Under the pieces are notes generated by a model, which worked only from the letters and a program-made list of their open reading frames with translations, searched no databases and was not told the DNA's origin. From a virus, in IMG/VR virus record IMGVR_UViG_3300043395_001677, positions 1 through 42,317 of that record: DNA of 42,317 nt; one strand, written 5' to 3'. Positions 1 through 42,317 of this stretch are shown piece by piece (the stretch's first letter is position 1; each line of letters starts with the position of its first letter). The translations under genes were made by a program, and so were the position numbers.

Positions 1-318
1 GTTGTCAGAGAAGACGCCTTCCAGCATATCGTTCAGCATCCCGATGTCACCATTGCCGATAACCCGCCATTGCCTGATAACCGCCTCCGCCTGTGTCTTC
101 GTGGTGACGTGTATCCCGTTCAGGATGGCGTCACGGAAACGGACGGACTGCCCCAATGCCGACTCATTGATTTTGTCCACGTCCACAAGCGCACGCAGGG
201 CAACGGGCAGGGCAAGGATGCCGCCGTCAACGCCCGCCATAAGCGTTTCAATGTACAACGCCATCAGCGCGGCGATAATCAATTCCTCTTCCTCTTCCCA
301 AAAGTCATAGTCGGGCAT
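1..318 (-). CDS. Phage head morphogenesis protein (Mu F / SPP1 gp7-like), N-terminal part
   Basis: This is the first 106 codons of a 188-residue protein. The gene starts at ATG 318-316, overlapping the end of the portal gene by 14 bases, runs off the left edge in frame and continues at 42190-41942. The N-terminal part (starting MPDYDFWEEEEELII) is helical and carries no motif of its own. The family call rests on the C-terminal part, which has the CPIC and HPRC signature. Proteins of this family sit next to the portal and help head assembly or DNA ejection. The in-frame continuity across the junction is the best evidence that the molecule is closed. At 188 residues it is short for the family. 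Confidence 0.85.
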   Translation of the reverse strand, partial: MPDYDFWEEEEELIIAALMALYIETLMAGVDGGILALPVALRALVDVDKINESALGQSVRFRDAILNGIHVTTKTQAEAVIRQWRVIGNGDIGMLNDMLEGVFSDN

Positions 319-1699
319 TTTTGACCTCGTTCACCACGCGCCGCTTTTGCTTTTCCAGAAACGGCACAAGTGCCTCCTTCCAACGTCGCTCAAAGTCACG
401 CCGCCTTGCGTCATCCATTGGGACGGCGGAGTACTGCTCGTCTGGGTTGTTGAAGCGTTGCCGCATTGCCTCCGCCGCCGCTTGTTTCTGCTGTTGCGTT
501 TCTGCCCGCTCCTCTTTCAGTTGTTCGGGCATCCGCTCAGGCAGTCCCGCCATCTGGCGCAACCACAACTCATCGCCTTCATCGAATGTTAGGAAGTCTT
601 TGACGCTGGACAGGAACGCGCCGATCTTGGCAATGTCGGCATTATTGGCGGGGGTGTGTTCCAACCATACCCGCTTCACATCCTCCTCCCGCGCCCCGTT
701 GATCTTCAGCAGGCGGGGAATGGCGTACTTCGTGAACGTCTCAGCGATAATGTCCGCAAGCGCATTTACGGAAGTCATAAAGAAGTCTGTAGCGTTCTCT
801 GCCAATGCAAACGAGCCGACGTTATTTTGTCCCATCAAAAGGAACTGGACGAAGAACGCCGTTGCAATACGCTTCTCGTACCGCTCTATCGCCGCGCCCA
901 AGTCGGCAAATGACTTGCCCGCCCCAGACAATAAAAGCGCGTCCCACCCAAACGGAAGGATAAGTCCCGCCTGCTCATCGTTCCGCATGTTTCGGACCAC
1001 CTTCGCCGCCTTGCTTGCGTCGCTGTTGTCGTCGTCCTCGTTGGTGTCTGCGCCTTCGGGCAGTTTGATAACGGGCATACCGTTGGTGTCCCGCTCAAAA
1101 CCTATCGCCTCGAATTGTTGCAGGTTCTTGAGATAGTAGTAACTCGTCCACGCCACGCGCAGAAGGGAACGCCCCTCGGGGTTGTTCCGCTCGTTGCGCG
1201 TCCTGAACAATAGCAGTCGCTCCATTGGCAGGAATTGAGCGCGGTACAACGGCGCGCCCATCTGGGTGACGCCGACCAGTCCGCCGTTGTCGTCCAGTTT
1301 CCATTGGTAGACGGTGTTCTGCCCGATGGGGGAGAACTTGTGCCACAGATACCGCCCGCCCACCCTGTCGTAAACGATCTCGAACAGGGAGTATCCCGCC
1401 CAGACGAATGACAACACCTCGGAAATGAAGTCGTTCCAGGACTGTGACATATTCTCCCGCGCCTCGTTCAGTTCGTCCACAAGCGGGTCATTATCTTCCT
1501 CACTGGAAAACTCCCAGGACATATTCCTGACCACCTGCTCGATGGCAAGCAGTCCCGCCCCGATGATGGGGTTATTCAAGCGCATCTCGTTGAAACGCTT
1601 GTATGCCTCCTGTCCGTGAAACTCGCGCAGGAAGTCGTCTTTTATTAGTCCGTTATACTCGACTAAACCGCTGTATGACTGTTGTTTTGTGTCTGCCAT
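305..1699 (-). CDS. Portal protein, Mu gp29-like (DUF935)
   Basis: The 464-residue product should form the dodecameric ring at the capsid vertex through which DNA enters and leaves. The pattern fits the Mu gp29 portal family: an N-terminal helix pair ending in MSWEFS, a central segment with FVWAGYSLFEIVYD, a Gly/Pro-rich GRSLLRVAW stretch, and a C-terminal helical region around ENATDFFMTSVNALADIIAETF. A Shine-Dalgarno AAAGGA lies before the ATG at 1699. It sits between terminase and the head morphogenesis gene, the normal portal position. The C-terminus is basic and charged, as in clip/crown regions. The family assignment is from remembered pattern, not a search. Confidence 0.82.
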   Translation of the reverse strand: MADTKQQSYSGLVEYNGLIKDDFLREFHGQEAYKRFNEMRLNNPIIGAGLLAIEQVVRNMSWEFSSEEDNDPLVDELNEARENMSQSWNDFISEVLSFVWAGYSLFEIVYDRVGGRYLWHKFSPIGQNTVYQWKLDDNGGLVGVTQMGAPLYRAQFLPMERLLLFRTRNERNNPEGRSLLRVAWTSYYYLKNLQQFEAIGFERDTNGMPVIKLPEGADTNEDDDNSDASKAAKVVRNMRNDEQAGLILPFGWDALLLSGAGKSFADLGAAIERYEKRIATAFFVQFLLMGQNNVGSFALAENATDFFMTSVNALADIIAETFTKYAIPRLLKINGAREEDVKRVWLEHTPANNADIAKIGAFLSSVKDFLTFDEGDELWLRQMAGLPERMPEQLKEERAETQQQKQAAAEAMRQRFNNPDEQYSAVPMDDARRRDFERRWKEALVPFLEKQKRRVVNEVKNARL

Positions 1700-1719
1700 T
1701 GTTCATCCTTTGCCGCGTA

Positions 1720-1956
1720 TTACGGCTCTTGCAATTCCTTACAGATATGTCCTGTTGCTATTCTTTCGCCGCACAGGCGGCAAACAGGAACGGAATAAGA
1801 ATAACGTTGCTTGAATATCCACCATCCTTCCTCCCTTTCGACAAGTTTTTCTGTCCATATTTCGGGCGGGTAGGTGGCGGGGGAACACTCAGACCATTTC
1901 TTCCTCCAATATTCTTTCTCTGCTTGGGTCGGCGGGCAATCTTTCCATGTGTTCAT
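1720..1956 (-). CDS. Small hypothetical protein with Cys pairs
   Basis: The 78-residue protein sits between terminase and portal. I chose ATG 1956 because AGAAAGG lies 7 bases upstream; the longer reading from TTG 1974 lacks such a site. The sequence is rich in Trp and charged residues and ends with CRLCGERIATGHIC, which could bind one zinc ion. I do not recognise a family. Confidence 0.65.
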   Translation of the reverse strand: MNTWKDCPPTQAEKEYWRKKWSECSPATYPPEIWTEKLVEREEGWWIFKQRYSYSVPVCRLCGERIATGHICKELQEP

Positions 1957-1984
1957 TATCAAACCTTTCTGCAAGTTACCTTGC

Positions 1985-3319
1985 CTAATACTTCTTCCAT
2001 CTGCTACCCTCGACGGGTTCTACAAACTTACTCTTTTGTACAGGTTGCCTGTCCGTCAATTTTCCGCCGCCAGTGAGAAGTTCCGTCACCGCCCACACCT
2101 TCGCGTCCAGTCGGTTGGGACTGTCGTCACCGGGCGTCCACATGCACAATTCATCCTCAAGCGCGGCGAACACGCCTACATGGTGGTCACGTCCCTGCTC
2201 CGCTATCGCCGCTATCGGTTCCGCCCGTGTCGCTTTGCCTCGGGACGCCCAGACGAGTTTGACATTTACAAGCGGGTCCACCTGCTTGATAACTGCCATA
2301 ACCATATCGCCGCCGTTGTTCTTCTCTGCTACGATGCAGTCCGCTTTGTGCCTGTGGTACGCGGTAACGGCGGCAGACGCCCACGCCTGCGGACTGCCGT
2401 GCATACTGTCGTCTGCGAGCGTGTAATAGTCCTGCCCCAGACGCCCCGCCGTAATGATGCCCGCTTCGTCACCTGTGGCGCTGGCGGTTGGGTCAACGCC
2501 GACGACGACACGGGTCAGTCCTTCGGGTGCTTTGAGGACACGGTTCCTGTCTATGTCGTCCCGCTTCCACAATGCGCCTGGTACATCGGTCAGCAGTTCG
2601 GCGTTGAGTTCCTGCCTGCCGAGGCGCGTCCCTTCGTATTTCGAGATGACATACTCGAAGAAGCCCGCCGCAAGGTTGGCACGGTTCTCGTAAGTCGTCC
2701 CGCTGGTGATGACATTGCGCGGGTCTTTGAGCAGGTCAACGAGCAGTTTTGTCGGTTTCGGGGTGGTGGTCACAACGCCCTGCGGACGCTCGCCCAGACG
2801 AAGCCCGAACATTGCCTGCTCCCACGCCTCGGGATACCGCCACGAGCCGAGTTCGTCAGCCCATATTTTGTAGTGCTGTTTACCTCTAAGGCGTTCAGGT
2901 TCGTCGGCGGTAAAGATGAGCGATACAGCGCCGTTCGGCCATTCCAACCGCCTTTTTGACGGCAGGTAGACAGGTCGCTCGTTTGGCGGACAAATGGCGA
3001 GGATGCCGCTTTCACCTTCGATCATGATGTCCCTCGCGTCGTCCGCTGTTGCGCCGATGAGGTTGACATAAGCGTTATCCCGCACCCAGTGGCGGACGGT
3101 TTCCGCGCCTGTGCGCGTTTTGCCGAACCCGCGCCCCGCAATGACAAGCCACAGGAAGAACGGGACATCTGGCAGGCGTTGTTTGTCACGCGCCCAAAAT
3201 GACCAGTCATGTTTCAGCGTCTCCAGTTCTTCATCCGTCAGACTGTCCAGCATCTTTTCCCGCACCTGTGGCGGTTGCGATGCTATCCAGTTTGCGGAGT
3301 ATCTCTGCTCTTGTATCAT
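1985..3319 (-). CDS. terL: Terminase large subunit
   Basis: This is the DNA-packaging motor: an ATPase plus a headful or site-specific nuclease that docks on the portal. Walker A is AGRGFGKT (residues 61-68), Walker B is KIWADE (151-156), and a coupling motif TTTPKP lies at 184-189. The C-terminal RNase H-like nuclease begins at VGVDPTA (Asp276), followed by an acidic motif around IVAEKNNGGDMV and a late Asp in NRLDAKVW. The length of 444 residues is normal. The ATG at 3319 has a GAGG site 7 bases upstream, and the gene overlaps the small-subunit gene by 89 bases, which suggests coupled translation. Confidence 0.95.
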   Translation of the reverse strand: MIQEQRYSANWIASQPPQVREKMLDSLTDEELETLKHDWSFWARDKQRLPDVPFFLWLVIAGRGFGKTRTGAETVRHWVRDNAYVNLIGATADDARDIMIEGESGILAICPPNERPVYLPSKRRLEWPNGAVSLIFTADEPERLRGKQHYKIWADELGSWRYPEAWEQAMFGLRLGERPQGVVTTTPKPTKLLVDLLKDPRNVITSGTTYENRANLAAGFFEYVISKYEGTRLGRQELNAELLTDVPGALWKRDDIDRNRVLKAPEGLTRVVVGVDPTASATGDEAGIITAGRLGQDYYTLADDSMHGSPQAWASAAVTAYHRHKADCIVAEKNNGGDMVMAVIKQVDPLVNVKLVWASRGKATRAEPIAAIAEQGRDHHVGVFAALEDELCMWTPGDDSPNRLDAKVWAVTELLTGGGKLTDRQPVQKSKFVEPVEGSRWKKY

Positions 3320-3674
3320 CTGCCTCTTTCGTCAGCGGTTGTCCGCCGCTGGTGATGTCGTGCTTTTCCGTCACCTTGCCCGCTATCCGTTCCGCTATCA
3401 ATTCGGGTTTCTTTTTTATCCAACTGCGAACCATCAACCGCAGGGCATCTATCGTTTCCGACTGCTCCAGCGGTTTCATCGTGCCAGTGTCAAACTCCCT
3501 GCTCAACTCCTCCCAGATAACGGCAAGCAAAATCTGCTCCCCTTCGCGCTGTTCGGGGGACTTTTTACCGCGTCCAGATAACCACCGCCTCGGGTCGTAT
3601 CCCTTCTTAAATCCGCCCTTGCCCTCGGGGTTGTTGCCGCGTTTATCCAGATTTTGCTGGTTCGTTTCGCTCAT
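3231..3674 (-). CDS. terS: Putative terminase small subunit
   Basis: The 147-residue protein lies directly upstream of and overlaps the large terminase gene. The N-terminus is basic and Gly-rich (NNPEGKGGFKKGYDPRRW, then GRGKKSPEQREGEQILL), as in DUF5681-type phage proteins. The segment AGKVTEKHDITSGGQPL resembles the GKPTERIETTGADG-like stretch common near the end of small terminases. The expected role is recognition of phage DNA and regulation of TerL. The assignment rests on position and weak sequence pattern. It overlaps the upstream methyltransferase gene by 4 bases. Confidence 0.6.
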   Translation of the reverse strand: MSETNQQNLDKRGNNPEGKGGFKKGYDPRRWLSGRGKKSPEQREGEQILLAVIWEELSREFDTGTMKPLEQSETIDALRLMVRSWIKKKPELIAERIAGKVTEKHDITSGGQPLTKEADDTRAEILRKLDSIATATGAGKDAGQSDG

Positions 3675-4900
3675 TCCAGTCTCTTTATCTCCAACTCAGG
3701 GAACGCCCGCGCCATGCGATCCAACACAACCGAAGCGAAAGCTGGAGACAACTCAACCATCCTGCATAATCTGCCTTCATTCTCGCAAGCCAGCATTGTC
3801 GATCCGCTCCCGCCAAAGGCGTCGTAAACAACGTCACCACGTTCGCTACTATTCCTTACCATATGTTGCACTAACTCGACGGGTTTCATTGTTGGGTGTT
3901 CTTCGCTTCGCTTTGGTCGTGGATATTCAAAGACGCTCGACTGTGTTCTATCGGGCGTGAAATAATGCGCCCCGTCAGGCTTCCAACCATATAGAATGTT
4001 TTCATGCTTGAAATGGTAGTCGGCACGCGATAATACAATCTGGTCTTTCAGCCACATCAATCCCCAGCGGAAGTCAAAGCCACTACCAGCGAAAGATGAA
4101 ATCAAAGCGGGTAGTAGCGTGCCCGGCGGGCACGCTACATATATTGCCGCGCCTGCAACGCTAAACTCTGCCGCGGTCTTCAATGCAGAACGAATAAACT
4201 CCTCCAACTGGTCAGCGGGAAGGTCGTCGTTTTCTATTTTACGAACCCGATAACCCATCGGGTTCGTCGCTTCTATCTTGTCGCCATAATTCACGCCATA
4301 AGGCGGATCTGTCCACGTCAGGCGCGCGCGATCATCTCCAAACAAACGAGCCACATCCTCCCGCTTCGTGCTATCCCCGCACAAGAGACGATGCTCCCCG
4401 ATCTGCCACAGGTCGCCCGTTTTCACCTGCCACTTTTCCAACAGTTCCGCCGCCTTGTCTATCTGCGGTTCGGCGTCCGCCGTCGGTTTCTCCTCGCCCG
4501 TCAACTCCTGCCATTCTGAATCCGCGAACATCTTGCGGATGTCCTCATCCTCTCCCGCCCATTCTTTCAGGATGTCACCGTCTGGGTCAAAATCCGTCTT
4601 TGCGATCTGGTTTGCCGCCACAGACAACCGCCGCGCCCTCGGGTCATCCGCCGAGGGGATGTCAGTCCGCACCACAATAACGGGGCGCGTCCCGTCGCTC
4701 TCGACTACGATAGGTTCCACGTCCGCGAACTTTTCAGCAGACACCTCCAACCGCGCCGAACCGCTGATAATCTCACCGTCCGCCGCCGCTGTTTGTGCGT
4801 CGATAAACCCGTCACGCTGTAAGGACTGCTCCAACAGTCTCAAACCGTGCGGGGTGTGCTTGTTCGCGTTCTTGCGCTGTGGGATAAATTTACGGGGCAT
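3671..4900 (-). CDS. ParB-like domain fused to N4/N6 DNA methyltransferase (beta class)
   Basis: The 409-residue protein has two parts. Residues 1-100 form a ParB/Srx-like nuclease domain (IISGSAR at 45-50, then RRLSVAANQIA). Residues about 160-405 are a beta-class DNA methyltransferase with catalytic DPPY at 198-201 before HPTMKP (335-340) and the SAM-binding FGGSGST (362-368). The usual IELDP is MVELSP here. Such fusions are known in phages beside terminase genes and probably methylate phage DNA before packaging, either as anti-restriction or as a packaging mark. Base specificity cannot be read from sequence. Confidence 0.9.
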   Translation of the reverse strand: MPRKFIPQRKNANKHTPHGLRLLEQSLQRDGFIDAQTAAADGEIISGSARLEVSAEKFADVEPIVVESDGTRPVIVVRTDIPSADDPRARRLSVAANQIAKTDFDPDGDILKEWAGEDEDIRKMFADSEWQELTGEEKPTADAEPQIDKAAELLEKWQVKTGDLWQIGEHRLLCGDSTKREDVARLFGDDRARLTWTDPPYGVNYGDKIEATNPMGYRVRKIENDDLPADQLEEFIRSALKTAAEFSVAGAAIYVACPPGTLLPALISSFAGSGFDFRWGLMWLKDQIVLSRADYHFKHENILYGWKPDGAHYFTPDRTQSSVFEYPRPKRSEEHPTMKPVELVQHMVRNSSERGDVVYDAFGGSGSTMLACENEGRLCRMVELSPAFASVVLDRMARAFPELEIKRLE

Positions 4901-4958
4901 TCTACCTTTTTCCTCTCAAAATCGCTCCTGTGCGTTCCTGTGGGCGTTTAGCGGCATC

Positions 4959-5168
4959 CTAGACGGGAACCGCCTCCTGAATAATCAAACGCGGGTCAAC
5001 GGGGATGTACTCCCGATGCTTGCGCCTGATGGTGATAACCACTTCCTCACTGGCGGAAATGTTGACGATCTTCGGGCGGGTGTACACCAAAATACGTGGG
5101 GACTCGTCGCCCAAGTCCGCGTACAACTGCGCGAGTTCCATGCCTGCATCGTGTAGTTCGTCTGTCAT
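4959..5168 (-). CDS. Hypothetical protein
   Basis: The 69-residue product begins MTDELHDAGMELAQLYADLG and continues with beta-rich, basic sequence (VVITIRRKHREYIPVDPR). Its start overlaps the stop of the beta-helix gene by 4 bases, so it is the last member of the translationally coupled tail-fibre run. I do not recognise a family. The 58 bases between it and the methyltransferase gene hold nothing I can name. Confidence 0.6.
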   Translation of the reverse strand: MTDELHDAGMELAQLYADLGDESPRILVYTRPKIVNISASEEVVITIRRKHREYIPVDPRLIIQEAVPV

Positions 5169-6109
5169 TTCGTCACCTTGTTATTCCATCCGTTATCTAT
5201 CACCGTGCCGCCTGAAATCGTGACCAAATTACTTTGTGACACGCTCGACAGTTCGGCGGTCAGCACCCAGCCCAAGTCGAGGGTATTATTATATCCGTTG
5301 ACTAATACGTTCCCGCCATCGGTGGCGTAGAAGTTCGGCGCAAGCATCCCGCCGTACCCGTCCCACGTCAGCGCAAGTCCGTCGTTTTGCTCGAACCATA
5401 CGCCGCTCATGGAAGCGTTTGCGCTCCACATCCTGACGCCTTCGCCGCACGCCTGAACACTGCCCCCGTCCCACGAGATATGTCCTCGCAAGTTCGCGCC
5501 CAGGTCGCAAACGATGATGTCAACATCCCGCAACCTTACCAAATTCCCCTGAATATCTAACCCAACCCCAACCCCTGCCAGTTGCATCCTGTTAATGGTC
5601 AGGGTGTAGATGTCTTTTGCAGACAGTCCCGTCTCATAATTCCCGATGCTGACATTCTCAAAGACGCCGCCGTATGAGTACGGGTATCCCAATTCGACGC
5701 CCGTCCCTTCGCCGTGTCCGATCATGATGATATTCGTCATGGATAGTTTGCTACTGTTGGCGGTTGCGATAATATGCCCGCGCAGGATGGAGCCGTTCAG
5801 GAAGTTGTCAGGGTAATTTTCAAGTAACCAGTCCCACTGTTCGTGTCCCAGCGGCGGGGACTGTCCGATCAGCGCAGGACTCACCCCTTGAATATGTACG
5901 TACTTCTCGGCGGGGATGACCGCGTTCCCCTCCCATATCCCGCGCGCCACGATGACCGTCCCGCCGTTCGGCACCGCATCCACCGCCGCTTGCAGACTTT
6001 TGAAGTCCTGCAAATAGACAATGCCCGCCACGTTCGGCGCGGCGTTGATGCGCCCGCCAATCGAACAGGCGGAGAGTAACAGGAGGATGATCAGTAGTGT
6101 TTTTTTCAT
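5165..6109 (-). CDS. Right-handed beta-helix (pectate-lyase-like) lipoprotein, probable tail-spike or surface protein
   Basis: The 314-residue protein starts at ATG 6109, which overlaps the stop of the SGNH gene (ATGA). It opens with a basic and hydrophobic signal peptide and a lipobox LSAC with Cys15, then repeats of parallel beta-helix type (SLQAAVDAVPNGGTVIVARG near the start; later SIGNYETGLSAKDIYTLTINRM and similar coils). Pectate-lyase-like helices are typical of polysaccharide-binding or depolymerising tail spikes. A lipoprotein signal is very unusual for a virion spike. The protein might instead be exported by the infected cell, for example for exclusion or surface modification. The fold is clear; the role is inferred. 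Confidence 0.75.
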   Translation of the reverse strand: MKKTLLIILLLLSACSIGGRINAAPNVAGIVYLQDFKSLQAAVDAVPNGGTVIVARGIWEGNAVIPAEKYVHIQGVSPALIGQSPPLGHEQWDWLLENYPDNFLNGSILRGHIIATANSSKLSMTNIIMIGHGEGTGVELGYPYSYGGVFENVSIGNYETGLSAKDIYTLTINRMQLAGVGVGLDIQGNLVRLRDVDIIVCDLGANLRGHISWDGGSVQACGEGVRMWSANASMSGVWFEQNDGLALTWDGYGGMLAPNFYATDGGNVLVNGYNNTLDLGWVLTAELSSVSQSNLVTISGGTVIDNGWNNKVTK

Positions 6110-7008
6110 ATCGCCCAAAACTCATCGATCTTGCAGGTGGTGGTCACCGTTATGACCACCGTATGCGCTCCGCGTGTGCCGATGTCGTACCCGTTGGGAT
6201 ACAAAGCGAAATCGGTTATCGGGTCGCCGCCGTCAATCGTGACCGTGACCGTCGGGTAGGTGGCGTCCGCGCGGTAAATGCCGAACTTGCGGAAGGTCCC
6301 GCTGTATGTAATGGTCGCGCCAACATCCGAGGACGATATGCTTGTCCCGTCCTCCGTCCACGTTCCCGTCCTGCTATCTTCCGCCGAACCGTTGACAATA
6401 ACGGGGTCATGCTCGTAATCTTCCGCGTCCGCATACGTCCGCGCGGGTAACGGGGTCGGTATCGTCCCGCCCGTTGGCAGGATGTCGTCAAGGTACGATT
6501 CGACTACCGCGTATCCCGTCGCGTTCCAATGGGCGGTGTCCGCGAACCAGTCCGTGATGTGACCTCCGCCCGCCACGTGCGCCTGAATGAGCGCCAATCC
6601 GTCAATGTAGGTCGCGCCGTAAGCATTTAGCACCGTCCGCATCTGCTCGATGGCGGTCAGGTTGGCAGGTATCTCGATCTGGTCATCCGTTGTGGCGTTC
6701 CAGGCGGGGTTGAGTATCCAGATGCACCGCTGCCCCGCCGCACTGCACAACCGCAGGAACGCCTCACACTCCGCCGTGTCGTCCGCCCCGTCGTTTGACT
6801 GGTCAATGACGATGACATCAGCGGTTGCAAGGTCGCCCTTGCTGACCAGGTTGGGGAATGTCGCCCATCCGCTAACCGATATGTTCAGGAAGGTGTAAAC
6901 GTACTCAGGATGGTCGTTAAGTAATCCAGTTTGTGCAAGCGGTCTGTACCCGATTGAACTCTGTGTATTGCTTGAGCCAGCCCATCCAATTACCATCGGC
7001 TGACTCAC
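6106..7008 (-). CDS. SGNH/GDSL-like hydrolase in the tail-fibre cluster
   Basis: The 300-residue protein starts at GTG 7008, overlapping the preceding stop (GTGA). An SGNH hydrolase domain fills residues 5-175: nucleophile region AGSSNT (Ser12), an Asn in QSND (Asn72), and a C-terminal D-x-x-H in FADTAHWNATGY (Asp157, His160). Family members remove O-acetyl or other acyl groups from polysaccharides. Residues 180-300 look like a beta-sandwich carbohydrate-binding module (TWTEDGTSISSSDVGATITYSG...). In this position it probably deacylates the host surface glycan during adsorption. Block I is GSS rather than GDS. Confidence 0.78.
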   Translation of the reverse strand: MSQPMVIGWAGSSNTQSSIGYRPLAQTGLLNDHPEYVYTFLNISVSGWATFPNLVSKGDLATADVIVIDQSNDGADDTAECEAFLRLCSAAGQRCIWILNPAWNATTDDQIEIPANLTAIEQMRTVLNAYGATYIDGLALIQAHVAGGGHITDWFADTAHWNATGYAVVESYLDDILPTGGTIPTPLPARTYADAEDYEHDPVIVNGSAEDSRTGTWTEDGTSISSSDVGATITYSGTFRKFGIYRADATYPTVTVTIDGGDPITDFALYPNGYDIGTRGAHTVVITVTTTCKIDEFWAI

Positions 7009-8039
7009 TCCACAAAAAAACGGTTCAAACTGTTCCCTCCCCCTGTGTGGAAGTAGCCCGCTCGCGTGCCTGTCAGTACATTGGTCGTTTTATCCGTGTC
7101 CGCCTGTACGTTGTTATAGTACAGCCCAACCGTCGAACCGCTCATGCGAATTTCCAAATCGTGCGCCGCGTTATCCGCCGCTTCCATGTAGGTCGGGGAA
7201 ATCAACGTGGCGGGAACGCCTGACACGAACTCGATCAGACCCACGTACAGCCAACCCGTCCCGCGATAAGCGACTTTATAAGCAAGTAAATAGTTCTGCG
7301 GGTTGGTGTCACTGTCCAACCGCGCCACACAACCTAAAACCCTTTGCGGTGCGGTGGTGATAAGTCCGCGCACCTTGACAACCCCGTCTGTCTGCCCTGT
7401 GTCCACGCTGGCAAACAGCGTTGAGGTGGTCGCTAGTTTGAGACTCATGTCATCCACAATCACGGTGTCAGGTGTTGCGCCCACGTCTTTTATCGGGTAG
7501 AAAAACAGTGTCCCCGTACCCTTTGTGAGTATTGTGCCAGATAGTTGGGCATAGGTCGCGGAGTCGTGCGGTTCGCCATAGGCGGAACATAAATTTAATC
7601 CGCTGTTTTGGTAAAAGTCTACCATCGTCGTGCCGTTCTCGCCCGCTGTGCGCTTGCCCCATGAACTGCCGATATACCACCTGCCCCCAAGTGGTGTAAG
7701 AGGTTGATACAAGGCATTGTTTGCCGCCGCCGCGATAAACGACTGTGCTTTGCTCCCGCCGTGCGCGTCCGCCGATTGTTCAACTGTCGGACTGCCAGAG
7801 GCGGTCAAGTTCTCGTTCAACCCATCAGTGTATGTCCCTTCCAGTCCTGGGTCGGTCAATAACTCATCGCCCAGCGTCGGGGTATTGACCACCACGCCGC
7901 TCGAAACCGTGAACGTCGCCCCGCTCCAGGGACTTGGCAATGCGCCATCTGCAAGCGCGGACGGGTCGAGGGTATAAGGCAGGGACAATCCCCCGCCCCC
8001 GCCGCTCATGAACAACAGTTGTTTGATTGCTTTGTTCAT
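7005..8039 (-). CDS. Tail fibre / receptor-binding protein with jelly-roll domains
   Basis: The 344-residue protein has a short N-terminus with a Gly5 run, then two beta-sandwich-like parts: residues about 50-200 (CBM-like; SADAHGGSKAQSFIAAAAN, later TVIVDDMSLKL) and about 205-344 (ConA/laminin-G-like; NYLLAYKVAYRGTGWLYVGLIEF...AHDLEIRMSGSTVGLYYNN...AGYFHTGGGN). That architecture is common in phage fibres and adsorption proteins. It overlaps both neighbours by 4 bases. The exact role is inferred from fold pattern and from the neighbouring SGNH and beta-helix genes. Confidence 0.7.
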   Translation of the reverse strand: MNKAIKQLLFMSGGGGGLSLPYTLDPSALADGALPSPWSGATFTVSSGVVVNTPTLGDELLTDPGLEGTYTDGLNENLTASGSPTVEQSADAHGGSKAQSFIAAAANNALYQPLTPLGGRWYIGSSWGKRTAGENGTTMVDFYQNSGLNLCSAYGEPHDSATYAQLSGTILTKGTGTLFFYPIKDVGATPDTVIVDDMSLKLATTSTLFASVDTGQTDGVVKVRGLITTAPQRVLGCVARLDSDTNPQNYLLAYKVAYRGTGWLYVGLIEFVSGVPATLISPTYMEAADNAAHDLEIRMSGSTVGLYYNNVQADTDKTTNVLTGTRAGYFHTGGGNSLNRFFVE

Positions 8040-8815
8040 ACATACACCTTTAGCGGGTCAACGTACCCGCTCGTTTTCTCCAGCATCACCACTGGCAGTT
8101 TTACAGGTATCTTTGTTACCAGCGGGATGAATGACGGACGACTGCCGTTTTGCGGAAAGTCCACAATCAAGGGCGGCAACAGGTTTCCGTCTGTGTCCCT
8201 CAGCGGACGCCCGCTTGCATCCCTGCGGAACATCTTTGACACGGCGCGGAAATACAACCAGGGGCGGGCTTGCAACCACGCGAGAGTCGGAACGCTGTTT
8301 ACATCCAGCGTATCAAGAATGACATAACTTCCATCCTGCCGACCTGATACCGTTGCGCCACCACAAACACGCACTTTGTCAAAGGCGGGTAGTTTATCGC
8401 TCGATAGGTCAATGCGGTTGATGTAGTCGCGCCGCGCTACCGGCTTATAAGTCGGGTCATAGTCCTGCCCTACGTTGTCATGCCAAAAACCCGTCCCATT
8501 CATAAAGGCGCGGTGATCGTGATATACCGCACGCCAGTTCATACCTTCGATGCCCTCACACATGGCAAAAGACAGGCGTTGCCATGCCTCGTCCATCGGT
8601 ACAGTCTGCTCCCCATAGCACCAAAAGACCTCGGGCAGTTCGTCTCGAAAAAAAACATCCTCCGCCGCGTTGTTCAATTGCCCGTGTCCCGTCCACGTGA
8701 TTCCAAGTTTCCATATCTCGAAATCGTGGCGCACTCTCCACAACTGGTTCGGCGGTTGGATGACGGGCGGGGGTTGCGGTTCGGACTCAACTCCGAACTT
8801 TACGGTCACTTTCAT
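8036..8815 (-). CDS. Unrecognised protein of the tail-fibre/lysis cluster
   Basis: The 259-residue protein starts at ATG 8815, which overlaps the methyltransferase stop as ATGA; a longer in-frame reading to 8959 would lie entirely inside that gene. The sequence is rich in Trp, Tyr and Asp (DFEIWKLGITWTGHGQLNN, MNWRAVYHDHRAFMNGTGFWHDN) with a PPPVIQPP linker near residue 18. The His/Asp-rich centre could bind metal. I do not recognise a family. It may be a tail-tip or fibre-attachment protein given its neighbours. Confidence 0.65.
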   Translation of the reverse strand: MKVTVKFGVESEPQPPPVIQPPNQLWRVRHDFEIWKLGITWTGHGQLNNAAEDVFFRDELPEVFWCYGEQTVPMDEAWQRLSFAMCEGIEGMNWRAVYHDHRAFMNGTGFWHDNVGQDYDPTYKPVARRDYINRIDLSSDKLPAFDKVRVCGGATVSGRQDGSYVILDTLDVNSVPTLAWLQARPWLYFRAVSKMFRRDASGRPLRDTDGNLLPPLIVDFPQNGSRPSFIPLVTKIPVKLPVVMLEKTSGYVDPLKVYV

Positions 8816-9315
8816 ACCAACTCCGCTATGGTTATATCCGTTTTTCCTGTATAGTTTTTTTGAAACCAAACTGCGCCAATAGCAAAACCGATGGGGAAAC
8901 CCAGTTCCGCGCCATTTGCATAATACCGTATCGCAACAATACCGCCATATGCTTTCCATTCCCTCATCATTTTTCCAGAATTAAAGGGTTTATTTAGCGG
9001 TATCAGATAACAAATATTTTGAGCAATCTCAAAACTGTGAAGCATCCAACTACTGAAAATAGAGTATGGCGGATTCCCAAAAACCCAATCAACGGGGGTG
9101 TGCCAAGAGAAAAAATCGCGTCCTTTCTCTATTTCGCACCAATCAATATCTCCCTGCAGGTATTTGAGAAAAACGCCATCTCCGCATGATGGTTCTAATA
9201 TTTTCCCGTCTGGGTTGAAATAACGAACCATATCTGCGGCAACCCAATCAGGGGTATAAATCACGTCGCCGGGAACAAGCGCAACGCTAAGCAGTTGTGG
9301 TTGTGTCGTTATCAC
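8812..9315 (-). CDS. N6-adenine DNA methyltransferase-like protein (NPPY)
   Basis: The compact 167-residue protein starts at GTG 9315, overlapping the endolysin stop as GTGA; a TTG at 9324 is possible. It shows YTPDWVAADMV (20-30), a SAM-binding loop EPSCGDGVFL (41-50), and catalytic NPPY (81-84). The order is that of gamma-class adenine methylases. No target-recognition domain is visible, so it may act on a short site or be a subdomain-sized enzyme. It is the second of three methylases in this genome. Confidence 0.8.
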   Translation of the reverse strand: MITTQPQLLSVALVPGDVIYTPDWVAADMVRYFNPDGKILEPSCGDGVFLKYLQGDIDWCEIEKGRDFFSWHTPVDWVFGNPPYSIFSSWMLHSFEIAQNICYLIPLNKPFNSGKMMREWKAYGGIVAIRYYANGAELGFPIGFAIGAVWFQKNYTGKTDITIAELV

Positions 9316-10424
9316 GCCGTCCAACTTTCCTTGCTTCCGTCGCTGAAAGTAAGCGTTAGTGTTGCGCCTTTGGGCAACTCCACTTCCATGCTTACGGGGA
9401 CAACGGGGGGCGGGACATAATCAGTCAGCGTAATGTAAACGGGGTTTGCCGAACACCACCCGTCAATATCCTCACGCAATCCGCCTGCCCTGATAATCCA
9501 TTCGATATGCAACCATCCAGACACGGAATCAACCACCCCGTAAACCTTGTCATTCGGCAGTATTCCGCCAATCTGTGGGAACGCAGTCGAGGGACCAGAC
9601 CGAATCCGTAACGATGATGTAGTGGGGGTTAGTACGCCTTCCTTCATTATGCCTCCATCTGGCGGGACTTCCCCGCCGATATACCACTGTACAAATTCCG
9701 CTTCCGTGCCGAAAAAGTAATTCCCGTCCAGTTCGCTGTTACCCGTCGGGTCTAATGCCTTCCCGTCAAGTACGTTTGTGAACTGCCAGAACGTCCACGC
9801 GCTCGCACCTTTGGGAAGTGCGGGACTGGTTACGCCGTAATTGGCGATCCATAATTCCTCCCGCGTCCAGTCGAAACCTGTCAGGTATTGGTTGGCATAC
9901 CCCGCCGCTGTGTAGGTGGTCGCCTTTTCCCCGCTTCGGGACTTCCACAGGTCATGCGCCAGTCTCAGGTCAGCGGCGGTTGGGTTGGCGGGTTGCCCGC
10001 CGTAGTATGTCCATTCCGCGTCGATGAACAACCCGAGCGGCGGTTTGTCCACGTTGTACCGCGCCAACCACGCATTGACCTGCGCGCTTACGGGTACCTT
10101 GTCGTTTGGATATAACCACACATACATCCCCCAAGGTATCCCCGCTTCCCTTGCCTTTGCCACGTGGTCGAAGTAGTATTTCGAGTACACCGACCCGTCG
10201 CAACCTTTGATGATGACAAAAGACATCCCGTAAAGCGAAACCATGCGGGGCAGGTCAACGGGCGGGATGTTCCAATGACTGACATCCACCCCCCAGACGC
10301 GGGAGGCGTCAGGCGGGGGGATGAGACTTTCAACGGTTGCCGCCCGCTTCGTTTTACGCGGCGTTCCATTTTCGCCGTACCACAGGTTATTGAATAGGTA
10401 CTGCTTGATCTGGTGAATGTTCAT
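9312..10424 (-). CDS. Endolysin: GH25 lysozyme with SH3-like cell-wall-binding domain
   Basis: The 370-residue protein has a GH25 muramidase domain at about residues 42-240: GVDVSHW (Asp47), FVIIKGCDG, and the catalytic pair in LFIDAEW (Asp135, Glu137), closing with FWQFT. An SH3-like domain follows at about 265-325 (LRIRSGPSTAFPQIGGILPNDKVY...GWLHIEW), then a short C-terminal beta piece. The enzyme cleaves the MurNAc-GlcNAc bond to release progeny. It has no signal peptide, so export needs a holin (candidates at 12898-13230 and 11614-11913). An N-terminal tail of about 40 residues precedes the catalytic domain. Confidence 0.93.
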   Translation of the reverse strand: MNIHQIKQYLFNNLWYGENGTPRKTKRAATVESLIPPPDASRVWGVDVSHWNIPPVDLPRMVSLYGMSFVIIKGCDGSVYSKYYFDHVAKAREAGIPWGMYVWLYPNDKVPVSAQVNAWLARYNVDKPPLGLFIDAEWTYYGGQPANPTAADLRLAHDLWKSRSGEKATTYTAAGYANQYLTGFDWTREELWIANYGVTSPALPKGASAWTFWQFTNVLDGKALDPTGNSELDGNYFFGTEAEFVQWYIGGEVPPDGGIMKEGVLTPTTSSLRIRSGPSTAFPQIGGILPNDKVYGVVDSVSGWLHIEWIIRAGGLREDIDGWCSANPVYITLTDYVPPPVVPVSMEVELPKGATLTLTFSDGSKESWTA

Positions 10425-10690
10425 AATTGCAACCGTCGCAAAATATTTTTCATCCTGTCAATGGCAAGTGCCAATTCGCCCGTTCTTGCCCGCATACTTG
10501 CAAGCATTGGCGACATGGTTTCTTTTTCTTTCGTATCATATAGAATTGGCGTCGGGAATAGCTCCGCCAAAACTTGCGATAAACGCAATTCAAAACCGTC
10601 AACGGTTTGGAGCAATTCTGTACACACCGTTTCGAGTTTTGCCATTTCCAATTCAATTGGGGGTGTTTTTACAGGGGCGTCATTTTCCAT
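10421..10690 (-). CDS. Small coiled-coil protein upstream of endolysin
   Basis: The 89-residue product has a good Shine-Dalgarno (AGAAAGG, 6 bases before ATG 10690). It is almost wholly helical with heptad character (LEMAKLETVCTELLQTVDGFELRLSQVLAELF, later ELALAIDRMKNILRRLQL). It overlaps the endolysin start by 4 bases. A structural or lysis-accessory role is possible. I do not recognise a family. Confidence 0.65.
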   Translation of the reverse strand: MENDAPVKTPPIELEMAKLETVCTELLQTVDGFELRLSQVLAELFPTPILYDTKEKETMSPMLASMRARTGELALAIDRMKNILRRLQL

Positions 10691-10736
10691 TGTTTACCTT
10701 TCTTCCTTACTTGCGCGTAAATATGGTTAACCTTAT

Positions 10737-10862
10737 TCACACTTCCGCGACAAAAGCACAACAACCGCAAACGGGACATTCAAAATCCAGCGGGTCGCGT
10801 CCGCAGATTGACTCCTCACCGCAACTGCAACACTCAACCCATTCGCCATGTCTTGCCGACAT
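10737..10862 (-). CDS. Zinc-ribbon mini-protein (41 aa)
   Basis: This short gene has ATG 10862 with AGGTG 5 bases upstream and ends at TGA 10737. It encodes 41 residues with seven Cys: ECCSCGEESICG, then ECPVCGCC. The CxxC pairs fit one zinc-ribbon knuckle. It lies 7 bases after the exonuclease gene in the same transcript. The function is unknown; small zinc ribbons of this kind are frequent in this genome. Confidence 0.6.
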   Translation of the reverse strand: MSARHGEWVECCSCGEESICGRDPLDFECPVCGCCAFVAEV

Positions 10863-10869
10863 TATACAC

Positions 10870-11601
10870 CTATTTGAACAATAACTGCCCCGTTGCCTGC
10901 TCGACATACCGCTGAAATTCGCGCGTCAACTGGACGCCGCGCTTGACGTCGTTTCGGCAATATTTCACCATCTTATCCAATGCCGCCTTTTCGCCCCTGA
11001 TACACGCCTCCCAGTCCTCGCGGTGCATTTCGTCCTTGCCGTCCAGTTTCTTACGCTTCAACCATGCGTCTAATGAGTGGGATATTGTCCTGAAACGCTT
11101 ACGGGATAATGTCAGGGTGTCCACGATCTTGGCGTCGTGGGGCGCGTCCCATCCGTGAACAAAGAAGCGGGCGGATACCATCTTCCAGTCGTAGGGGCGC
11201 ATGTTATGACCTACGATGTAGTCTGCCTCGTCCATCAGTTCCCGTAATGGTTTCAGCACTTCGCGATCATCGTACCGCCTGACTCTTGCGGGCGTGATAC
11301 ATTCCGACAATACCCCCGCTTTTTCCCTGTGCATCCATTGCGCCGCCCAACACAGGATGAAGGGGTCGTTTTCGATGTTCTTCCACCCGACCCACTGCCG
11401 CCCCGCGTCGAATACGGTTGCTTTTACCAGCGCGGTTTCAACGTCAAAATACAGCACCTTCGGCGGTATCCGCAACCGCTGGGGCGGTTCTTCAAGTTGT
11501 ATGTTTCCGCAATTCCTGCATTTCCATTCCCGCCTGCCGTCCGTTGTGTTGCCAGTGGATGACCATAGATTTTTTCTCTGGCATACGTGGCAATTTTGCA
11601 T
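10870..11601 (-). CDS. DEDDy-type 3'-5' exonuclease with N-terminal zinc ribbon
   Basis: The 243-residue protein begins with a zinc ribbon (Cys4, Cys7, Cys28, Cys31), then an RNase H-like exonuclease domain: YFDVETA (Asp53, Glu55), IVGHNMRPYDWKM (Asp138), and YCRNDVK (Tyr214, Asp218), the DEDDy set of DnaQ/PolB-type proofreading exonucleases. No polymerase is fused to it or encoded nearby, so it may degrade host DNA, process phage DNA ends, or act in repair. Its place in the late/lysis segment rather than the replication segment is odd. Confidence 0.85.
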   Translation of the reverse strand: MQNCHVCQRKNLWSSTGNTTDGRREWKCRNCGNIQLEEPPQRLRIPPKVLYFDVETALVKATVFDAGRQWVGWKNIENDPFILCWAAQWMHREKAGVLSECITPARVRRYDDREVLKPLRELMDEADYIVGHNMRPYDWKMVSARFFVHGWDAPHDAKIVDTLTLSRKRFRTISHSLDAWLKRKKLDGKDEMHREDWEACIRGEKAALDKMVKYCRNDVKRGVQLTREFQRYVEQATGQLLFK

Positions 11602-11613
11602 GATGCCTCGCTT

Positions 11614-11913
11614 TTAGAAATGGGTCAGTAAAACTTTCACTATCTCGACCAGCACGTATCCCCCAACTGCCAGCGCGACCCACCTGAGATTGGTTTTTGC
11701 GCTATCAACGGAACGTTCAATATTCCTGACGCGCTCATCCAGTCCCGCTTCACCGTTGCCGAACAGGTATTTATAATTCTTTTCCGCCTTCTCTTGCAGG
11801 GGTTGTATTATCCTTTTCATTTCCCCCATGTCATAACGCATGTCATTTATTTCCCGCGTTATCGGTTCCAACGCCGCTTTTAACTGCACCTCGGTTACAG
11901 GTTCATCTGCCAT
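11614..11913 (-). CDS. XhlA-like membrane protein, probable holin partner
   Basis: The 99-residue protein is set at ATG 11913, preceded by AAAGGTGA at 6 bases; the longer frame runs through the GC-rich hairpin region. It has a long coiled coil (EPITREINDMRYDMGEMKRIIQPLQEKAEKNYKYL, then ERVRNIERSVDSAKTNL) and one C-terminal membrane segment (WVALAVGGYVLVEIVKVLL). This is the layout of XhlA/haemolysin-type phage lysis proteins, which work with a holin. The family call is by layout. It is the first gene after the predicted late promoter. Confidence 0.7.
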   Translation of the reverse strand: MADEPVTEVQLKAALEPITREINDMRYDMGEMKRIIQPLQEKAEKNYKYLFGNGEAGLDERVRNIERSVDSAKTNLRWVALAVGGYVLVEIVKVLLTHF

Positions 11914-11930
11914 GTGTTCACCTTTGCACA

Positions 11931-11997
11931 CCCGCCGCCCCTGGACGGGGCTTTTTGTCATCCGCCCCGTTGGGATTCCAACCACCGGGGCGGCGGG
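11931..11997 (-). promoter_or_regulatory. GC-rich competing hairpins in the leader of the XhlA-like gene
   Basis: CCCGCCGCCCC (11931-11941) and its exact 11-base complement (11987-11997) can form a long hairpin. Inside, ACGGGGC (11945-11951) pairs with GCCCCGT (11964-11970). A third pairing, CCGCCCCG with CGGGGCGG, is also possible. The structures lie 18 bases before the start codon, so they could control translation or RNA stability. There is no U-run downstream on the - strand, so it is not a standard terminator. Confidence 0.5.
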
Positions 11998-12094
11998 CGT
12001 ATGCTTTTTGTATACCACATTTTCCGCCAAACGTGGGCAGAAAAAGGTTACACCACATGACGACAATCACCCCCTTTGGGTTACGATAATCAGG

Positions 12095-12123
12095 ATTATA
12101 CTAACCGCCAGTTTACAAAACAA
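12095..12123 (-). promoter_or_regulatory. Candidate late promoter
   Basis: On the - strand a perfect TATAAT (12100-12095) lies 17 bases downstream of TTGTTT (12123-12118). The -35 match is weak, but the site lies directly between the terminator of the upstream operon and the first late gene. The -35 element overlaps the terminator's U-run. It would drive the XhlA-like, exonuclease, endolysin and structural genes. Confidence 0.45.
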
Positions 12124-12140
12124 AACCCCCTTGCGGGGGT
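12113..12140 (-). terminator. Intrinsic terminator ending the leftward early operon
   Basis: On the - strand ACCCCC-GCAA-GGGGGT (12140-12125) forms a 6-bp stem with a GNRA-type tetraloop, followed by TTTGTTTTG. It starts right after the stop codon of the gene at 12141-12305. Confidence 0.85.
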
Positions 12141-12305
12141 CTAAACTTTCACCATCTTATATTCACCATTCGCCCATGCGGTGAGTGCCTGCGCTTCCGC
12201 CTTTGACTTCGGTTTGTCCACAAAACCATCACGAAGCGCGGCGGCGCGTATCTTGGCGCGGTATCGCTTTTGTTTTTGTGCGGAAGTCAAAGGTTTATTG
12301 ACCAT
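12141..12305 (-). CDS. Small basic hypothetical protein
   Basis: The 54-residue product starts at ATG 12305; the extension to TTG 12326 is unlikely. It is strongly basic and helical (SAQKQKRYRAKIRAAALRDGF) and may bind nucleic acid. It overlaps the upstream gene by 11 bases and is the last gene before the terminator. Confidence 0.6.
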   Translation of the reverse strand: MVNKPLTSAQKQKRYRAKIRAAALRDGFVDKPKSKAEAQALTAWANGEYKMVKV

Positions 12306-12498
12306 GTAAAACGCTCCAATCACCAAGCAAGTATGTGTGACATGTGTAATCTACGAGAGAAAAATATTTTGCATATGTCCAAGTGTTGAAATCCTTGAAC
12401 TCTGCCTGAGCATAACAGCAAACAAGCGCGATGAATGGAGCGCACCAATAAGTACGCTCATCGCCAGTTGCCAAATTGAAAACTCGTGTTATTTCCAT
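12295..12498 (-). CDS. Hypothetical protein
   Basis: The 67-residue product starts at ATG 12498, one base after the stop of the upstream gene. The sequence (NLATGDERTYWCAPFIALVCCYAQAEFKDFNTWTYAKY) is aromatic and Cys-rich with no clear membrane segment. It resembles nothing I can name. It follows the operator-controlled promoter at 12805-12833 as second gene. Confidence 0.55.
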   Translation of the reverse strand: MEITRVFNLATGDERTYWCAPFIALVCCYAQAEFKDFNTWTYAKYFSLVDYTCHTYLLGDWSVLHGQ

Positions 12499-12499
12499 G

Positions 12500-12778
12500 T
12501 CATCCAGGAAAATGATCAATCCAGTTTGACGGGTCGTACTCGACATCGTTCACGACGATCTTGCCAGAGCCATAAACCTTGTTGATGTAGATATGAGCCA
12601 CTCCGCCATGCTCGTTCCGCAGATTGACGCGCATGTGCAACGCAAGCCCAGCGTGGTCGGCGGTCTTGACAATTCTGCGGATGGCGTGGTTATCGTTGCG
12701 GGCTTCAAAGGCTGGATACCGCTTGACGCGGGGCTGTCCAGTGACGGGCGATTGATAACTGACTTCTGCTGTATACAT
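12500..12778 (-). CDS. Hypothetical protein under its own promoter
   Basis: The 92-residue product starts at ATG 12778, 6 bases after AGGAG; ATG 12781 is only 3 bases from it. Mixed alpha/beta sequence (MYTAEVSYQSPVTGQPRVKRYPAFEARNDNHAIRRI...) with no known motif. It is the first gene after a strong sigma-70 promoter whose spacer holds a perfect dyad, so it is probably strongly and separately regulated. Confidence 0.65.
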   Translation of the reverse strand: MYTAEVSYQSPVTGQPRVKRYPAFEARNDNHAIRRIVKTADHAGLALHMRVNLRNEHGGVAHIYINKVYGSGKIVVNDVEYDPSNWIDHFPG

Positions 12779-12804
12779 CATTTTCTCCTTGTTTGATTGT
12801 CTGG

Positions 12805-12833
12805 ATTGTAACATAGGTTATGTAACCTGTCAA
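12805..12833 (-). promoter_or_regulatory. Strong sigma-70 promoter with operator dyad in the spacer
   Basis: On the - strand TTGACA (12833-12828), a 17-base spacer and TACAAT (12810-12805). The inverted repeat AGGTTA-CA-TAACCT (12828-12815) fills the spacer and touches the -35. A dimeric repressor bound there would block polymerase. Confidence 0.85.
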
Positions 12834-12844
12834 GGGTACAAAGA

Positions 12845-12878
12845 CCCCCTGCCGCGCCTCACGGCGGAGAGCAGGGGG
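12845..12878 (-). terminator. Terminator after the holin-like gene
   Basis: CCCCCTGC and GCAGGGGG (12878-12871 with 12852-12845) form an 8-bp stem with an inner CGCC/GGCG extension, followed on the - strand by TCTTTGT. It separates the holin-like gene from the next promoter 12 bases further on. Confidence 0.65.
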
Positions 12879-12897
12879 AAACCCAAGAAGGAGAATG

Positions 12898-13230
12898 TTA
12901 TTCGCGTCTGTGAAACAGCGGCGTGGCGTACTTGTCAAGCACCTGTTTCAGAAGTGTATTGTAGATCAGGGTGGCGAACCCGACAAATGCGGAAAGCGGA
13001 ACGAGCAGGTCGCCGATCCAGGCAATAAATAGCGGAACAAATGTCACCAAGTCCACCCACACAGGGAAGGCGGGCAAGGCGGGGGCGGCAAATGCAAGGG
13101 CAATTGCAAGGGACACCACATAAACAAGCACGGTCAACCAGGACGACTTAACCGTTACCTTTGCCATTTTCAGCATCCACACAATCACCGATGCAACCGC
13201 GCCAATCACGAACAACTGAATTTCTGTCAT
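12898..13230 (-). CDS. Holin-like integral membrane protein
   Basis: The 110-residue protein starts at ATG 13230 with GAGGT upstream. It has three or four hydrophobic segments: QLFVIGAVASVIVWML (5-20), WLTVLVYVVSLAIALAFAAPAL (about 31-52), FVPLFIAWIGDLLVPLSAFVGFATLIY (about 64-90), then a short charged tail ending KYATPLFHRRE. Size and layout fit a class I holin that would let the GH25 endolysin reach the wall. It lies apart from the endolysin, immediately beyond the cassette array, behind its own candidate promoter (13288-13296). The holin role is inferred. Confidence 0.6.
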   Translation of the reverse strand: MTEIQLFVIGAVASVIVWMLKMAKVTVKSSWLTVLVYVVSLAIALAFAAPALPAFPVWVDLVTFVPLFIAWIGDLLVPLSAFVGFATLIYNTLLKQVLDKYATPLFHRRE

Positions 13231-13260
13231 TGGTATTACCTCTTTTCTGTTGCAACAGGT

Positions 13261-13279
13261 CGGCGGGAACGCCCCGCCG
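13261..13279 (-). promoter_or_regulatory. GC hairpin in leader of the holin-like gene
   Basis: CGGCGGG and CCCGCCG form a 7-bp stem with a 5-base loop, 31 bases before the start codon. It is one of several similar hairpins placed upstream of genes in this genome. Confidence 0.45.
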
Positions 13280-13287
13280 TTACCGGC

Positions 13288-13296
13288 ATTATAGCA
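13288..13296 (-). promoter_or_regulatory. Candidate extended -10 promoter for the holin-like gene
   Basis: TGCTATAAT on the - strand (13296-13288) is a perfect extended -10 element. I see no good -35. It lies between the truncated last attC and the holin-like gene. Confidence 0.45.
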
Positions 13297-13307
13297 TAAA
13301 AGCGTCA

Positions 13308-13330
13308 GCCCGAACGGGTTGCGTTAGCGG
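13308..13330 (-). other. Truncated attC (L'-R' half) at the distal end of the cassette array
   Basis: CCGCTAACGCAACCCG then TTCGGGC on the - strand closely matches the L'-R' half of the preceding attC (CCGCTAACACGAAACCCG, TTCGGC). No matching left half lies upstream; the space is occupied by the end of the cassette 7 gene. The array therefore seems to end in half a site. Confidence 0.55.
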
Positions 13331-13656
13331 TTTGCGGGGTTTTGAGTGCCACAAACCGAGCAAAGCACATCGGCTATCTTGACGTTTTTTCCGCAGTGCT
13401 TACAGCAAATCCGCTGCACGCTGTGTTCGGCGGCGCTGCTGATACGCCTGATCGCACGATCGCGCAAAAAGTTTTTCACGCGGATAGCACCGATATACCT
13501 TGCCTTTGGCTGATGCGACCAAACAAGATATGGACACATTCTGCCAGTTACCATACTAGGACGCCAAATAATATTGACAATCTTTTTTATTGTTTTATGC
13601 TTACCTTTCGCGGAGGGAGTGAACTCCCACTCATCACCAATTCTAGGAATAAACAT
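13324..13656 (-). CDS. Cassette 7 gene: hypothetical protein with C-terminal zinc ribbon
   Basis: The 110-residue product starts at ATG 13656 with AAGGTGA upstream, 24 bases into the cassette that follows attC6. The N-terminal half is basic and beta-rich (MFIPRIGDEWEFTPSAKGKHKTIKKIVNI). The C-terminus carries CCKHCGKNV...LCSVCGTQNPANR, a typical CxxC-CxxC ribbon. Its stop codon lies inside the truncated attC. No family is recognised. Confidence 0.65.
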   Translation of the reverse strand: MFIPRIGDEWEFTPSAKGKHKTIKKIVNIIWRPSMVTGRMCPYLVWSHQPKARYIGAIRVKNFLRDRAIRRISSAAEHSVQRICCKHCGKNVKIADVLCSVCGTQNPANR

Positions 13657-13678
13657 TTTTCACCTTTTGCAAAGAGCC

Positions 13679-13803
13679 GCCGAACGGGTTTCGTGTTAGC
13701 GGTGAGTGGCGGGGACCGTCTTTGCGGGCGATTCCCCATCCTTTTGTACACGTGGCACATAGGGCTGTGCGTACCACTCATCCGCTGCACACGAGGGTTA
13801 GCC
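13679..13803 (-). other. attC site 6 (between cassettes 6 and 7)
   Basis: Read on the - strand it opens with GGCTAAC (13803-13797) and closes with GTTCGGC (13685-13679). The inner arms GTGTGCAGCGGATGAGTGG and CCACTCACCGCTAACAC pair with unpaired extra bases on one side only, as in attC folds. The site is 125 bases long with a variable terminal loop. The R'' box is non-canonical at position 2 and R' has C at position 4. The stop codon of the cassette 6 gene lies in R''. Confidence 0.8.
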
Positions 13804-14145
13804 GCTGCCCTTGACTTTGTTATAGACAGCGGCGACAACAACTACAAAAACAAGCGACAAGGGAACTGCGACACCATACTTATTCCACAAATCGTCAGTG
13901 TTCAAAACAATCAGAAATGCAAATCCAGCGACAGCAACCAGAATAAGCACCCACTCGAATATTTTAGATGCTATCTCTCCGAATCTGCCTCGGCGTTTAT
14001 CTTCCTCGTATTCTCGCCAGGCACGTTCAACAGCCACAACGCTATCACCTGTTTGCAGGGTATGTCTGTGATCGTGTGGTTTCTGTGGTTCTCCAACAAT
14101 CACCTCGCGTTTTCCGAACCATTCTTTCAATAAATCAATCGGCAT
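13798..14145 (-). CDS. Cassette 6 gene: membrane protein with N-terminal soluble region
   Basis: The 115-residue product starts at ATG 14145 with AAAGGAG at 5 bases; the longer frame to 14259 is unlikely. Residues 1-55 are charged and helical (WREYEEDKRRGRFGEIASK), followed by two membrane segments (WVLILVAVAGFAFLIVL and VAVPLSLVFVVVVAAVY). It ends with KVKGSG inside attC6. The function is unknown; small membrane proteins are common cassette products. Confidence 0.65.
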   Translation of the reverse strand: MPIDLLKEWFGKREVIVGEPQKPHDHRHTLQTGDSVVAVERAWREYEEDKRRGRFGEIASKIFEWVLILVAVAGFAFLIVLNTDDLWNKYGVAVPLSLVFVVVVAAVYNKVKGSG

Positions 14146-14168
14146 TTTTCTCCTTTCGCAAGACAGGC

Positions 14169-14210
14169 GGCTAATGGGGCGAGCGTCAGTTGCCCGCCGA
14201 GCGGTTAGAA
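14169..14210 (-). other. Degenerate short attC-like boundary (site 5)
   Basis: On the - strand TTCTAAC (14210-14204) and ATTAGCC (14175-14169) flank a 7-bp hairpin GGCGGGC/GCTCGCC with a 7-base loop. It sits where an attC is expected, between cassettes 5 and 6, and the base pattern after it (GCCGCCTGTCTTGCGAAAGGAG) resembles other cassette starts. Core boxes deviate from consensus, so it may be a decayed site. Confidence 0.45.
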
Positions 14211-14449
14211 CGGGGCGACGGGTCTGGAGTACGACCGCAGGGCTCACACAATTCATCATAGCGAAAACCGTGCGGGCAGTATTTCACAGCCCCGCGAATG
14301 GGCGTGACCCGCTCCAACGGGAGTTCGGCGGCGCGGGTCAGGCTCAAGAGTTTTGTCAATTTATCGTCAATTACCAGCAACCGTTCTCCCAAAGAGCCGA
14401 GACCAAACAGCACAATCACAAACATAATAAACTCAAATAACGGCGACAT
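14186..14449 (-). CDS. Cassette 5 gene: membrane-anchored protein with Cys-rich tail
   Basis: The 87-residue product starts at ATG 14449 with AAAGGA upstream. One membrane segment (FEFIMFVIVLFGLGSLGERLLV) is followed by a helical part and YCPHGFRYDELCEPCG, a possible zinc site. The last residues (PSPRSNRSAGN) are encoded by the attC-like boundary. Unknown function. Confidence 0.6.
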   Translation of the reverse strand: MSPLFEFIMFVIVLFGLGSLGERLLVIDDKLTKLLSLTRAAELPLERVTPIRGAVKYCPHGFRYDELCEPCGRTPDPSPRSNRSAGN

Positions 14450-14496
14450 ATTTTCCTTTCAGGGAGCCGATACTCCCGTTGTTCAACTTCGCCCAT

Positions 14497-14546
14497 TTCG
14501 GCGGACCGAGCCCCCCGCTCTTTGGGGGAGCGAAGCGTCCGCCGAA
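14497..14546 (-). repeat. Perfect 10-bp inverted repeat at the start of cassette 5
   Basis: TTCGGCGGAC (14546-14537) and GTCCGCCGAA (14506-14497) pair perfectly, with an inner CTCCCCC/GGGGGG stem. The left arm includes the cleaved R' box of attC4. It would hold the recombination point inside a second hairpin and lies in the leader of the cassette 5 gene. Confidence 0.7.
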
Positions 14547-14651
14547 CGGTTTGCGTAACCCGCAGGAGCGAGAACGCAAGAACATAAATTTATTTACCAG
14601 TACCACCGTGAGCCGTGACGTTGCTCCTGTCGGGTTCACGCTGTGTTAGAC
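14541..14651 (-). other. attC site 4 (between cassettes 4 and 5)
   Basis: On the - strand GTCTAAC (14651-14645) opens and GTTCGGC (14547-14541) closes a 111-base imperfect palindrome. The inner arms GCGTGAACCCGACAGGAGC and GCTCCTGCGGGTTACGC pair completely except for one extra G and one extra A on the left arm, which is the extrahelical-base pattern of attC sites. It is the clearest site of the array. Confidence 0.88.
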
Positions 14652-15300
14652 CCCGTATGAGACCTTCGACAAAAAGACGGGTCTTATCATGCAAGACTAT
14701 TTTGTCTTTGTTTTTCTCATACCATTCTGATGGGTCTGGATTTCCAGTAATCGCCATACCTGCCCCAACCCAATCGGCAACCATTTCGCGGGCGTAGACT
14801 TCTGGCATAGGCAAGGCGATCATAAGAGATTCGCGGTTTAGGCGCTCTGCGACCTGCTTGAGTAAGTTGTAAATGACATTCTTTCCACCGACAAAAGCGG
14901 TAGTGTCGTCTGCAACTTCATCAATAAAATGAGTTTGCTCTTTTGCATCCCATAAAACGAGCGGATACCCGTCGCCGTGCGCCTGAATGTAATACCGCTC
15001 TTTGGCGGGAACTTCAAAGGTGAGCCAATAACCCCAATGATGTTTGTTGCTGCTTTCGTGATGCTGCCACGCACGCAAGAACGCAAGTTTATCGGCGTCT
15101 GACTGATAATCATTTCTGTTTCGGCGCGTGCCATCGGGATTGAAAAAGTTACGGACATACGCGCCCCATTCCTGCGGCGTGAACTTTGTCCAATCGTGAA
15201 CAATAGCCAAATGAAGCGGAACGCCAAGACGCAAACACGCCTTGAACACAAACCACTTATGGCGCAAAACATATTTTAGGTATTCTGTGTGTGCTTTCAT
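14590..15300 (-). CDS. Cassette 4 gene: DUF5662-like protein
   Basis: The 236-residue protein starts at ATG 15300, 23 bases into the cassette, with AAAGGTT upstream. Motifs HDWTKFTPQEWGAYVRNFF and HHESSNKHHWGYW, then PMPEVYAREMVADWVGAGMAITG, fit the DUF5662 family of phages and bacteria, whose His/Asp clusters suggest a metal-dependent enzyme. The reaction is unknown. The last 20 or so residues (after GLIRGLTQREP) are encoded by attC4. It is the largest cassette gene and of a kind usually seen in phages. Confidence 0.75.
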   Translation of the reverse strand: MKAHTEYLKYVLRHKWFVFKACLRLGVPLHLAIVHDWTKFTPQEWGAYVRNFFNPDGTRRNRNDYQSDADKLAFLRAWQHHESSNKHHWGYWLTFEVPAKERYYIQAHGDGYPLVLWDAKEQTHFIDEVADDTTAFVGGKNVIYNLLKQVAERLNRESLMIALPMPEVYAREMVADWVGAGMAITGNPDPSEWYEKNKDKIVLHDKTRLFVEGLIRGLTQREPDRSNVTAHGGTGK

Positions 15301-15316
15301 AACCTTTGCCTTAGGG

Positions 15317-15406
15317 GTCTAACGGTTATGCGTTACCTGCCGCCGCTTCCGACGACAGCCCATCATCCGACGCGCCAGCGGCGGTCAGGTGCACGCTTTG
15401 TTGGGC
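15317..15406 (-). other. attC site 3 (between cassettes 3 and 4)
   Basis: On the - strand GCCCAAC (15406-15400) opens and GTTAGAC (15323-15317), a full GTTRRRY core, closes the 90-base site. The inner arms GCGTGCACCTGACCGCC and GGCGGCAGGTAACGC pair with a bulged A and mismatches near the base. The arms are identical to those of attC2, so the two cassettes likely share an origin. Confidence 0.9.
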
Positions 15407-15661
15407 GTTTTGATGTTGCGCCACCCATTCATTTTCAAGCATGACAAAAATATTGTGACGCTCTTTTTCTGGCTTTGAATAAAACTCTGCGTACTTCTCA
15501 GAGTTCAAAACTTCGTAAAGTTTCAAAGTGCAATCAACGCAATACTCATCGTGCGTTTTGCATTTATCGCAACCAAAACGCAAAAGCGGGAGAGATGAAA
15601 AATCACTATCATCTAAAAGCAAAAAGCCAGCGCATTGAACATCGAGCCTTTTATTTTTCAT
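15326..15661 (-). CDS. Cassette 3 gene: hypothetical Cys-rich protein
   Basis: The 111-residue product starts at ATG 15661 with GGAG at 5 bases. The frame is open further upstream through a 130-base leader, but no start there has a good site. It contains RFGCDKCKTHDEYCVDC, a possible zinc site, then helices. The final segment (AQQSVHLTAAGASDD...) is encoded by attC3. Unknown function. Confidence 0.6.
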   Translation of the reverse strand: MKNKRLDVQCAGFLLLDDSDFSSLPLLRFGCDKCKTHDEYCVDCTLKLYEVLNSEKYAEFYSKPEKERHNIFVMLENEWVAQHQNAQQSVHLTAAGASDDGLSSEAAAGNA

Positions 15662-15793
15662 AGTTTCTCCAATTTGTTGGGCGCAGGGTCGCGTAGTGTT
15701 TGCACGAAGCGCGATTCTCTGACGAGAACTTTCACGCCTACCTTGTACACCTGTGTCTTTCGTGTCGCACACATTCCTGTTTTGCAAGGAAAC

Positions 15794-15919
15794 GCCCAAC
15801 GGCTGGCGTTACCTGCCGCCGAATACTGAATACAACAACACCAAGACAGATATGACATGAACACAAAATGACACCCAAAGCACACGCCGCAAGGCGGTCA
15901 GGTGCACGCTTTGTTGGGC
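15794..15919 (-). other. attC site 2 (between cassettes 2 and 3)
   Basis: On the - strand GCCCAAC (15919-15913) and GTTGGGC (15800-15794) are exact complements, and both match the RYYYAAC/GTTRRRY cores. The inner arms are the same as in attC3; the terminal loop is longer, giving 126 bases. The cassette 2 reading frame continues through almost all of it. Confidence 0.9.
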
Positions 15920-16090
15920 AGATTTTATGACAGCGAGATCGACAAAAAGGGAAAGGTCGCCGTTTGCACTCGGAATAACAGAGCGGACAAATCGCCAAAG
16001 ATAATTGTGTAATTCTGCAATGTAATCAAATTGCTCGCTCTTGTGGCTGATAAACTCGTTTGCCAAAAAACCATTTGGACGCTGCTTCAT
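15809..16090 (-). CDS. Cassette 2 gene: hypothetical protein ending in an attC-encoded hydrophobic segment
   Basis: The 93-residue product starts at ATG 16090 with AAGGTGA upstream, 38 bases into the cassette. The native part (RPNGFLANEFISHKSEQFDYIAELHNYLWRFV...) is helical. From residue about 57 the frame runs into attC2 and gives SAQQSVHLTALRRVLWVSFCVHVISVLVLLYSVFGGR, which could span a membrane. Whether the tail is functional or only read-through cannot be judged. Confidence 0.6.
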   Translation of the reverse strand: MKQRPNGFLANEFISHKSEQFDYIAELHNYLWRFVRSVIPSANGDLSLFVDLAVIKSAQQSVHLTALRRVLWVSFCVHVISVLVLLYSVFGGR

Positions 16091-16122
16091 TTTTCACCTT
16101 CTTTCTTGCGGGCAAGGGGTCT

Positions 16123-16249
16123 GCCGAACGGATTGCGTAAGCGGCGGCTAGGTGGTCGCCAACCGCTTACATTTGCGCTCGTCACTTTCTCTACAGACGC
16201 CACCACCGCGCTGACAATCCTAGCCGTCCGCCTTCACGCTGTGTTGGGC
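16123..16249 (-). other. attC site 1 (between cassettes 1 and 2)
   Basis: On the - strand GCCCAAC (16249-16243) opens and GTTCGGC (16129-16123) closes the 127-base site. The inner arms GGCGGACGGCTAGG and CCTAGCCGCCGC pair with an extra A bulge. The long loop carries no gene. R' has C at position 4. Confidence 0.85.
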
Positions 16250-16426
16250 AGACTTTATCAGTTCTTCGAGTTTATCTGCCGCGATTTTCATACACTCTTC
16301 GCCAAGTCTCGGATCACCGAAAAACCATTGATTTTCTTGCACCAAACCAATAATCTTGAAAACAGGTTCTTCGACGATCTCAAGAAATGTTAGGGCGGAT
16401 ATACCACCTTGAATTTTATCTTTCAC
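16220..16426 (-). CDS. Cassette 1 gene: small hypothetical protein
   Basis: The 68-residue product starts at GTG 16426 with AGGAG at 5 bases, 29 bases into the first cassette. Helical sequence (TFLEIVEEPVFKIIGLVQENQWFFGDPRLGEECMKIAADKLEELI). It ends SAQHSVKADG, encoded by attC1, like the AQQSV tails of cassettes 2 and 3. As first cassette it lies about 45 bases from the array promoter's start point. Unknown function. Confidence 0.6.
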   Translation of the reverse strand: MKDKIQGGISALTFLEIVEEPVFKIIGLVQENQWFFGDPRLGEECMKIAADKLEELIKSAQHSVKADG

Positions 16427-16449
16427 CGTTTCTCCTTTTGGAAGGGTCT

Positions 16450-16456
16450 GCCCAAC
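16450..16456 (-). other. attI-like recombination core at the head of the cassette array
   Basis: A lone GTTGGGC on the - strand, followed by AGACCCTTCC, marks where cassette 1 begins. The bases after it match those after the R' of attC1 (AGACCCCTTG). No left half of a palindrome precedes it, as in attI sites, which also have a single structured core. It could alternatively be the remnant of a lost attC. Confidence 0.6.
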
Positions 16457-16479
16457 TATGTTTTAGACTGTATGGGTAC

Positions 16480-16508
16480 ATAATACTACAATCCATATAC
16501 CTTGTCAA
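16480..16508 (-). promoter_or_regulatory. Strong sigma-70 promoter reading into the cassette array (Pc-like)
   Basis: On the - strand TTGACA (16508-16503), 17 bases, TATTAT (16485-16480). The -35 lies in the last codons of the upstream zinc-ribbon gene. Transcription would start about 15 bases before the attI-like core and run through all cassettes. Confidence 0.85.
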
Positions 16509-16776
16509 GAGCGTCACGTATCTGCCGACTGGTCAGTTTTAGGTGTCTTTCCGCCAGTCCACGCCGTACCTTGTAAATCGCCTCACCATCCCCATTCCCC
16601 CATTTATACAGCGTGTATCCCGTCGTCCCGTCGTTATGGTGCGTGACACCATAACGACTGAAACGCCCGCAATGGTCGCACTGCACCAATACGGGTTGGT
16701 GTTCCAGTTGCGCCTTTGTGGGCGGGCGGACTTCGGCGCGTCCGCACTTTTTACACAGTTGTTCTAAGTATTTCAT
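16486..16776 (-). CDS. Zinc-ribbon hypothetical protein
   Basis: The 96-residue product starts at ATG 16776 with AAAGGA upstream. Cys pairs at KKCGRAEV (CKKCG) and QCDHCGRF form a ribbon, followed by a basic helical part (RRGLAERHLKLTSRQIRDALDKVYGL) that may bind DNA. It ends the replication-proximal gene run, and its last codons carry the array promoter. Confidence 0.65.
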   Translation of the reverse strand: MKYLEQLCKKCGRAEVRPPTKAQLEHQPVLVQCDHCGRFSRYGVTHHNDGTTGYTLYKWGNGDGEAIYKVRRGLAERHLKLTSRQIRDALDKVYGL

Positions 16777-16900
16777 TTTTTCCTTTCACCATCACCCGCC
16801 CGCAGTCGGGGCAGGTGTATATCTTTTCCGTCTCAGTTTCGGCGGTCAGGACGTAGTTTGTCCGCACCCAGCAAACCGCGCACCATGTCCAGATGGTCAT
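16751..16900 (-). CDS. Zinc-ribbon mini-protein (49 aa)
   Basis: The 49-residue product runs from ATG 16900 (4-base overlap with the preceding stop) to TAA 16751, overlapping the next gene by 26 bases. It has CAVC near residue 7 and CPDCG near residue 30, a zinc ribbon split by a beta hairpin. The coupled start supports it. Confidence 0.6.
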   Translation of the reverse strand: MTIWTWCAVCWVRTNYVLTAETETEKIYTCPDCGRVMVKGKNEILRTTV

Positions 16901-17022
16901 AGTTTACCGCCGAAGATAAACCATTCTACAATCCGCTTGAATAGGCGTCCGTACCATGCGCCGCGTTCTTTGGCGACAATGGCGCGGTCAAGCGTCAGGG
17001 ACAGTCGGGGGTGGAAGTTCAT
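16897..17022 (-). CDS. Small basic hypothetical protein (41 aa)
   Basis: The 41-residue product runs from ATG 17022 to TGA 16897, with 4-base overlaps on both sides. Sequence MNFHPRLSLTLDRAIVAKER then GAWYGRLFKRIVEWFIFGGKL; the C-terminal half is amphipathic and could touch membrane. The tight coupling is the main support. Confidence 0.55.
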   Translation of the reverse strand: MNFHPRLSLTLDRAIVAKERGAWYGRLFKRIVEWFIFGGKL

Positions 17023-17204
17023 TTTACATCCTTTTGTTTTTGTTGCTTTTCTCTAATTTGGCGCAACGCCTCCGAATCGTATTTATCCCACCAAAATTTA
17101 TTATCTTCCTCGTACGCGCGTTGCATACCATGACGCTTTCGCAATCCGTCCGTACCCTCCGCCAAATAACACAACCTATCGGCCAATAAACGCCGATGCT
17201 TCAT
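17019..17204 (-). CDS. Small hypothetical protein downstream of helicase
   Basis: The 61-residue product starts at ATG 17204, overlapping the helicase stop by 4 bases. It is highly charged and helical (LRKRHGMQRAYEEDNKFWWDKYDSEALRQIREKQQKQKDVK). No family recognised. Confidence 0.6.
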   Translation of the reverse strand: MKHRRLLADRLCYLAEGTDGLRKRHGMQRAYEEDNKFWWDKYDSEALRQIREKQQKQKDVK

Positions 17205-18172
17205 TTTGCGCCTCGTTTCGGGTCATAGGTTGCAATCTCATTTGTCTCAGGCAGGAAATCAACCGCCCGCAAGACTGGAGCCTTTGCCTTTTTTTGTTTC
17301 AGCGTTTGAATAAGCATTAGATTCTCGGTCACGAACACGGCGGGAGCCTCACCCTGTTTTTCGATAAGACTATCCCCGATCTTCTCCGTTTTCTTTGGTA
17401 TCCATAACGAAATCATGCCGTCGCAGGTCTGCTCGAAATTGCTTGTTTCCTGGGCGTCGTTATCCTGCGGCTGTTTCCATTTGCGATCTTTGACATCCCG
17501 CCCGACTTGAGAGCCAATGATTACATTCGTGTTGAAATCAAGCGCAAGGTCTTTTACCGCGTCCATGATTGCCATATACTGCCCGCGCATTTCGCCCTTT
17601 TTGTCGTCCCTGTTTATCCGTTGCAGGTAGTCCAGAAATACGGCGCGGACCTTCTTTTTACGCTTGTCAACGATGTATTCCATCGCCGCCGTGATGTCGG
17701 TCATGGTCAGGCGGGGGCGGCGGGCTTGCTTCTGTTCGCTGTGACCAATGAGCCACAACGGGGTCGCCGCCCGCTGGGTCGCCGCCTTCATCATGGATTC
17801 CCACTGCGAAGGAGTCAGGTCGCCATGAAACAGGGATTGAACGGGTATCCTGCTTGTATTGGCAAGGAACGAAAGCGTCATGTCCTCAACACTGTCCTCC
17901 CACGTGGAATAGATGATTATTTCATCCTCGCCGATCTGCTTGATGAACTCCCGCGCCATGATATTCATGACGCTAGTTTTGCCGTGCGACGTGTACGCCA
18001 GTATCCCGTTTACGCGGCGGGGGCGCATCATTACGTAGTGGTCGTCCAGTTGCGGGATGCCTGTCCGCAGGTAGTCGGGATGTTCCCGCGCCGCCTTGAC
18101 GGAGCCAACAGTCAGGGTCGAAACAAGGGACGGGTCAAAAACTATTGATTCGGGGTTGCGAATGTCATTCAT
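17201..18172 (-). CDS. DnaB-like replicative helicase (RecA-type ATPase)
   Basis: The 323-residue protein is a RecA-fold ATPase. Walker A is YTSHGKTS (GKT at 64-66), a Glu-containing STWEDS follows strand 2 (89-94), and Walker B is AVFLDYLQ (Asp181). A motif like DnaB H3/H4 (VIIGSQVGRDVKDR) and SNFEQTCDGMISLW fit the DnaB C-terminal domain. The N-terminal primase-binding domain of full DnaB is missing. It would unwind the fork together with the adjacent primase and initiator genes. Confidence 0.85.
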   Translation of the reverse strand: MNDIRNPESIVFDPSLVSTLTVGSVKAAREHPDYLRTGIPQLDDHYVMMRPRRVNGILAYTSHGKTSVMNIMAREFIKQIGEDEIIIYSTWEDSVEDMTLSFLANTSRIPVQSLFHGDLTPSQWESMMKAATQRAATPLWLIGHSEQKQARRPRLTMTDITAAMEYIVDKRKKKVRAVFLDYLQRINRDDKKGEMRGQYMAIMDAVKDLALDFNTNVIIGSQVGRDVKDRKWKQPQDNDAQETSNFEQTCDGMISLWIPKKTEKIGDSLIEKQGEAPAVFVTENLMLIQTLKQKKAKAPVLRAVDFLPETNEIATYDPKRGAK

Positions 18173-19002
18173 GATATGGATAGTCCTTGTGGGTTCATGC
18201 CGCTTGAAACGAGCGGAGGGTTGGCAATATTGATTGCCGTCTTTGTGACGCTGTACAGGTCTGTTACCGTCATGCCACTTTGTGTAAGTTCCACAACCGC
18301 CGATGTGATGTGTTCAGGCTTGACCTTTTGGGCGACAAGTTCCCGCGCCGCCTTACGCTGTCCCTTGACCTGATCTTGCGTAAATGTCAGGCGGCGGGCA
18401 AGTTGAAAGGCAAGGGCAAGGGCGAATACATCCTGCGAGATTGCCCCCGTCCCCATTGCGATTAGTTGCGCCGCGTCATATCGTCTGTTGTATTCCTCAT
18501 CAACTTCGGTTATTTTCTCGGCTCCTCCTGCCATTTGCCAGTCATAACCGTAAGTTGGCGGTACGCCATTACTTAACTCAGTTTCGTTTGAATCAGTATC
18601 GTTAAGGGTGCGGTTTTCCGCTTGCGGATTATCCGCTTGCGGAAAATCAATAAGCGGGTCAGGAGCAAAGGGGAGTTCGTAAACCTCCAGTTCATACCGC
18701 AAAAACTGCCCGTTTTCTCCTCTGATTTCCTTCCTGTGGACGTGTCCTGCCTTTTGCAGTTCGCGGATTGCCCCGCGTATCGCATGGGTTTTATCCGTTG
18801 AACGCTTTACCAAGTCGCCCAATCTTACAATCCAATTGTCTGGACGGCTCAGGAGGTACGCCAAAATCCCCTTTGCCTTCCACGAAAGTTCTGGATTTTC
18901 AATCGGGCGGCGGTCAATCATGACAAAAGGGTTATCCTTGTCTTTTACCGTCCTAAATATGGTTTGTTTCCGCGTTTTGTAATCTGCTTGATCTTCGCTC
19001 AT
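18169..19002 (-). CDS. Replication initiator / helicase-loader-like winged-helix protein
   Basis: The 277-residue protein has a winged-helix domain at about residues 30-105 (ELSWKAKGILAYLLSRPDNWIVRLGDLVKRSTDKTHAIRGAIRELQKAGHVHR), the pattern of phage replisome organisers. The middle is acidic and disordered (ENRTLNDTDSNETELSNG), and the C-terminus is helical. It lies between primase and helicase genes with 4-base overlaps, as expected for an O-protein or DnaD-like loader that marks the origin. Origin binding is inferred. Confidence 0.7.
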   Translation of the reverse strand: MSEDQADYKTRKQTIFRTVKDKDNPFVMIDRRPIENPELSWKAKGILAYLLSRPDNWIVRLGDLVKRSTDKTHAIRGAIRELQKAGHVHRKEIRGENGQFLRYELEVYELPFAPDPLIDFPQADNPQAENRTLNDTDSNETELSNGVPPTYGYDWQMAGGAEKITEVDEEYNRRYDAAQLIAMGTGAISQDVFALALAFQLARRLTFTQDQVKGQRKAARELVAQKVKPEHITSAVVELTQSGMTVTDLYSVTKTAINIANPPLVSSGMNPQGLSIS

Positions 19003-19931
19003 AATGCCCTCAGCATTCTTCCAAAATCATCCCTGTTGATATACCCAGCCAGTACCATGTCGTCTATTTTCATCGGCAGGAATAATGCCTTGACGTTCTT
19101 ATTCTCCCGCGCCACCGTAAACGCTTTGCGCTCGGAGCCTGGGTCAAGGATGATAATTCTCTGCCCGCAGTCCTTCGTCGCCCCCAATGCTGGTTGTAAT
19201 GTGTTATTACTGCTTGCGGCAATCACGCTAAACTTGCAAATCTCTGCAAGGTGGAACCATGTAACGATTGCCTTTTTTGCGCCCTCGCAGATAATCACGC
19301 GGTCTTTTATCGGCTCGGACGGGTCCGCCATGTAGTAGCAGGAGCCGCCGCCCGGTAAACCGTACTCGAAACGATAGCGGTCATCCGTATTGACTGGACT
19401 AATCAGGCGGTATTGCAGGGTCTTGAACTCGAAGTTTTGCCCGAACCAGGGGATTGTGTAGGCGGGACTGTGTTGTTCCGCTCGCTCATTGTCATAATAC
19501 ATTTTGTCTGACTTGTAGCCAATGGACAAAAACCGCTGTATGTCCTCGGGTATTCCCTGACTTTCCCACCACTCGATATGATCCTGCGTCATCCTGTCCC
19601 GAAGTTCCGCCCATATCTCAGCCGTGCTAAATTCTGCAAGTTTCTTGCGCCTGTATTCCGCCCTGACTGCTTCCTCCCTTGCCCGCTCCGCTTCCAGCGC
19701 GGCGGCTTTTTGCGGGTCGTATTGTACCCGCACCTTTTCCCATGCCTTGACCTTCGTCCCGCACTCGTCACAATATCCATGCCACAGCGGGAACGGATGA
19801 TCTGTAAAGATAACAAACCTCCGATGCCCGCCGCATGACGGGCAGGGTCCGCGCCATGAGCGAGTATCGGAGTATTTGAAGTCGTGCGGGTTCAAGCCGA
19901 TCTGTTGTAATTCAATGGGGGCTGTGTTCAT
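18999..19931 (-). CDS. DNA primase (zinc-finger and Toprim)
   Basis: The 310-residue protein has an N-terminal zinc finger (Cys30, Cys33, Cys54, Cys57: GPCPSCGGHRR, HGYCDECG), a charged helix (AAALEAERAREEAVRAEYRRKKLAEF), and a Toprim domain with VIICEGAKKA (Glu216) and IILDPGSE (Asp263). It should make RNA primers for the DnaB-like helicase encoded downstream. It has no fused helicase. The Toprim DxD motif is changed to DPGSE. Confidence 0.85.
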   Translation of the reverse strand: MNTAPIELQQIGLNPHDFKYSDTRSWRGPCPSCGGHRRFVIFTDHPFPLWHGYCDECGTKVKAWEKVRVQYDPQKAAALEAERAREEAVRAEYRRKKLAEFSTAEIWAELRDRMTQDHIEWWESQGIPEDIQRFLSIGYKSDKMYYDNERAEQHSPAYTIPWFGQNFEFKTLQYRLISPVNTDDRYRFEYGLPGGGSCYYMADPSEPIKDRVIICEGAKKAIVTWFHLAEICKFSVIAASSNNTLQPALGATKDCGQRIIILDPGSERKAFTVARENKNVKALFLPMKIDDMVLAGYINRDDFGRMLRAL

Positions 19932-20134
19932 GTTCGCTCCGCATATCCCAAAACTTCCGCATAAATCTTTGCCACATCACGCTCGATGTCTGAGTATTGC
20001 GAATCTGAATCATCGTCCCGCGCATCTGCAACCCCCTGAACGCTGTAAATCAATTCCACAATCTCAGCCTGCGGCAGTTCCCTTACTGCCCCGAACTTTG
20101 CTATCACTTGCGTTATTGAATACGGTTTGCTCAT
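19928..20134 (-). CDS. Small acidic protein preceding primase
   Basis: The 68-residue product starts at ATG 20134, 7 bases after AGGAG. Helical and acidic (ADARDDDSDSQYSDIERDVAKIYAEVLGYAERT). It is the first gene after the structured leader at 20157-20280 and the promoter at 20320-20348, and its stop overlaps the primase start by 4 bases. Function unknown. Confidence 0.65.
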   Translation of the reverse strand: MSKPYSITQVIAKFGAVRELPQAEIVELIYSVQGVADARDDDSDSQYSDIERDVAKIYAEVLGYAERT

Positions 20135-20156
20135 GCCCATCTCCTCGGGATAGAAA

Positions 20157-20280
20157 AATCCCTTTCTCAAACTTTGTGTAATGGCAGAGGCGAGAAGTGG
20201 GCTTCGATCTGACCGCTGGCGGGCGGTGAAACCTCAGCCACTACACAAAATCCGTAAAGGGATTAATCTCGCCACTTCTC
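20157..20280 (-). ncRNA. Candidate structured leader RNA or ncRNA with interleaved pairing
   Basis: Three long complementary pairs lie in this gene-free gap. CCACTTCTC (20272-20280) matches GAGAAGTGG (20192-20200). CCACTACACAAA (20238-20249) matches TTTGTGTAATGG (20173-20184), with one G-U pair on the - strand. AAAGGGATT (20256-20264) matches AATCCCTTT (20157-20165). The last two nest; the first crosses them, so it forms a pseudoknot or an alternative fold. A local hairpin ACCGC/GCGGT sits at 20212-20227. The - strand copy is preceded by a strong promoter and ends just before the Shine-Dalgarno site of the gene at 20134. A short U-run follows. I cannot match it to a known class. Confidence 0.6.
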
Positions 20281-20319
20281 TAATTGTCTTACTGACAGGT
20301 TGCCATCCCGTCCGCATCC

Positions 20320-20348
20320 ATAATATCACATCACGGCGAAAGTTTCAA
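20320..20348 (-). promoter_or_regulatory. Sigma-70 promoter upstream of the structured leader
   Basis: On the - strand TTGAAA (20348-20343), 17 bases, TATTAT (20325-20320), with a TG-type extended -10 (TGATATTAT). Transcription would start near 20313 and give a leader of about 180 bases before the next start codon. Confidence 0.8.
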
Positions 20349-20358
20349 GAGGCAATTT

Positions 20359-20601
20359 TCAGGCGTCGCCGTACTCTGCTTTGAACCAGTCCGCGCCGCG
20401 CGTTTCCAGTTTGCTTTGTGCGATCCGTCCATGCTGTTTACAGAACAAACCAGCGGGACCATGACCGCGCTTGCGCTGGCATTGATAGGGGATAATGCCG
20501 CCGCCGCCATATCCAGACGGGAAAACTTCCTCAATACATCGGGTGACATCTTCCTCCCGTCCTTTCGGTTCGCCTGCCCATCTTCCGTAAATGCGTATCA
20601 T
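20359..20601 (-). CDS. Hypothetical phage protein with Cys/His motif
   Basis: The 80-residue product is set at ATG 20601, with GGATG upstream near the preceding stop. It contains RCIEEVFPSGYGG then YQCQRKRGHGPAGLFCKQHGR, a Cys/His cluster seen in small phage proteins of unknown role. It lies 15 bases upstream of a promoter for the next genes. Confidence 0.65.
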   Translation of the reverse strand: MIRIYGRWAGEPKGREEDVTRCIEEVFPSGYGGGGIIPYQCQRKRGHGPAGLFCKQHGRIAQSKLETRGADWFKAEYGDA

Positions 20602-20605
20602 CGTT

Positions 20606-20779
20606 TCATCCTTCCTTCGGTTTTTCCGCCGTAAACCTGCGCCATTCCCGACACTTCGCACACCAGCAAACGCCAGGTTCGGGCGTCGGTGCTGTGCGCT
20701 CATATCCGCACACGGTACAAAACACGCGAAACCACTTGTCGGGCGGCGGGATGGGCGGGGTCAGGATAGCGGGTGTCAT
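20606..20779 (-). CDS. Zinc-ribbon mini-protein (57 aa)
   Basis: The 57-residue product starts at ATG 20779 with the strong site GGAGGAAT 6 bases upstream and ends at TGA 20606. It carries FCTVCGYE and VCWCAKCRE, two CxxC knuckles, after a Pro-rich N-terminus (TPPIPPPDKW). The excellent ribosome site and coupled context make it a real gene. Confidence 0.65.
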   Translation of the reverse strand: MTPAILTPPIPPPDKWFRVFCTVCGYERTAPTPEPGVCWCAKCREWRRFTAEKPKEG

Positions 20780-20913
20780 TGTCTATTCCTCCAACCAGGG
20801 GCGCGTGGACGCCTGCTTGCCGCGTGTTTGCCCCGCGCCATTGCGGAAAGTCCCACGCCAATTGATGGGAATAACAGGGCGGCAAGCAGTATCCACAAGG
20901 CGAGTTCAAACAT
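20776..20913 (-). CDS. Small membrane protein (45 aa)
   Basis: The 45-residue product has an N-terminal membrane helix (LALWILLAALLFPSIGVGLSAM) and a basic tail. ATG 20913 overlaps the upstream TAA by one base, and the stop overlaps the next start by 4 bases. Unknown function. Confidence 0.6.
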   Translation of the reverse strand: MFELALWILLAALLFPSIGVGLSAMARGKHAASRRPRAPGWRNRQ

Positions 20914-21119
20914 TAGAACACCACCACCCACACAAATACCGCCGCCGCAAGCGCGGCAAGCATCAAGGCAATGTCGCCCAGGTAGTCCCGCAGGGTTGCG
21001 GGGCGTCCGTCCTCGTTGTACTCGTGGACGATCTTCTTCCCGCCATGTGCTAGGTATGCCCGCTCAATTTCATCTTTGGGCGTTTCGCGGTGCAGGTGTA
21101 AGTGCTTGTTGTCGTTCAT
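20913..21119 (-). CDS. Tail-anchored small membrane protein
   Basis: The 68-residue product has a His-rich start (NDNKHLHLHRETPKDE), a soluble middle and a C-terminal membrane helix (IALMLAALAAAVFVWVVVF). It is probably inserted by its tail into the inner membrane. Unknown function. Confidence 0.6.
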   Translation of the reverse strand: MNDNKHLHLHRETPKDEIERAYLAHGGKKIVHEYNEDGRPATLRDYLGDIALMLAALAAAVFVWVVVF

Positions 21120-21120
21120 G

Positions 21121-21381
21121 TCATCCGCCCTTCATTTCAAACATGGGGCGAAACCATACGCGGGGCATGTTCTCGTCAATGTATTGGGTGGCGATGTCAT
21201 TCACGCCCAGCGCAATGACCGCAAGAAAAGACGGCGGGCATTCTTCGGTGTTGTCTGTCCAGCGTCCGCGCATTTCCTCCATCCCCTCGGACTGCTCGCA
21301 CATTGCAAACACCTTTTCAGCATCAGCGGGGAACATCCCGCGTTCGGTCAGATAGTTGAGTACAAATTGCCTGAATGTCAT
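21121..21381 (-). CDS. Hypothetical protein
   Basis: The 86-residue product starts at ATG 21381 with AAAGGA upstream, directly after a 9-bp GC hairpin. Helical, with Met and acidic residues (RQFVLNYLTERGMFPADAEKVFAMCEQSEGMEEM). No family recognised. Confidence 0.6.
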   Translation of the reverse strand: MTFRQFVLNYLTERGMFPADAEKVFAMCEQSEGMEEMRGRWTDNTEECPPSFLAVIALGVNDIATQYIDENMPRVWFRPMFEMKGG

Positions 21382-21396
21382 ATCATTATCCTTTCA

Positions 21397-21422
21397 GGCG
21401 GCGGGCAGTTACACCCGCCGCC
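21397..21422 (-). promoter_or_regulatory. 9-bp GC hairpin before a ribosome-binding site
   Basis: GGCGGCGGG and CCCGCCGCC (21422-21414 with 21405-21397) flank an 8-base loop and end one base before the TGAAAGGA site of the gene at 21381. There is no U-run. It may affect translation or mRNA decay. Confidence 0.55.
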
Positions 21423-21432
21423 GAGGGGGTTA

Positions 21433-21726
21433 CTACTTGGCACGTCTGACCGTTGCAACAACGGTTTCAGATTTCATTGTCCACAGTTCAGGATGGGCGG
21501 CGGCATATCCATCCAACTGCTTTCCGTCCCAAGATGCGCGGGCGGACAACTTGACCTCATACCCGCTCCCGCTTGCCTCGCCATTCTCTTTGGCGTAGTC
21601 CTGAATTTGTTTCTTGACCGCTTCGGCGTTTTTCTCCGCCTCGGCAAGTTGCGGAAGTTCCGCTTTGATGTCCGCGATCTGCTTTTGTAATTCGGCGTAC
21701 TGCTCAAACAACTGCTTGATTTCCAT
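21433..21726 (-). CDS. Coiled-coil phage protein
   Basis: The 97-residue product starts at ATG 21726 with AAAGG upstream. The first half is a coiled coil (EQYAELQKQIADIKAELPQLAEAEKNAEAVKKQI). The second half, ASWDGKQLDGYAAAHPELWTMKSETVVATVR, resembles a WD-x-x-x-L-x-G-x-A-x-x-x-PE segment seen in phage proteins near recombination or SSB genes. Possible role in DNA metabolism by position. Confidence 0.6.
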   Translation of the reverse strand: MEIKQLFEQYAELQKQIADIKAELPQLAEAEKNAEAVKKQIQDYAKENGEASGSGYEVKLSARASWDGKQLDGYAAAHPELWTMKSETVVATVRRAK

Positions 21727-21743
21727 GTTATACCTTTCATTGT

Positions 21744-21766
21744 GGGCGGGTTGGCAGTCCCCGCCC
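21744..21766 (-). promoter_or_regulatory. GC hairpin before a ribosome-binding site
   Basis: GGGCGGG and CCCGCCC (7-bp stem, 9-base loop) end 6 bases before the GAAAGG site of the gene at 21726. Confidence 0.5.
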
Positions 21767-21776
21767 CGATGGGTGG

Positions 21777-22697
21777 TTAGAAGGGGTTGTCGTCCAGTTC
21801 GCTCAATTGGGCATTGGCATCCATCAGCGCGCCTTCCTCGATTGACGCAAGGGCGGCGGCGTAGTCGCCATTATGTTCCTTGACGATCTGCTCCGTATCA
21901 ACGTTGGTCAGTCCAAGTTCCTTCGCGCGTTCTGCAAATGCCTTGAGTGCAGGGTCGCCGCCAATGGTCTCGTTGACTTCGTTATCCTCGGCGTTCCAGC
22001 GGGGGCAATCCTTCCATGCGAGTGACTGCTCATACAGCGCATCCAGTTCGGGGGTGATGTCCACGAAGCGGGGGTGATCTGTGCCTATTGCCTCGATGGG
22101 CGTTGACTGTGATTGTCCATACACCTCGAACACCGGCAAATTATCCTTGCCGACTGTGCCATACCGCCTGACAAGCGCCTTGCCACTCGGTTCCTTGACT
22201 TTGCCCCATTTCTGCCCGGCGCGCTCGAATGAGATAAACGCGCTCCACTTGTCAATATACAGGACAGCGGGGGCGGACTTATCGCCGATAAACACAAGTC
22301 CGAACACCTGACGAACGGGGGTATATCCCTGCAACTTGGTTTTGGATGTCGCCTTGATCTTGACAACATCACGCCCGGTCAGCGGGTCGGTGGTCTTTTC
22401 GCGCAACTCAAAGCGGGTGCGGTGCTGGATGGGCAGGAACTCAATCACGTTGCTGGCATACGCCTTATAAACGTGCTTGCCGTCTTGGGAGACGCGCTCC
22501 ACAACGGGCAGAGGCAGTTCGGGGTTGGCGTTGCCGTCCTTATCGGTCACATTGGCGCGCCAACCGCCGAAGAACTGCGCGGGGTCGGCTTGGGAGAGGG
22601 AACGAAGTTGAGCATTCCCCCGCGTCCAGCGCAGATACGCCACCTTGACGGGCAACTCTGCGTAAGAACTTGCTGAACCATCTGAAAACTTAGACAT
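21777..22697 (-). CDS. Putative single-stranded DNA-binding protein with SSB-type acidic tip
   Basis: The 306-residue protein has a mixed beta region (residues about 15-180), a VYGQSQSTPIEAIG stretch, helical segments, and an acidic C-terminus ending SELDDNPF. The D-D-x-P-F ending is the protein-interaction tip of bacterial SSBs. Position just before the replication genes supports an ssDNA-binding or recombination role. Length is larger than ordinary SSB, and no clear OB-fold signature is visible to me, so this rests on tip and context. Confidence 0.55.
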   Translation of the reverse strand: MSKFSDGSASSYAELPVKVAYLRWTRGNAQLRSLSQADPAQFFGGWRANVTDKDGNANPELPLPVVERVSQDGKHVYKAYASNVIEFLPIQHRTRFELREKTTDPLTGRDVVKIKATSKTKLQGYTPVRQVFGLVFIGDKSAPAVLYIDKWSAFISFERAGQKWGKVKEPSGKALVRRYGTVGKDNLPVFEVYGQSQSTPIEAIGTDHPRFVDITPELDALYEQSLAWKDCPRWNAEDNEVNETIGGDPALKAFAERAKELGLTNVDTEQIVKEHNGDYAAALASIEEGALMDANAQLSELDDNPF

Positions 22698-22736
22698 TGT
22701 ATTTTCCTTTTTGTGCTATGCACGGTTGAATTTTAT

Positions 22737-22759
22737 CCGCCCCATTGACGGCGGGGCGG
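22737..22759 (-). promoter_or_regulatory. GC hairpin in the leader of the SSB-tip gene
   Basis: CCGCCCC and GGGGCGG (7-bp stem, 9-base loop) lie about 40 bases before ATG 22697, followed by ATAAAATT. It could be a weak terminator or a stability element. Confidence 0.45.
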
Positions 22760-22781
22760 TTGCCGCTCGACGTTGCCAGCG

Positions 22782-23183
22782 TCAAAATGGCAGGTCAATA
22801 TCTCCATTCGCTTCATCGTATCTGGACTCAAGGTAAGAGTCCAGTTCCATCACCTCGCCGCCGCTGATCGTGAAGCGGGTCCCGAGGTCATAGTCGCCAT
22901 ATTGCAGGGCGGTGACTTCGCCCAGCCAGTCGGCGGTGTCCAGCGTTTCGATGATTGTCCGCAGGTCGTCCACATCCTGTTCAGTGGTGGTCGGGGTCAG
23001 GGTTGCCAGTTCCGCATTTACCTGTGCAGTTTCGTCAACCGCTTCGATGTGGGTCACTTCGCAGTCGGCAAGGATGTCGCGCACCTGCGCTTCGCTTCCC
23101 GTTACAATCTGTCCGTGTTGCGGTTCATCACATTCAGGATGGGGGAGGTATCGGCGGTAGTAGGTTGCTCGGTAGGTGGTCAT
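22782..23183 (-). CDS. Hypothetical protein with SSB-like C-terminal tip
   Basis: The 133-residue product starts at ATG 23183 with AAAGGA upstream; the longer frame to 23228 lies in the neighbouring gene. The sequence is acidic (VNAELATLTPTTTEQDVDDLRTIIETLDTADWLGEV) and ends GDIDLPF, again like the D-x-D-x-PF tip of SSBs. It may mimic or compete for SSB partners. No family recognised. Confidence 0.6.
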   Translation of the reverse strand: MTTYRATYYRRYLPHPECDEPQHGQIVTGSEAQVRDILADCEVTHIEAVDETAQVNAELATLTPTTTEQDVDDLRTIIETLDTADWLGEVTALQYGDYDLGTRFTISGGEVMELDSYLESRYDEANGDIDLPF

Positions 23184-23188
23184 TGTGG

Positions 23189-23539
23189 TTATCCTTTCGT
23201 CCAGAACTTCGGTTCCGCAACTTCGCACGCTCGGCGGATGCGCTCGCTCATATCTTCGTCATACGATTCCCACGCCGACGGATTGCCAACGTAGTATTGC
23301 AGACTTTCAAGCGCCGCTTCCAGTTCCGCGATGCGCTTTGCCTGCGCTTCGATGGTGTTCAGTTTTTCAACGATCTCGGTCGCGTCCTTTTCAAGTTCTT
23401 CCGATCCCTTGTGGCAGGGAACCAAAGACGCGATGTAGTTCCCCGGCTTGCCGTTCCAGTCCTCGGCAATGCTGAACTCGCAAAACTCATGATTGCCTGA
23501 CTTTTCGTATTCCTGTACTTTTATGAGCATATATTTCAT
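23189..23539 (-). CDS. First gene of the leftward early operon, coiled-coil protein
   Basis: The 116-residue product starts at ATG 23539 with AAGGAG at 8 bases. The N-terminal part is beta-rich with Cys and Trp (MKYMLIKVQEYEKSGNHEFCEFSIAEDWNGKPGNYIASLV). The middle is a coiled coil (ELEKDATEIVEKLNTIEAQAKRIAELEAALESLQYYV). It is transcribed from the promoter at 23568-23596. Unknown function. Confidence 0.65.
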   Translation of the reverse strand: MKYMLIKVQEYEKSGNHEFCEFSIAEDWNGKPGNYIASLVPCHKGSEELEKDATEIVEKLNTIEAQAKRIAELEAALESLQYYVGNPSAWESYDEDMSERIRRACEVAEPKFWTKG

Positions 23540-23567
23540 CGTGTCATCTCCTTTTTGGGTTGCCTGT

Positions 23568-23596
23568 ATCTTATCACGAAGCCGGTCAGGTGTCAA
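23568..23596 (-). promoter_or_regulatory. Leftward early promoter
   Basis: On the - strand TTGACA (23596-23591), 17 bases, TAAGAT (23573-23568). It drives the replication operon. Together with the rightward promoter its -35 region forms the dyad GTGTCAA-N14-TTGACAC (23590-23617). Confidence 0.85.
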
Positions 23597-23610
23597 TAGG
23601 CAATTTACTC

Positions 23611-23639
23611 TTGACACGCTCGCCCAACGGGTGTATAAG
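23611..23639 (+). promoter_or_regulatory. Rightward early promoter
   Basis: TTGACA (23611-23616), 17 bases, TATAAG (23634-23639). The start codon of the first gene is at 23646, where transcription itself should begin, so the first gene's message may be leaderless. Confidence 0.85.
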
Positions 23640-23645
23640 GAACGC

Positions 23646-23843
23646 ATGGACTTACATCAAATTCAACAGGAAGAGGATCAGCACCGCGCCGCGCTTCGGC
23701 GTCTGGCGGTTGCCCGCTGGGAAGAAATGCGGCGGTTGCACATGGACGAGGGGTTGTCCCTCGCCGCTATTGGAAGGATGTATCGCAATGTGAAAAAGCA
23801 GTACATCCTGCAATTGTTACGGGCGAAACCGAGGATAAAATGA
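23646..23843 (+). CDS. Small helix-turn-helix protein, first rightward early gene
   Basis: The 65-residue product starts at ATG 23646, 7 bases after the -10 element. An AAGGA lies in the promoter but would not be in the RNA, so translation is probably leaderless. Residues about 33-60 (MDEGLSLAAIGRMYRNVKKQYILQLLRAK) match a resolvase- or sigma-like helix-turn-helix. A role as the early regulator of the divergent promoters is likely but not shown. It overlaps the next gene by 4 bases. Confidence 0.7.
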   Translation: MDLHQIQQEEDQHRAALRRLAVARWEEMRRLHMDEGLSLAAIGRMYRNVKKQYILQLLRAKPRIK

Positions 23844-24037
23844 CAATCATTGAAATTGAAAGCGACTGGCGCGAAACTGGTATCATCTGCCCTCATTGCG
23901 GATGGATGACATACAGTAATGGAAAAGACCGCCCGCAATGCGGGAATGATAACTGTCTGAAATATTTGACCGATGAATATATCTGGACGTGGCTCATTAC
24001 ATTGCCAGAATATCGCAATCAACAGGCGAAACGATGA
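23840..24037 (+). CDS. Zinc-ribbon hypothetical protein
   Basis: The 65-residue product has CPHCGWM and QCGNDNC, a four-Cys ribbon, then a Trp/Tyr-rich C-terminus. It overlaps both neighbours by 4 bases. Unknown function. Confidence 0.65.
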   Translation: MTIIEIESDWRETGIICPHCGWMTYSNGKDRPQCGNDNCLKYLTDEYIWTWLITLPEYRNQQAKR

Positions 24038-24234
24038 ACGACTACCCATGCAGTAACACCGCCTGCCCGCACAACGGGCGGACGAAAAAGGCGGGGACGC
24101 TTTGTGACGACTGCAAGAAACGCGCCCGCCAGTTGAGCGATTTTCTGGACGAACTCGAAGGCGTCCACGAAAAGGATACCCGCCGCCAGGAATGGCGCAG
24201 GCGGAAGGGTAACAGGAAGGACGAGCAGGGATGA
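24034..24234 (+). CDS. Zinc-ribbon hypothetical protein, basic C-terminus
   Basis: The 66-residue product starts at ATG 24034 (4-base overlap). It has YPCSNTACPHNG and LCDDCKKRAR, a zinc ribbon, followed by a charged helix ending RKDEQG. Its last 23 bases are repeated at the end of the next gene (24361-24383). Confidence 0.65.
   Translation: MNDYPCSNTACPHNGRTKKAGTLCDDCKKRARQLSDFLDELEGVHEKDTRRQEWRRRKGNRKDEQG
24212..24234 (+). repeat. 23-bp direct repeat, copy 1
   Basis: These 23 bases, ACAGGAAGGACGAGCAGGG followed by ATGA, recur exactly at 24361-24383. Each copy encodes RKDEQG-stop and the next start codon. Confidence 0.95.
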
Positions 24235-24383
24235 TCGGCAGATATATTTTGTTTTACGGTTTAGGCGGAGCTTCAACAATTGTTTTGCAGGCGGCAAAGG
24301 GAACCCCCCTCATTGCCATTGCCATTGTGTTCTTTATGTCGCTTCTTGTTATTTATTTTGACAGGAAGGACGAGCAGGGATGA
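24231..24383 (+). CDS. Small two-helix membrane protein between direct repeats (50 aa)
   Basis: The 50-residue product runs from ATG 24231 to TGA 24383. Two hydrophobic segments (YILFYGLGGASTIVLQA and PLIAIAIVFFMSLLVIYF) form a helical hairpin, then RKDEQG. It overlaps both neighbours by 4 bases. Because it lies exactly between the 23-bp repeats, it may have been inserted, or could be lost, by recombination between them. Confidence 0.6.
   Translation: MIGRYILFYGLGGASTIVLQAAKGTPLIAIAIVFFMSLLVIYFDRKDEQG
24361..24383 (+). repeat. 23-bp direct repeat, copy 2
   Basis: Exact second copy of 24212-24234, 149 bases away, carrying the end of the small membrane gene and the start codon of the next gene. 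Confidence 0.95.
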
Positions 24384-24910
24384 CCGATTGGACGATTAGT
24401 AGAATCTATGAATCCGTCGGGGATGACGAACTGGCAGACCTTGACGCCAGCGGAACCGCCGCTGATAACATCAACTGGTATTGGGGCAGGAAGGCGGCGG
24501 ACTGGATCGCAAGGGGTTTCCCCGCCATGCTGGTGTATTCTGCAATCGGCAAGCGGGTGGGGCGGGGCGCGTCCACAATCGCGCAATGCTACTACACGTG
24601 GAAAACATTCAGGGACAACGAAACAGACGAGCGCGTACCATACAGTGTTTACAATCATGCCCGCCAATGGGAAGTCCCTGACGAGGTTGTGAATTATTAT
24701 CTTGAGCATCAGGGGTGTAGTGTGGACGAAATCGAAACAGTGTTTCGGGTCAGCGAAACGGAAGCAGACCGTGAGACATTCAAGCAGACAGGACTGCCGC
24801 GTTTCTTTGTCGGCGTGTGGCGCGAAATGGTCGGACTGTCAGCGGATAAATACGCCCGCGCTGTTGAATTGCTCAAAGAAGTTTTGAGCGTGATCGGATG
24901 GAAGGAATGA
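24380..24910 (+). CDS. Hypothetical protein with possible helix-turn-helix
   Basis: The 176-residue product contains VYSAIGKRVGRGASTIAQCYYTWKTFRD (about residues 53-78), which could be a DNA-binding helix-turn-helix. A second helical part follows (VPYSVYNHARQWEVPDEVVNYYLEHQ, SVDEIETVFRVSETEADRETF). The layout hints at a transcription or partition-type DNA-binding protein. I do not recognise a family. Confidence 0.6.
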   Translation: MTDWTISRIYESVGDDELADLDASGTAADNINWYWGRKAADWIARGFPAMLVYSAIGKRVGRGASTIAQCYYTWKTFRDNETDERVPYSVYNHARQWEVPDEVVNYYLEHQGCSVDEIETVFRVSETEADRETFKQTGLPRFFVGVWREMVGLSADKYARAVELLKEVLSVIGWKE

Positions 24911-25080
24911 CAGGCGCAGAATACGCCACGCTCAAAGCGCGTGAGTTTGCCCGCCAGCGTCAGGCACGGAAACGCGCCCGCGATCTTGAGCAGGGGCGAC
25001 ACACCTGCCCGAAGTGCGGCAAGTCGTTTGACCGCCGCGAATATCTGGAAAGGCATATAAAAATCAATGAGCGAACATGA
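24907..25080 (+). CDS. C2H2-type zinc-finger mini-protein with altered last ligand
   Basis: The 57-residue product starts at ATG 24907 (4-base overlap). A basic helix (LKAREFARQRQARKRARDLEQGR) precedes CPKCGKSFDRREYLERHIKINERT, which follows the C-x2-C-x12-H spacing of TFIIIA-type fingers. The second His is missing where HxxxH would be (HIKIN). It may bind DNA with an incomplete or substituted ligand set. Confidence 0.65.
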   Translation: MTGAEYATLKAREFARQRQARKRARDLEQGRHTCPKCGKSFDRREYLERHIKINERT

Positions 25081-25555
25081 CGAGCAGGCGGCGGTATTCG
25101 ATTACCTGTTTTTGAAGATAGGCGAACACCCTGAAATTCACCCGCTGTTTTTTGCCGTCCCCAATGGCGCACATCTGGCAGGAGATAGTCGCCGCAGGGC
25201 GCAACAGGCAAGCAAACTAAAGGCGGAAGGCGTTGTGCCTGGTGTTGCTGATACCGTCTTTTTATGCGGGCGCGGCGGGTATCTTGGGATGACGCTTGAA
25301 ATGAAAACCGAGGCGCGTCGCAAGGATGCCGACGGCGGGATGTCAGACTCACAGAAGGAATTTTTGCGGGCGGCAAAGATGGAAGGATATAACGCCTGTG
25401 TCGCCTATGGCGCAGAAGATGCCGTGCAAATCATAGGCGCATACCTGCAACTTCCCAAAACGCAGGACATGATCTATCGGGCGTTGCGGGAACTGGAACG
25501 CGGTAATACCGACAAGTGCAAAACGCTCTTGCAAAGCGTTGTCAGAGTTTGGTAA
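25067..25555 (+). CDS. VRR-NUC domain nuclease
   Basis: The 162-residue protein shows the VRR-NUC (PD-D/ExK) pattern: FFAVPNGAHLAG, KAEGVVPGVADTVF (Asp62), MTLEMKTE (Glu78, Lys80) and a C-terminal YGAEDAVQII. Such phage enzymes cut branched DNA or flaps and may resolve replication intermediates before packaging. It overlaps the zinc-finger gene by 14 bases. The C-terminal 35 residues add a helical extension. Confidence 0.88.
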   Translation: MSEHDEQAAVFDYLFLKIGEHPEIHPLFFAVPNGAHLAGDSRRRAQQASKLKAEGVVPGVADTVFLCGRGGYLGMTLEMKTEARRKDADGGMSDSQKEFLRAAKMEGYNACVAYGAEDAVQIIGAYLQLPKTQDMIYRALRELERGNTDKCKTLLQSVVRVW

Positions 25556-25570
25556 CGAAAGGATAAGACA

Positions 25571-25744
25571 ATGATGGTAGCAGTCACTGGTTTACTTTTG
25601 GGGTTCGCGGCGTTGTCGCTCATTTTCGCCTTCACGTCTGAGGCGGAACCGATGCAGAAGTTCTACATGACAGGGGCGGCGGTGTTTGCCGCGTTTGCCA
25701 TTGTCGCCGCGTTCCTGGGGATGGTGATGGAGGCGGTGAAATGA
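25571..25744 (+). CDS. Small two-helix membrane protein (57 aa)
   Basis: The 57-residue product starts at ATG 25571 with AAAGGAT 6 bases upstream. Two membrane helices (VAVTGLLLGFAALSLIFAF and YMTGAAVFAAFAIVAAFLGMVM) flank a short acidic loop. The stop overlaps the next start by 4 bases. Unknown function. Confidence 0.65.
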   Translation: MMVAVTGLLLGFAALSLIFAFTSEAEPMQKFYMTGAAVFAAFAIVAAFLGMVMEAVK

Positions 25745-25824
25745 ATGACATCATCCTGCTGGTTGCGTTGCTATTTGCCGCGCTTGGCGTCTATGCGGCA
25801 ACCGCGAAGGACGTGAGGGACTGA
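25741..25824 (+). CDS. Membrane mini-peptide (27 aa)
   Basis: The 27-residue peptide MNDIILLVALLFAALGVYAATAKDVRD has one membrane helix. Its start overlaps the upstream stop (ATGA) and its stop shares a base with the next start (TGATG), so the ribosome flow fits a true gene. Very small size keeps confidence moderate. Confidence 0.5.
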   Translation: MNDIILLVALLFAALGVYAATAKDVRD

Positions 25825-26219
25825 TGAGCATTGCAGACATTGTAATTGATGGTTTGATGTGGATCGGTGCCATTGGTCTTTGTGTGATAGTCACTGTCCT
25901 CTTGTTGCTGTTCCTGACCCTGCGGGCGTCACTGACAACGGACGACAAAATCAAAGAACTTGAGTCCGCCCATCATAACCAGTCACAGGCAGAAACCAAT
26001 CAGCGTTTGGGACTGGCATGGAAGGGCAAGGCGGCAGGTTTCGGAACACCTGAATCGGAGCGGATAAACCGTGAACTAATGGAACTAGACAGGAAACATC
26101 AAAAGGCATGGAATGCCCGCACCAATGAAATTAACAAACTGCGCTTTCCTGTTTCAGACGAAGAATACGCCGCGCTGGATGCCGAGATTGCGGAGCGGGC
26201 AAAAAGGAAAGGGCAATGA
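25824..26219 (+). CDS. Membrane-anchored coiled-coil protein
   Basis: The 131-residue product has one N-terminal membrane segment (IGAIGLCVIVTVLLLLFLTLRA, about residues 14-35) and a long charged helical domain (DDKIKELESAHHNQSQAETNQRL, ERINRELMELDRKHQKAW). It could be a spanin- or scaffolding-like membrane anchor, but nothing specific supports that. 4-base overlap with the next gene. Confidence 0.6.
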   Translation: MSIADIVIDGLMWIGAIGLCVIVTVLLLLFLTLRASLTTDDKIKELESAHHNQSQAETNQRLGLAWKGKAAGFGTPESERINRELMELDRKHQKAWNARTNEINKLRFPVSDEEYAALDAEIAERAKRKGQ

Positions 26220-26479
26220 TTCAATTTCTCCGCCGCTTGTTCCGCCCTCGTATCTGGATGCCGCCTGACAACAAGTTTGAGCATGAGGACGACGCATGGA
26301 AGGAACTGCAACGGCGCGGGTACGCAGTTCTCGAACACAACGGGCAGTATTGCATTACCGACTGCGGAGAAGAGGCGTCCCCCTGGTTTGTCAGTGACAG
26401 TCTTGAGGCGCGTGTCAGAAATATTCGGGCATGGGCGAATGATGAACTTGCGATAATTGAGAGGCGAAAAAAGAATTGA
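26216..26479 (+). CDS. Hypothetical protein
   Basis: The 87-residue product has a basic, amphipathic start (MIQFLRRLFRPRIW), then an alpha/beta part (DDAWKELQRRGYAVLEHNGQYCITDCGEEASPWFVSDSLEARVRNI). No family recognised. It overlaps the upstream gene by 4 bases. Confidence 0.6.
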   Translation: MIQFLRRLFRPRIWMPPDNKFEHEDDAWKELQRRGYAVLEHNGQYCITDCGEEASPWFVSDSLEARVRNIRAWANDELAIIERRKKN

Positions 26480-26485
26480 GCGACG

Positions 26486-27034
26486 ATGGATAATTGTTAT
26501 CCCGTTTTGATGGAAGTCAAAGCAACTGTTGATTTTATTCTCGGCTTCATGGTGATATTTGTCACCGCGTTTGTTGGATGGGTGAGCGTAGTAAACAAAG
26601 TGCGGCGTGGTGACAAATCACAGGAGCAGGGCGAACCGATGCCGCGTGTCAATGGTTGGCAGTTGGTCATTAGCGTTTTAGGGCAGTTGTTCCAAAGACC
26701 CCGCCGCAGGAAGTACAGCATGACGACAAAGAAACTTGTCAACCTGGGCGACGTCAACCCCATCCCCGAAGTCCCGCCCGAACTGGAACGCTGGATGGCG
26801 CGTGAACTATTGCGCGAACTGGACGGCGGTAAAATGGCGGATGAAGTCAGTCTGTCGGTTGATACGTGGGTCACGTCTGGACTCTGGAAAGGGACACAGA
26901 AAGAGTTCGCCGCGCTGATGGACAAATGGCAGGAAGAGGGAATTGTGTACAGGAAGAACAGGCGCGGTGATCGGGCGTTTGTGCAACCGTCCCGCCCGTC
27001 GATACGGGCGAGGATGAAGGCAAAGGTAAAATGA
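26486..27034 (+). CDS. Membrane-anchored hypothetical protein, possibly with an internal start
   Basis: The 182-residue product has an N-terminal membrane helix ([20 protein letters not shown], about 18-37). The C-terminal soluble part from about residue 79 ([34 protein letters not shown]...) contains a Trp-rich helical domain and basic tail. AGGAAG precedes the internal ATG near 26720, so a shorter cytoplasmic form may also be made. No family recognised. Confidence 0.6.
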
Positions 27035-27516
27035 AACGATATTGGAAAACCCCGCCCGCCATGATGGCAGAATTGCAAGAAAAATATAACTTTGATTTTG
27101 ACCCATGCCCACATCCCCGTCCCGAAGGATTTGATGGTTTGGAGGTTGATTGGGGAAAGCGCAATTGGGTTAATCCGCCATTCACGGGCGGAGTAATGAA
27201 GTGGATACGCAAGGCGATTGCAGAACGAGAACGTGGAAATATGACCGTGTTTATTCTGCCGATTTATCAGGTGCGTGCTATCTCAGTGTTGGATGATGCG
27301 GGCGCAGAGATAACCTATGCCGGCAAACCGCAGTGGTTGGCACTCGAGGATGACGAACCAAACCCCGTCAAACTGCAAGATCGTCAACCGTGCATTTTTG
27401 CGGTCCTCTCCCCCGCCCGCACCTCCCCTACCGCCAAAACGGGCGAAAATGCGGGCAAAAAAACAAACGAAAACGAAAAAAACGAAAAAACATTTCGCAT
27501 AGATGTAGAAAATTGA
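27031..27516 (+). CDS. dam: Phage DNA N6-adenine methyltransferase (Dam-like)
   Basis: The 161-residue protein matches the phage Dam family: [38 protein letters not shown], catalytic NPPF (48-51), then [23 protein letters not shown]. It should methylate adenine, probably to escape host restriction. The C-terminal 35 residues are low-complexity ([15 protein letters not shown]) and A-rich in DNA. It is the last rightward gene and the third methylase in the genome. Confidence 0.87.
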
Positions 27517-27538
27517 ATTGTGGGGGTCGCTGTTGGGC

Positions 27539-27568
27539 AAAAACGCCCTACCTCATCAGGGGTAGGGC
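27539..27568 (-). terminator. Terminator at the convergence of late and rightward operons
   Basis: GCCCTACC and GGTAGGGC (27568-27561 with 27552-27545) form an 8-bp stem with an 8-base loop, followed on the - strand by GTTTTTG. It ends the late operon. On the + strand the hairpin has no U-run, so it would stop rightward transcription only weakly. Confidence 0.85.
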
Positions 27569-27603
27569 AAATGTAAACCGGGGGCAATCGTAGCAACTTT
27601 GTT

Positions 27604-28152
27604 CTAACTTTCGTCAAACCACAGGATGCTCGACACGCTCACCGCCGATGGAACAGTGGACGCGCCGAAGACGATCTTCATCTCGAAATAGTCACCCGCC
27701 GCAACCGCCGTCGAGAGTCCCGTTGCGCTCACAACCGTAGGACTTCCGCCCAGCGCAATTGTCGTGGACAGTGTCGTATCTGTGGTGTTGTTCAGGCGGA
27801 AATACAAGGCGGTATTATTTGCCGCCGTGCCTGAATAGGTAAGGACGGTGTACACCGCTTTCAGGATGCACGCTTTTCCCACGTACAGGATGCGCGCCCC
27901 TGCTGTTGTTCCCCATGTCCCGCCAAACACGCCGCCGTAGTAATACGTGGTGGATGCGCTGGGTGAGTTGTTGAACGAACCCGCTTGGATGGGGAAAGCG
28001 CCCACGCCTTCCGTCCGCATCCAGTCGCGGAGCGTTTCCAGTTCCAGTTTATTATCCGTCCCGCCGCCGCCAGGGTTATCAAGAAGGTATAACAAGTCTG
28101 TCCCTGCGGGGGATGTGTTCTCGGTCATTGCGGAAAGTTTTGTATCTGCCAT
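27604..28152 (-). CDS. Tail fibre-like virion protein, last late gene
   Basis: The 182-residue protein starts at ATG 28152 with AGGAG upstream. The N-terminus (MADTKLSAMTENTSPAGTDLLYLLDNPGG) is a common attachment motif of phage tail fibres. The rest is beta-rich with Ser/Thr/Gly (TTYYYGGVFGGTWGTTAGARILYVGKACILKAVYTVLTYSG), like a small receptor-binding head domain. It follows the tail-tip gene. Confidence 0.7.
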   Translation of the reverse strand: MADTKLSAMTENTSPAGTDLLYLLDNPGGGGTDNKLELETLRDWMRTEGVGAFPIQAGSFNNSPSASTTYYYGGVFGGTWGTTAGARILYVGKACILKAVYTVLTYSGTAANNTALYFRLNNTTDTTLSTTIALGGSPTVVSATGLSTAVAAGDYFEMKIVFGASTVPSAVSVSSILWFDES

Positions 28153-28160
28153 TGTTGCTC

Positions 28161-29783
28161 CTAGAAATCGACCACTGTAAAGAACTTTGTCAGGATGAAT
28201 GAGAAGCGGACGAGGTTTGTCGCGCCTATTTCAAACTCGATACCCTGCACGTTGTACTGCACGTCACTTGTCCCGCTCATCGTTTCGCTGAATTGGTACA
28301 CGGCGGGCGGTGAGGCGTACATAAAGACGAGCATGTTTTTCGCGTTTCGGTTGGCGGTGAACGATACCCGCTCCAGGTAGGTGTGCGGTGTTTTGAAGTC
28401 CTGCGCGCTGACAATATCGGACGCCAAAAGAACGGCATTATTCAACTCGTCCGAATACTGCCAGGGGATGACAATTTCATGCTTGCCATATTGCTGGATG
28501 CTTGTTTCATCTTCCTGTGTGATGTCCGTCTTATCGTACACATAGACGCCCCGCCCCCTGACTTGGAACAGAATATCTCCGCCAGTGTAGAGCGTTGTCC
28601 CGCCCGTATTCTCCAGCGTAATTTCCGCCTCCGCCGCGCCGAATGTCACATTCACTGACAAATTCGCGGTAAGGTCTGTGCCTGTCCCATTTGCATTGGC
28701 GTATGCTTTATAGTCTGTGTTGGCAACAGGCGTCACGAAGTCCACGCCGTTGATCTTCTCGCTTTGCCCGTTGGGGTCGCGGTATCTTCCGCGTATGTCC
28801 GTTTTGGTTGCGCCCGGAGCAATCTCCAAACTGTTCTCCATCGTCCACAGGACGGTATTCGCCGCCGCGTCCAGTTTGCGCGGGTAGGTCTGGATGGTGC
28901 ATGAGTTTACCGTTTGCCTGCCGTGCGTGATGACGGGTTGCAGTGTCGTGTCGTAGTCGGCATCTGAAAAGGTGATAGTCTGGAATTGCCCTAGCACCAG
29001 TTTGCTGGCATTGTCCGCCAATAACAAATGACTGGAATTATCCGCAAGCAGGAAGAACCCCGCGTCTGTGGAGTATTCGGGAATCGCGCCGAACCCCACG
29101 CCTTCCACGTCACCGTATTTGTCGCCGCCTGCCCGGCTGGTGAAATACAACGTTTCACCCCTTATCCCGTCGCGCAGTCTTACAACGCGCCCCCATTCCG
29201 ACATTGCCAGTTTTTGAAACTCACCCAATGCCGTTGTAAAGTTCGAGGACGTGTCAAACACGGTTGCAAACTGACTTGTCCCTGTCTGATAGGTATATCC
29301 CTGCGGCGGGATGGGCATGTTATCCAGAACAAGTTGTATCGCCTCGTTGGGTCGCTGGTTGCTCTGGGACGCCATCAGGTCCAGTATCCAGTCCGAGGCA
29401 TAACGCATCCAGTCGGAGCAGGTGACATTGACGCGCCGCATCCCATAAATGCCCGAGGTGATCTGTATCCCGTCCACGTTGATGTAATACCTGTCATAAA
29501 CGGTATTGCCATCATATTTGTATTCAAGTCTTACGGGCAACCCAGACTGCCAACCCGTCAGGGTGTTGGCGTGTTCGGGACTGTAATACCCCAGAGTGGT
29601 GACGCTGTTCTTCTCGGAGTTGTCCAACTGAAACGACAGTGTTCCCACATCCGCCACGCGCCCCATAAACGTTGAGTCGGAGATGCCGTAAAACCCGCGA
29701 ATGGGGAAGATGACATCGGGCGTCAAGTCCACCCACGAACCGCTGATATATACCTCGACCTTGATGCTGGTAAACTGCTCCAT
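28161..29783 (-). CDS. Tail tip / baseplate hub protein (Tal- or Dit-like)
   Basis: The 540-residue protein follows the tape measure gene with a one-base overlap. The N-terminal part (IKVEVYISGSWVDLTPDVIFPIRGFYGI... GTLSFQLDNSEKN) and the middle (TCSDWMRYASDWILDLM, RGETLYFTSRAGG) resemble the beta-barrel and hub domains of siphovirus tail-tip proteins. A repeated SHLLLADNASKLVLGQ stretch lies mid-protein. The role is inferred from order (after tape measure) and pattern. Confidence 0.75.
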   Translation of the reverse strand: MEQFTSIKVEVYISGSWVDLTPDVIFPIRGFYGISDSTFMGRVADVGTLSFQLDNSEKNSVTTLGYYSPEHANTLTGWQSGLPVRLEYKYDGNTVYDRYYINVDGIQITSGIYGMRRVNVTCSDWMRYASDWILDLMASQSNQRPNEAIQLVLDNMPIPPQGYTYQTGTSQFATVFDTSSNFTTALGEFQKLAMSEWGRVVRLRDGIRGETLYFTSRAGGDKYGDVEGVGFGAIPEYSTDAGFFLLADNSSHLLLADNASKLVLGQFQTITFSDADYDTTLQPVITHGRQTVNSCTIQTYPRKLDAAANTVLWTMENSLEIAPGATKTDIRGRYRDPNGQSEKINGVDFVTPVANTDYKAYANANGTGTDLTANLSVNVTFGAAEAEITLENTGGTTLYTGGDILFQVRGRGVYVYDKTDITQEDETSIQQYGKHEIVIPWQYSDELNNAVLLASDIVSAQDFKTPHTYLERVSFTANRNAKNMLVFMYASPPAVYQFSETMSGTSDVQYNVQGIEFEIGATNLVRFSFILTKFFTVVDF

Positions 29784-32119
29784 TACGAGAAACGGCTCCT
29801 GTCCGCGTTGACTGCCCGCCCGATTCCAAGTTCCGTCGCGGTCTTTGCCACCAGTTCTTTGAGCAGGTCGTTTGTCCTGCGCGTCTCCGCCGTCATCTGC
29901 GTGACTGCCATCGTCATCCCGACCTGTGTCTGCGTGACCGCCTGCTGAACGCCGGTTATCACGGGTTGCATGACCGCCGTTGAAACATCAACGCCCGAAA
30001 CATCCGTTGCGCTCGTCTTAGGCTTGTTAAACGACGCCCCGCCGTAGGTGACGAAGTGTAACGGGTTAAGTGTCGTTTCACCATCCAGCATAATCGCGCC
30101 GCCCGATGCGTACCTGTTCACACCGCTCATGCTCGGAAGCATGGCGCGTGTCTGTTGCGCGTTGTACACATAAGCGCCATGAGGTGCGTACACGAGTTCA
30201 CTGTAAGCGGTCGGTCCCGCGTGACTGTCGCCCGTCAACGCCCACCCGCTGAACGAACCACCCGAGGCTTCCATTGCAATATTCGGACGCGGGACGCCTG
30301 CTGATCCAGTCCCGCCACCGACGAGTTGCCCGCCACCCGCACCCGTTGCGGGCAGGTTGCCAGTTGTAATAAAATTGATGTAGGCGTCAACGCTCATTCC
30401 GTCCAGCATGGACAGGTATTGATAGAAACGCTCCGCCATTTTTGCCGCTTCATCTGCCGACTGTGACGTATTGGCGAACACGTCCGCGAAACCCATCATT
30501 GCCTGCTGTTGTTTGTAAACTTCCTCGCTGATTTGCCCTGTTGCAAGGGCAAATTCCATTTGCTTTTGTGCGGCGTCTTCCTCTCCTGCGGCGGTGGCGA
30601 TCAACCCCATCATGACATCGTTTTGCATGTTGCGCTGTTCTTCCGCCGCCTGAATACGTACCTGCGACACCTCCATTTCCACCTGCTTGACAACTTCCGC
30701 CTGCTCTTTTGCGCGTTTGCTGTTCTCGCCGTACATCCCCTGTATTTTCAATAATTCCTGTTGTTCTTCCACAAGCGCGGCGTTCGCCTCACGAATAGCA
30801 TCCGCCCGTTGCTTTGTAAATTCGGTCAGTTTCAACGCGCCGGGAAGCATGGCGGCGTAGTTTTCGGGTATCTGTCCCGCCGCCGCACCCGCGCCGCTCT
30901 CCTGCGCCGCCCGCGTCTGATACCACCTGTTGCGTGCCTCGTTGACAAGTTGCGAGCGTGCGGTCTGTTGCGCCTGTTGCGCCCCAAGACCAAAACCACT
31001 TTGATTGAACCCCATTGACGCCATGCGCTGAGATACAGACTCATTACTCGCCCACGTCGGCAATTCACGAACCCACCTATCCGCGCCAAGTCCGCCTGAC
31101 ATATCCAGAACCGTGCGCCCAGACGACAGGTTGGCAATACCCGTCATAAACTGACTGACGCCCTCCATCGTGGACGCCAGCATATCCGCCATTCCGAGTT
31201 TTGCTTCGTTCTTGATGTTCTCAACAGACGCTTCGAAGCGCATGTAATTGCCGTAACGGGAATCTGCCAGGTTGCCCGTTGTGGCAATGGTCGCCTCGCC
31301 CGTCCTCAAAAATGCCTCAGTGAACAAGTCCTCTTTGGACAGGTTCGGCATTTCCTTTGCCACTTCTTTTTGGATCTGCTTGAAACGGGTCAGGGAAAGT
31401 CCCAACTGGTCAAGGCGGCGGGTGGACTGGTTCGCCAATGCGAGCGTAACTTCGCCCGTATCCATGCCGAGCGCGGTCATCACCCCGGCCAGGCGTGTCG
31501 CTTCTTTTGCGTTCTTTGCCAGTCCCAATTGCAAAACGTCAGAACCGAGTTTCAATGCGCTAAAGTCTGATACCGTGCCGCGTGTGGCGCGCCGTAAGTC
31601 GTTCAGGAATACGTCACCCGTTGTCCCTACGGACTTCGCCAGTCTGTCAAATTTGATGCGAGTTAGTTCGACCTGTGCGCCGCTTTTCCCAAACTCGTAT
31701 ATCTGTTTCCCCGCTACCCCGATGGCAACAGCAGACGCGCCAAATTTTGCAATGGACATTGCCGCCGCGTTGATCTTCGGGCGGATAACGTCCATCTTCT
31801 CGCCAAACGTCATGGTCTGCCAGACGTTGCGTTTCATCTGCTGTTCGTATGCTTTGTATTCCCGCGTCGCCTGTGCAATGCTCATATTGCCCTTGGCGAC
31901 CTTATCCCCCAATACCTGCGCCTTATTTGCGAGACTTGCCCCCGCCTGTGCCGCCGCGTATTGTGACTTGCTCCACCCATCCATCAGGGCAGATGCGTTT
32001 GCCTGTGCAGAACCCAGCCCCTTCATGGCAGTTTCCAGTTTTTTCGCCCCCGCTATCGCAGACTGGAAACCCTGCGCGGTATTATCTTTTGCGGTAATAG
32101 TGACAACGACTTCGCTCAT
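29783..32119 (-). CDS. Tail tape measure protein
   Basis: The 778-residue protein is the longest in the genome. It has an N-terminal coiled coil (residues 1-110), a hydrophobic stretch (INAAAMSIAKFGASAVAIGVAGKQIYEFG, about 115-143), a conserved tape-measure core (RIKFDRLAKSVGTTGDVFLNDLRRATRGTVSDFSALKLGSDVL), long coiled coils (KQRADAIREANAALVEEQQELLKIQGMYGENSKRAKEQAEVVKQVEMEVSQVR), and a C-terminal helical tail. Such proteins set tail length at roughly 0.15 nm per residue, so a tail of about 115 nm is expected. No lytic domain is visible. Confidence 0.92.
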   Translation of the reverse strand: MSEVVVTITAKDNTAQGFQSAIAGAKKLETAMKGLGSAQANASALMDGWSKSQYAAAQAGASLANKAQVLGDKVAKGNMSIAQATREYKAYEQQMKRNVWQTMTFGEKMDVIRPKINAAAMSIAKFGASAVAIGVAGKQIYEFGKSGAQVELTRIKFDRLAKSVGTTGDVFLNDLRRATRGTVSDFSALKLGSDVLQLGLAKNAKEATRLAGVMTALGMDTGEVTLALANQSTRRLDQLGLSLTRFKQIQKEVAKEMPNLSKEDLFTEAFLRTGEATIATTGNLADSRYGNYMRFEASVENIKNEAKLGMADMLASTMEGVSQFMTGIANLSSGRTVLDMSGGLGADRWVRELPTWASNESVSQRMASMGFNQSGFGLGAQQAQQTARSQLVNEARNRWYQTRAAQESGAGAAAGQIPENYAAMLPGALKLTEFTKQRADAIREANAALVEEQQELLKIQGMYGENSKRAKEQAEVVKQVEMEVSQVRIQAAEEQRNMQNDVMMGLIATAAGEEDAAQKQMEFALATGQISEEVYKQQQAMMGFADVFANTSQSADEAAKMAERFYQYLSMLDGMSVDAYINFITTGNLPATGAGGGQLVGGGTGSAGVPRPNIAMEASGGSFSGWALTGDSHAGPTAYSELVYAPHGAYVYNAQQTRAMLPSMSGVNRYASGGAIMLDGETTLNPLHFVTYGGASFNKPKTSATDVSGVDVSTAVMQPVITGVQQAVTQTQVGMTMAVTQMTAETRRTNDLLKELVAKTATELGIGRAVNADRSRFS

Positions 32120-32379
32120 TGGAACATAATCCCTAAATCCTTCAACCAGCGTAATATTTTTCTCTCGCCATCGGTCAAACTGTGGACTTGTTTACCGCTC
32201 AACGTCTGCCACTTTGCAAGCAGGTTGTAAATATTCGAGAAGGCGGTCATGCGCTTTATTAGTGTGTAGTCCTGGTCAAAGTATGCGCCCGTCTCTGGCA
32301 GGCAGTTCCAGCGTTGACAAGCCCAGGCGGTCAGTAATTCAGGCGGCGGGTTGCCCTGTCCGTAAGCAGACTCCACCAC
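32116..32379 (-). CDS. Tail assembly chaperone, frameshift extension (GT-like)
   Basis: This 87-codon frame begins 8 bases after the stop of the first chaperone frame and is open upstream through the slippery site at 32391-32397. A -1 shift there joins ...LEELPKK to LIEAVVESAYGQGNPPPELL without a stop, giving a 186-residue fusion. GTG 32379 is a poor independent start. The helical, Trp-rich sequence and the position just before the tape measure gene fit the T domain of the G/GT chaperone system. Confidence 0.8.
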   Translation of the reverse strand: MVESAYGQGNPPPELLTAWACQRWNCLPETGAYFDQDYTLIKRMTAFSNIYNLLAKWQTLSGKQVHSLTDGERKILRWLKDLGIMFQ

Positions 32380-32387
32380 CGCCTCAA

Positions 32388-32675
32388 TCAGTTTTTTGGC
32401 AGTTCTTCCAGTGACGAGATATGCGTCCAGACCTGCAACCCCGCCCAGAGCAGGATGTCTGCGATAACAGGGTCGTCCACGCTGTCTAAATCGGCGTCTT
32501 TATTCGGGAACTTCTCGCACTTCCATTCAGTGATAAGCGCCCTTGCGCCGTCCCAAAAGCGGAGCGGGTATAACCCGTCCGCGCCGCCCGATGTTTTGCC
32601 AATGTACATCATCTGTTGGCGGACAGTGGGGCGGTCTGGAATCTCGAACTTGCAATCGTCTCGCTCGAATAACAT
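32388..32675 (-). CDS. Tail assembly chaperone (G-like)
   Basis: The 95-residue product (EIPDRPTVRQQMMYIGKTSGG..., DPVIADILLWAGLQVWTHISSLEELPKN) lies between the tail-tube and tape measure genes, the position of lambda G. Its last codons hold an exact A AAA AAC heptamer in the correct phase for -1 slippage. It should coat the tape measure during tail assembly. Confidence 0.8.
   Translation of the reverse strand: MLFERDDCKFEIPDRPTVRQQMMYIGKTSGGADGLYPLRFWDGARALITEWKCEKFPNKDADLDSVDDPVIADILLWAGLQVWTHISSLEELPKN
32391..32397 (-). promoter_or_regulatory. Programmed -1 ribosomal frameshift site (A AAA AAC)
   Basis: On the - strand the zero-frame codons read CCA AAA AAC TGA, so A-AAA-AAC is in the X-XXY-YYZ phase, one codon before the stop. 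The -1 frame enters the following chaperone frame directly. Confidence 0.88.
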
Positions 32676-32695
32676 TTCCTTGTCGCTTTCTGTTG

Positions 32696-33106
32696 CTAGA
32701 GTGCAACGCTGGTACGGGTCACAGCACCGTCGAAGGTCGCCTCGGCGCTGAACGTCTGGAGGGCATTGGTCGAACCGCTGTATTCCACAGACGTAACAAG
32801 CACCTCGCCGCGATAAACGCGGTTGGTGTATGCGCCGTACTGAAAAGTTTTGGTTGCGGTTGTGCGGTTGCCAACCAGCGGACCAAAGATGCCGTCTGTG
32901 GTCGTGTTTACCATCCCCGAAAGCGGGAAGGTCGCGCCCGCCAAACCAAACAGGTATTGACGCTCGTCATCCCCCATGCCAGTGTCCTCGATGGTATCCT
33001 GCACGGAACGGATGGACGCGCTCGACAAATAGGCGGTGATGTCGGTCAGCGACCCTGCCGCATTGTCAACCTTGATGGTCATGTCCTTGTAAATCTTGTT
33101 TGCCAT
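32696..33106 (-). CDS. Tail-tube protein paralogue 2
   Basis: The 136-residue product starts at ATG 33106 with AAGGAG upstream. It is clearly a copy of the gene just upstream: both begin MANKIYKD and share IRS-QDTIEDTGMGDDERQYLFGLAGA and GEVLVTSVEYSGSTN with an identical FSAEATFDGAVTRTSV ending. It differs mainly in an internal 8-residue loop deletion after the TTT(D)IFGPL stretch. It may be a second tube subunit, a tail terminator or a tip-proximal ring. Confidence 0.8.
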   Translation of the reverse strand: MANKIYKDMTIKVDNAAGSLTDITAYLSSASIRSVQDTIEDTGMGDDERQYLFGLAGATFPLSGMVNTTTDGIFGPLVGNRTTATKTFQYGAYTNRVYRGEVLVTSVEYSGSTNALQTFSAEATFDGAVTRTSVAL

Positions 33107-33115
33107 TTTTACTCC

Positions 33116-33547
33116 TTACACCTGAACGCTTGTGCGCGTTACCGCGCCGTCGAAGGTCGCTTCCGCCGAGAACGTTTCGAGACTGTTGGTACTGCCCGAA
33201 TATTCCACCGAAGTGACAAGTACCTCGCCGGTATAGAACCGCCCCGCGCTTCCTGTGCTGTTGGTGGAATAGGCGCGGTATTCGATGGTCTTGGTGAGCG
33301 TCGTCCTGTTGCCGATCAACGGGCCGAAGATGTCGTCGGTTGTGGTATTCACCATGCCCGCCAACGGGATGCTTGCCCCCGCCAAACCGAACAGGTATTG
33401 ACGCTCGTCATCCCCCATGCCCGTATCTTCGATGGTATCCTGTGTCGAGCGGATGGATGCGCTCGAAAGGTAGGACGTGATGTCTTTCAAAACGCCCGTG
33501 CTGGAATCCATTTTTACGCGGATGTCCTTATAAATCTTATTCGCCAT
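33116..33547 (-). CDS. Major tail (tube) protein, paralogue 1
   Basis: The 143-residue product starts at ATG 33547 with GGAGG upstream. Its all-beta pattern with SYLSSASIRSTQDTIEDTGMGDDERQYLFGLAG and the C-terminal SAEATFDGAVTRTSVQV fit siphovirus tube proteins, and it sits between neck genes and chaperones. The strong ribosome site suits an abundant structural protein. A tandem paralogue follows after 9 bases. Confidence 0.82.
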   Translation of the reverse strand: MANKIYKDIRVKMDSSTGVLKDITSYLSSASIRSTQDTIEDTGMGDDERQYLFGLAGASIPLAGMVNTTTDDIFGPLIGNRTTLTKTIEYRAYSTNSTGSAGRFYTGEVLVTSVEYSGSTNSLETFSAEATFDGAVTRTSVQV

Positions 33548-33731
33548 CTTGCGCCTCCTGTTTCACCTTTTTGGTGTTCCGAGGGGTCACGCCCTCATCG
33601 GTTTGTTTTTCTGCCTGTTGCAGACGGGCAAGCAATAGATGGGCGACGGTGTCCATGTATCCCTTCGCCTCATACCGCCTGACCTGCGCCTCCAGTTTTG
33701 CCTTTTGGCGTTTCTGTTCATCATTCAGCAT
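33537..33731 (-). CDS. Small coiled-coil protein in the tail module
   Basis: The 64-residue product is set at ATG 33731 with GGAGG about 10 bases upstream. It is a charged helix (LNDEQKRQKAKLEAQVRRYEAKGYMDTVAHLLLARLQQAEKQ) with a basic tail. Overlaps both neighbours by 11 bases. Unknown function. Confidence 0.55.
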   Translation of the reverse strand: MLNDEQKRQKAKLEAQVRRYEAKGYMDTVAHLLLARLQQAEKQTDEGVTPRNTKKVKQEAQDGE

Positions 33732-34170
33732 AGGTAACTGCCTCCTCTTCCATCCAATCAATATATATGTCACGTTCCAGCCACATCACACCGCCGTCAC
33801 GTGTCCATTTCTCCATCACTTCTCCATAACCCGTGATGTTCGCGTCCCTCAGCGTTTTGGTCGTGTCCGCCAGTTTGCGATAAGCGTCTATGCGGGTGGT
33901 GATGTTGTCCACATGCCCCAGCAGGTTTGTCATGGTCGCGCCGTCGTCCTTGTATCTCTGCCAGACCTCGACAATCGTCCTGTATTGGGTATCTTTGACG
34001 CTCAAGGTAAGCGCCGTGCGGGTGGTTGGACCTGGGCGAATGATGGCGTAATGGTCGCTCGTGCCTTTGTTGAGCAGTTTCCAGTCGCCAATATCCACAT
34101 TGGCGGACGAGAAACCCGTTGACGCCTGCACCTGCGCGGAAATCAGGGTGAGTCCTGCGCTTTCGCTCAT
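33721..34170 (-). CDS. Putative tail completion / tail terminator protein
   Basis: The 149-residue protein has an alpha/beta layout (SSANVDIGDWKLLNKGTSDHYAIIRPGPTTRTALTLS, VEVWQRYKDDGATMTNLLGHVDNITTRIDAYRKL, VMWLERDIYIDWMEE), matching small tail-completion proteins encoded just before the tube gene. 4-base overlap with the adaptor gene. Assigned by position and pattern. Confidence 0.65.
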   Translation of the reverse strand: MSESAGLTLISAQVQASTGFSSANVDIGDWKLLNKGTSDHYAIIRPGPTTRTALTLSVKDTQYRTIVEVWQRYKDDGATMTNLLGHVDNITTRIDAYRKLADTTKTLRDANITGYGEVMEKWTRDGGVMWLERDIYIDWMEEEAVTYAE

Positions 34171-34682
34171 TCGCTATTGTCCCATTGCCCGCGTTTGAAT
34201 TTGGGTTGTTCCAGTGAAGTATCGTCGGGGTCGGCGCGGTCTGTCTGCGCCGTCGCTCCCGTGAACTGCAACCCTTCGCCCATGCGGTAATTCTGCCCGA
34301 TGCCCAGACGCTTGAAACCCAGCGCCATTTCCTCGATAAACTGCCGTGCGCTCTGCTTCATCTCAAAGGCGGCAAGACGGGATCCGTCCGCGTCGCTGTA
34401 CCCCGTTCCCCTTTGCGTCATTTCCACGTACTTCGCCGCCTTCATCGTCACAAAATCGTCACACGCCAGTTTTGCGGTGCTGTTGGCATAAACGCTGGAC
34501 GGGGAAAAACCCGCCGAGGCAATGGCAACGTTCAGGATGCCGCTCGCCCGGTCAATGAATTTCTCCAGTTCCGTCACCGTCGGGCGGGTGGTCGAGTTGA
34601 ACGCACTCTGCCCTTCGAGCAGGTGGCGGGTATAGGCGGTCACTTCCGCCGCGCTTGAAAAGGAATCGCCTCGAATGGTCAT
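34167..34682 (-). CDS. Putative head-tail adaptor (gp6 / Mu gp36-like)
   Basis: The 171-residue protein is mostly helical: SSAAEVTAYTRHLLEGQSAF, RPTVTELEKFIDRASGILNVAIASAGF, CDDFVTMKAAKYVEMTQRG. This pattern of short helices packed around VT-ELE--ID-A suits HK97 gp6-type connector proteins that sit under the portal. The C-terminus is Pro/Asp-rich and disordered. Assigned by pattern and by order between capsid and tail genes. Confidence 0.65.
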   Translation of the reverse strand: MTIRGDSFSSAAEVTAYTRHLLEGQSAFNSTTRPTVTELEKFIDRASGILNVAIASAGFSPSSVYANSTAKLACDDFVTMKAAKYVEMTQRGTGYSDADGSRLAAFEMKQSARQFIEEMALGFKRLGIGQNYRMGEGLQFTGATAQTDRADPDDTSLEQPKFKRGQWDNSE

Positions 34683-34987
34683 TACTCGCCCTTATATTTC
34701 CACGCCTGAATGGAAATCTTGCTCGTTCCCGTCTGCCGCTGAAACTTGAGCGTAGAGCCGGGGACATCAAAAATCCAATAATGCTGGTCTTTTTGCAGAA
34801 GGACGCCAGTCGTCAGGGCGGGGTTCGTCCCGTCCGCGCGGAAGCGGGCGTTATTCGTTTCCACGCTCAAACAAAACACCTTGCCCGGCGCAACGGTAGT
34901 ATTGAGTCCCAATGCCGTGCTGTTCGCAAGGGACAGGGTTTGAAACCCAACCGAAACCATGCCCGCGCCAATATTGGTCTTTGCCAT
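34682..34987 (-). CDS. Hypothetical structural protein
   Basis: The 101-residue protein is all-beta (VSVGFQTLSLANSTALGLNTTVAPGKVFCLSVETNNARFRADGTNPALTTGVLLQKDQHYWIFDVPGSTLKFQRQTGTSKISIQAWKYKGE). Small beta-sandwich proteins of this type occur in capsid and neck modules. Its start lies 3 bases after the preceding stop, and it shares one base with the adaptor gene. Confidence 0.6.
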   Translation of the reverse strand: MAKTNIGAGMVSVGFQTLSLANSTALGLNTTVAPGKVFCLSVETNNARFRADGTNPALTTGVLLQKDQHYWIFDVPGSTLKFQRQTGTSKISIQAWKYKGE

Positions 34988-34989
34988 GT

Positions 34990-35241
34990 TTACACCTCTT
35001 TGACAGGGACAACTATTCGGTTATTGTTTTCATTCACAAAGCAAAGTCCCTGCCTGCCCTTTGACTTTGTGTACAACAGTTCTTCATACGCCACGTCACG
35101 CGCCCACCCCTCGGGCATAACGAACACATCACCCGCCTTGTACTGCTCAAAGTCGGCATATACAACCAGCGTACCCTCGGGCAGTCCCGCGCTCACTTCC
35201 TCGACAATAACGGGTTGGGGTGTCTTTTTCATTCTAGGCAT
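34990..35241 (-). CDS. Hypothetical protein of the head module
   Basis: The 83-residue product starts at ATG 35241 with GAGGAG upstream. Pattern MPRMKKTPQPVIVEEVSAGLPEGTLVVYADFEQYKAGDVFVMPEGWARDVAYEELL suggests a small beta-barrel. Unknown role; overlaps the upstream gene by 8 bases. Confidence 0.6.
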   Translation of the reverse strand: MPRMKKTPQPVIVEEVSAGLPEGTLVVYADFEQYKAGDVFVMPEGWARDVAYEELLYTKSKGRQGLCFVNENNNRIVVPVKEV

Positions 35242-35479
35242 TGTTATTCTCCTCATACGCCGCCCGCCGTGCGGGGGCGTCGTCTAAAAACTTTTGTACA
35301 ACGGGTGCGCGTGTGCCTTCCAAATGGGGCGGCAGTCCGTTCCAATTCACCGCCACCGCCTGCGGTATGCGGTGCATAACCGCGCCGCACTCACAGACCC
35401 GCCGCACATCACACTCCAAGATCGGGTGTGTAAGTGTAGTGATATGGTTCGCCTTGCATTTGTACTGATACGTCGGCAC
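35234..35479 (-). CDS. FmdB-type zinc-ribbon protein
   Basis: The 81-residue product starts at GTG 35479 (GAGGTGA upstream), inside the end of the glycosyltransferase-methyltransferase gene (71-base overlap). It begins MPTYQYKCKANHITTL and continues CDVRRVCECGAVMHRIPQ, the FmdB/CxxC regulatory family pattern often found in phages. The C-terminal part is disordered. Function in phages is unknown. Confidence 0.7.
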   Translation of the reverse strand: MPTYQYKCKANHITTLTHPILECDVRRVCECGAVMHRIPQAVAVNWNGLPPHLEGTRAPVVQKFLDDAPARRAAYEENNNA

Positions 35480-36917
35480 GTCTCACCTCAACAAAAATTA
35501 TCTGTCTTCCGTCGCTGGTATTGGTCACAACTGGCAACTTATTTGCAACGAAACCAGTGGGCAGGTTGTCAATGAATTTGTTGCATCCCATCCCCTCGGG
35601 TTTGCCTGCGGTGTAGTAGTCATCGAACACCGCAACTGATTTACCCGTCAGGTTTGCCAGGACTGCCCGCCCGTCATTCTCGATGGTTCTTTCGGAATGT
35701 CCGCCGTCCACGAAGTACAGGTCGGCGGGGAGCAGTTCGTGAATGGTGTAATTCGTATCGCCTTCGACAAGTTCCACGTCCGCGCCTGTCGCATCCATGC
35801 GCTTTTTCACCACATCGAAAGGTTGCCCGCGCTTGGATAACTCGCTTTTGTACTGTCTCAGCGTTTGCCCCTCGAACAGGTCAAAACCCTGATACGTTAC
35901 AAACTCGTTATACTTCTGCGCCTGTTGTATCATGCGGATGCCGTTGTTCCCGTTCCACGTCCCGATCTCGCAGATGCTGGCGGGGCGTTCCCTGTCGATG
36001 ATGTCAAGCAGTTGGGTGTATCTGCTCATCCCGCGTTCAGGATACAAGTCCACAGACTCACCCAAAAGACGCCCGCACAATATGGCGTATTCAGCGGCGT
36101 AATCCTGCCACGTCCACGCCCTTATTAGTTGGTGGTGATAGACCGTTTGGGCGAACATGCTCTCCAGTTTGTAATACAGGTCTTCGGGCGTCTCATACAG
36201 GTATTCATTATCCAGCAGGTCGGAGGCATACCCGAATTTTGGCGATAAAACAGGAACGCCGCTTGACATGCACTCCAACAGGGGAAGCGGACCGCCTTCG
36301 CGGTATCCCGTCACCACCAGTACATCGAGAAACCTTAGGACAGTTTGAAGTTTGTCGAAGGTGTCCGCGTGATGCCATGAACAGGATACGCCCAGACTGT
36401 GCAAACGTTCCGTCATGCCTTCCCATCCCGCGCCGGTCAGGATAAATTCAAAAGGTGTCAGGTCGTATTGCCAGGCAAGGTCAAGCAACATCCCTTCGCG
36501 CTTCCTGCCGTTGGGTTGGGGGTATCCGATAATGCCGATCAACCGCTTGCGGAATTTGAAATCGTCCGCCGCGCAATAGATGACGTGTATTTTCTTCGGA
36601 TCAACGCCCAGGTTGAGCAGTTCATCCCGTCCTGTGAACGACATGGCGGTTACGATGTCCGCACGGTTGCAAGCGTCCGCCACCATTTCCTCCATGCCGA
36701 CGTTGGTGTGGGTGTAAACCGCGACATGCTTGCCATTGCCCTGCTTTTCCATGCCGATGAGCGAATGGAAAGGGAAATGGATGTTTATATCCGCCTCGTG
36801 GTCAACCGCGTCGCTGGTCGTGACGTTGTACAGGTTGGGGAAGGTTGCCTTGAGCGGTTCGGTCATGCGTATCATCGCCGCGCTATCGTAGGGGTTGACA
36901 ATGTGAATGGTTTTCAT
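35409..36917 (-). CDS. Bifunctional GT4-type glycosyltransferase fused to a class I methyltransferase
   Basis: The 502-residue protein has two domains. Residues 1-280 are GT-B glycosyltransferase (GT4 pattern: HVAVYTHTNVG, LTGAGWEGMTERL, then VVTGYREGGPLPLLECMSSGVPVLS with the nucleotide-sugar-binding E-x7-E region). Residues about 295-480 form a Rossmann methyltransferase (ASICEIGTWNGNNGIRM as SAM loop, QGFDLFEG, DLYFVDGGHSERTIENDGRAVL, VAVFDDYY). It is encoded among capsid genes with a GT-A enzyme, so it may decorate virion proteins or the host surface with a methylated sugar. Substrates are unknown. Confidence 0.85.
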   Translation of the reverse strand: MKTIHIVNPYDSAAMIRMTEPLKATFPNLYNVTTSDAVDHEADINIHFPFHSLIGMEKQGNGKHVAVYTHTNVGMEEMVADACNRADIVTAMSFTGRDELLNLGVDPKKIHVIYCAADDFKFRKRLIGIIGYPQPNGRKREGMLLDLAWQYDLTPFEFILTGAGWEGMTERLHSLGVSCSWHHADTFDKLQTVLRFLDVLVVTGYREGGPLPLLECMSSGVPVLSPKFGYASDLLDNEYLYETPEDLYYKLESMFAQTVYHHQLIRAWTWQDYAAEYAILCGRLLGESVDLYPERGMSRYTQLLDIIDRERPASICEIGTWNGNNGIRMIQQAQKYNEFVTYQGFDLFEGQTLRQYKSELSKRGQPFDVVKKRMDATGADVELVEGDTNYTIHELLPADLYFVDGGHSERTIENDGRAVLANLTGKSVAVFDDYYTAGKPEGMGCNKFIDNLPTGFVANKLPVVTNTSDGRQIIFVEVRRADVSVQMQGEPYHYTYTPDLGV

Positions 36918-37117
36918 TCTTCTGCTGACTTTCCGTAGAAATAAGTGTCAAACTGTGCGGCGGCTTCGACCGCCTCGCTTATTGGGCGTAATCCACAATT
37001 CAAGTACAGCGGTTCTTCTGCTTCAATCGTTCGCACATCCGACCACCTGTAATGTATCCACCAGTCGCGGCACATTTCGGACCGTTTCACGGTTTTTGGG
37101 GCTTCTCTAATGTTCAT
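36914..37117 (-). CDS. Small protein between two glycosyltransferase genes
   Basis: The 67-residue product starts at ATG 37117, overlapping the preceding stop by 4 bases. It reads MNIREAPKTVKRSEMCRDWWIHYRWSDVRTIEAEEPLYLNCGLRPISEAVEAAAQFDTYFYGKSAEE and has no known motif. Placement suggests a partner in the same modification pathway. Confidence 0.6.
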   Translation of the reverse strand: MNIREAPKTVKRSEMCRDWWIHYRWSDVRTIEAEEPLYLNCGLRPISEAVEAAAQFDTYFYGKSAEE

Positions 37118-37983
37118 ACCGTCACCGCTTTCTGTAGTCGTTCTGATTCCTTCCTGCTGTCGTTGAGCAGGTATAACTCCAGGTCTCTTTGCGCCCAAAC
37201 GGGTTGATTTAACCAGTCGTTGATGCTTACAGGGTAATTGGTCATGTGTTCGCACAGGACGCCCGTATCGCCGTACAACTGAAACCCCGCCAAGAGCGCA
37301 TAGAACGGGAAGCGGATGTCACTCCCAACGGTATCCTTGACGCCTCTCAGCGGGCGAATTTCCTGCACTATCGTTTCGAGCGCAAACCGCGCCGCATCTT
37401 CACCAACAGGCGTGCCGTTCAAACTGTCGGCAATGACTTTTCGTGCCCGCAATAGTCGCTGGACATCGTAGGGGTACAAGTCCATGTCATCTTCAATGAT
37501 CTCGGGTTCGCCTTTGAGTTGCTTTTTCACCGCCGTTACCACGTCCCGATGGATGAGCATACATCCCCAACCGCTTGCGCCGATGGGATAGAGTTTGTCT
37601 TTTTCCAGTGAGGCGGTCAACGGCATAAACGGCATAACTCCAAGTTCGTTCTTGTCAAACCAGACAGGCGCAACGGGGCGGATCGTCCGCCGCATGTAGA
37701 ACCCTGACACATAAGGTATTTTGTGCGACCTGAGCCTGCTCAGCGTATGAGGCGGAAAAAGCATGTCACTGTCCAGTAACAAGATAAACGGGTGTTTGCT
37801 CTTGTAATACCAGTTATTAAAGTGCGTCTGCCGCGCCTCATATCCTTTGGTGGCACGAAGAAAAAACGGTCCTTCGTCGCCCTTTTGTTTTTTTATCCCC
37901 TCGATACTGTCCCGACAGACTCCATTTTCGTTCTCACTGCCCACAACCCCGATGTAAGCAGTCCCTTTGTATTGCTTCGCCAT
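37114..37983 (-). CDS. GT-A glycosyltransferase (GT2-like)
   Basis: The 289-residue protein has a GT-A domain: AYIGVVGSENENGVCRDSIEGIKK at the start, the DXD motif in FILLLDSDMLFP (Asp71-Ser-Asp73), and GASGWGCMLIHRDVV at the acceptor side. The C-terminal part is helical. DXD-type enzymes use UDP- or GDP-sugars with Mn2+. Likely target is a phage structural protein or host glycan. Start ATG 37983 lies 30 bases after a 9-bp GC hairpin. Confidence 0.83.
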   Translation of the reverse strand: MAKQYKGTAYIGVVGSENENGVCRDSIEGIKKQKGDEGPFFLRATKGYEARQTHFNNWYYKSKHPFILLLDSDMLFPPHTLSRLRSHKIPYVSGFYMRRTIRPVAPVWFDKNELGVMPFMPLTASLEKDKLYPIGASGWGCMLIHRDVVTAVKKQLKGEPEIIEDDMDLYPYDVQRLLRARKVIADSLNGTPVGEDAARFALETIVQEIRPLRGVKDTVGSDIRFPFYALLAGFQLYGDTGVLCEHMTNYPVSINDWLNQPVWAQRDLELYLLNDSRKESERLQKAVTV

Positions 37984-38012
37984 GTAGCGAAACCTTTCTC
38001 CCGTAACGGGTA

Positions 38013-38038
38013 ACGGGCGGGCATTGCTACCCGCCCGT
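38013..38038 (-). promoter_or_regulatory. 9-bp GC hairpin upstream of the glycosyltransferase gene
   Basis: ACGGGCGGG and CCCGCCCGT form a perfect 9-bp stem with an 8-base loop in the gap between the NST-repeat protein and the glycosyltransferase. No U-run follows. It may lower transcription or stabilise RNA after the abundant capsid messages. Confidence 0.6.
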
Positions 38039-38045
38039 CATTGTG

Positions 38046-38330
38046 TTAGGTGGTCGTATTGCCCGTGCTGTTGCACGAGATGTACAGGTTGCCGAGTTTG
38101 ACGCCCGTTGAATTGGACGTGAGATAGGTGGTTTTCGTGCCGACGCGGACGCTGTTTGGCAGGATGAGCGCGGTACTGTTTGCGCTCAGTTTCCCGTAGG
38201 TCGCCTGATTGCTGACAAACGCCGCCCCCGAAAAGACAACGCCCGTCGAGTTAAACGTCAGGTTGGACGAACCAACGTCAATCCGCTTTTTGGCAAAATA
38301 GCCACGCGGTGAGGATTGAGGATGTGCCAT
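38046..38330 (-). CDS. Small virion protein with repeated NST motifs
   Basis: The 94-residue protein starts at ATG 38330 with GGAGG upstream. After a basic start (MAHPQSSPRGYFAKKRIDVG) it has a roughly 25-residue repeat carrying NST: LTFNSTGVVFSGAAF, LSANSTALILPNSV, LTSNSTGVKLGNLY, CNSTGNTTT. Spacing fits a small parallel beta structure. A capsid accessory role is likely from position right after the major capsid gene. Confidence 0.65.
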   Translation of the reverse strand: MAHPQSSPRGYFAKKRIDVGSSNLTFNSTGVVFSGAAFVSNQATYGKLSANSTALILPNSVRVGTKTTYLTSNSTGVKLGNLYISCNSTGNTTT

Positions 38331-38342
38331 TATGCACCTCCA

Positions 38343-39290
38343 CTAAACCACGTCAGCGAAGAAGTAACCCAAGTCGGTTGCTACTGCTTTCTGGTCCCAC
38401 GCTTCGGACATCTGGAGGATGTCGCTCTTGCTCTGCGGTTCTTCGTACATGCTGACTTCACCGACGCCGCCACCGCCAGCCCAGGCGAAGGTATAACCCG
38501 CCGAGGCGGTCATAATGCCGGGGTTGGGCGAGACATGGCAAACGAGACAGTCGTCGTCAATGATGGCGGCGGCTGAGAAGGTCTGCCCTTCGTTGGCGCT
38601 GTTGTAGGACGCCTTGCCGACGATGTAGTTCTGGACGCCAAACGCCGAGGCAAGAGCGCCTTCGATGTTCGCCAGAAGCGCGGACTGCACGTATTTCACG
38701 CGGTCAATGATGTCGGGGTGGTTCATCAATGCCTGATGCACGATGTAACCCAGCACCATCGTATTCCCGTCGTAACCCGTGTTGTTGCTGATGGTTCGGC
38801 GGGCGGTCAGAACGTCGTTGATCGGGTCGCCGCTGGTGAAATCGTCCCAGTCGGTGGTCGAGTTGTTGTCGTCCGTTCCCCAGACCGAGGTTTTCATGAA
38901 ATCGGACGCGAAAGCGCGTTCCTTGCGGATGAGCGACTGCTGGGCGAGCCACTGCAAACCCGCCTGCTCCAGCGAAAGCGGCATTTGGTTATTGGCGCGG
39001 TCTTCCTTCGCAATCGGATGCTCCAAACCCCAAATGAGCGCCGTGCCGGTGGTGCTTTCCACGCCGTACCCGGAACGGGCAAAGGCGGCGCCAGGGGCGC
39101 GGTTCTTCATCTCGTCCAGGAACCAGTATTTCTTGGTCATGATGTAGTAGGTGAACGACTTCTTGTCCACCGGGATGACCGGGAACACGCGGGACGCCAC
39201 GAAACGCATATCGTCCTGTTTGTAACCAACCAGCATGTTGGTGAGGACGGGATCGACTGCCTGAATTGATGCTCCAGTAGGTTGTGTCAT
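38343..39290 (-). CDS. Major capsid protein (HK97-fold, Mu T-like class)
   Basis: The 315-residue protein starts at ATG 39290 behind GGAGG. The order protease/scaffold, decoration, then this gene is the Mu-like head layout. Signatures include SRVFPVIPVDKKSFTYYIMTKKYWF, GVESTTGTALIWGLEHPIAKEDRANN and WDDFTSGDPINDVLTARRTI, as in phage major capsid proteins with an E-loop and P-domain helix. No pro-region to be cleaved is obvious. Confidence 0.88.
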   Translation of the reverse strand: MTQPTGASIQAVDPVLTNMLVGYKQDDMRFVASRVFPVIPVDKKSFTYYIMTKKYWFLDEMKNRAPGAAFARSGYGVESTTGTALIWGLEHPIAKEDRANNQMPLSLEQAGLQWLAQQSLIRKERAFASDFMKTSVWGTDDNNSTTDWDDFTSGDPINDVLTARRTISNNTGYDGNTMVLGYIVHQALMNHPDIIDRVKYVQSALLANIEGALASAFGVQNYIVGKASYNSANEGQTFSAAAIIDDDCLVCHVSPNPGIMTASAGYTFAWAGGGGVGEVSMYEEPQSKSDILQMSEAWDQKAVATDLGYFFADVV

Positions 39291-39302
39291 TGTATATTCC
39301 TC

Positions 39303-39716
39303 CTAGCACCGCTGAATATTGCCGCCGCCGTTGAGTAGGACGGTGACAATATCATTCGCGGCGGACGACGCCGAAAGCGCAACGCCGATAAACGCGGTGT
39401 TGTCCGTGCGGGCGGCTTCCGCGCCGAGCGACGTGCTGTTGATGCCGATGTGGTCGCCAATGATGATGGTCGAGGTTGCAACCTTCATCTTGACGATGCC
39501 CGAAAAGGCGACTTCCGCTTCCTCATATCCAGCAGGGGCGTTCATCAGGATGCCAATCGGTCCCAGGGTCAGGGCGGTGGTGCTGTTCAGGACACCCGCC
39601 GCCACAACCTGCCCCGCCGTTGACGCCAGTTTTACGGCGGTGAACTGGCTGGATGCCAGTCCCGTCGAGTTGGCGCACAGGCCGGGGAAGGTGTCATATT
39701 TTCCATTCCATGCCAT
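39303..39716 (-). CDS. Head decoration / fibre-like protein (DUF2190-like)
   Basis: The 137-residue protein starts at ATG 39716 with GGGAGAA upstream. Beta-rich with small residues: QFTAVKLASTAGQVVAAGVL, LTLGPIGILMNAPAGYEEAEVAFSGIVKMKVATSTIIIGDHIGINSTSLG. This matches the DUF2190 capsid-decoration pattern. Encoded directly before the major capsid gene, so made in similar amount. It carries NST motifs, like other head proteins here. Confidence 0.72.
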   Translation of the reverse strand: MAWNGKYDTFPGLCANSTGLASSQFTAVKLASTAGQVVAAGVLNSTTALTLGPIGILMNAPAGYEEAEVAFSGIVKMKVATSTIIIGDHIGINSTSLGAEAARTDNTAFIGVALSASSAANDIVTVLLNGGGNIQRC

Positions 39717-39717
39717 G

Positions 39718-40218
39718 TTATTTCTCCCTCACCGCCCAGGCGGTGAACAGTTCTTTGTTTTCTGCCTTCACGATCTCGAAGGCACGGTTGTACGGCAGTT
39801 TGTGTTCCGCCGAATATTTCAGCACAAGCGCATTGAACGCCGCTTTGGGGTCTTCCACCGCTTCGCCTTCGGTGCTTTTCTGCTCGGTCAGCGCGGACAC
39901 CTTGACGCGCTCGGTCAGGGCGCGCAGTTCACGCAGGATGAGTTCCGCGTTTTCGTCCGTAAGTCCAGCAAGCACGGGGGCAAGGTCGGCGGTTGCGTCG
40001 GTCTGCGCCAGTTCGGCGGCGAATTTCTCCACGCGCGCCTTCTCCTGCGCTTCCCTTTCGATGGCGTCCAGTTTCGCCTTGTACTCGTCGCGTTCCCTCT
40101 TCGACACTTCGTAGTCCTCGGGCAGGGCGGGCGGTGCCTCCTGCGGGGGATTCAACTTCGCATCCAGAAACGCGGTGAATTTTTCCCAGAACGATGTCGG
40201 GATGTTCACAGTTTCCAT
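39718..40218 (-). CDS. Nested scaffold protein from an internal start
   Basis: Within the protease gene, AAGGAG lies 6 bases before ATG 40218, giving a 166-residue C-terminal product (METVNIPTSFWEKFTAFLDAKL...). It is a long coiled coil (YEVSKRERDEYKAKLDAIEREAQEKARVEKFAAEL) with acidic stretches, typical of scaffolds. The site is far better than that of the full-length gene. Nested scaffolds of this type are known for Mu I/Z and lambda C/Nu3. Confidence 0.75.
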   Translation of the reverse strand: METVNIPTSFWEKFTAFLDAKLNPPQEAPPALPEDYEVSKRERDEYKAKLDAIEREAQEKARVEKFAAELAQTDATADLAPVLAGLTDENAELILRELRALTERVKVSALTEQKSTEGEAVEDPKAAFNALVLKYSAEHKLPYNRAFEIVKAENKELFTAWAVREK

Positions 40219-40674
40219 CTTTTTCTCCTTTACGATTTGGACTTCATACAATGCCGCCGCTTCCCCCAGGTGGGGCGTGTGTAGCATTGCATCCCCCAGG
40301 ATAAGCGGCCCCATGATATAGTCGCCGCTCTGGGGGTCTTCCAGCCCGCCGTCGTCCCAGACGACCTCGGGCGATTGATAACGATAAGCACCGTCGCGTA
40401 TTGCGCCCAGTCCTTTTTCGTTCCACTCCGGGATAGCGTATAAACCATCTTCGCGCACTTCCAACCCGATGATATGCCCGCCTGCGGGCGTCTCCTCTTC
40501 GTGACTGCCAAGTTTGATTGGCGGTTTGAAATGCGGTAACTTGAATTTGCGGGCGTATTCGGGGGTGATTTCCCTCACGTTGCCATTCTTGACGACGCGC
40601 CCAAACGGGAACAGGCGGTAAGGTTCGCCCGCCTGTGTAAAAACGAATTGGTCAAAAAGGTATGTGTTGTCCAT
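39718..40674 (-). CDS. Mu I-like prohead protease and scaffold
   Basis: The 318-residue protein starts at ATG 40674 with only a weak ribosome site. The N-terminal domain (VREITPEYARKFKLPHFKPPIKLGSHEEETPAGGHIIGLEVREDGLYAIPEWNEKGLGAIRDGAYRYQSPEVVW) matches phage I-like proteases: HFKPPIKLGH with the catalytic region and the RDGAYRYQSPE stretch. The C-terminal half is scaffold coiled coil, also made separately from the internal start. It should trim scaffold and capsid during maturation. It is preceded by the 18-bp direct repeats. Confidence 0.82.
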   Translation of the reverse strand: MDNTYLFDQFVFTQAGEPYRLFPFGRVVKNGNVREITPEYARKFKLPHFKPPIKLGSHEEETPAGGHIIGLEVREDGLYAIPEWNEKGLGAIRDGAYRYQSPEVVWDDGGLEDPQSGDYIMGPLILGDAMLHTPHLGEAAALYEVQIVKEKKMETVNIPTSFWEKFTAFLDAKLNPPQEAPPALPEDYEVSKRERDEYKAKLDAIEREAQEKARVEKFAAELAQTDATADLAPVLAGLTDENAELILRELRALTERVKVSALTEQKSTEGEAVEDPKAAFNALVLKYSAEHKLPYNRAFEIVKAENKELFTAWAVREK

Positions 40675-40697
40675 AGAAACCAAAAACCGCCAGTCCT

Positions 40698-40715
40698 GCG
40701 GCGATTTGAACTGCC
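40698..40715 (-). repeat. 18-bp direct repeat, copy 1 (operator-like)
   Basis: GCGGCGATTTGAACTGCC on the + strand recurs exactly at 40726-40743, giving a 28-base period in the leader of the protease gene. Confidence 0.9.
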
Positions 40716-40725
40716 AACAAAACGG

Positions 40726-40743
40726 GCGGCGATTTGAACTGCC
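40726..40743 (-). repeat. 18-bp direct repeat, copy 2 (operator-like)
   Basis: Exact copy of 40698-40715, just downstream of the predicted start of transcription from the promoter at 40762-40789. Confidence 0.9.
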
Positions 40744-40761
40744 TTTATTCAGTTGTTGTTT

Positions 40762-40789
40762 ATTCTACCACAAATCAAGTGCTTTTCAG
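40762..40789 (-). promoter_or_regulatory. Candidate promoter for the capsid genes
   Basis: On the - strand CTGAAA (40789-40784), 16 bases, TAGAAT (40767-40762), with TGG as extended -10. It lies between two genes and just upstream of the 18-bp repeats, and would raise protease, decoration and capsid transcription. Confidence 0.45.
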
Positions 40790-41041
40790 CCTCTTCTCAA
40801 ACTGTTGCACCGCCGCCTCAATAAAGGCGCTCTCGCGGGTCATGCCTGTGTTTTGTAATGTCTCAAAGGCATCTATAAATCCATCAATGGGGATGCCGAG
40901 GCGGTCGAGTTTATTCACCGCAAGCGGTTCACCTCTCATCACCATGCGGTACAGGCGCAACCACTGGACGCCAGTTATAAACTCGTGTATCAACCGCTCT
41001 TCCGACTCAAGCCCTTTTTCTATAAGCGTGTCAATGTCCAT
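40775..41041 (-). CDS. Small helical protein of the head module
   Basis: The 88-residue product is set at ATG 41041, 6 bases after AAAGG; ATG 41044 is 3 bases from it. Sequence MDIDTLIEKGLESEERLIHEFITGVQWLRLYRMVMRGEPLAV... is helical. It lies before the protease gene. No family recognised. Confidence 0.6.
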   Translation of the reverse strand: MDIDTLIEKGLESEERLIHEFITGVQWLRLYRMVMRGEPLAVNKLDRLGIPIDGFIDAFETLQNTGMTRESAFIEAAVQQFEKRLKST

Positions 41042-41056
41042 CATCTGCCTTTCTGC

Positions 41057-41287
41057 TTACGGGTCAATGGGTGCGCCGCATTTCACACACTCACACATCA
41101 CCGCGCCCCATTGTCCACAGTGAACGCACTTTTTCAGCGGGTTTTTGTAGTATCCAAGTTCCCGCTTTATTTCATCATTGACCATCTCGAATGATACCTT
41201 GTTTGCCCCTCCATCGTCTCTGCCTGCTACAAAATAGTCGATGTCGGCAACCGATACGCTGGGAAGTTGTGCAACTGTTTTATTCAT
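41057..41287 (-). CDS. Zinc-ribbon hypothetical protein
   Basis: The 76-residue product starts at ATG 41287 with AAAGG upstream. The C-terminus KKCVHCGQWGAVMCECVKCGAPIDP is a CxxC-CxxC ribbon. The N-terminal half is soluble and acidic. Unknown function. Confidence 0.65.
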   Translation of the reverse strand: MNKTVAQLPSVSVADIDYFVAGRDDGGANKVSFEMVNDEIKRELGYYKNPLKKCVHCGQWGAVMCECVKCGAPIDP

Positions 41288-41337
41288 TATCTGCCTTTCA
41301 TCTGAAAAGAACCAACAGGCATATTATAATCCACAAC

Positions 41338-41523
41338 TCACACGTTATCAGTATTAGGAACTTTCGCTCGTTCTCGTTCACGCTTCCGCAACTCCGAAGT
41401 CCTGGGGGTGATGTTCAATACACGCTCGATGGCGTCCAGTTGCAATAATAACGCCTGCCTGACCTGCATCAGGTATTCACGTTCCAGCATCTGCCGCGCC
41501 ACTTGTGTTATTTGCTCATCCAT
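41338..41523 (-). CDS. Small helical protein
   Basis: The 61-residue product overlaps the upstream gene by 16 bases. Helical and charged (DEQITQVARQMLEREYLMQVRQALLLQLDAIERVLNITPRTSELRKRERERAKV). It may be a chaperone or scaffold accessory, but nothing specific shows this. The 50 bases after it hold no feature I can name. Confidence 0.55.
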   Translation of the reverse strand: MDEQITQVARQMLEREYLMQVRQALLLQLDAIERVLNITPRTSELRKRERERAKVPNTDNV

Positions 41524-41945
41524 GCCGCGAATTTATCCATAACCGCACGGAAAGCGGACTGCACCCGCTCGTATGCCTTCGATGCCAATGTCGCGTTTGT
41601 CCACCACCTGCCGACGTGGACGCCCGCCTGACTGCCCTGCCCAATGACGTATTCGGAATACCCAAGCGACGAACCGAAACGCCCTTCCACAAAGTTCGCA
41701 CCGTGTTTTACCGTGCGGATGTCTGGCGCGCCATGCGCCCCGCCGCCCATTGACGACCCCATAGAACGCCCCAGGTTGCCTGTGCGCTTGTATTTGCTCC
41801 TCGGCGGAGGCGACGGATAGGGCGGGACGGACTGATGCACCGCGTCCAGTCCCGCTTGCATCCCCTCATCCAGCGCGGCGTGCATGTGCTGTTTTGACCC
41901 GCGCCACTTCGCCATTAGTTCGGATAGTCCCCGTATCTGTATCAT
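41508..41945 (-). CDS. HK97 gp10-like head-tail connector / neck protein
   Basis: The 145-residue product starts at ATG 41945, overlapping the head morphogenesis stop as ATGA; the longer frame to 42056 is unlikely. MIQIRGLSELMAKWRGSKQHM...AGLDAVHQSVPPYPSPPPRSKYKRTGNLGRSMGSSMGG is the usual start and R-T-G-x-L-G-R-S motif of gp10-like proteins, and the C-terminal VQSAFRAVMDKFAAWM helix is also typical. It should sit in the neck or tail completion ring. Here it is encoded next to the portal and head morphogenesis genes, earlier than is usual. Confidence 0.75.
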   Translation of the reverse strand: MIQIRGLSELMAKWRGSKQHMHAALDEGMQAGLDAVHQSVPPYPSPPPRSKYKRTGNLGRSMGSSMGGGAHGAPDIRTVKHGANFVEGRFGSSLGYSEYVIGQGSQAGVHVGRWWTNATLASKAYERVQSAFRAVMDKFAAWMSK

Positions 41946-42317
41946 GGCATTAGTCCCGGCGGGATGACTGGCGTTGTGAAGCACCTGCAACGGGGATGGG
42001 CGGGCGGTCTGTCGCTCGACATGATAGGTTCGATCTGCCCATCCTTCGGGGCGCAAATGGGGCAGACGCGCTCATCTCTCTGGGTGTTCCATTGCATGTA
42101 CATGACGTACATCCCAAGCGACTGCCACGCCAATTGGTTCCCGTCCTGAAACGCCTTCGTTGTTTCGGTGATGGAAATCATGTCGGCGCGGTTGTCAGAG
42201 AAGACGCCTTCCAGCATATCGTTCAGCATCCCGATGTCACCATTGCCGATAACCCGCCATTGCCTGATAACCGCCTCCGCCTGTGTCTTCGTGGTGACGT
42301 GTATCCCGTTCAGGATG
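41942..42317 (-). CDS. Phage head morphogenesis protein (Mu F / SPP1 gp7-like), C-terminal part
   Basis: This is the C-terminal portion of the gene begun at 318-1; bases 42191-42317 duplicate 1-127. The domain reads RADMISITETTKAFQDGNQLAWQSL, WNTQRDERVCPICAPKDGQ, PPAHPRCRC, with the zinc-binding CPIC and HPRC motifs of the family. Together the full protein is 188 residues. It overlaps the gp10-like gene start by 4 bases. Proteins of this family are minor head components next to the portal. Confidence 0.87.
   Translation of the reverse strand, partial: ILNGIHVTTKTQAEAVIRQWRVIGNGDIGMLNDMLEGVFSDNRADMISITETTKAFQDGNQLAWQSLGMYVMYMQWNTQRDERVCPICAPKDGQIEPIMSSDRPPAHPRCRCFTTPVIPPGLMP
42191..42317. repeat. 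Terminal duplication of bases 1-127 (assembly overlap)
   Basis: The last 127 bases equal the first 127 base for base. The exact odd length matches a common maximum assembler word size, so it is likely an assembly overlap of a circular contig rather than a biological repeat. The unique genome is 42190 bases. Confidence 0.97.

Follow-up and report, generated by a model that had tools for sequence, protein, structure and literature searches.

A predicted integrase-less integron cassette array behind an attI-like core in a tailed phage with a putative Anaerolineae host

The phage genome and its attC sites

The window, the whole stretch of 42,317 nucleotides that was analysed, is a single 42.2-kb tailed-phage genome, closed into a circle by a 127-bp overlap of its ends. 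Terminase, portal, major head protein and head protease are all encoded, which places the phage in the Caudoviricetes. A first-pass annotation of the sequence had reported neither IntI nor any other tyrosine recombinase, and the closed genome indeed gave no match to TIGR02249 (IntI) or to PF00589 (tyrosine recombinases). The only hint of a virulent lifestyle is the missing recombinase. An Rfam scan of the window returned nothing above the gathering scores.

A covariance model trained on chromosomal Anaerolineae attC sites only (model R1), and run over both strands of the 42 kb, detected exactly six attC sites, all on the minus strand, like every feature described below, and all inside 13309–16249 (E 4e-16 to 3e-7); the next-best match had an E of 0.36. 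These sites are attC1 (16123–16249, E 1e-12), attC2 (15794–15919, E 4e-16), attC3, a short form of 90 nt (15317–15406, E 7e-13), attC4 (14541–14651, E 9e-13), attC6 (13679–13803, E 3e-7) and attC7 (13309–13431, E 8e-12). Their R''/R' and L''/L' boxes pair into a hairpin in which one of the arms carries extrahelical bases, as is characteristic of attC, and in all six the stem leaves an A (bottom-strand T) unpaired at the same position. An independent arm-pairing scan gave six minus-strand matches, whereas 40 block-shuffled sequences averaged 0.15 and never exceeded 1. Six sites in one orientation, with cassette-like spacing, on a replicon without an integron integrase correspond to a CALIN, for which at least two are needed, while the intI gene of a complete integron is lacking.

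The first-pass annotation had left its attC sites to be judged by a covariance model on both strands and by extrahelical-base folds, and both uphold them in large part: attC1, attC2, attC3, attC4 and attC6 are matched exactly where it had placed them, and all six detected sites reach E ≤ 3e-7 and share the unpaired A. Its "half" site at 13308–13330 is in reality the end of the complete attC7, whose R'' box GCCGAAC (13425–13431) lies within the cassette-7 gene and whose R' box reads GTTCGGG. Its "degenerate" site at 14169–14210 was rejected as a seventh attC, since the model match there (14162–14198) reached 5.8 bits and an E of 8.7. As a positive control, the model was also run on two published CALIN phages, yielding one weak match in TJE1 (E 0.0025) and a non-significant best match in P12002L (E 1.1); the model is thus specific to its clade, and attC of other types would escape it.

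Cassettes and leading edge of the array

Cassette 1 (16129–16455) starts with TTGGGC, matching GCCCAA in its own R'' box, and its gene (16220–16426) codes for 68 residues of no recognised function. The ends of cassette 2 (15800–16128) differ at one base; its gene (15809–16090, 93 aa) has its last 36 codons within attC2. Cassette 3 (15323–15799), with a gene for 111 residues (15326–15661), has homologues elsewhere, described below. Cassette 4 (14547–15322) has matching ends (TTAGAC/GTCTAA) and encodes a 236-residue DUF5662 protein (14590–15300; Pfam PF18907, E 5e-35). A remnant of cassette 5 (14175–14546; gene 14186–14449, 87 aa) holds no recognisable attC and is probably fused to cassette 6 (13685–14174), whose start A^TTAGCC matches its own R'' GGCTAA and whose gene (13798–14145) specifies a hydrophobic protein of 115 residues without recognised function. 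Cassette 7 (13315–13684), with matching ends TTCGGC/GCCGAA, bears a gene (13324–13656) for a protein of 110 residues; its C-terminal Cys4 segment, coded inside attC7, resembles a zinc ribbon, although the match is weak. Genes 1, 2, 3, 4 and 7 overrun into their own attC by 27, 108, 78, 59 and 105 nt, respectively; most genes thus extend into their attC rather than ending ahead of it, which corrects the earlier picture of genes alternating with palindromes.

No convincing defence gene was found by PADLOC among the cassettes, and no resistance gene was recognised in the array. The third-position share was 38% (80/210) in the attC loops and 46% (466/1017) in the gene bodies, compared to an expected 33%, a weak sign that selection at the protein level may operate inside the loops.

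Matching own ends, as expected if cassettes enter as circles that are joined at G^TT, were found in five of the six testable cassettes of the window (p 0.017), and in a test with covariance-supported neighbours only, the signal was marginal (4/6, p 0.05). Across the array-bearing viral records, own ends matched in 45 of 58 cassettes; the within-site figure was 5 of 58, and a permutation test gave p < 1e-5. Gene cassettes are by definition excisable units, bounded by G^TT and with complementary ends of their own, and the units described here are predicted to be such cassettes.

The leading edge of the array holds an attI-like core, TACAGTCTAAAACATA^GTTGGGC (16450–16472). In a scan with a matrix built from host attI cores (15 cores, the iterative search having kept 15 of 40 loci), this core ranked first among the 1632 GTT sites of the window, and its score of 13.05 falls within the 6.7–18.0 of the host cores when each is left out in turn. 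This putative attI adjoins the first cassette, as in a complete integron. Just beyond it, a promoter-like site (TTGACA-17-TATTAT, 16480–16508) reads into the array, with 11 of 12 consensus positions matched, this being a consensus match only. Both elements had been overlooked in the first-pass annotation, which otherwise recognised the array correctly for the most part. Similar leading edges are present in other phages, but the array of a sister phage (G015) opens with a broken attC and has no attI, so an attI-like head is not universal in phage arrays. A scan of viral contigs with an attI pattern gave 21 matches, and most of these, lacking a nearby attC, were set aside.

Viral and chromosomal relatives

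The attC 21-mer is nearly restricted to Anaerolineae/Chloroflexota genomes, and the host is inferred to be an Anaerolineales bacterium (Anaerolineae, Chloroflexota) from the similarity of the attC sites together with distant relatives of the major capsid protein in 5 of 396 Anaerolineae genomes. Cassette 3 has homologues in two unrelated phages (G002 and G003) and in an intI-adjacent chromosomal array (L092), the latter with 93% DNA identity and boundaries exactly at G^TT. The proteins share 88–93% of their residues, the identity starts at G^TT and stops in attC, and the cassette is flanked by different neighbours in the four genomes. A search of chromosomal integrons with the cassettes, as had been proposed, was therefore fruitful for cassette 3, but the whole array yielded no other DNA match in the 396 Anaerolineae genomes. 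No empty-site relative was found among relatives sought by the helicase, the capsid and the gene downstream of the array, because none of these relatives has the two flanks in common with the window.

With one attC pattern, two or more such attC sites were found in each of at least 57 other viral contigs. Viral and chromosomal arrays differ in their architecture: the gene runs into the attC in 78 of 105 viral cassettes versus 9 of 157 chromosomal ones, and viral attC sites are shorter, whereas those of Anaerolineae chromosomes have a uniform length of 127–131 nt and, in about 94% of cassettes, begin after the gene has ended. Among 176 chromosomal attC sites, one alone is short, and it belongs to the chromosomal counterpart of phage cassette 3, a hint that this cassette may have passed from phage to chromosome.

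Origin of the array and its joining enzyme

Since the covariance model, the folds, the circle signature and the shared cassette 3 all agree, the array is, as far as sequence can tell, a genuine integron cassette array in an integrase-less phage. The reading we favour, with a probability of roughly 0.85, is that a tailed phage of Anaerolineae carries an integron platform devoid of its integrase and consisting of the promoter-like site, the attI-like core and about seven gene cassettes. Each cassette would have arrived as a circle that an integron integrase joined at G^TT; the enzyme would most likely be the IntI of the host, supplied in trans in the course of infection and acting on the folded attC bottom strands, and the phage promoter would then transcribe the first cassettes. 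The host enzyme is the probable joining agent in view of two observations, namely the attI-like core and the presence of IntI above cut-off in 98 of the 396 sampled Anaerolineae genomes (about 25%); the core and the promoter, too, are putative functional elements. A docking site of host type, the missing integrase and dozens of similar viral arrays all suggest that these phages probably borrow the integron enzyme of their hosts.

A misjoining of a bacterial cassette array into a phage contig is conceivable for a record assembled from a metagenome, but it is highly improbable here, given that the contig closes on itself, that the GC content of the array (0.49) is near that of its flanks (0.51–0.52), and that similar arrays recur in the other viral contigs, several array-bearing records having end overlaps as well. 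The array might also be a dead relic, i.e., a piece of a host integron captured once by ordinary recombination and now inert passenger DNA. The apparent fusion of cassettes 5 and 6, the R' box of attC7 and the broken attC of G015 would fit such decay; however, the perfectly matching ends kept by five window cassettes, the changing neighbours of cassette 3, the presence of arrays in many unrelated phages and their departure from chromosomal attC length and gene overlap render this quite unlikely. Regarding the enzyme, phages with an array only could rely in co-infection on IntI-bearing phages rather than on the host, as one tailed phage (G001) carries a true IntI (404 bits) together with an array, and another (G005) encodes a divergent IntI-like enzyme adjoining six attC. 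This source is unlikely, since the attI-like core of the window matches chromosomal attI and the abundance of IntI-bearing chromosomes makes co-infection unnecessary.

Beyond host-supplied IntI in this one phage, Anaerolineae phages may own a separate integron lineage of attI-headed, integrase-less arrays, served by host IntI in trans, with compact phage-adapted cassettes (short attC overlapping the coding sequence) that pass from phage to phage as well as to and from chromosomal integrons, a tentative proposal with somewhat less than even odds. If true, phages would be regular cassette carriers in a phylum where integrons are common, and for which a role as an original host of the sul4 mobile resistance gene has been proposed (PMC12772301). 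The accessory gene content of these phages would be tied to a host recombinase, as a phage with an attI but no integrase depends on an integron-bearing cell for any gain of genes through site-specific recombination. It may even be possible to read from sequence in which direction cassettes move, because viral and chromosomal cassettes differ so sharply in the length of attC and in its overlap with the gene.

Phage CALINs are already known from Tetrasphaera phage TJE1, Polaribacter phage P12002L and Pseudoalteromonas phage PH101, and recombination of the attC of these virulent phages by IntI1 was shown in the same study (Qi et al. 2023, PMC9892861). Like the window, these are tailed phages that carry clustered attC sites but no intI. 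The window array differs from theirs in its attI-like leading core, which the consulted excerpts of that study do not describe for its virulent phages, in its promoter-like site, in a cassette common to an intI-adjacent chromosomal array, in its host phylum, and in its short attC overlapping genes. What is new here is the attI-headed, integrase-less, compact form of phage CALIN. In the same study, the cryptic Shewanella prophage M16-3 also holds a CALIN behind a host-type attI on a phage-derived element, but with an intact intI, in an inactive prophage and in a Shewanella host. The sedentary chromosomal integrons of Anaerolineae (such as H5_CFX6 and L092/G023) share the attC family, the type of attI core and one cassette with the window; unlike it, they contain intI and uniform attC after the gene stop. 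Compared to the class 1 mobile integron, the window has no intI, a phage as its carrier and no recognised resistance genes, while both have a mobile carrier and attC of heterogeneous lengths, and the attI1 core CCTAAAACAAA^GTTAGGC resembles the TCTAAAACATA^GTTGGGC of the window.

An integrase-less attC array in a tailed phage

The window is a 42,317-base IMG/VR virus record (IMGVR_UViG_3300043395_001677) with 127 identical bases at both ends, as a closed circular assembly would give. It encodes a portal, terminase, major head protein, head protease and endolysin, together with a DnaB-like helicase, a primase-like protein and a polymerase exonuclease subunit, and is therefore a tailed phage. 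Neither an integron integrase (IntI) nor a tyrosine recombinase domain was found in its genome, in agreement with the first-pass annotation, and the missing recombinase suggests a virulent life style. The type of its attC sites and its distant capsid relatives point to a host among the Anaerolineae. The genome also holds a DNA methyltransferase (3671-4900; N6_N4_Mtase, with a ParB-like N-terminal match) and, amid the structural genes, a large protein with a glycosyltransferase part and a methyltransferase part (35409-36917).

A covariance model (CM) of attC was built solely from 37 sites in bacterial genome contigs (24 pairs, 95.4% of cells paired, covariation in the pairs of 0.279 against 0.100 in shuffles). 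Searched on both strands without filters, the window gave exactly six strong matches, all on the minus strand and named after their cassettes: attC1 (16123-16249, E 1e-12), attC2 (15794-15919, E 4e-16), attC3 (15317-15406, E 7e-13), attC4 (14541-14651, E 9e-13), attC6 (13679-13803, E 3e-7) and attC7 (13309-13431, E 8e-12). The seventh-best match had E 0.36. An arm-pairing scan independent of the CM returned six minus-strand matches, whereas 40 shuffles averaged 0.15. The array read from sequence alone in the first-pass annotation is thus composed of real attC sites, and its claim of extrahelical-base folds is borne out by an unpaired A (bottom-strand T) at the identical stem position in all six. 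Of its incomplete sites, the one at 13308-13330 is indeed a site, not a half one but the 3' end of the complete attC7, whereas the degenerate one at 14169-14210 (5.8 bits, E 8.7 in the CM search) was rejected. Cassettes 5 and 6 are probably fused.

An attI-like core at the head of the array

The leading edge of the array, at 16456 on the minus strand, reads CAGTCTAAAACATA^GTTGGGC. First-cassette cores beside true Anaerolineae intI genes include ATCCACATAAAACATA^GTTAGAC, CGCTTTATAAGACATA^GTTAGGC and GGCTGTATAAAAAGTA^GTTCGGC, and class 1 attI1, as plasmid records confirm, ends in CCTAAAACAAA^GTTAGGC. By a matrix made from 15 host attI cores, the leading edge ranks first among the 1632 GTT sites of the window, its score of 13.05 lying within the range of the host cores themselves when left out one at a time (6.7 to 18.0). 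Directly upstream of this attI-like core, at 16508-16480, stands a promoter-like TTGACA-17-TATTAT with 11 of 12 consensus matches.

Comparable edges occur in other viral records, all of them metagenome assemblies. In phages G002 and G004, too, the best attI match within the record is the leading edge. In the closest capsid relative of the window (G008, 79%), the core ATAAAACATA^GTTAGGC precedes a single cassette-like unit, the attC of which shows an altered R'' box and only weak CM support; three further records (G421, G422 and G423) hold the same core with attC downstream, and IntI was not found in them. The last of these, IMGVR_UViG_3300042876_000151 (L235, L236), is a small phage record (21.9 kb, ends overlapping by 84 bp) that combines a terminase, the attI-like core and attC sites. 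When viral leading edges were fixed independently, through the match to the R'' box of the first attC, 9 of 63 arrays reached an attI score of 6.5 or more, a level attained by 0.1% of random GTT sites; the majority of the remaining arrays begin with an attC tail, i.e., an earlier cassette.

A single attC half-pattern matched 109 stretches in IMG/VR, and the CM, run on 76 loci, found attC in 66 contigs and two or more sites in 57. The structural genes of G002, G003, G004, G015, G421, G422 and G423 represent several phage types. G015 has a helicase 84% identical to that of the window; its array lies elsewhere in the genome, behind a broken attC, with cassettes unlike those of the window. Phage clusters of attC sites lacking an integrase (CALINs), including a cryptic prophage with attI at its CALIN, were already described in 2023 (PMC9892861). 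The literature searched, which included few subscription papers and preprints, contained no report of integrase-less arrays headed by attI in many phages of a single host class, nor of viral and chromosomal arrays differing in the length of attC and its overlap with genes.

Circle-type ends, origin and compactness of the cassettes

In a cassette circle, the opening TTRRRY pairs with the R'' box at the cassette's own far end, while within an array this box adjoins the TTRRRY of the neighbouring cassette. Own ends are perfectly matched in cassettes 1 and 3 (both TTGGGC/GCCCAA), 4 (TTAGAC/GTCTAA), 6 (TTAGCC/GGCTAA) and 7 (TTCGGC/GCCGAA; exact permutation p 0.017), and a stricter count, with starts at CM-supported sites only, gives 4 of 6 (p 0.05). 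Of 58 cassettes pooled across the viral records under study, 45 have matching own ends and 5 match within the site (8.3 expected, p<1e-5). Judged from these ends, the cassettes appear to have moved as circles, and a cause other than integron-type recombination at G^TT would be hard to propose.

A 21-base attC pattern found 90 stretches in bacterial genomes, mainly Anaerolineae/Chloroflexota, and 98 of 396 Anaerolineae genomes hold an IntI above the curated cut-off. Cassette 3 is also present in G002 and G003, and Anaerolineales H5_CFX6 carries it at 93% DNA identity in its chromosomal integron, some 1.3 kb away from intI; in the four-way alignment, identity extends from exactly G^TTGGGC to the attC, and all flanks differ. 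The other cassettes of the window were not found in the 396 genomes. Cassette 4 encodes a DUF5662 protein; no family was recognised for the other cassette proteins, nor any defence system among the window cassettes.

Viral and chromosomal cassettes differ in compactness, in host sets drawn by attC patterns, which under-represent chromosomal arrays with other attC types. Chromosomal attC sites measure 127-131 nt in 169 of 176 cases and fall below 115 nt in one, against 17 of 31 in phage records (p 1e-15). Chromosomal genes end before or at the attC start, with an overlap of at least 25 nt in only 9 of 157; viral genes reach that far in 20 of 30 and 78 of 105 cassettes (p 4e-13 and 1e-32). Host loci fetched by the viral half-pattern still differ, both in overlap (4/20 versus 78/105, p 7e-6) and in short attC sites (1/22 versus 63/109). 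The difference may reflect compactness under packaging limits or, alternatively, an unsampled host lineage with such attC sites. The only short chromosomal site among the 176 is that of the H5_CFX6 copy of cassette 3 (L092:5665-5755); a phage-to-chromosome transfer of this cassette is possible.

In the window, genes 1, 2, 3, 4 and 7 extend 27 to 108 nt into their own attC, which accounts for the AQQSVH-type tail common to several of the proteins; in protein 7, the Cys4 segment is coded entirely within attC7. Protein-level selection within the attC loops is weak. Cys4 zinc-ribbon-like segments are coded inside attC in three phage records: the window (13324-13431), G015 and L239. L239 (IMGVR_UViG_3300012676_000035) also has, shortly downstream of attC-like sites, a 61% homologue of the gene just downstream of the window array (12898-13230). 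In G004 (IMGVR_UViG_3300035457_000002), the cassette genes at 26057-26551 and 29425-29946 resemble the window DNA methyltransferase (25-28% identity), in agreement with methyltransferases in other phage cassettes.

Source of the recombining enzyme

Most likely, the phage enters an integron-bearing Anaerolineae cell, whose IntI would recombine folded attC bottom strands with the attI-like core or the attC sites of the phage; cassettes could thereby be gained or lost, and the putative promoter would drive expression of the first ones. Recombination by IntI1 was demonstrated for attC sites of other virulent phages (PMC9892861). Alternatively, the enzyme could come from a phage, as the tailed phage G001 encodes an IntI of its own.

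G001 (IMGVR_UViG_3300038829_000181; L130-L132) encodes a true IntI (404 bits, intI at 40398-41375), with a cassette array at 1-2126 on the same strand. Its contig wraps over 127 common nt, but the dinucleotide preceding G^TTGGGC is not the same there (GA behind intI; CC, as behind attC), so that cassette 1 may occur in two contexts within the population. In G005 (IMGVR_UViG_3300048592_000613; L137; 12897-14270 and 14601-16926), a divergent IntI-like recombinase, 29% identical to that of G001 and below the cut-off at 204 bits, retains part of the IntI-specific region and adjoins six attC sites on the same strand.
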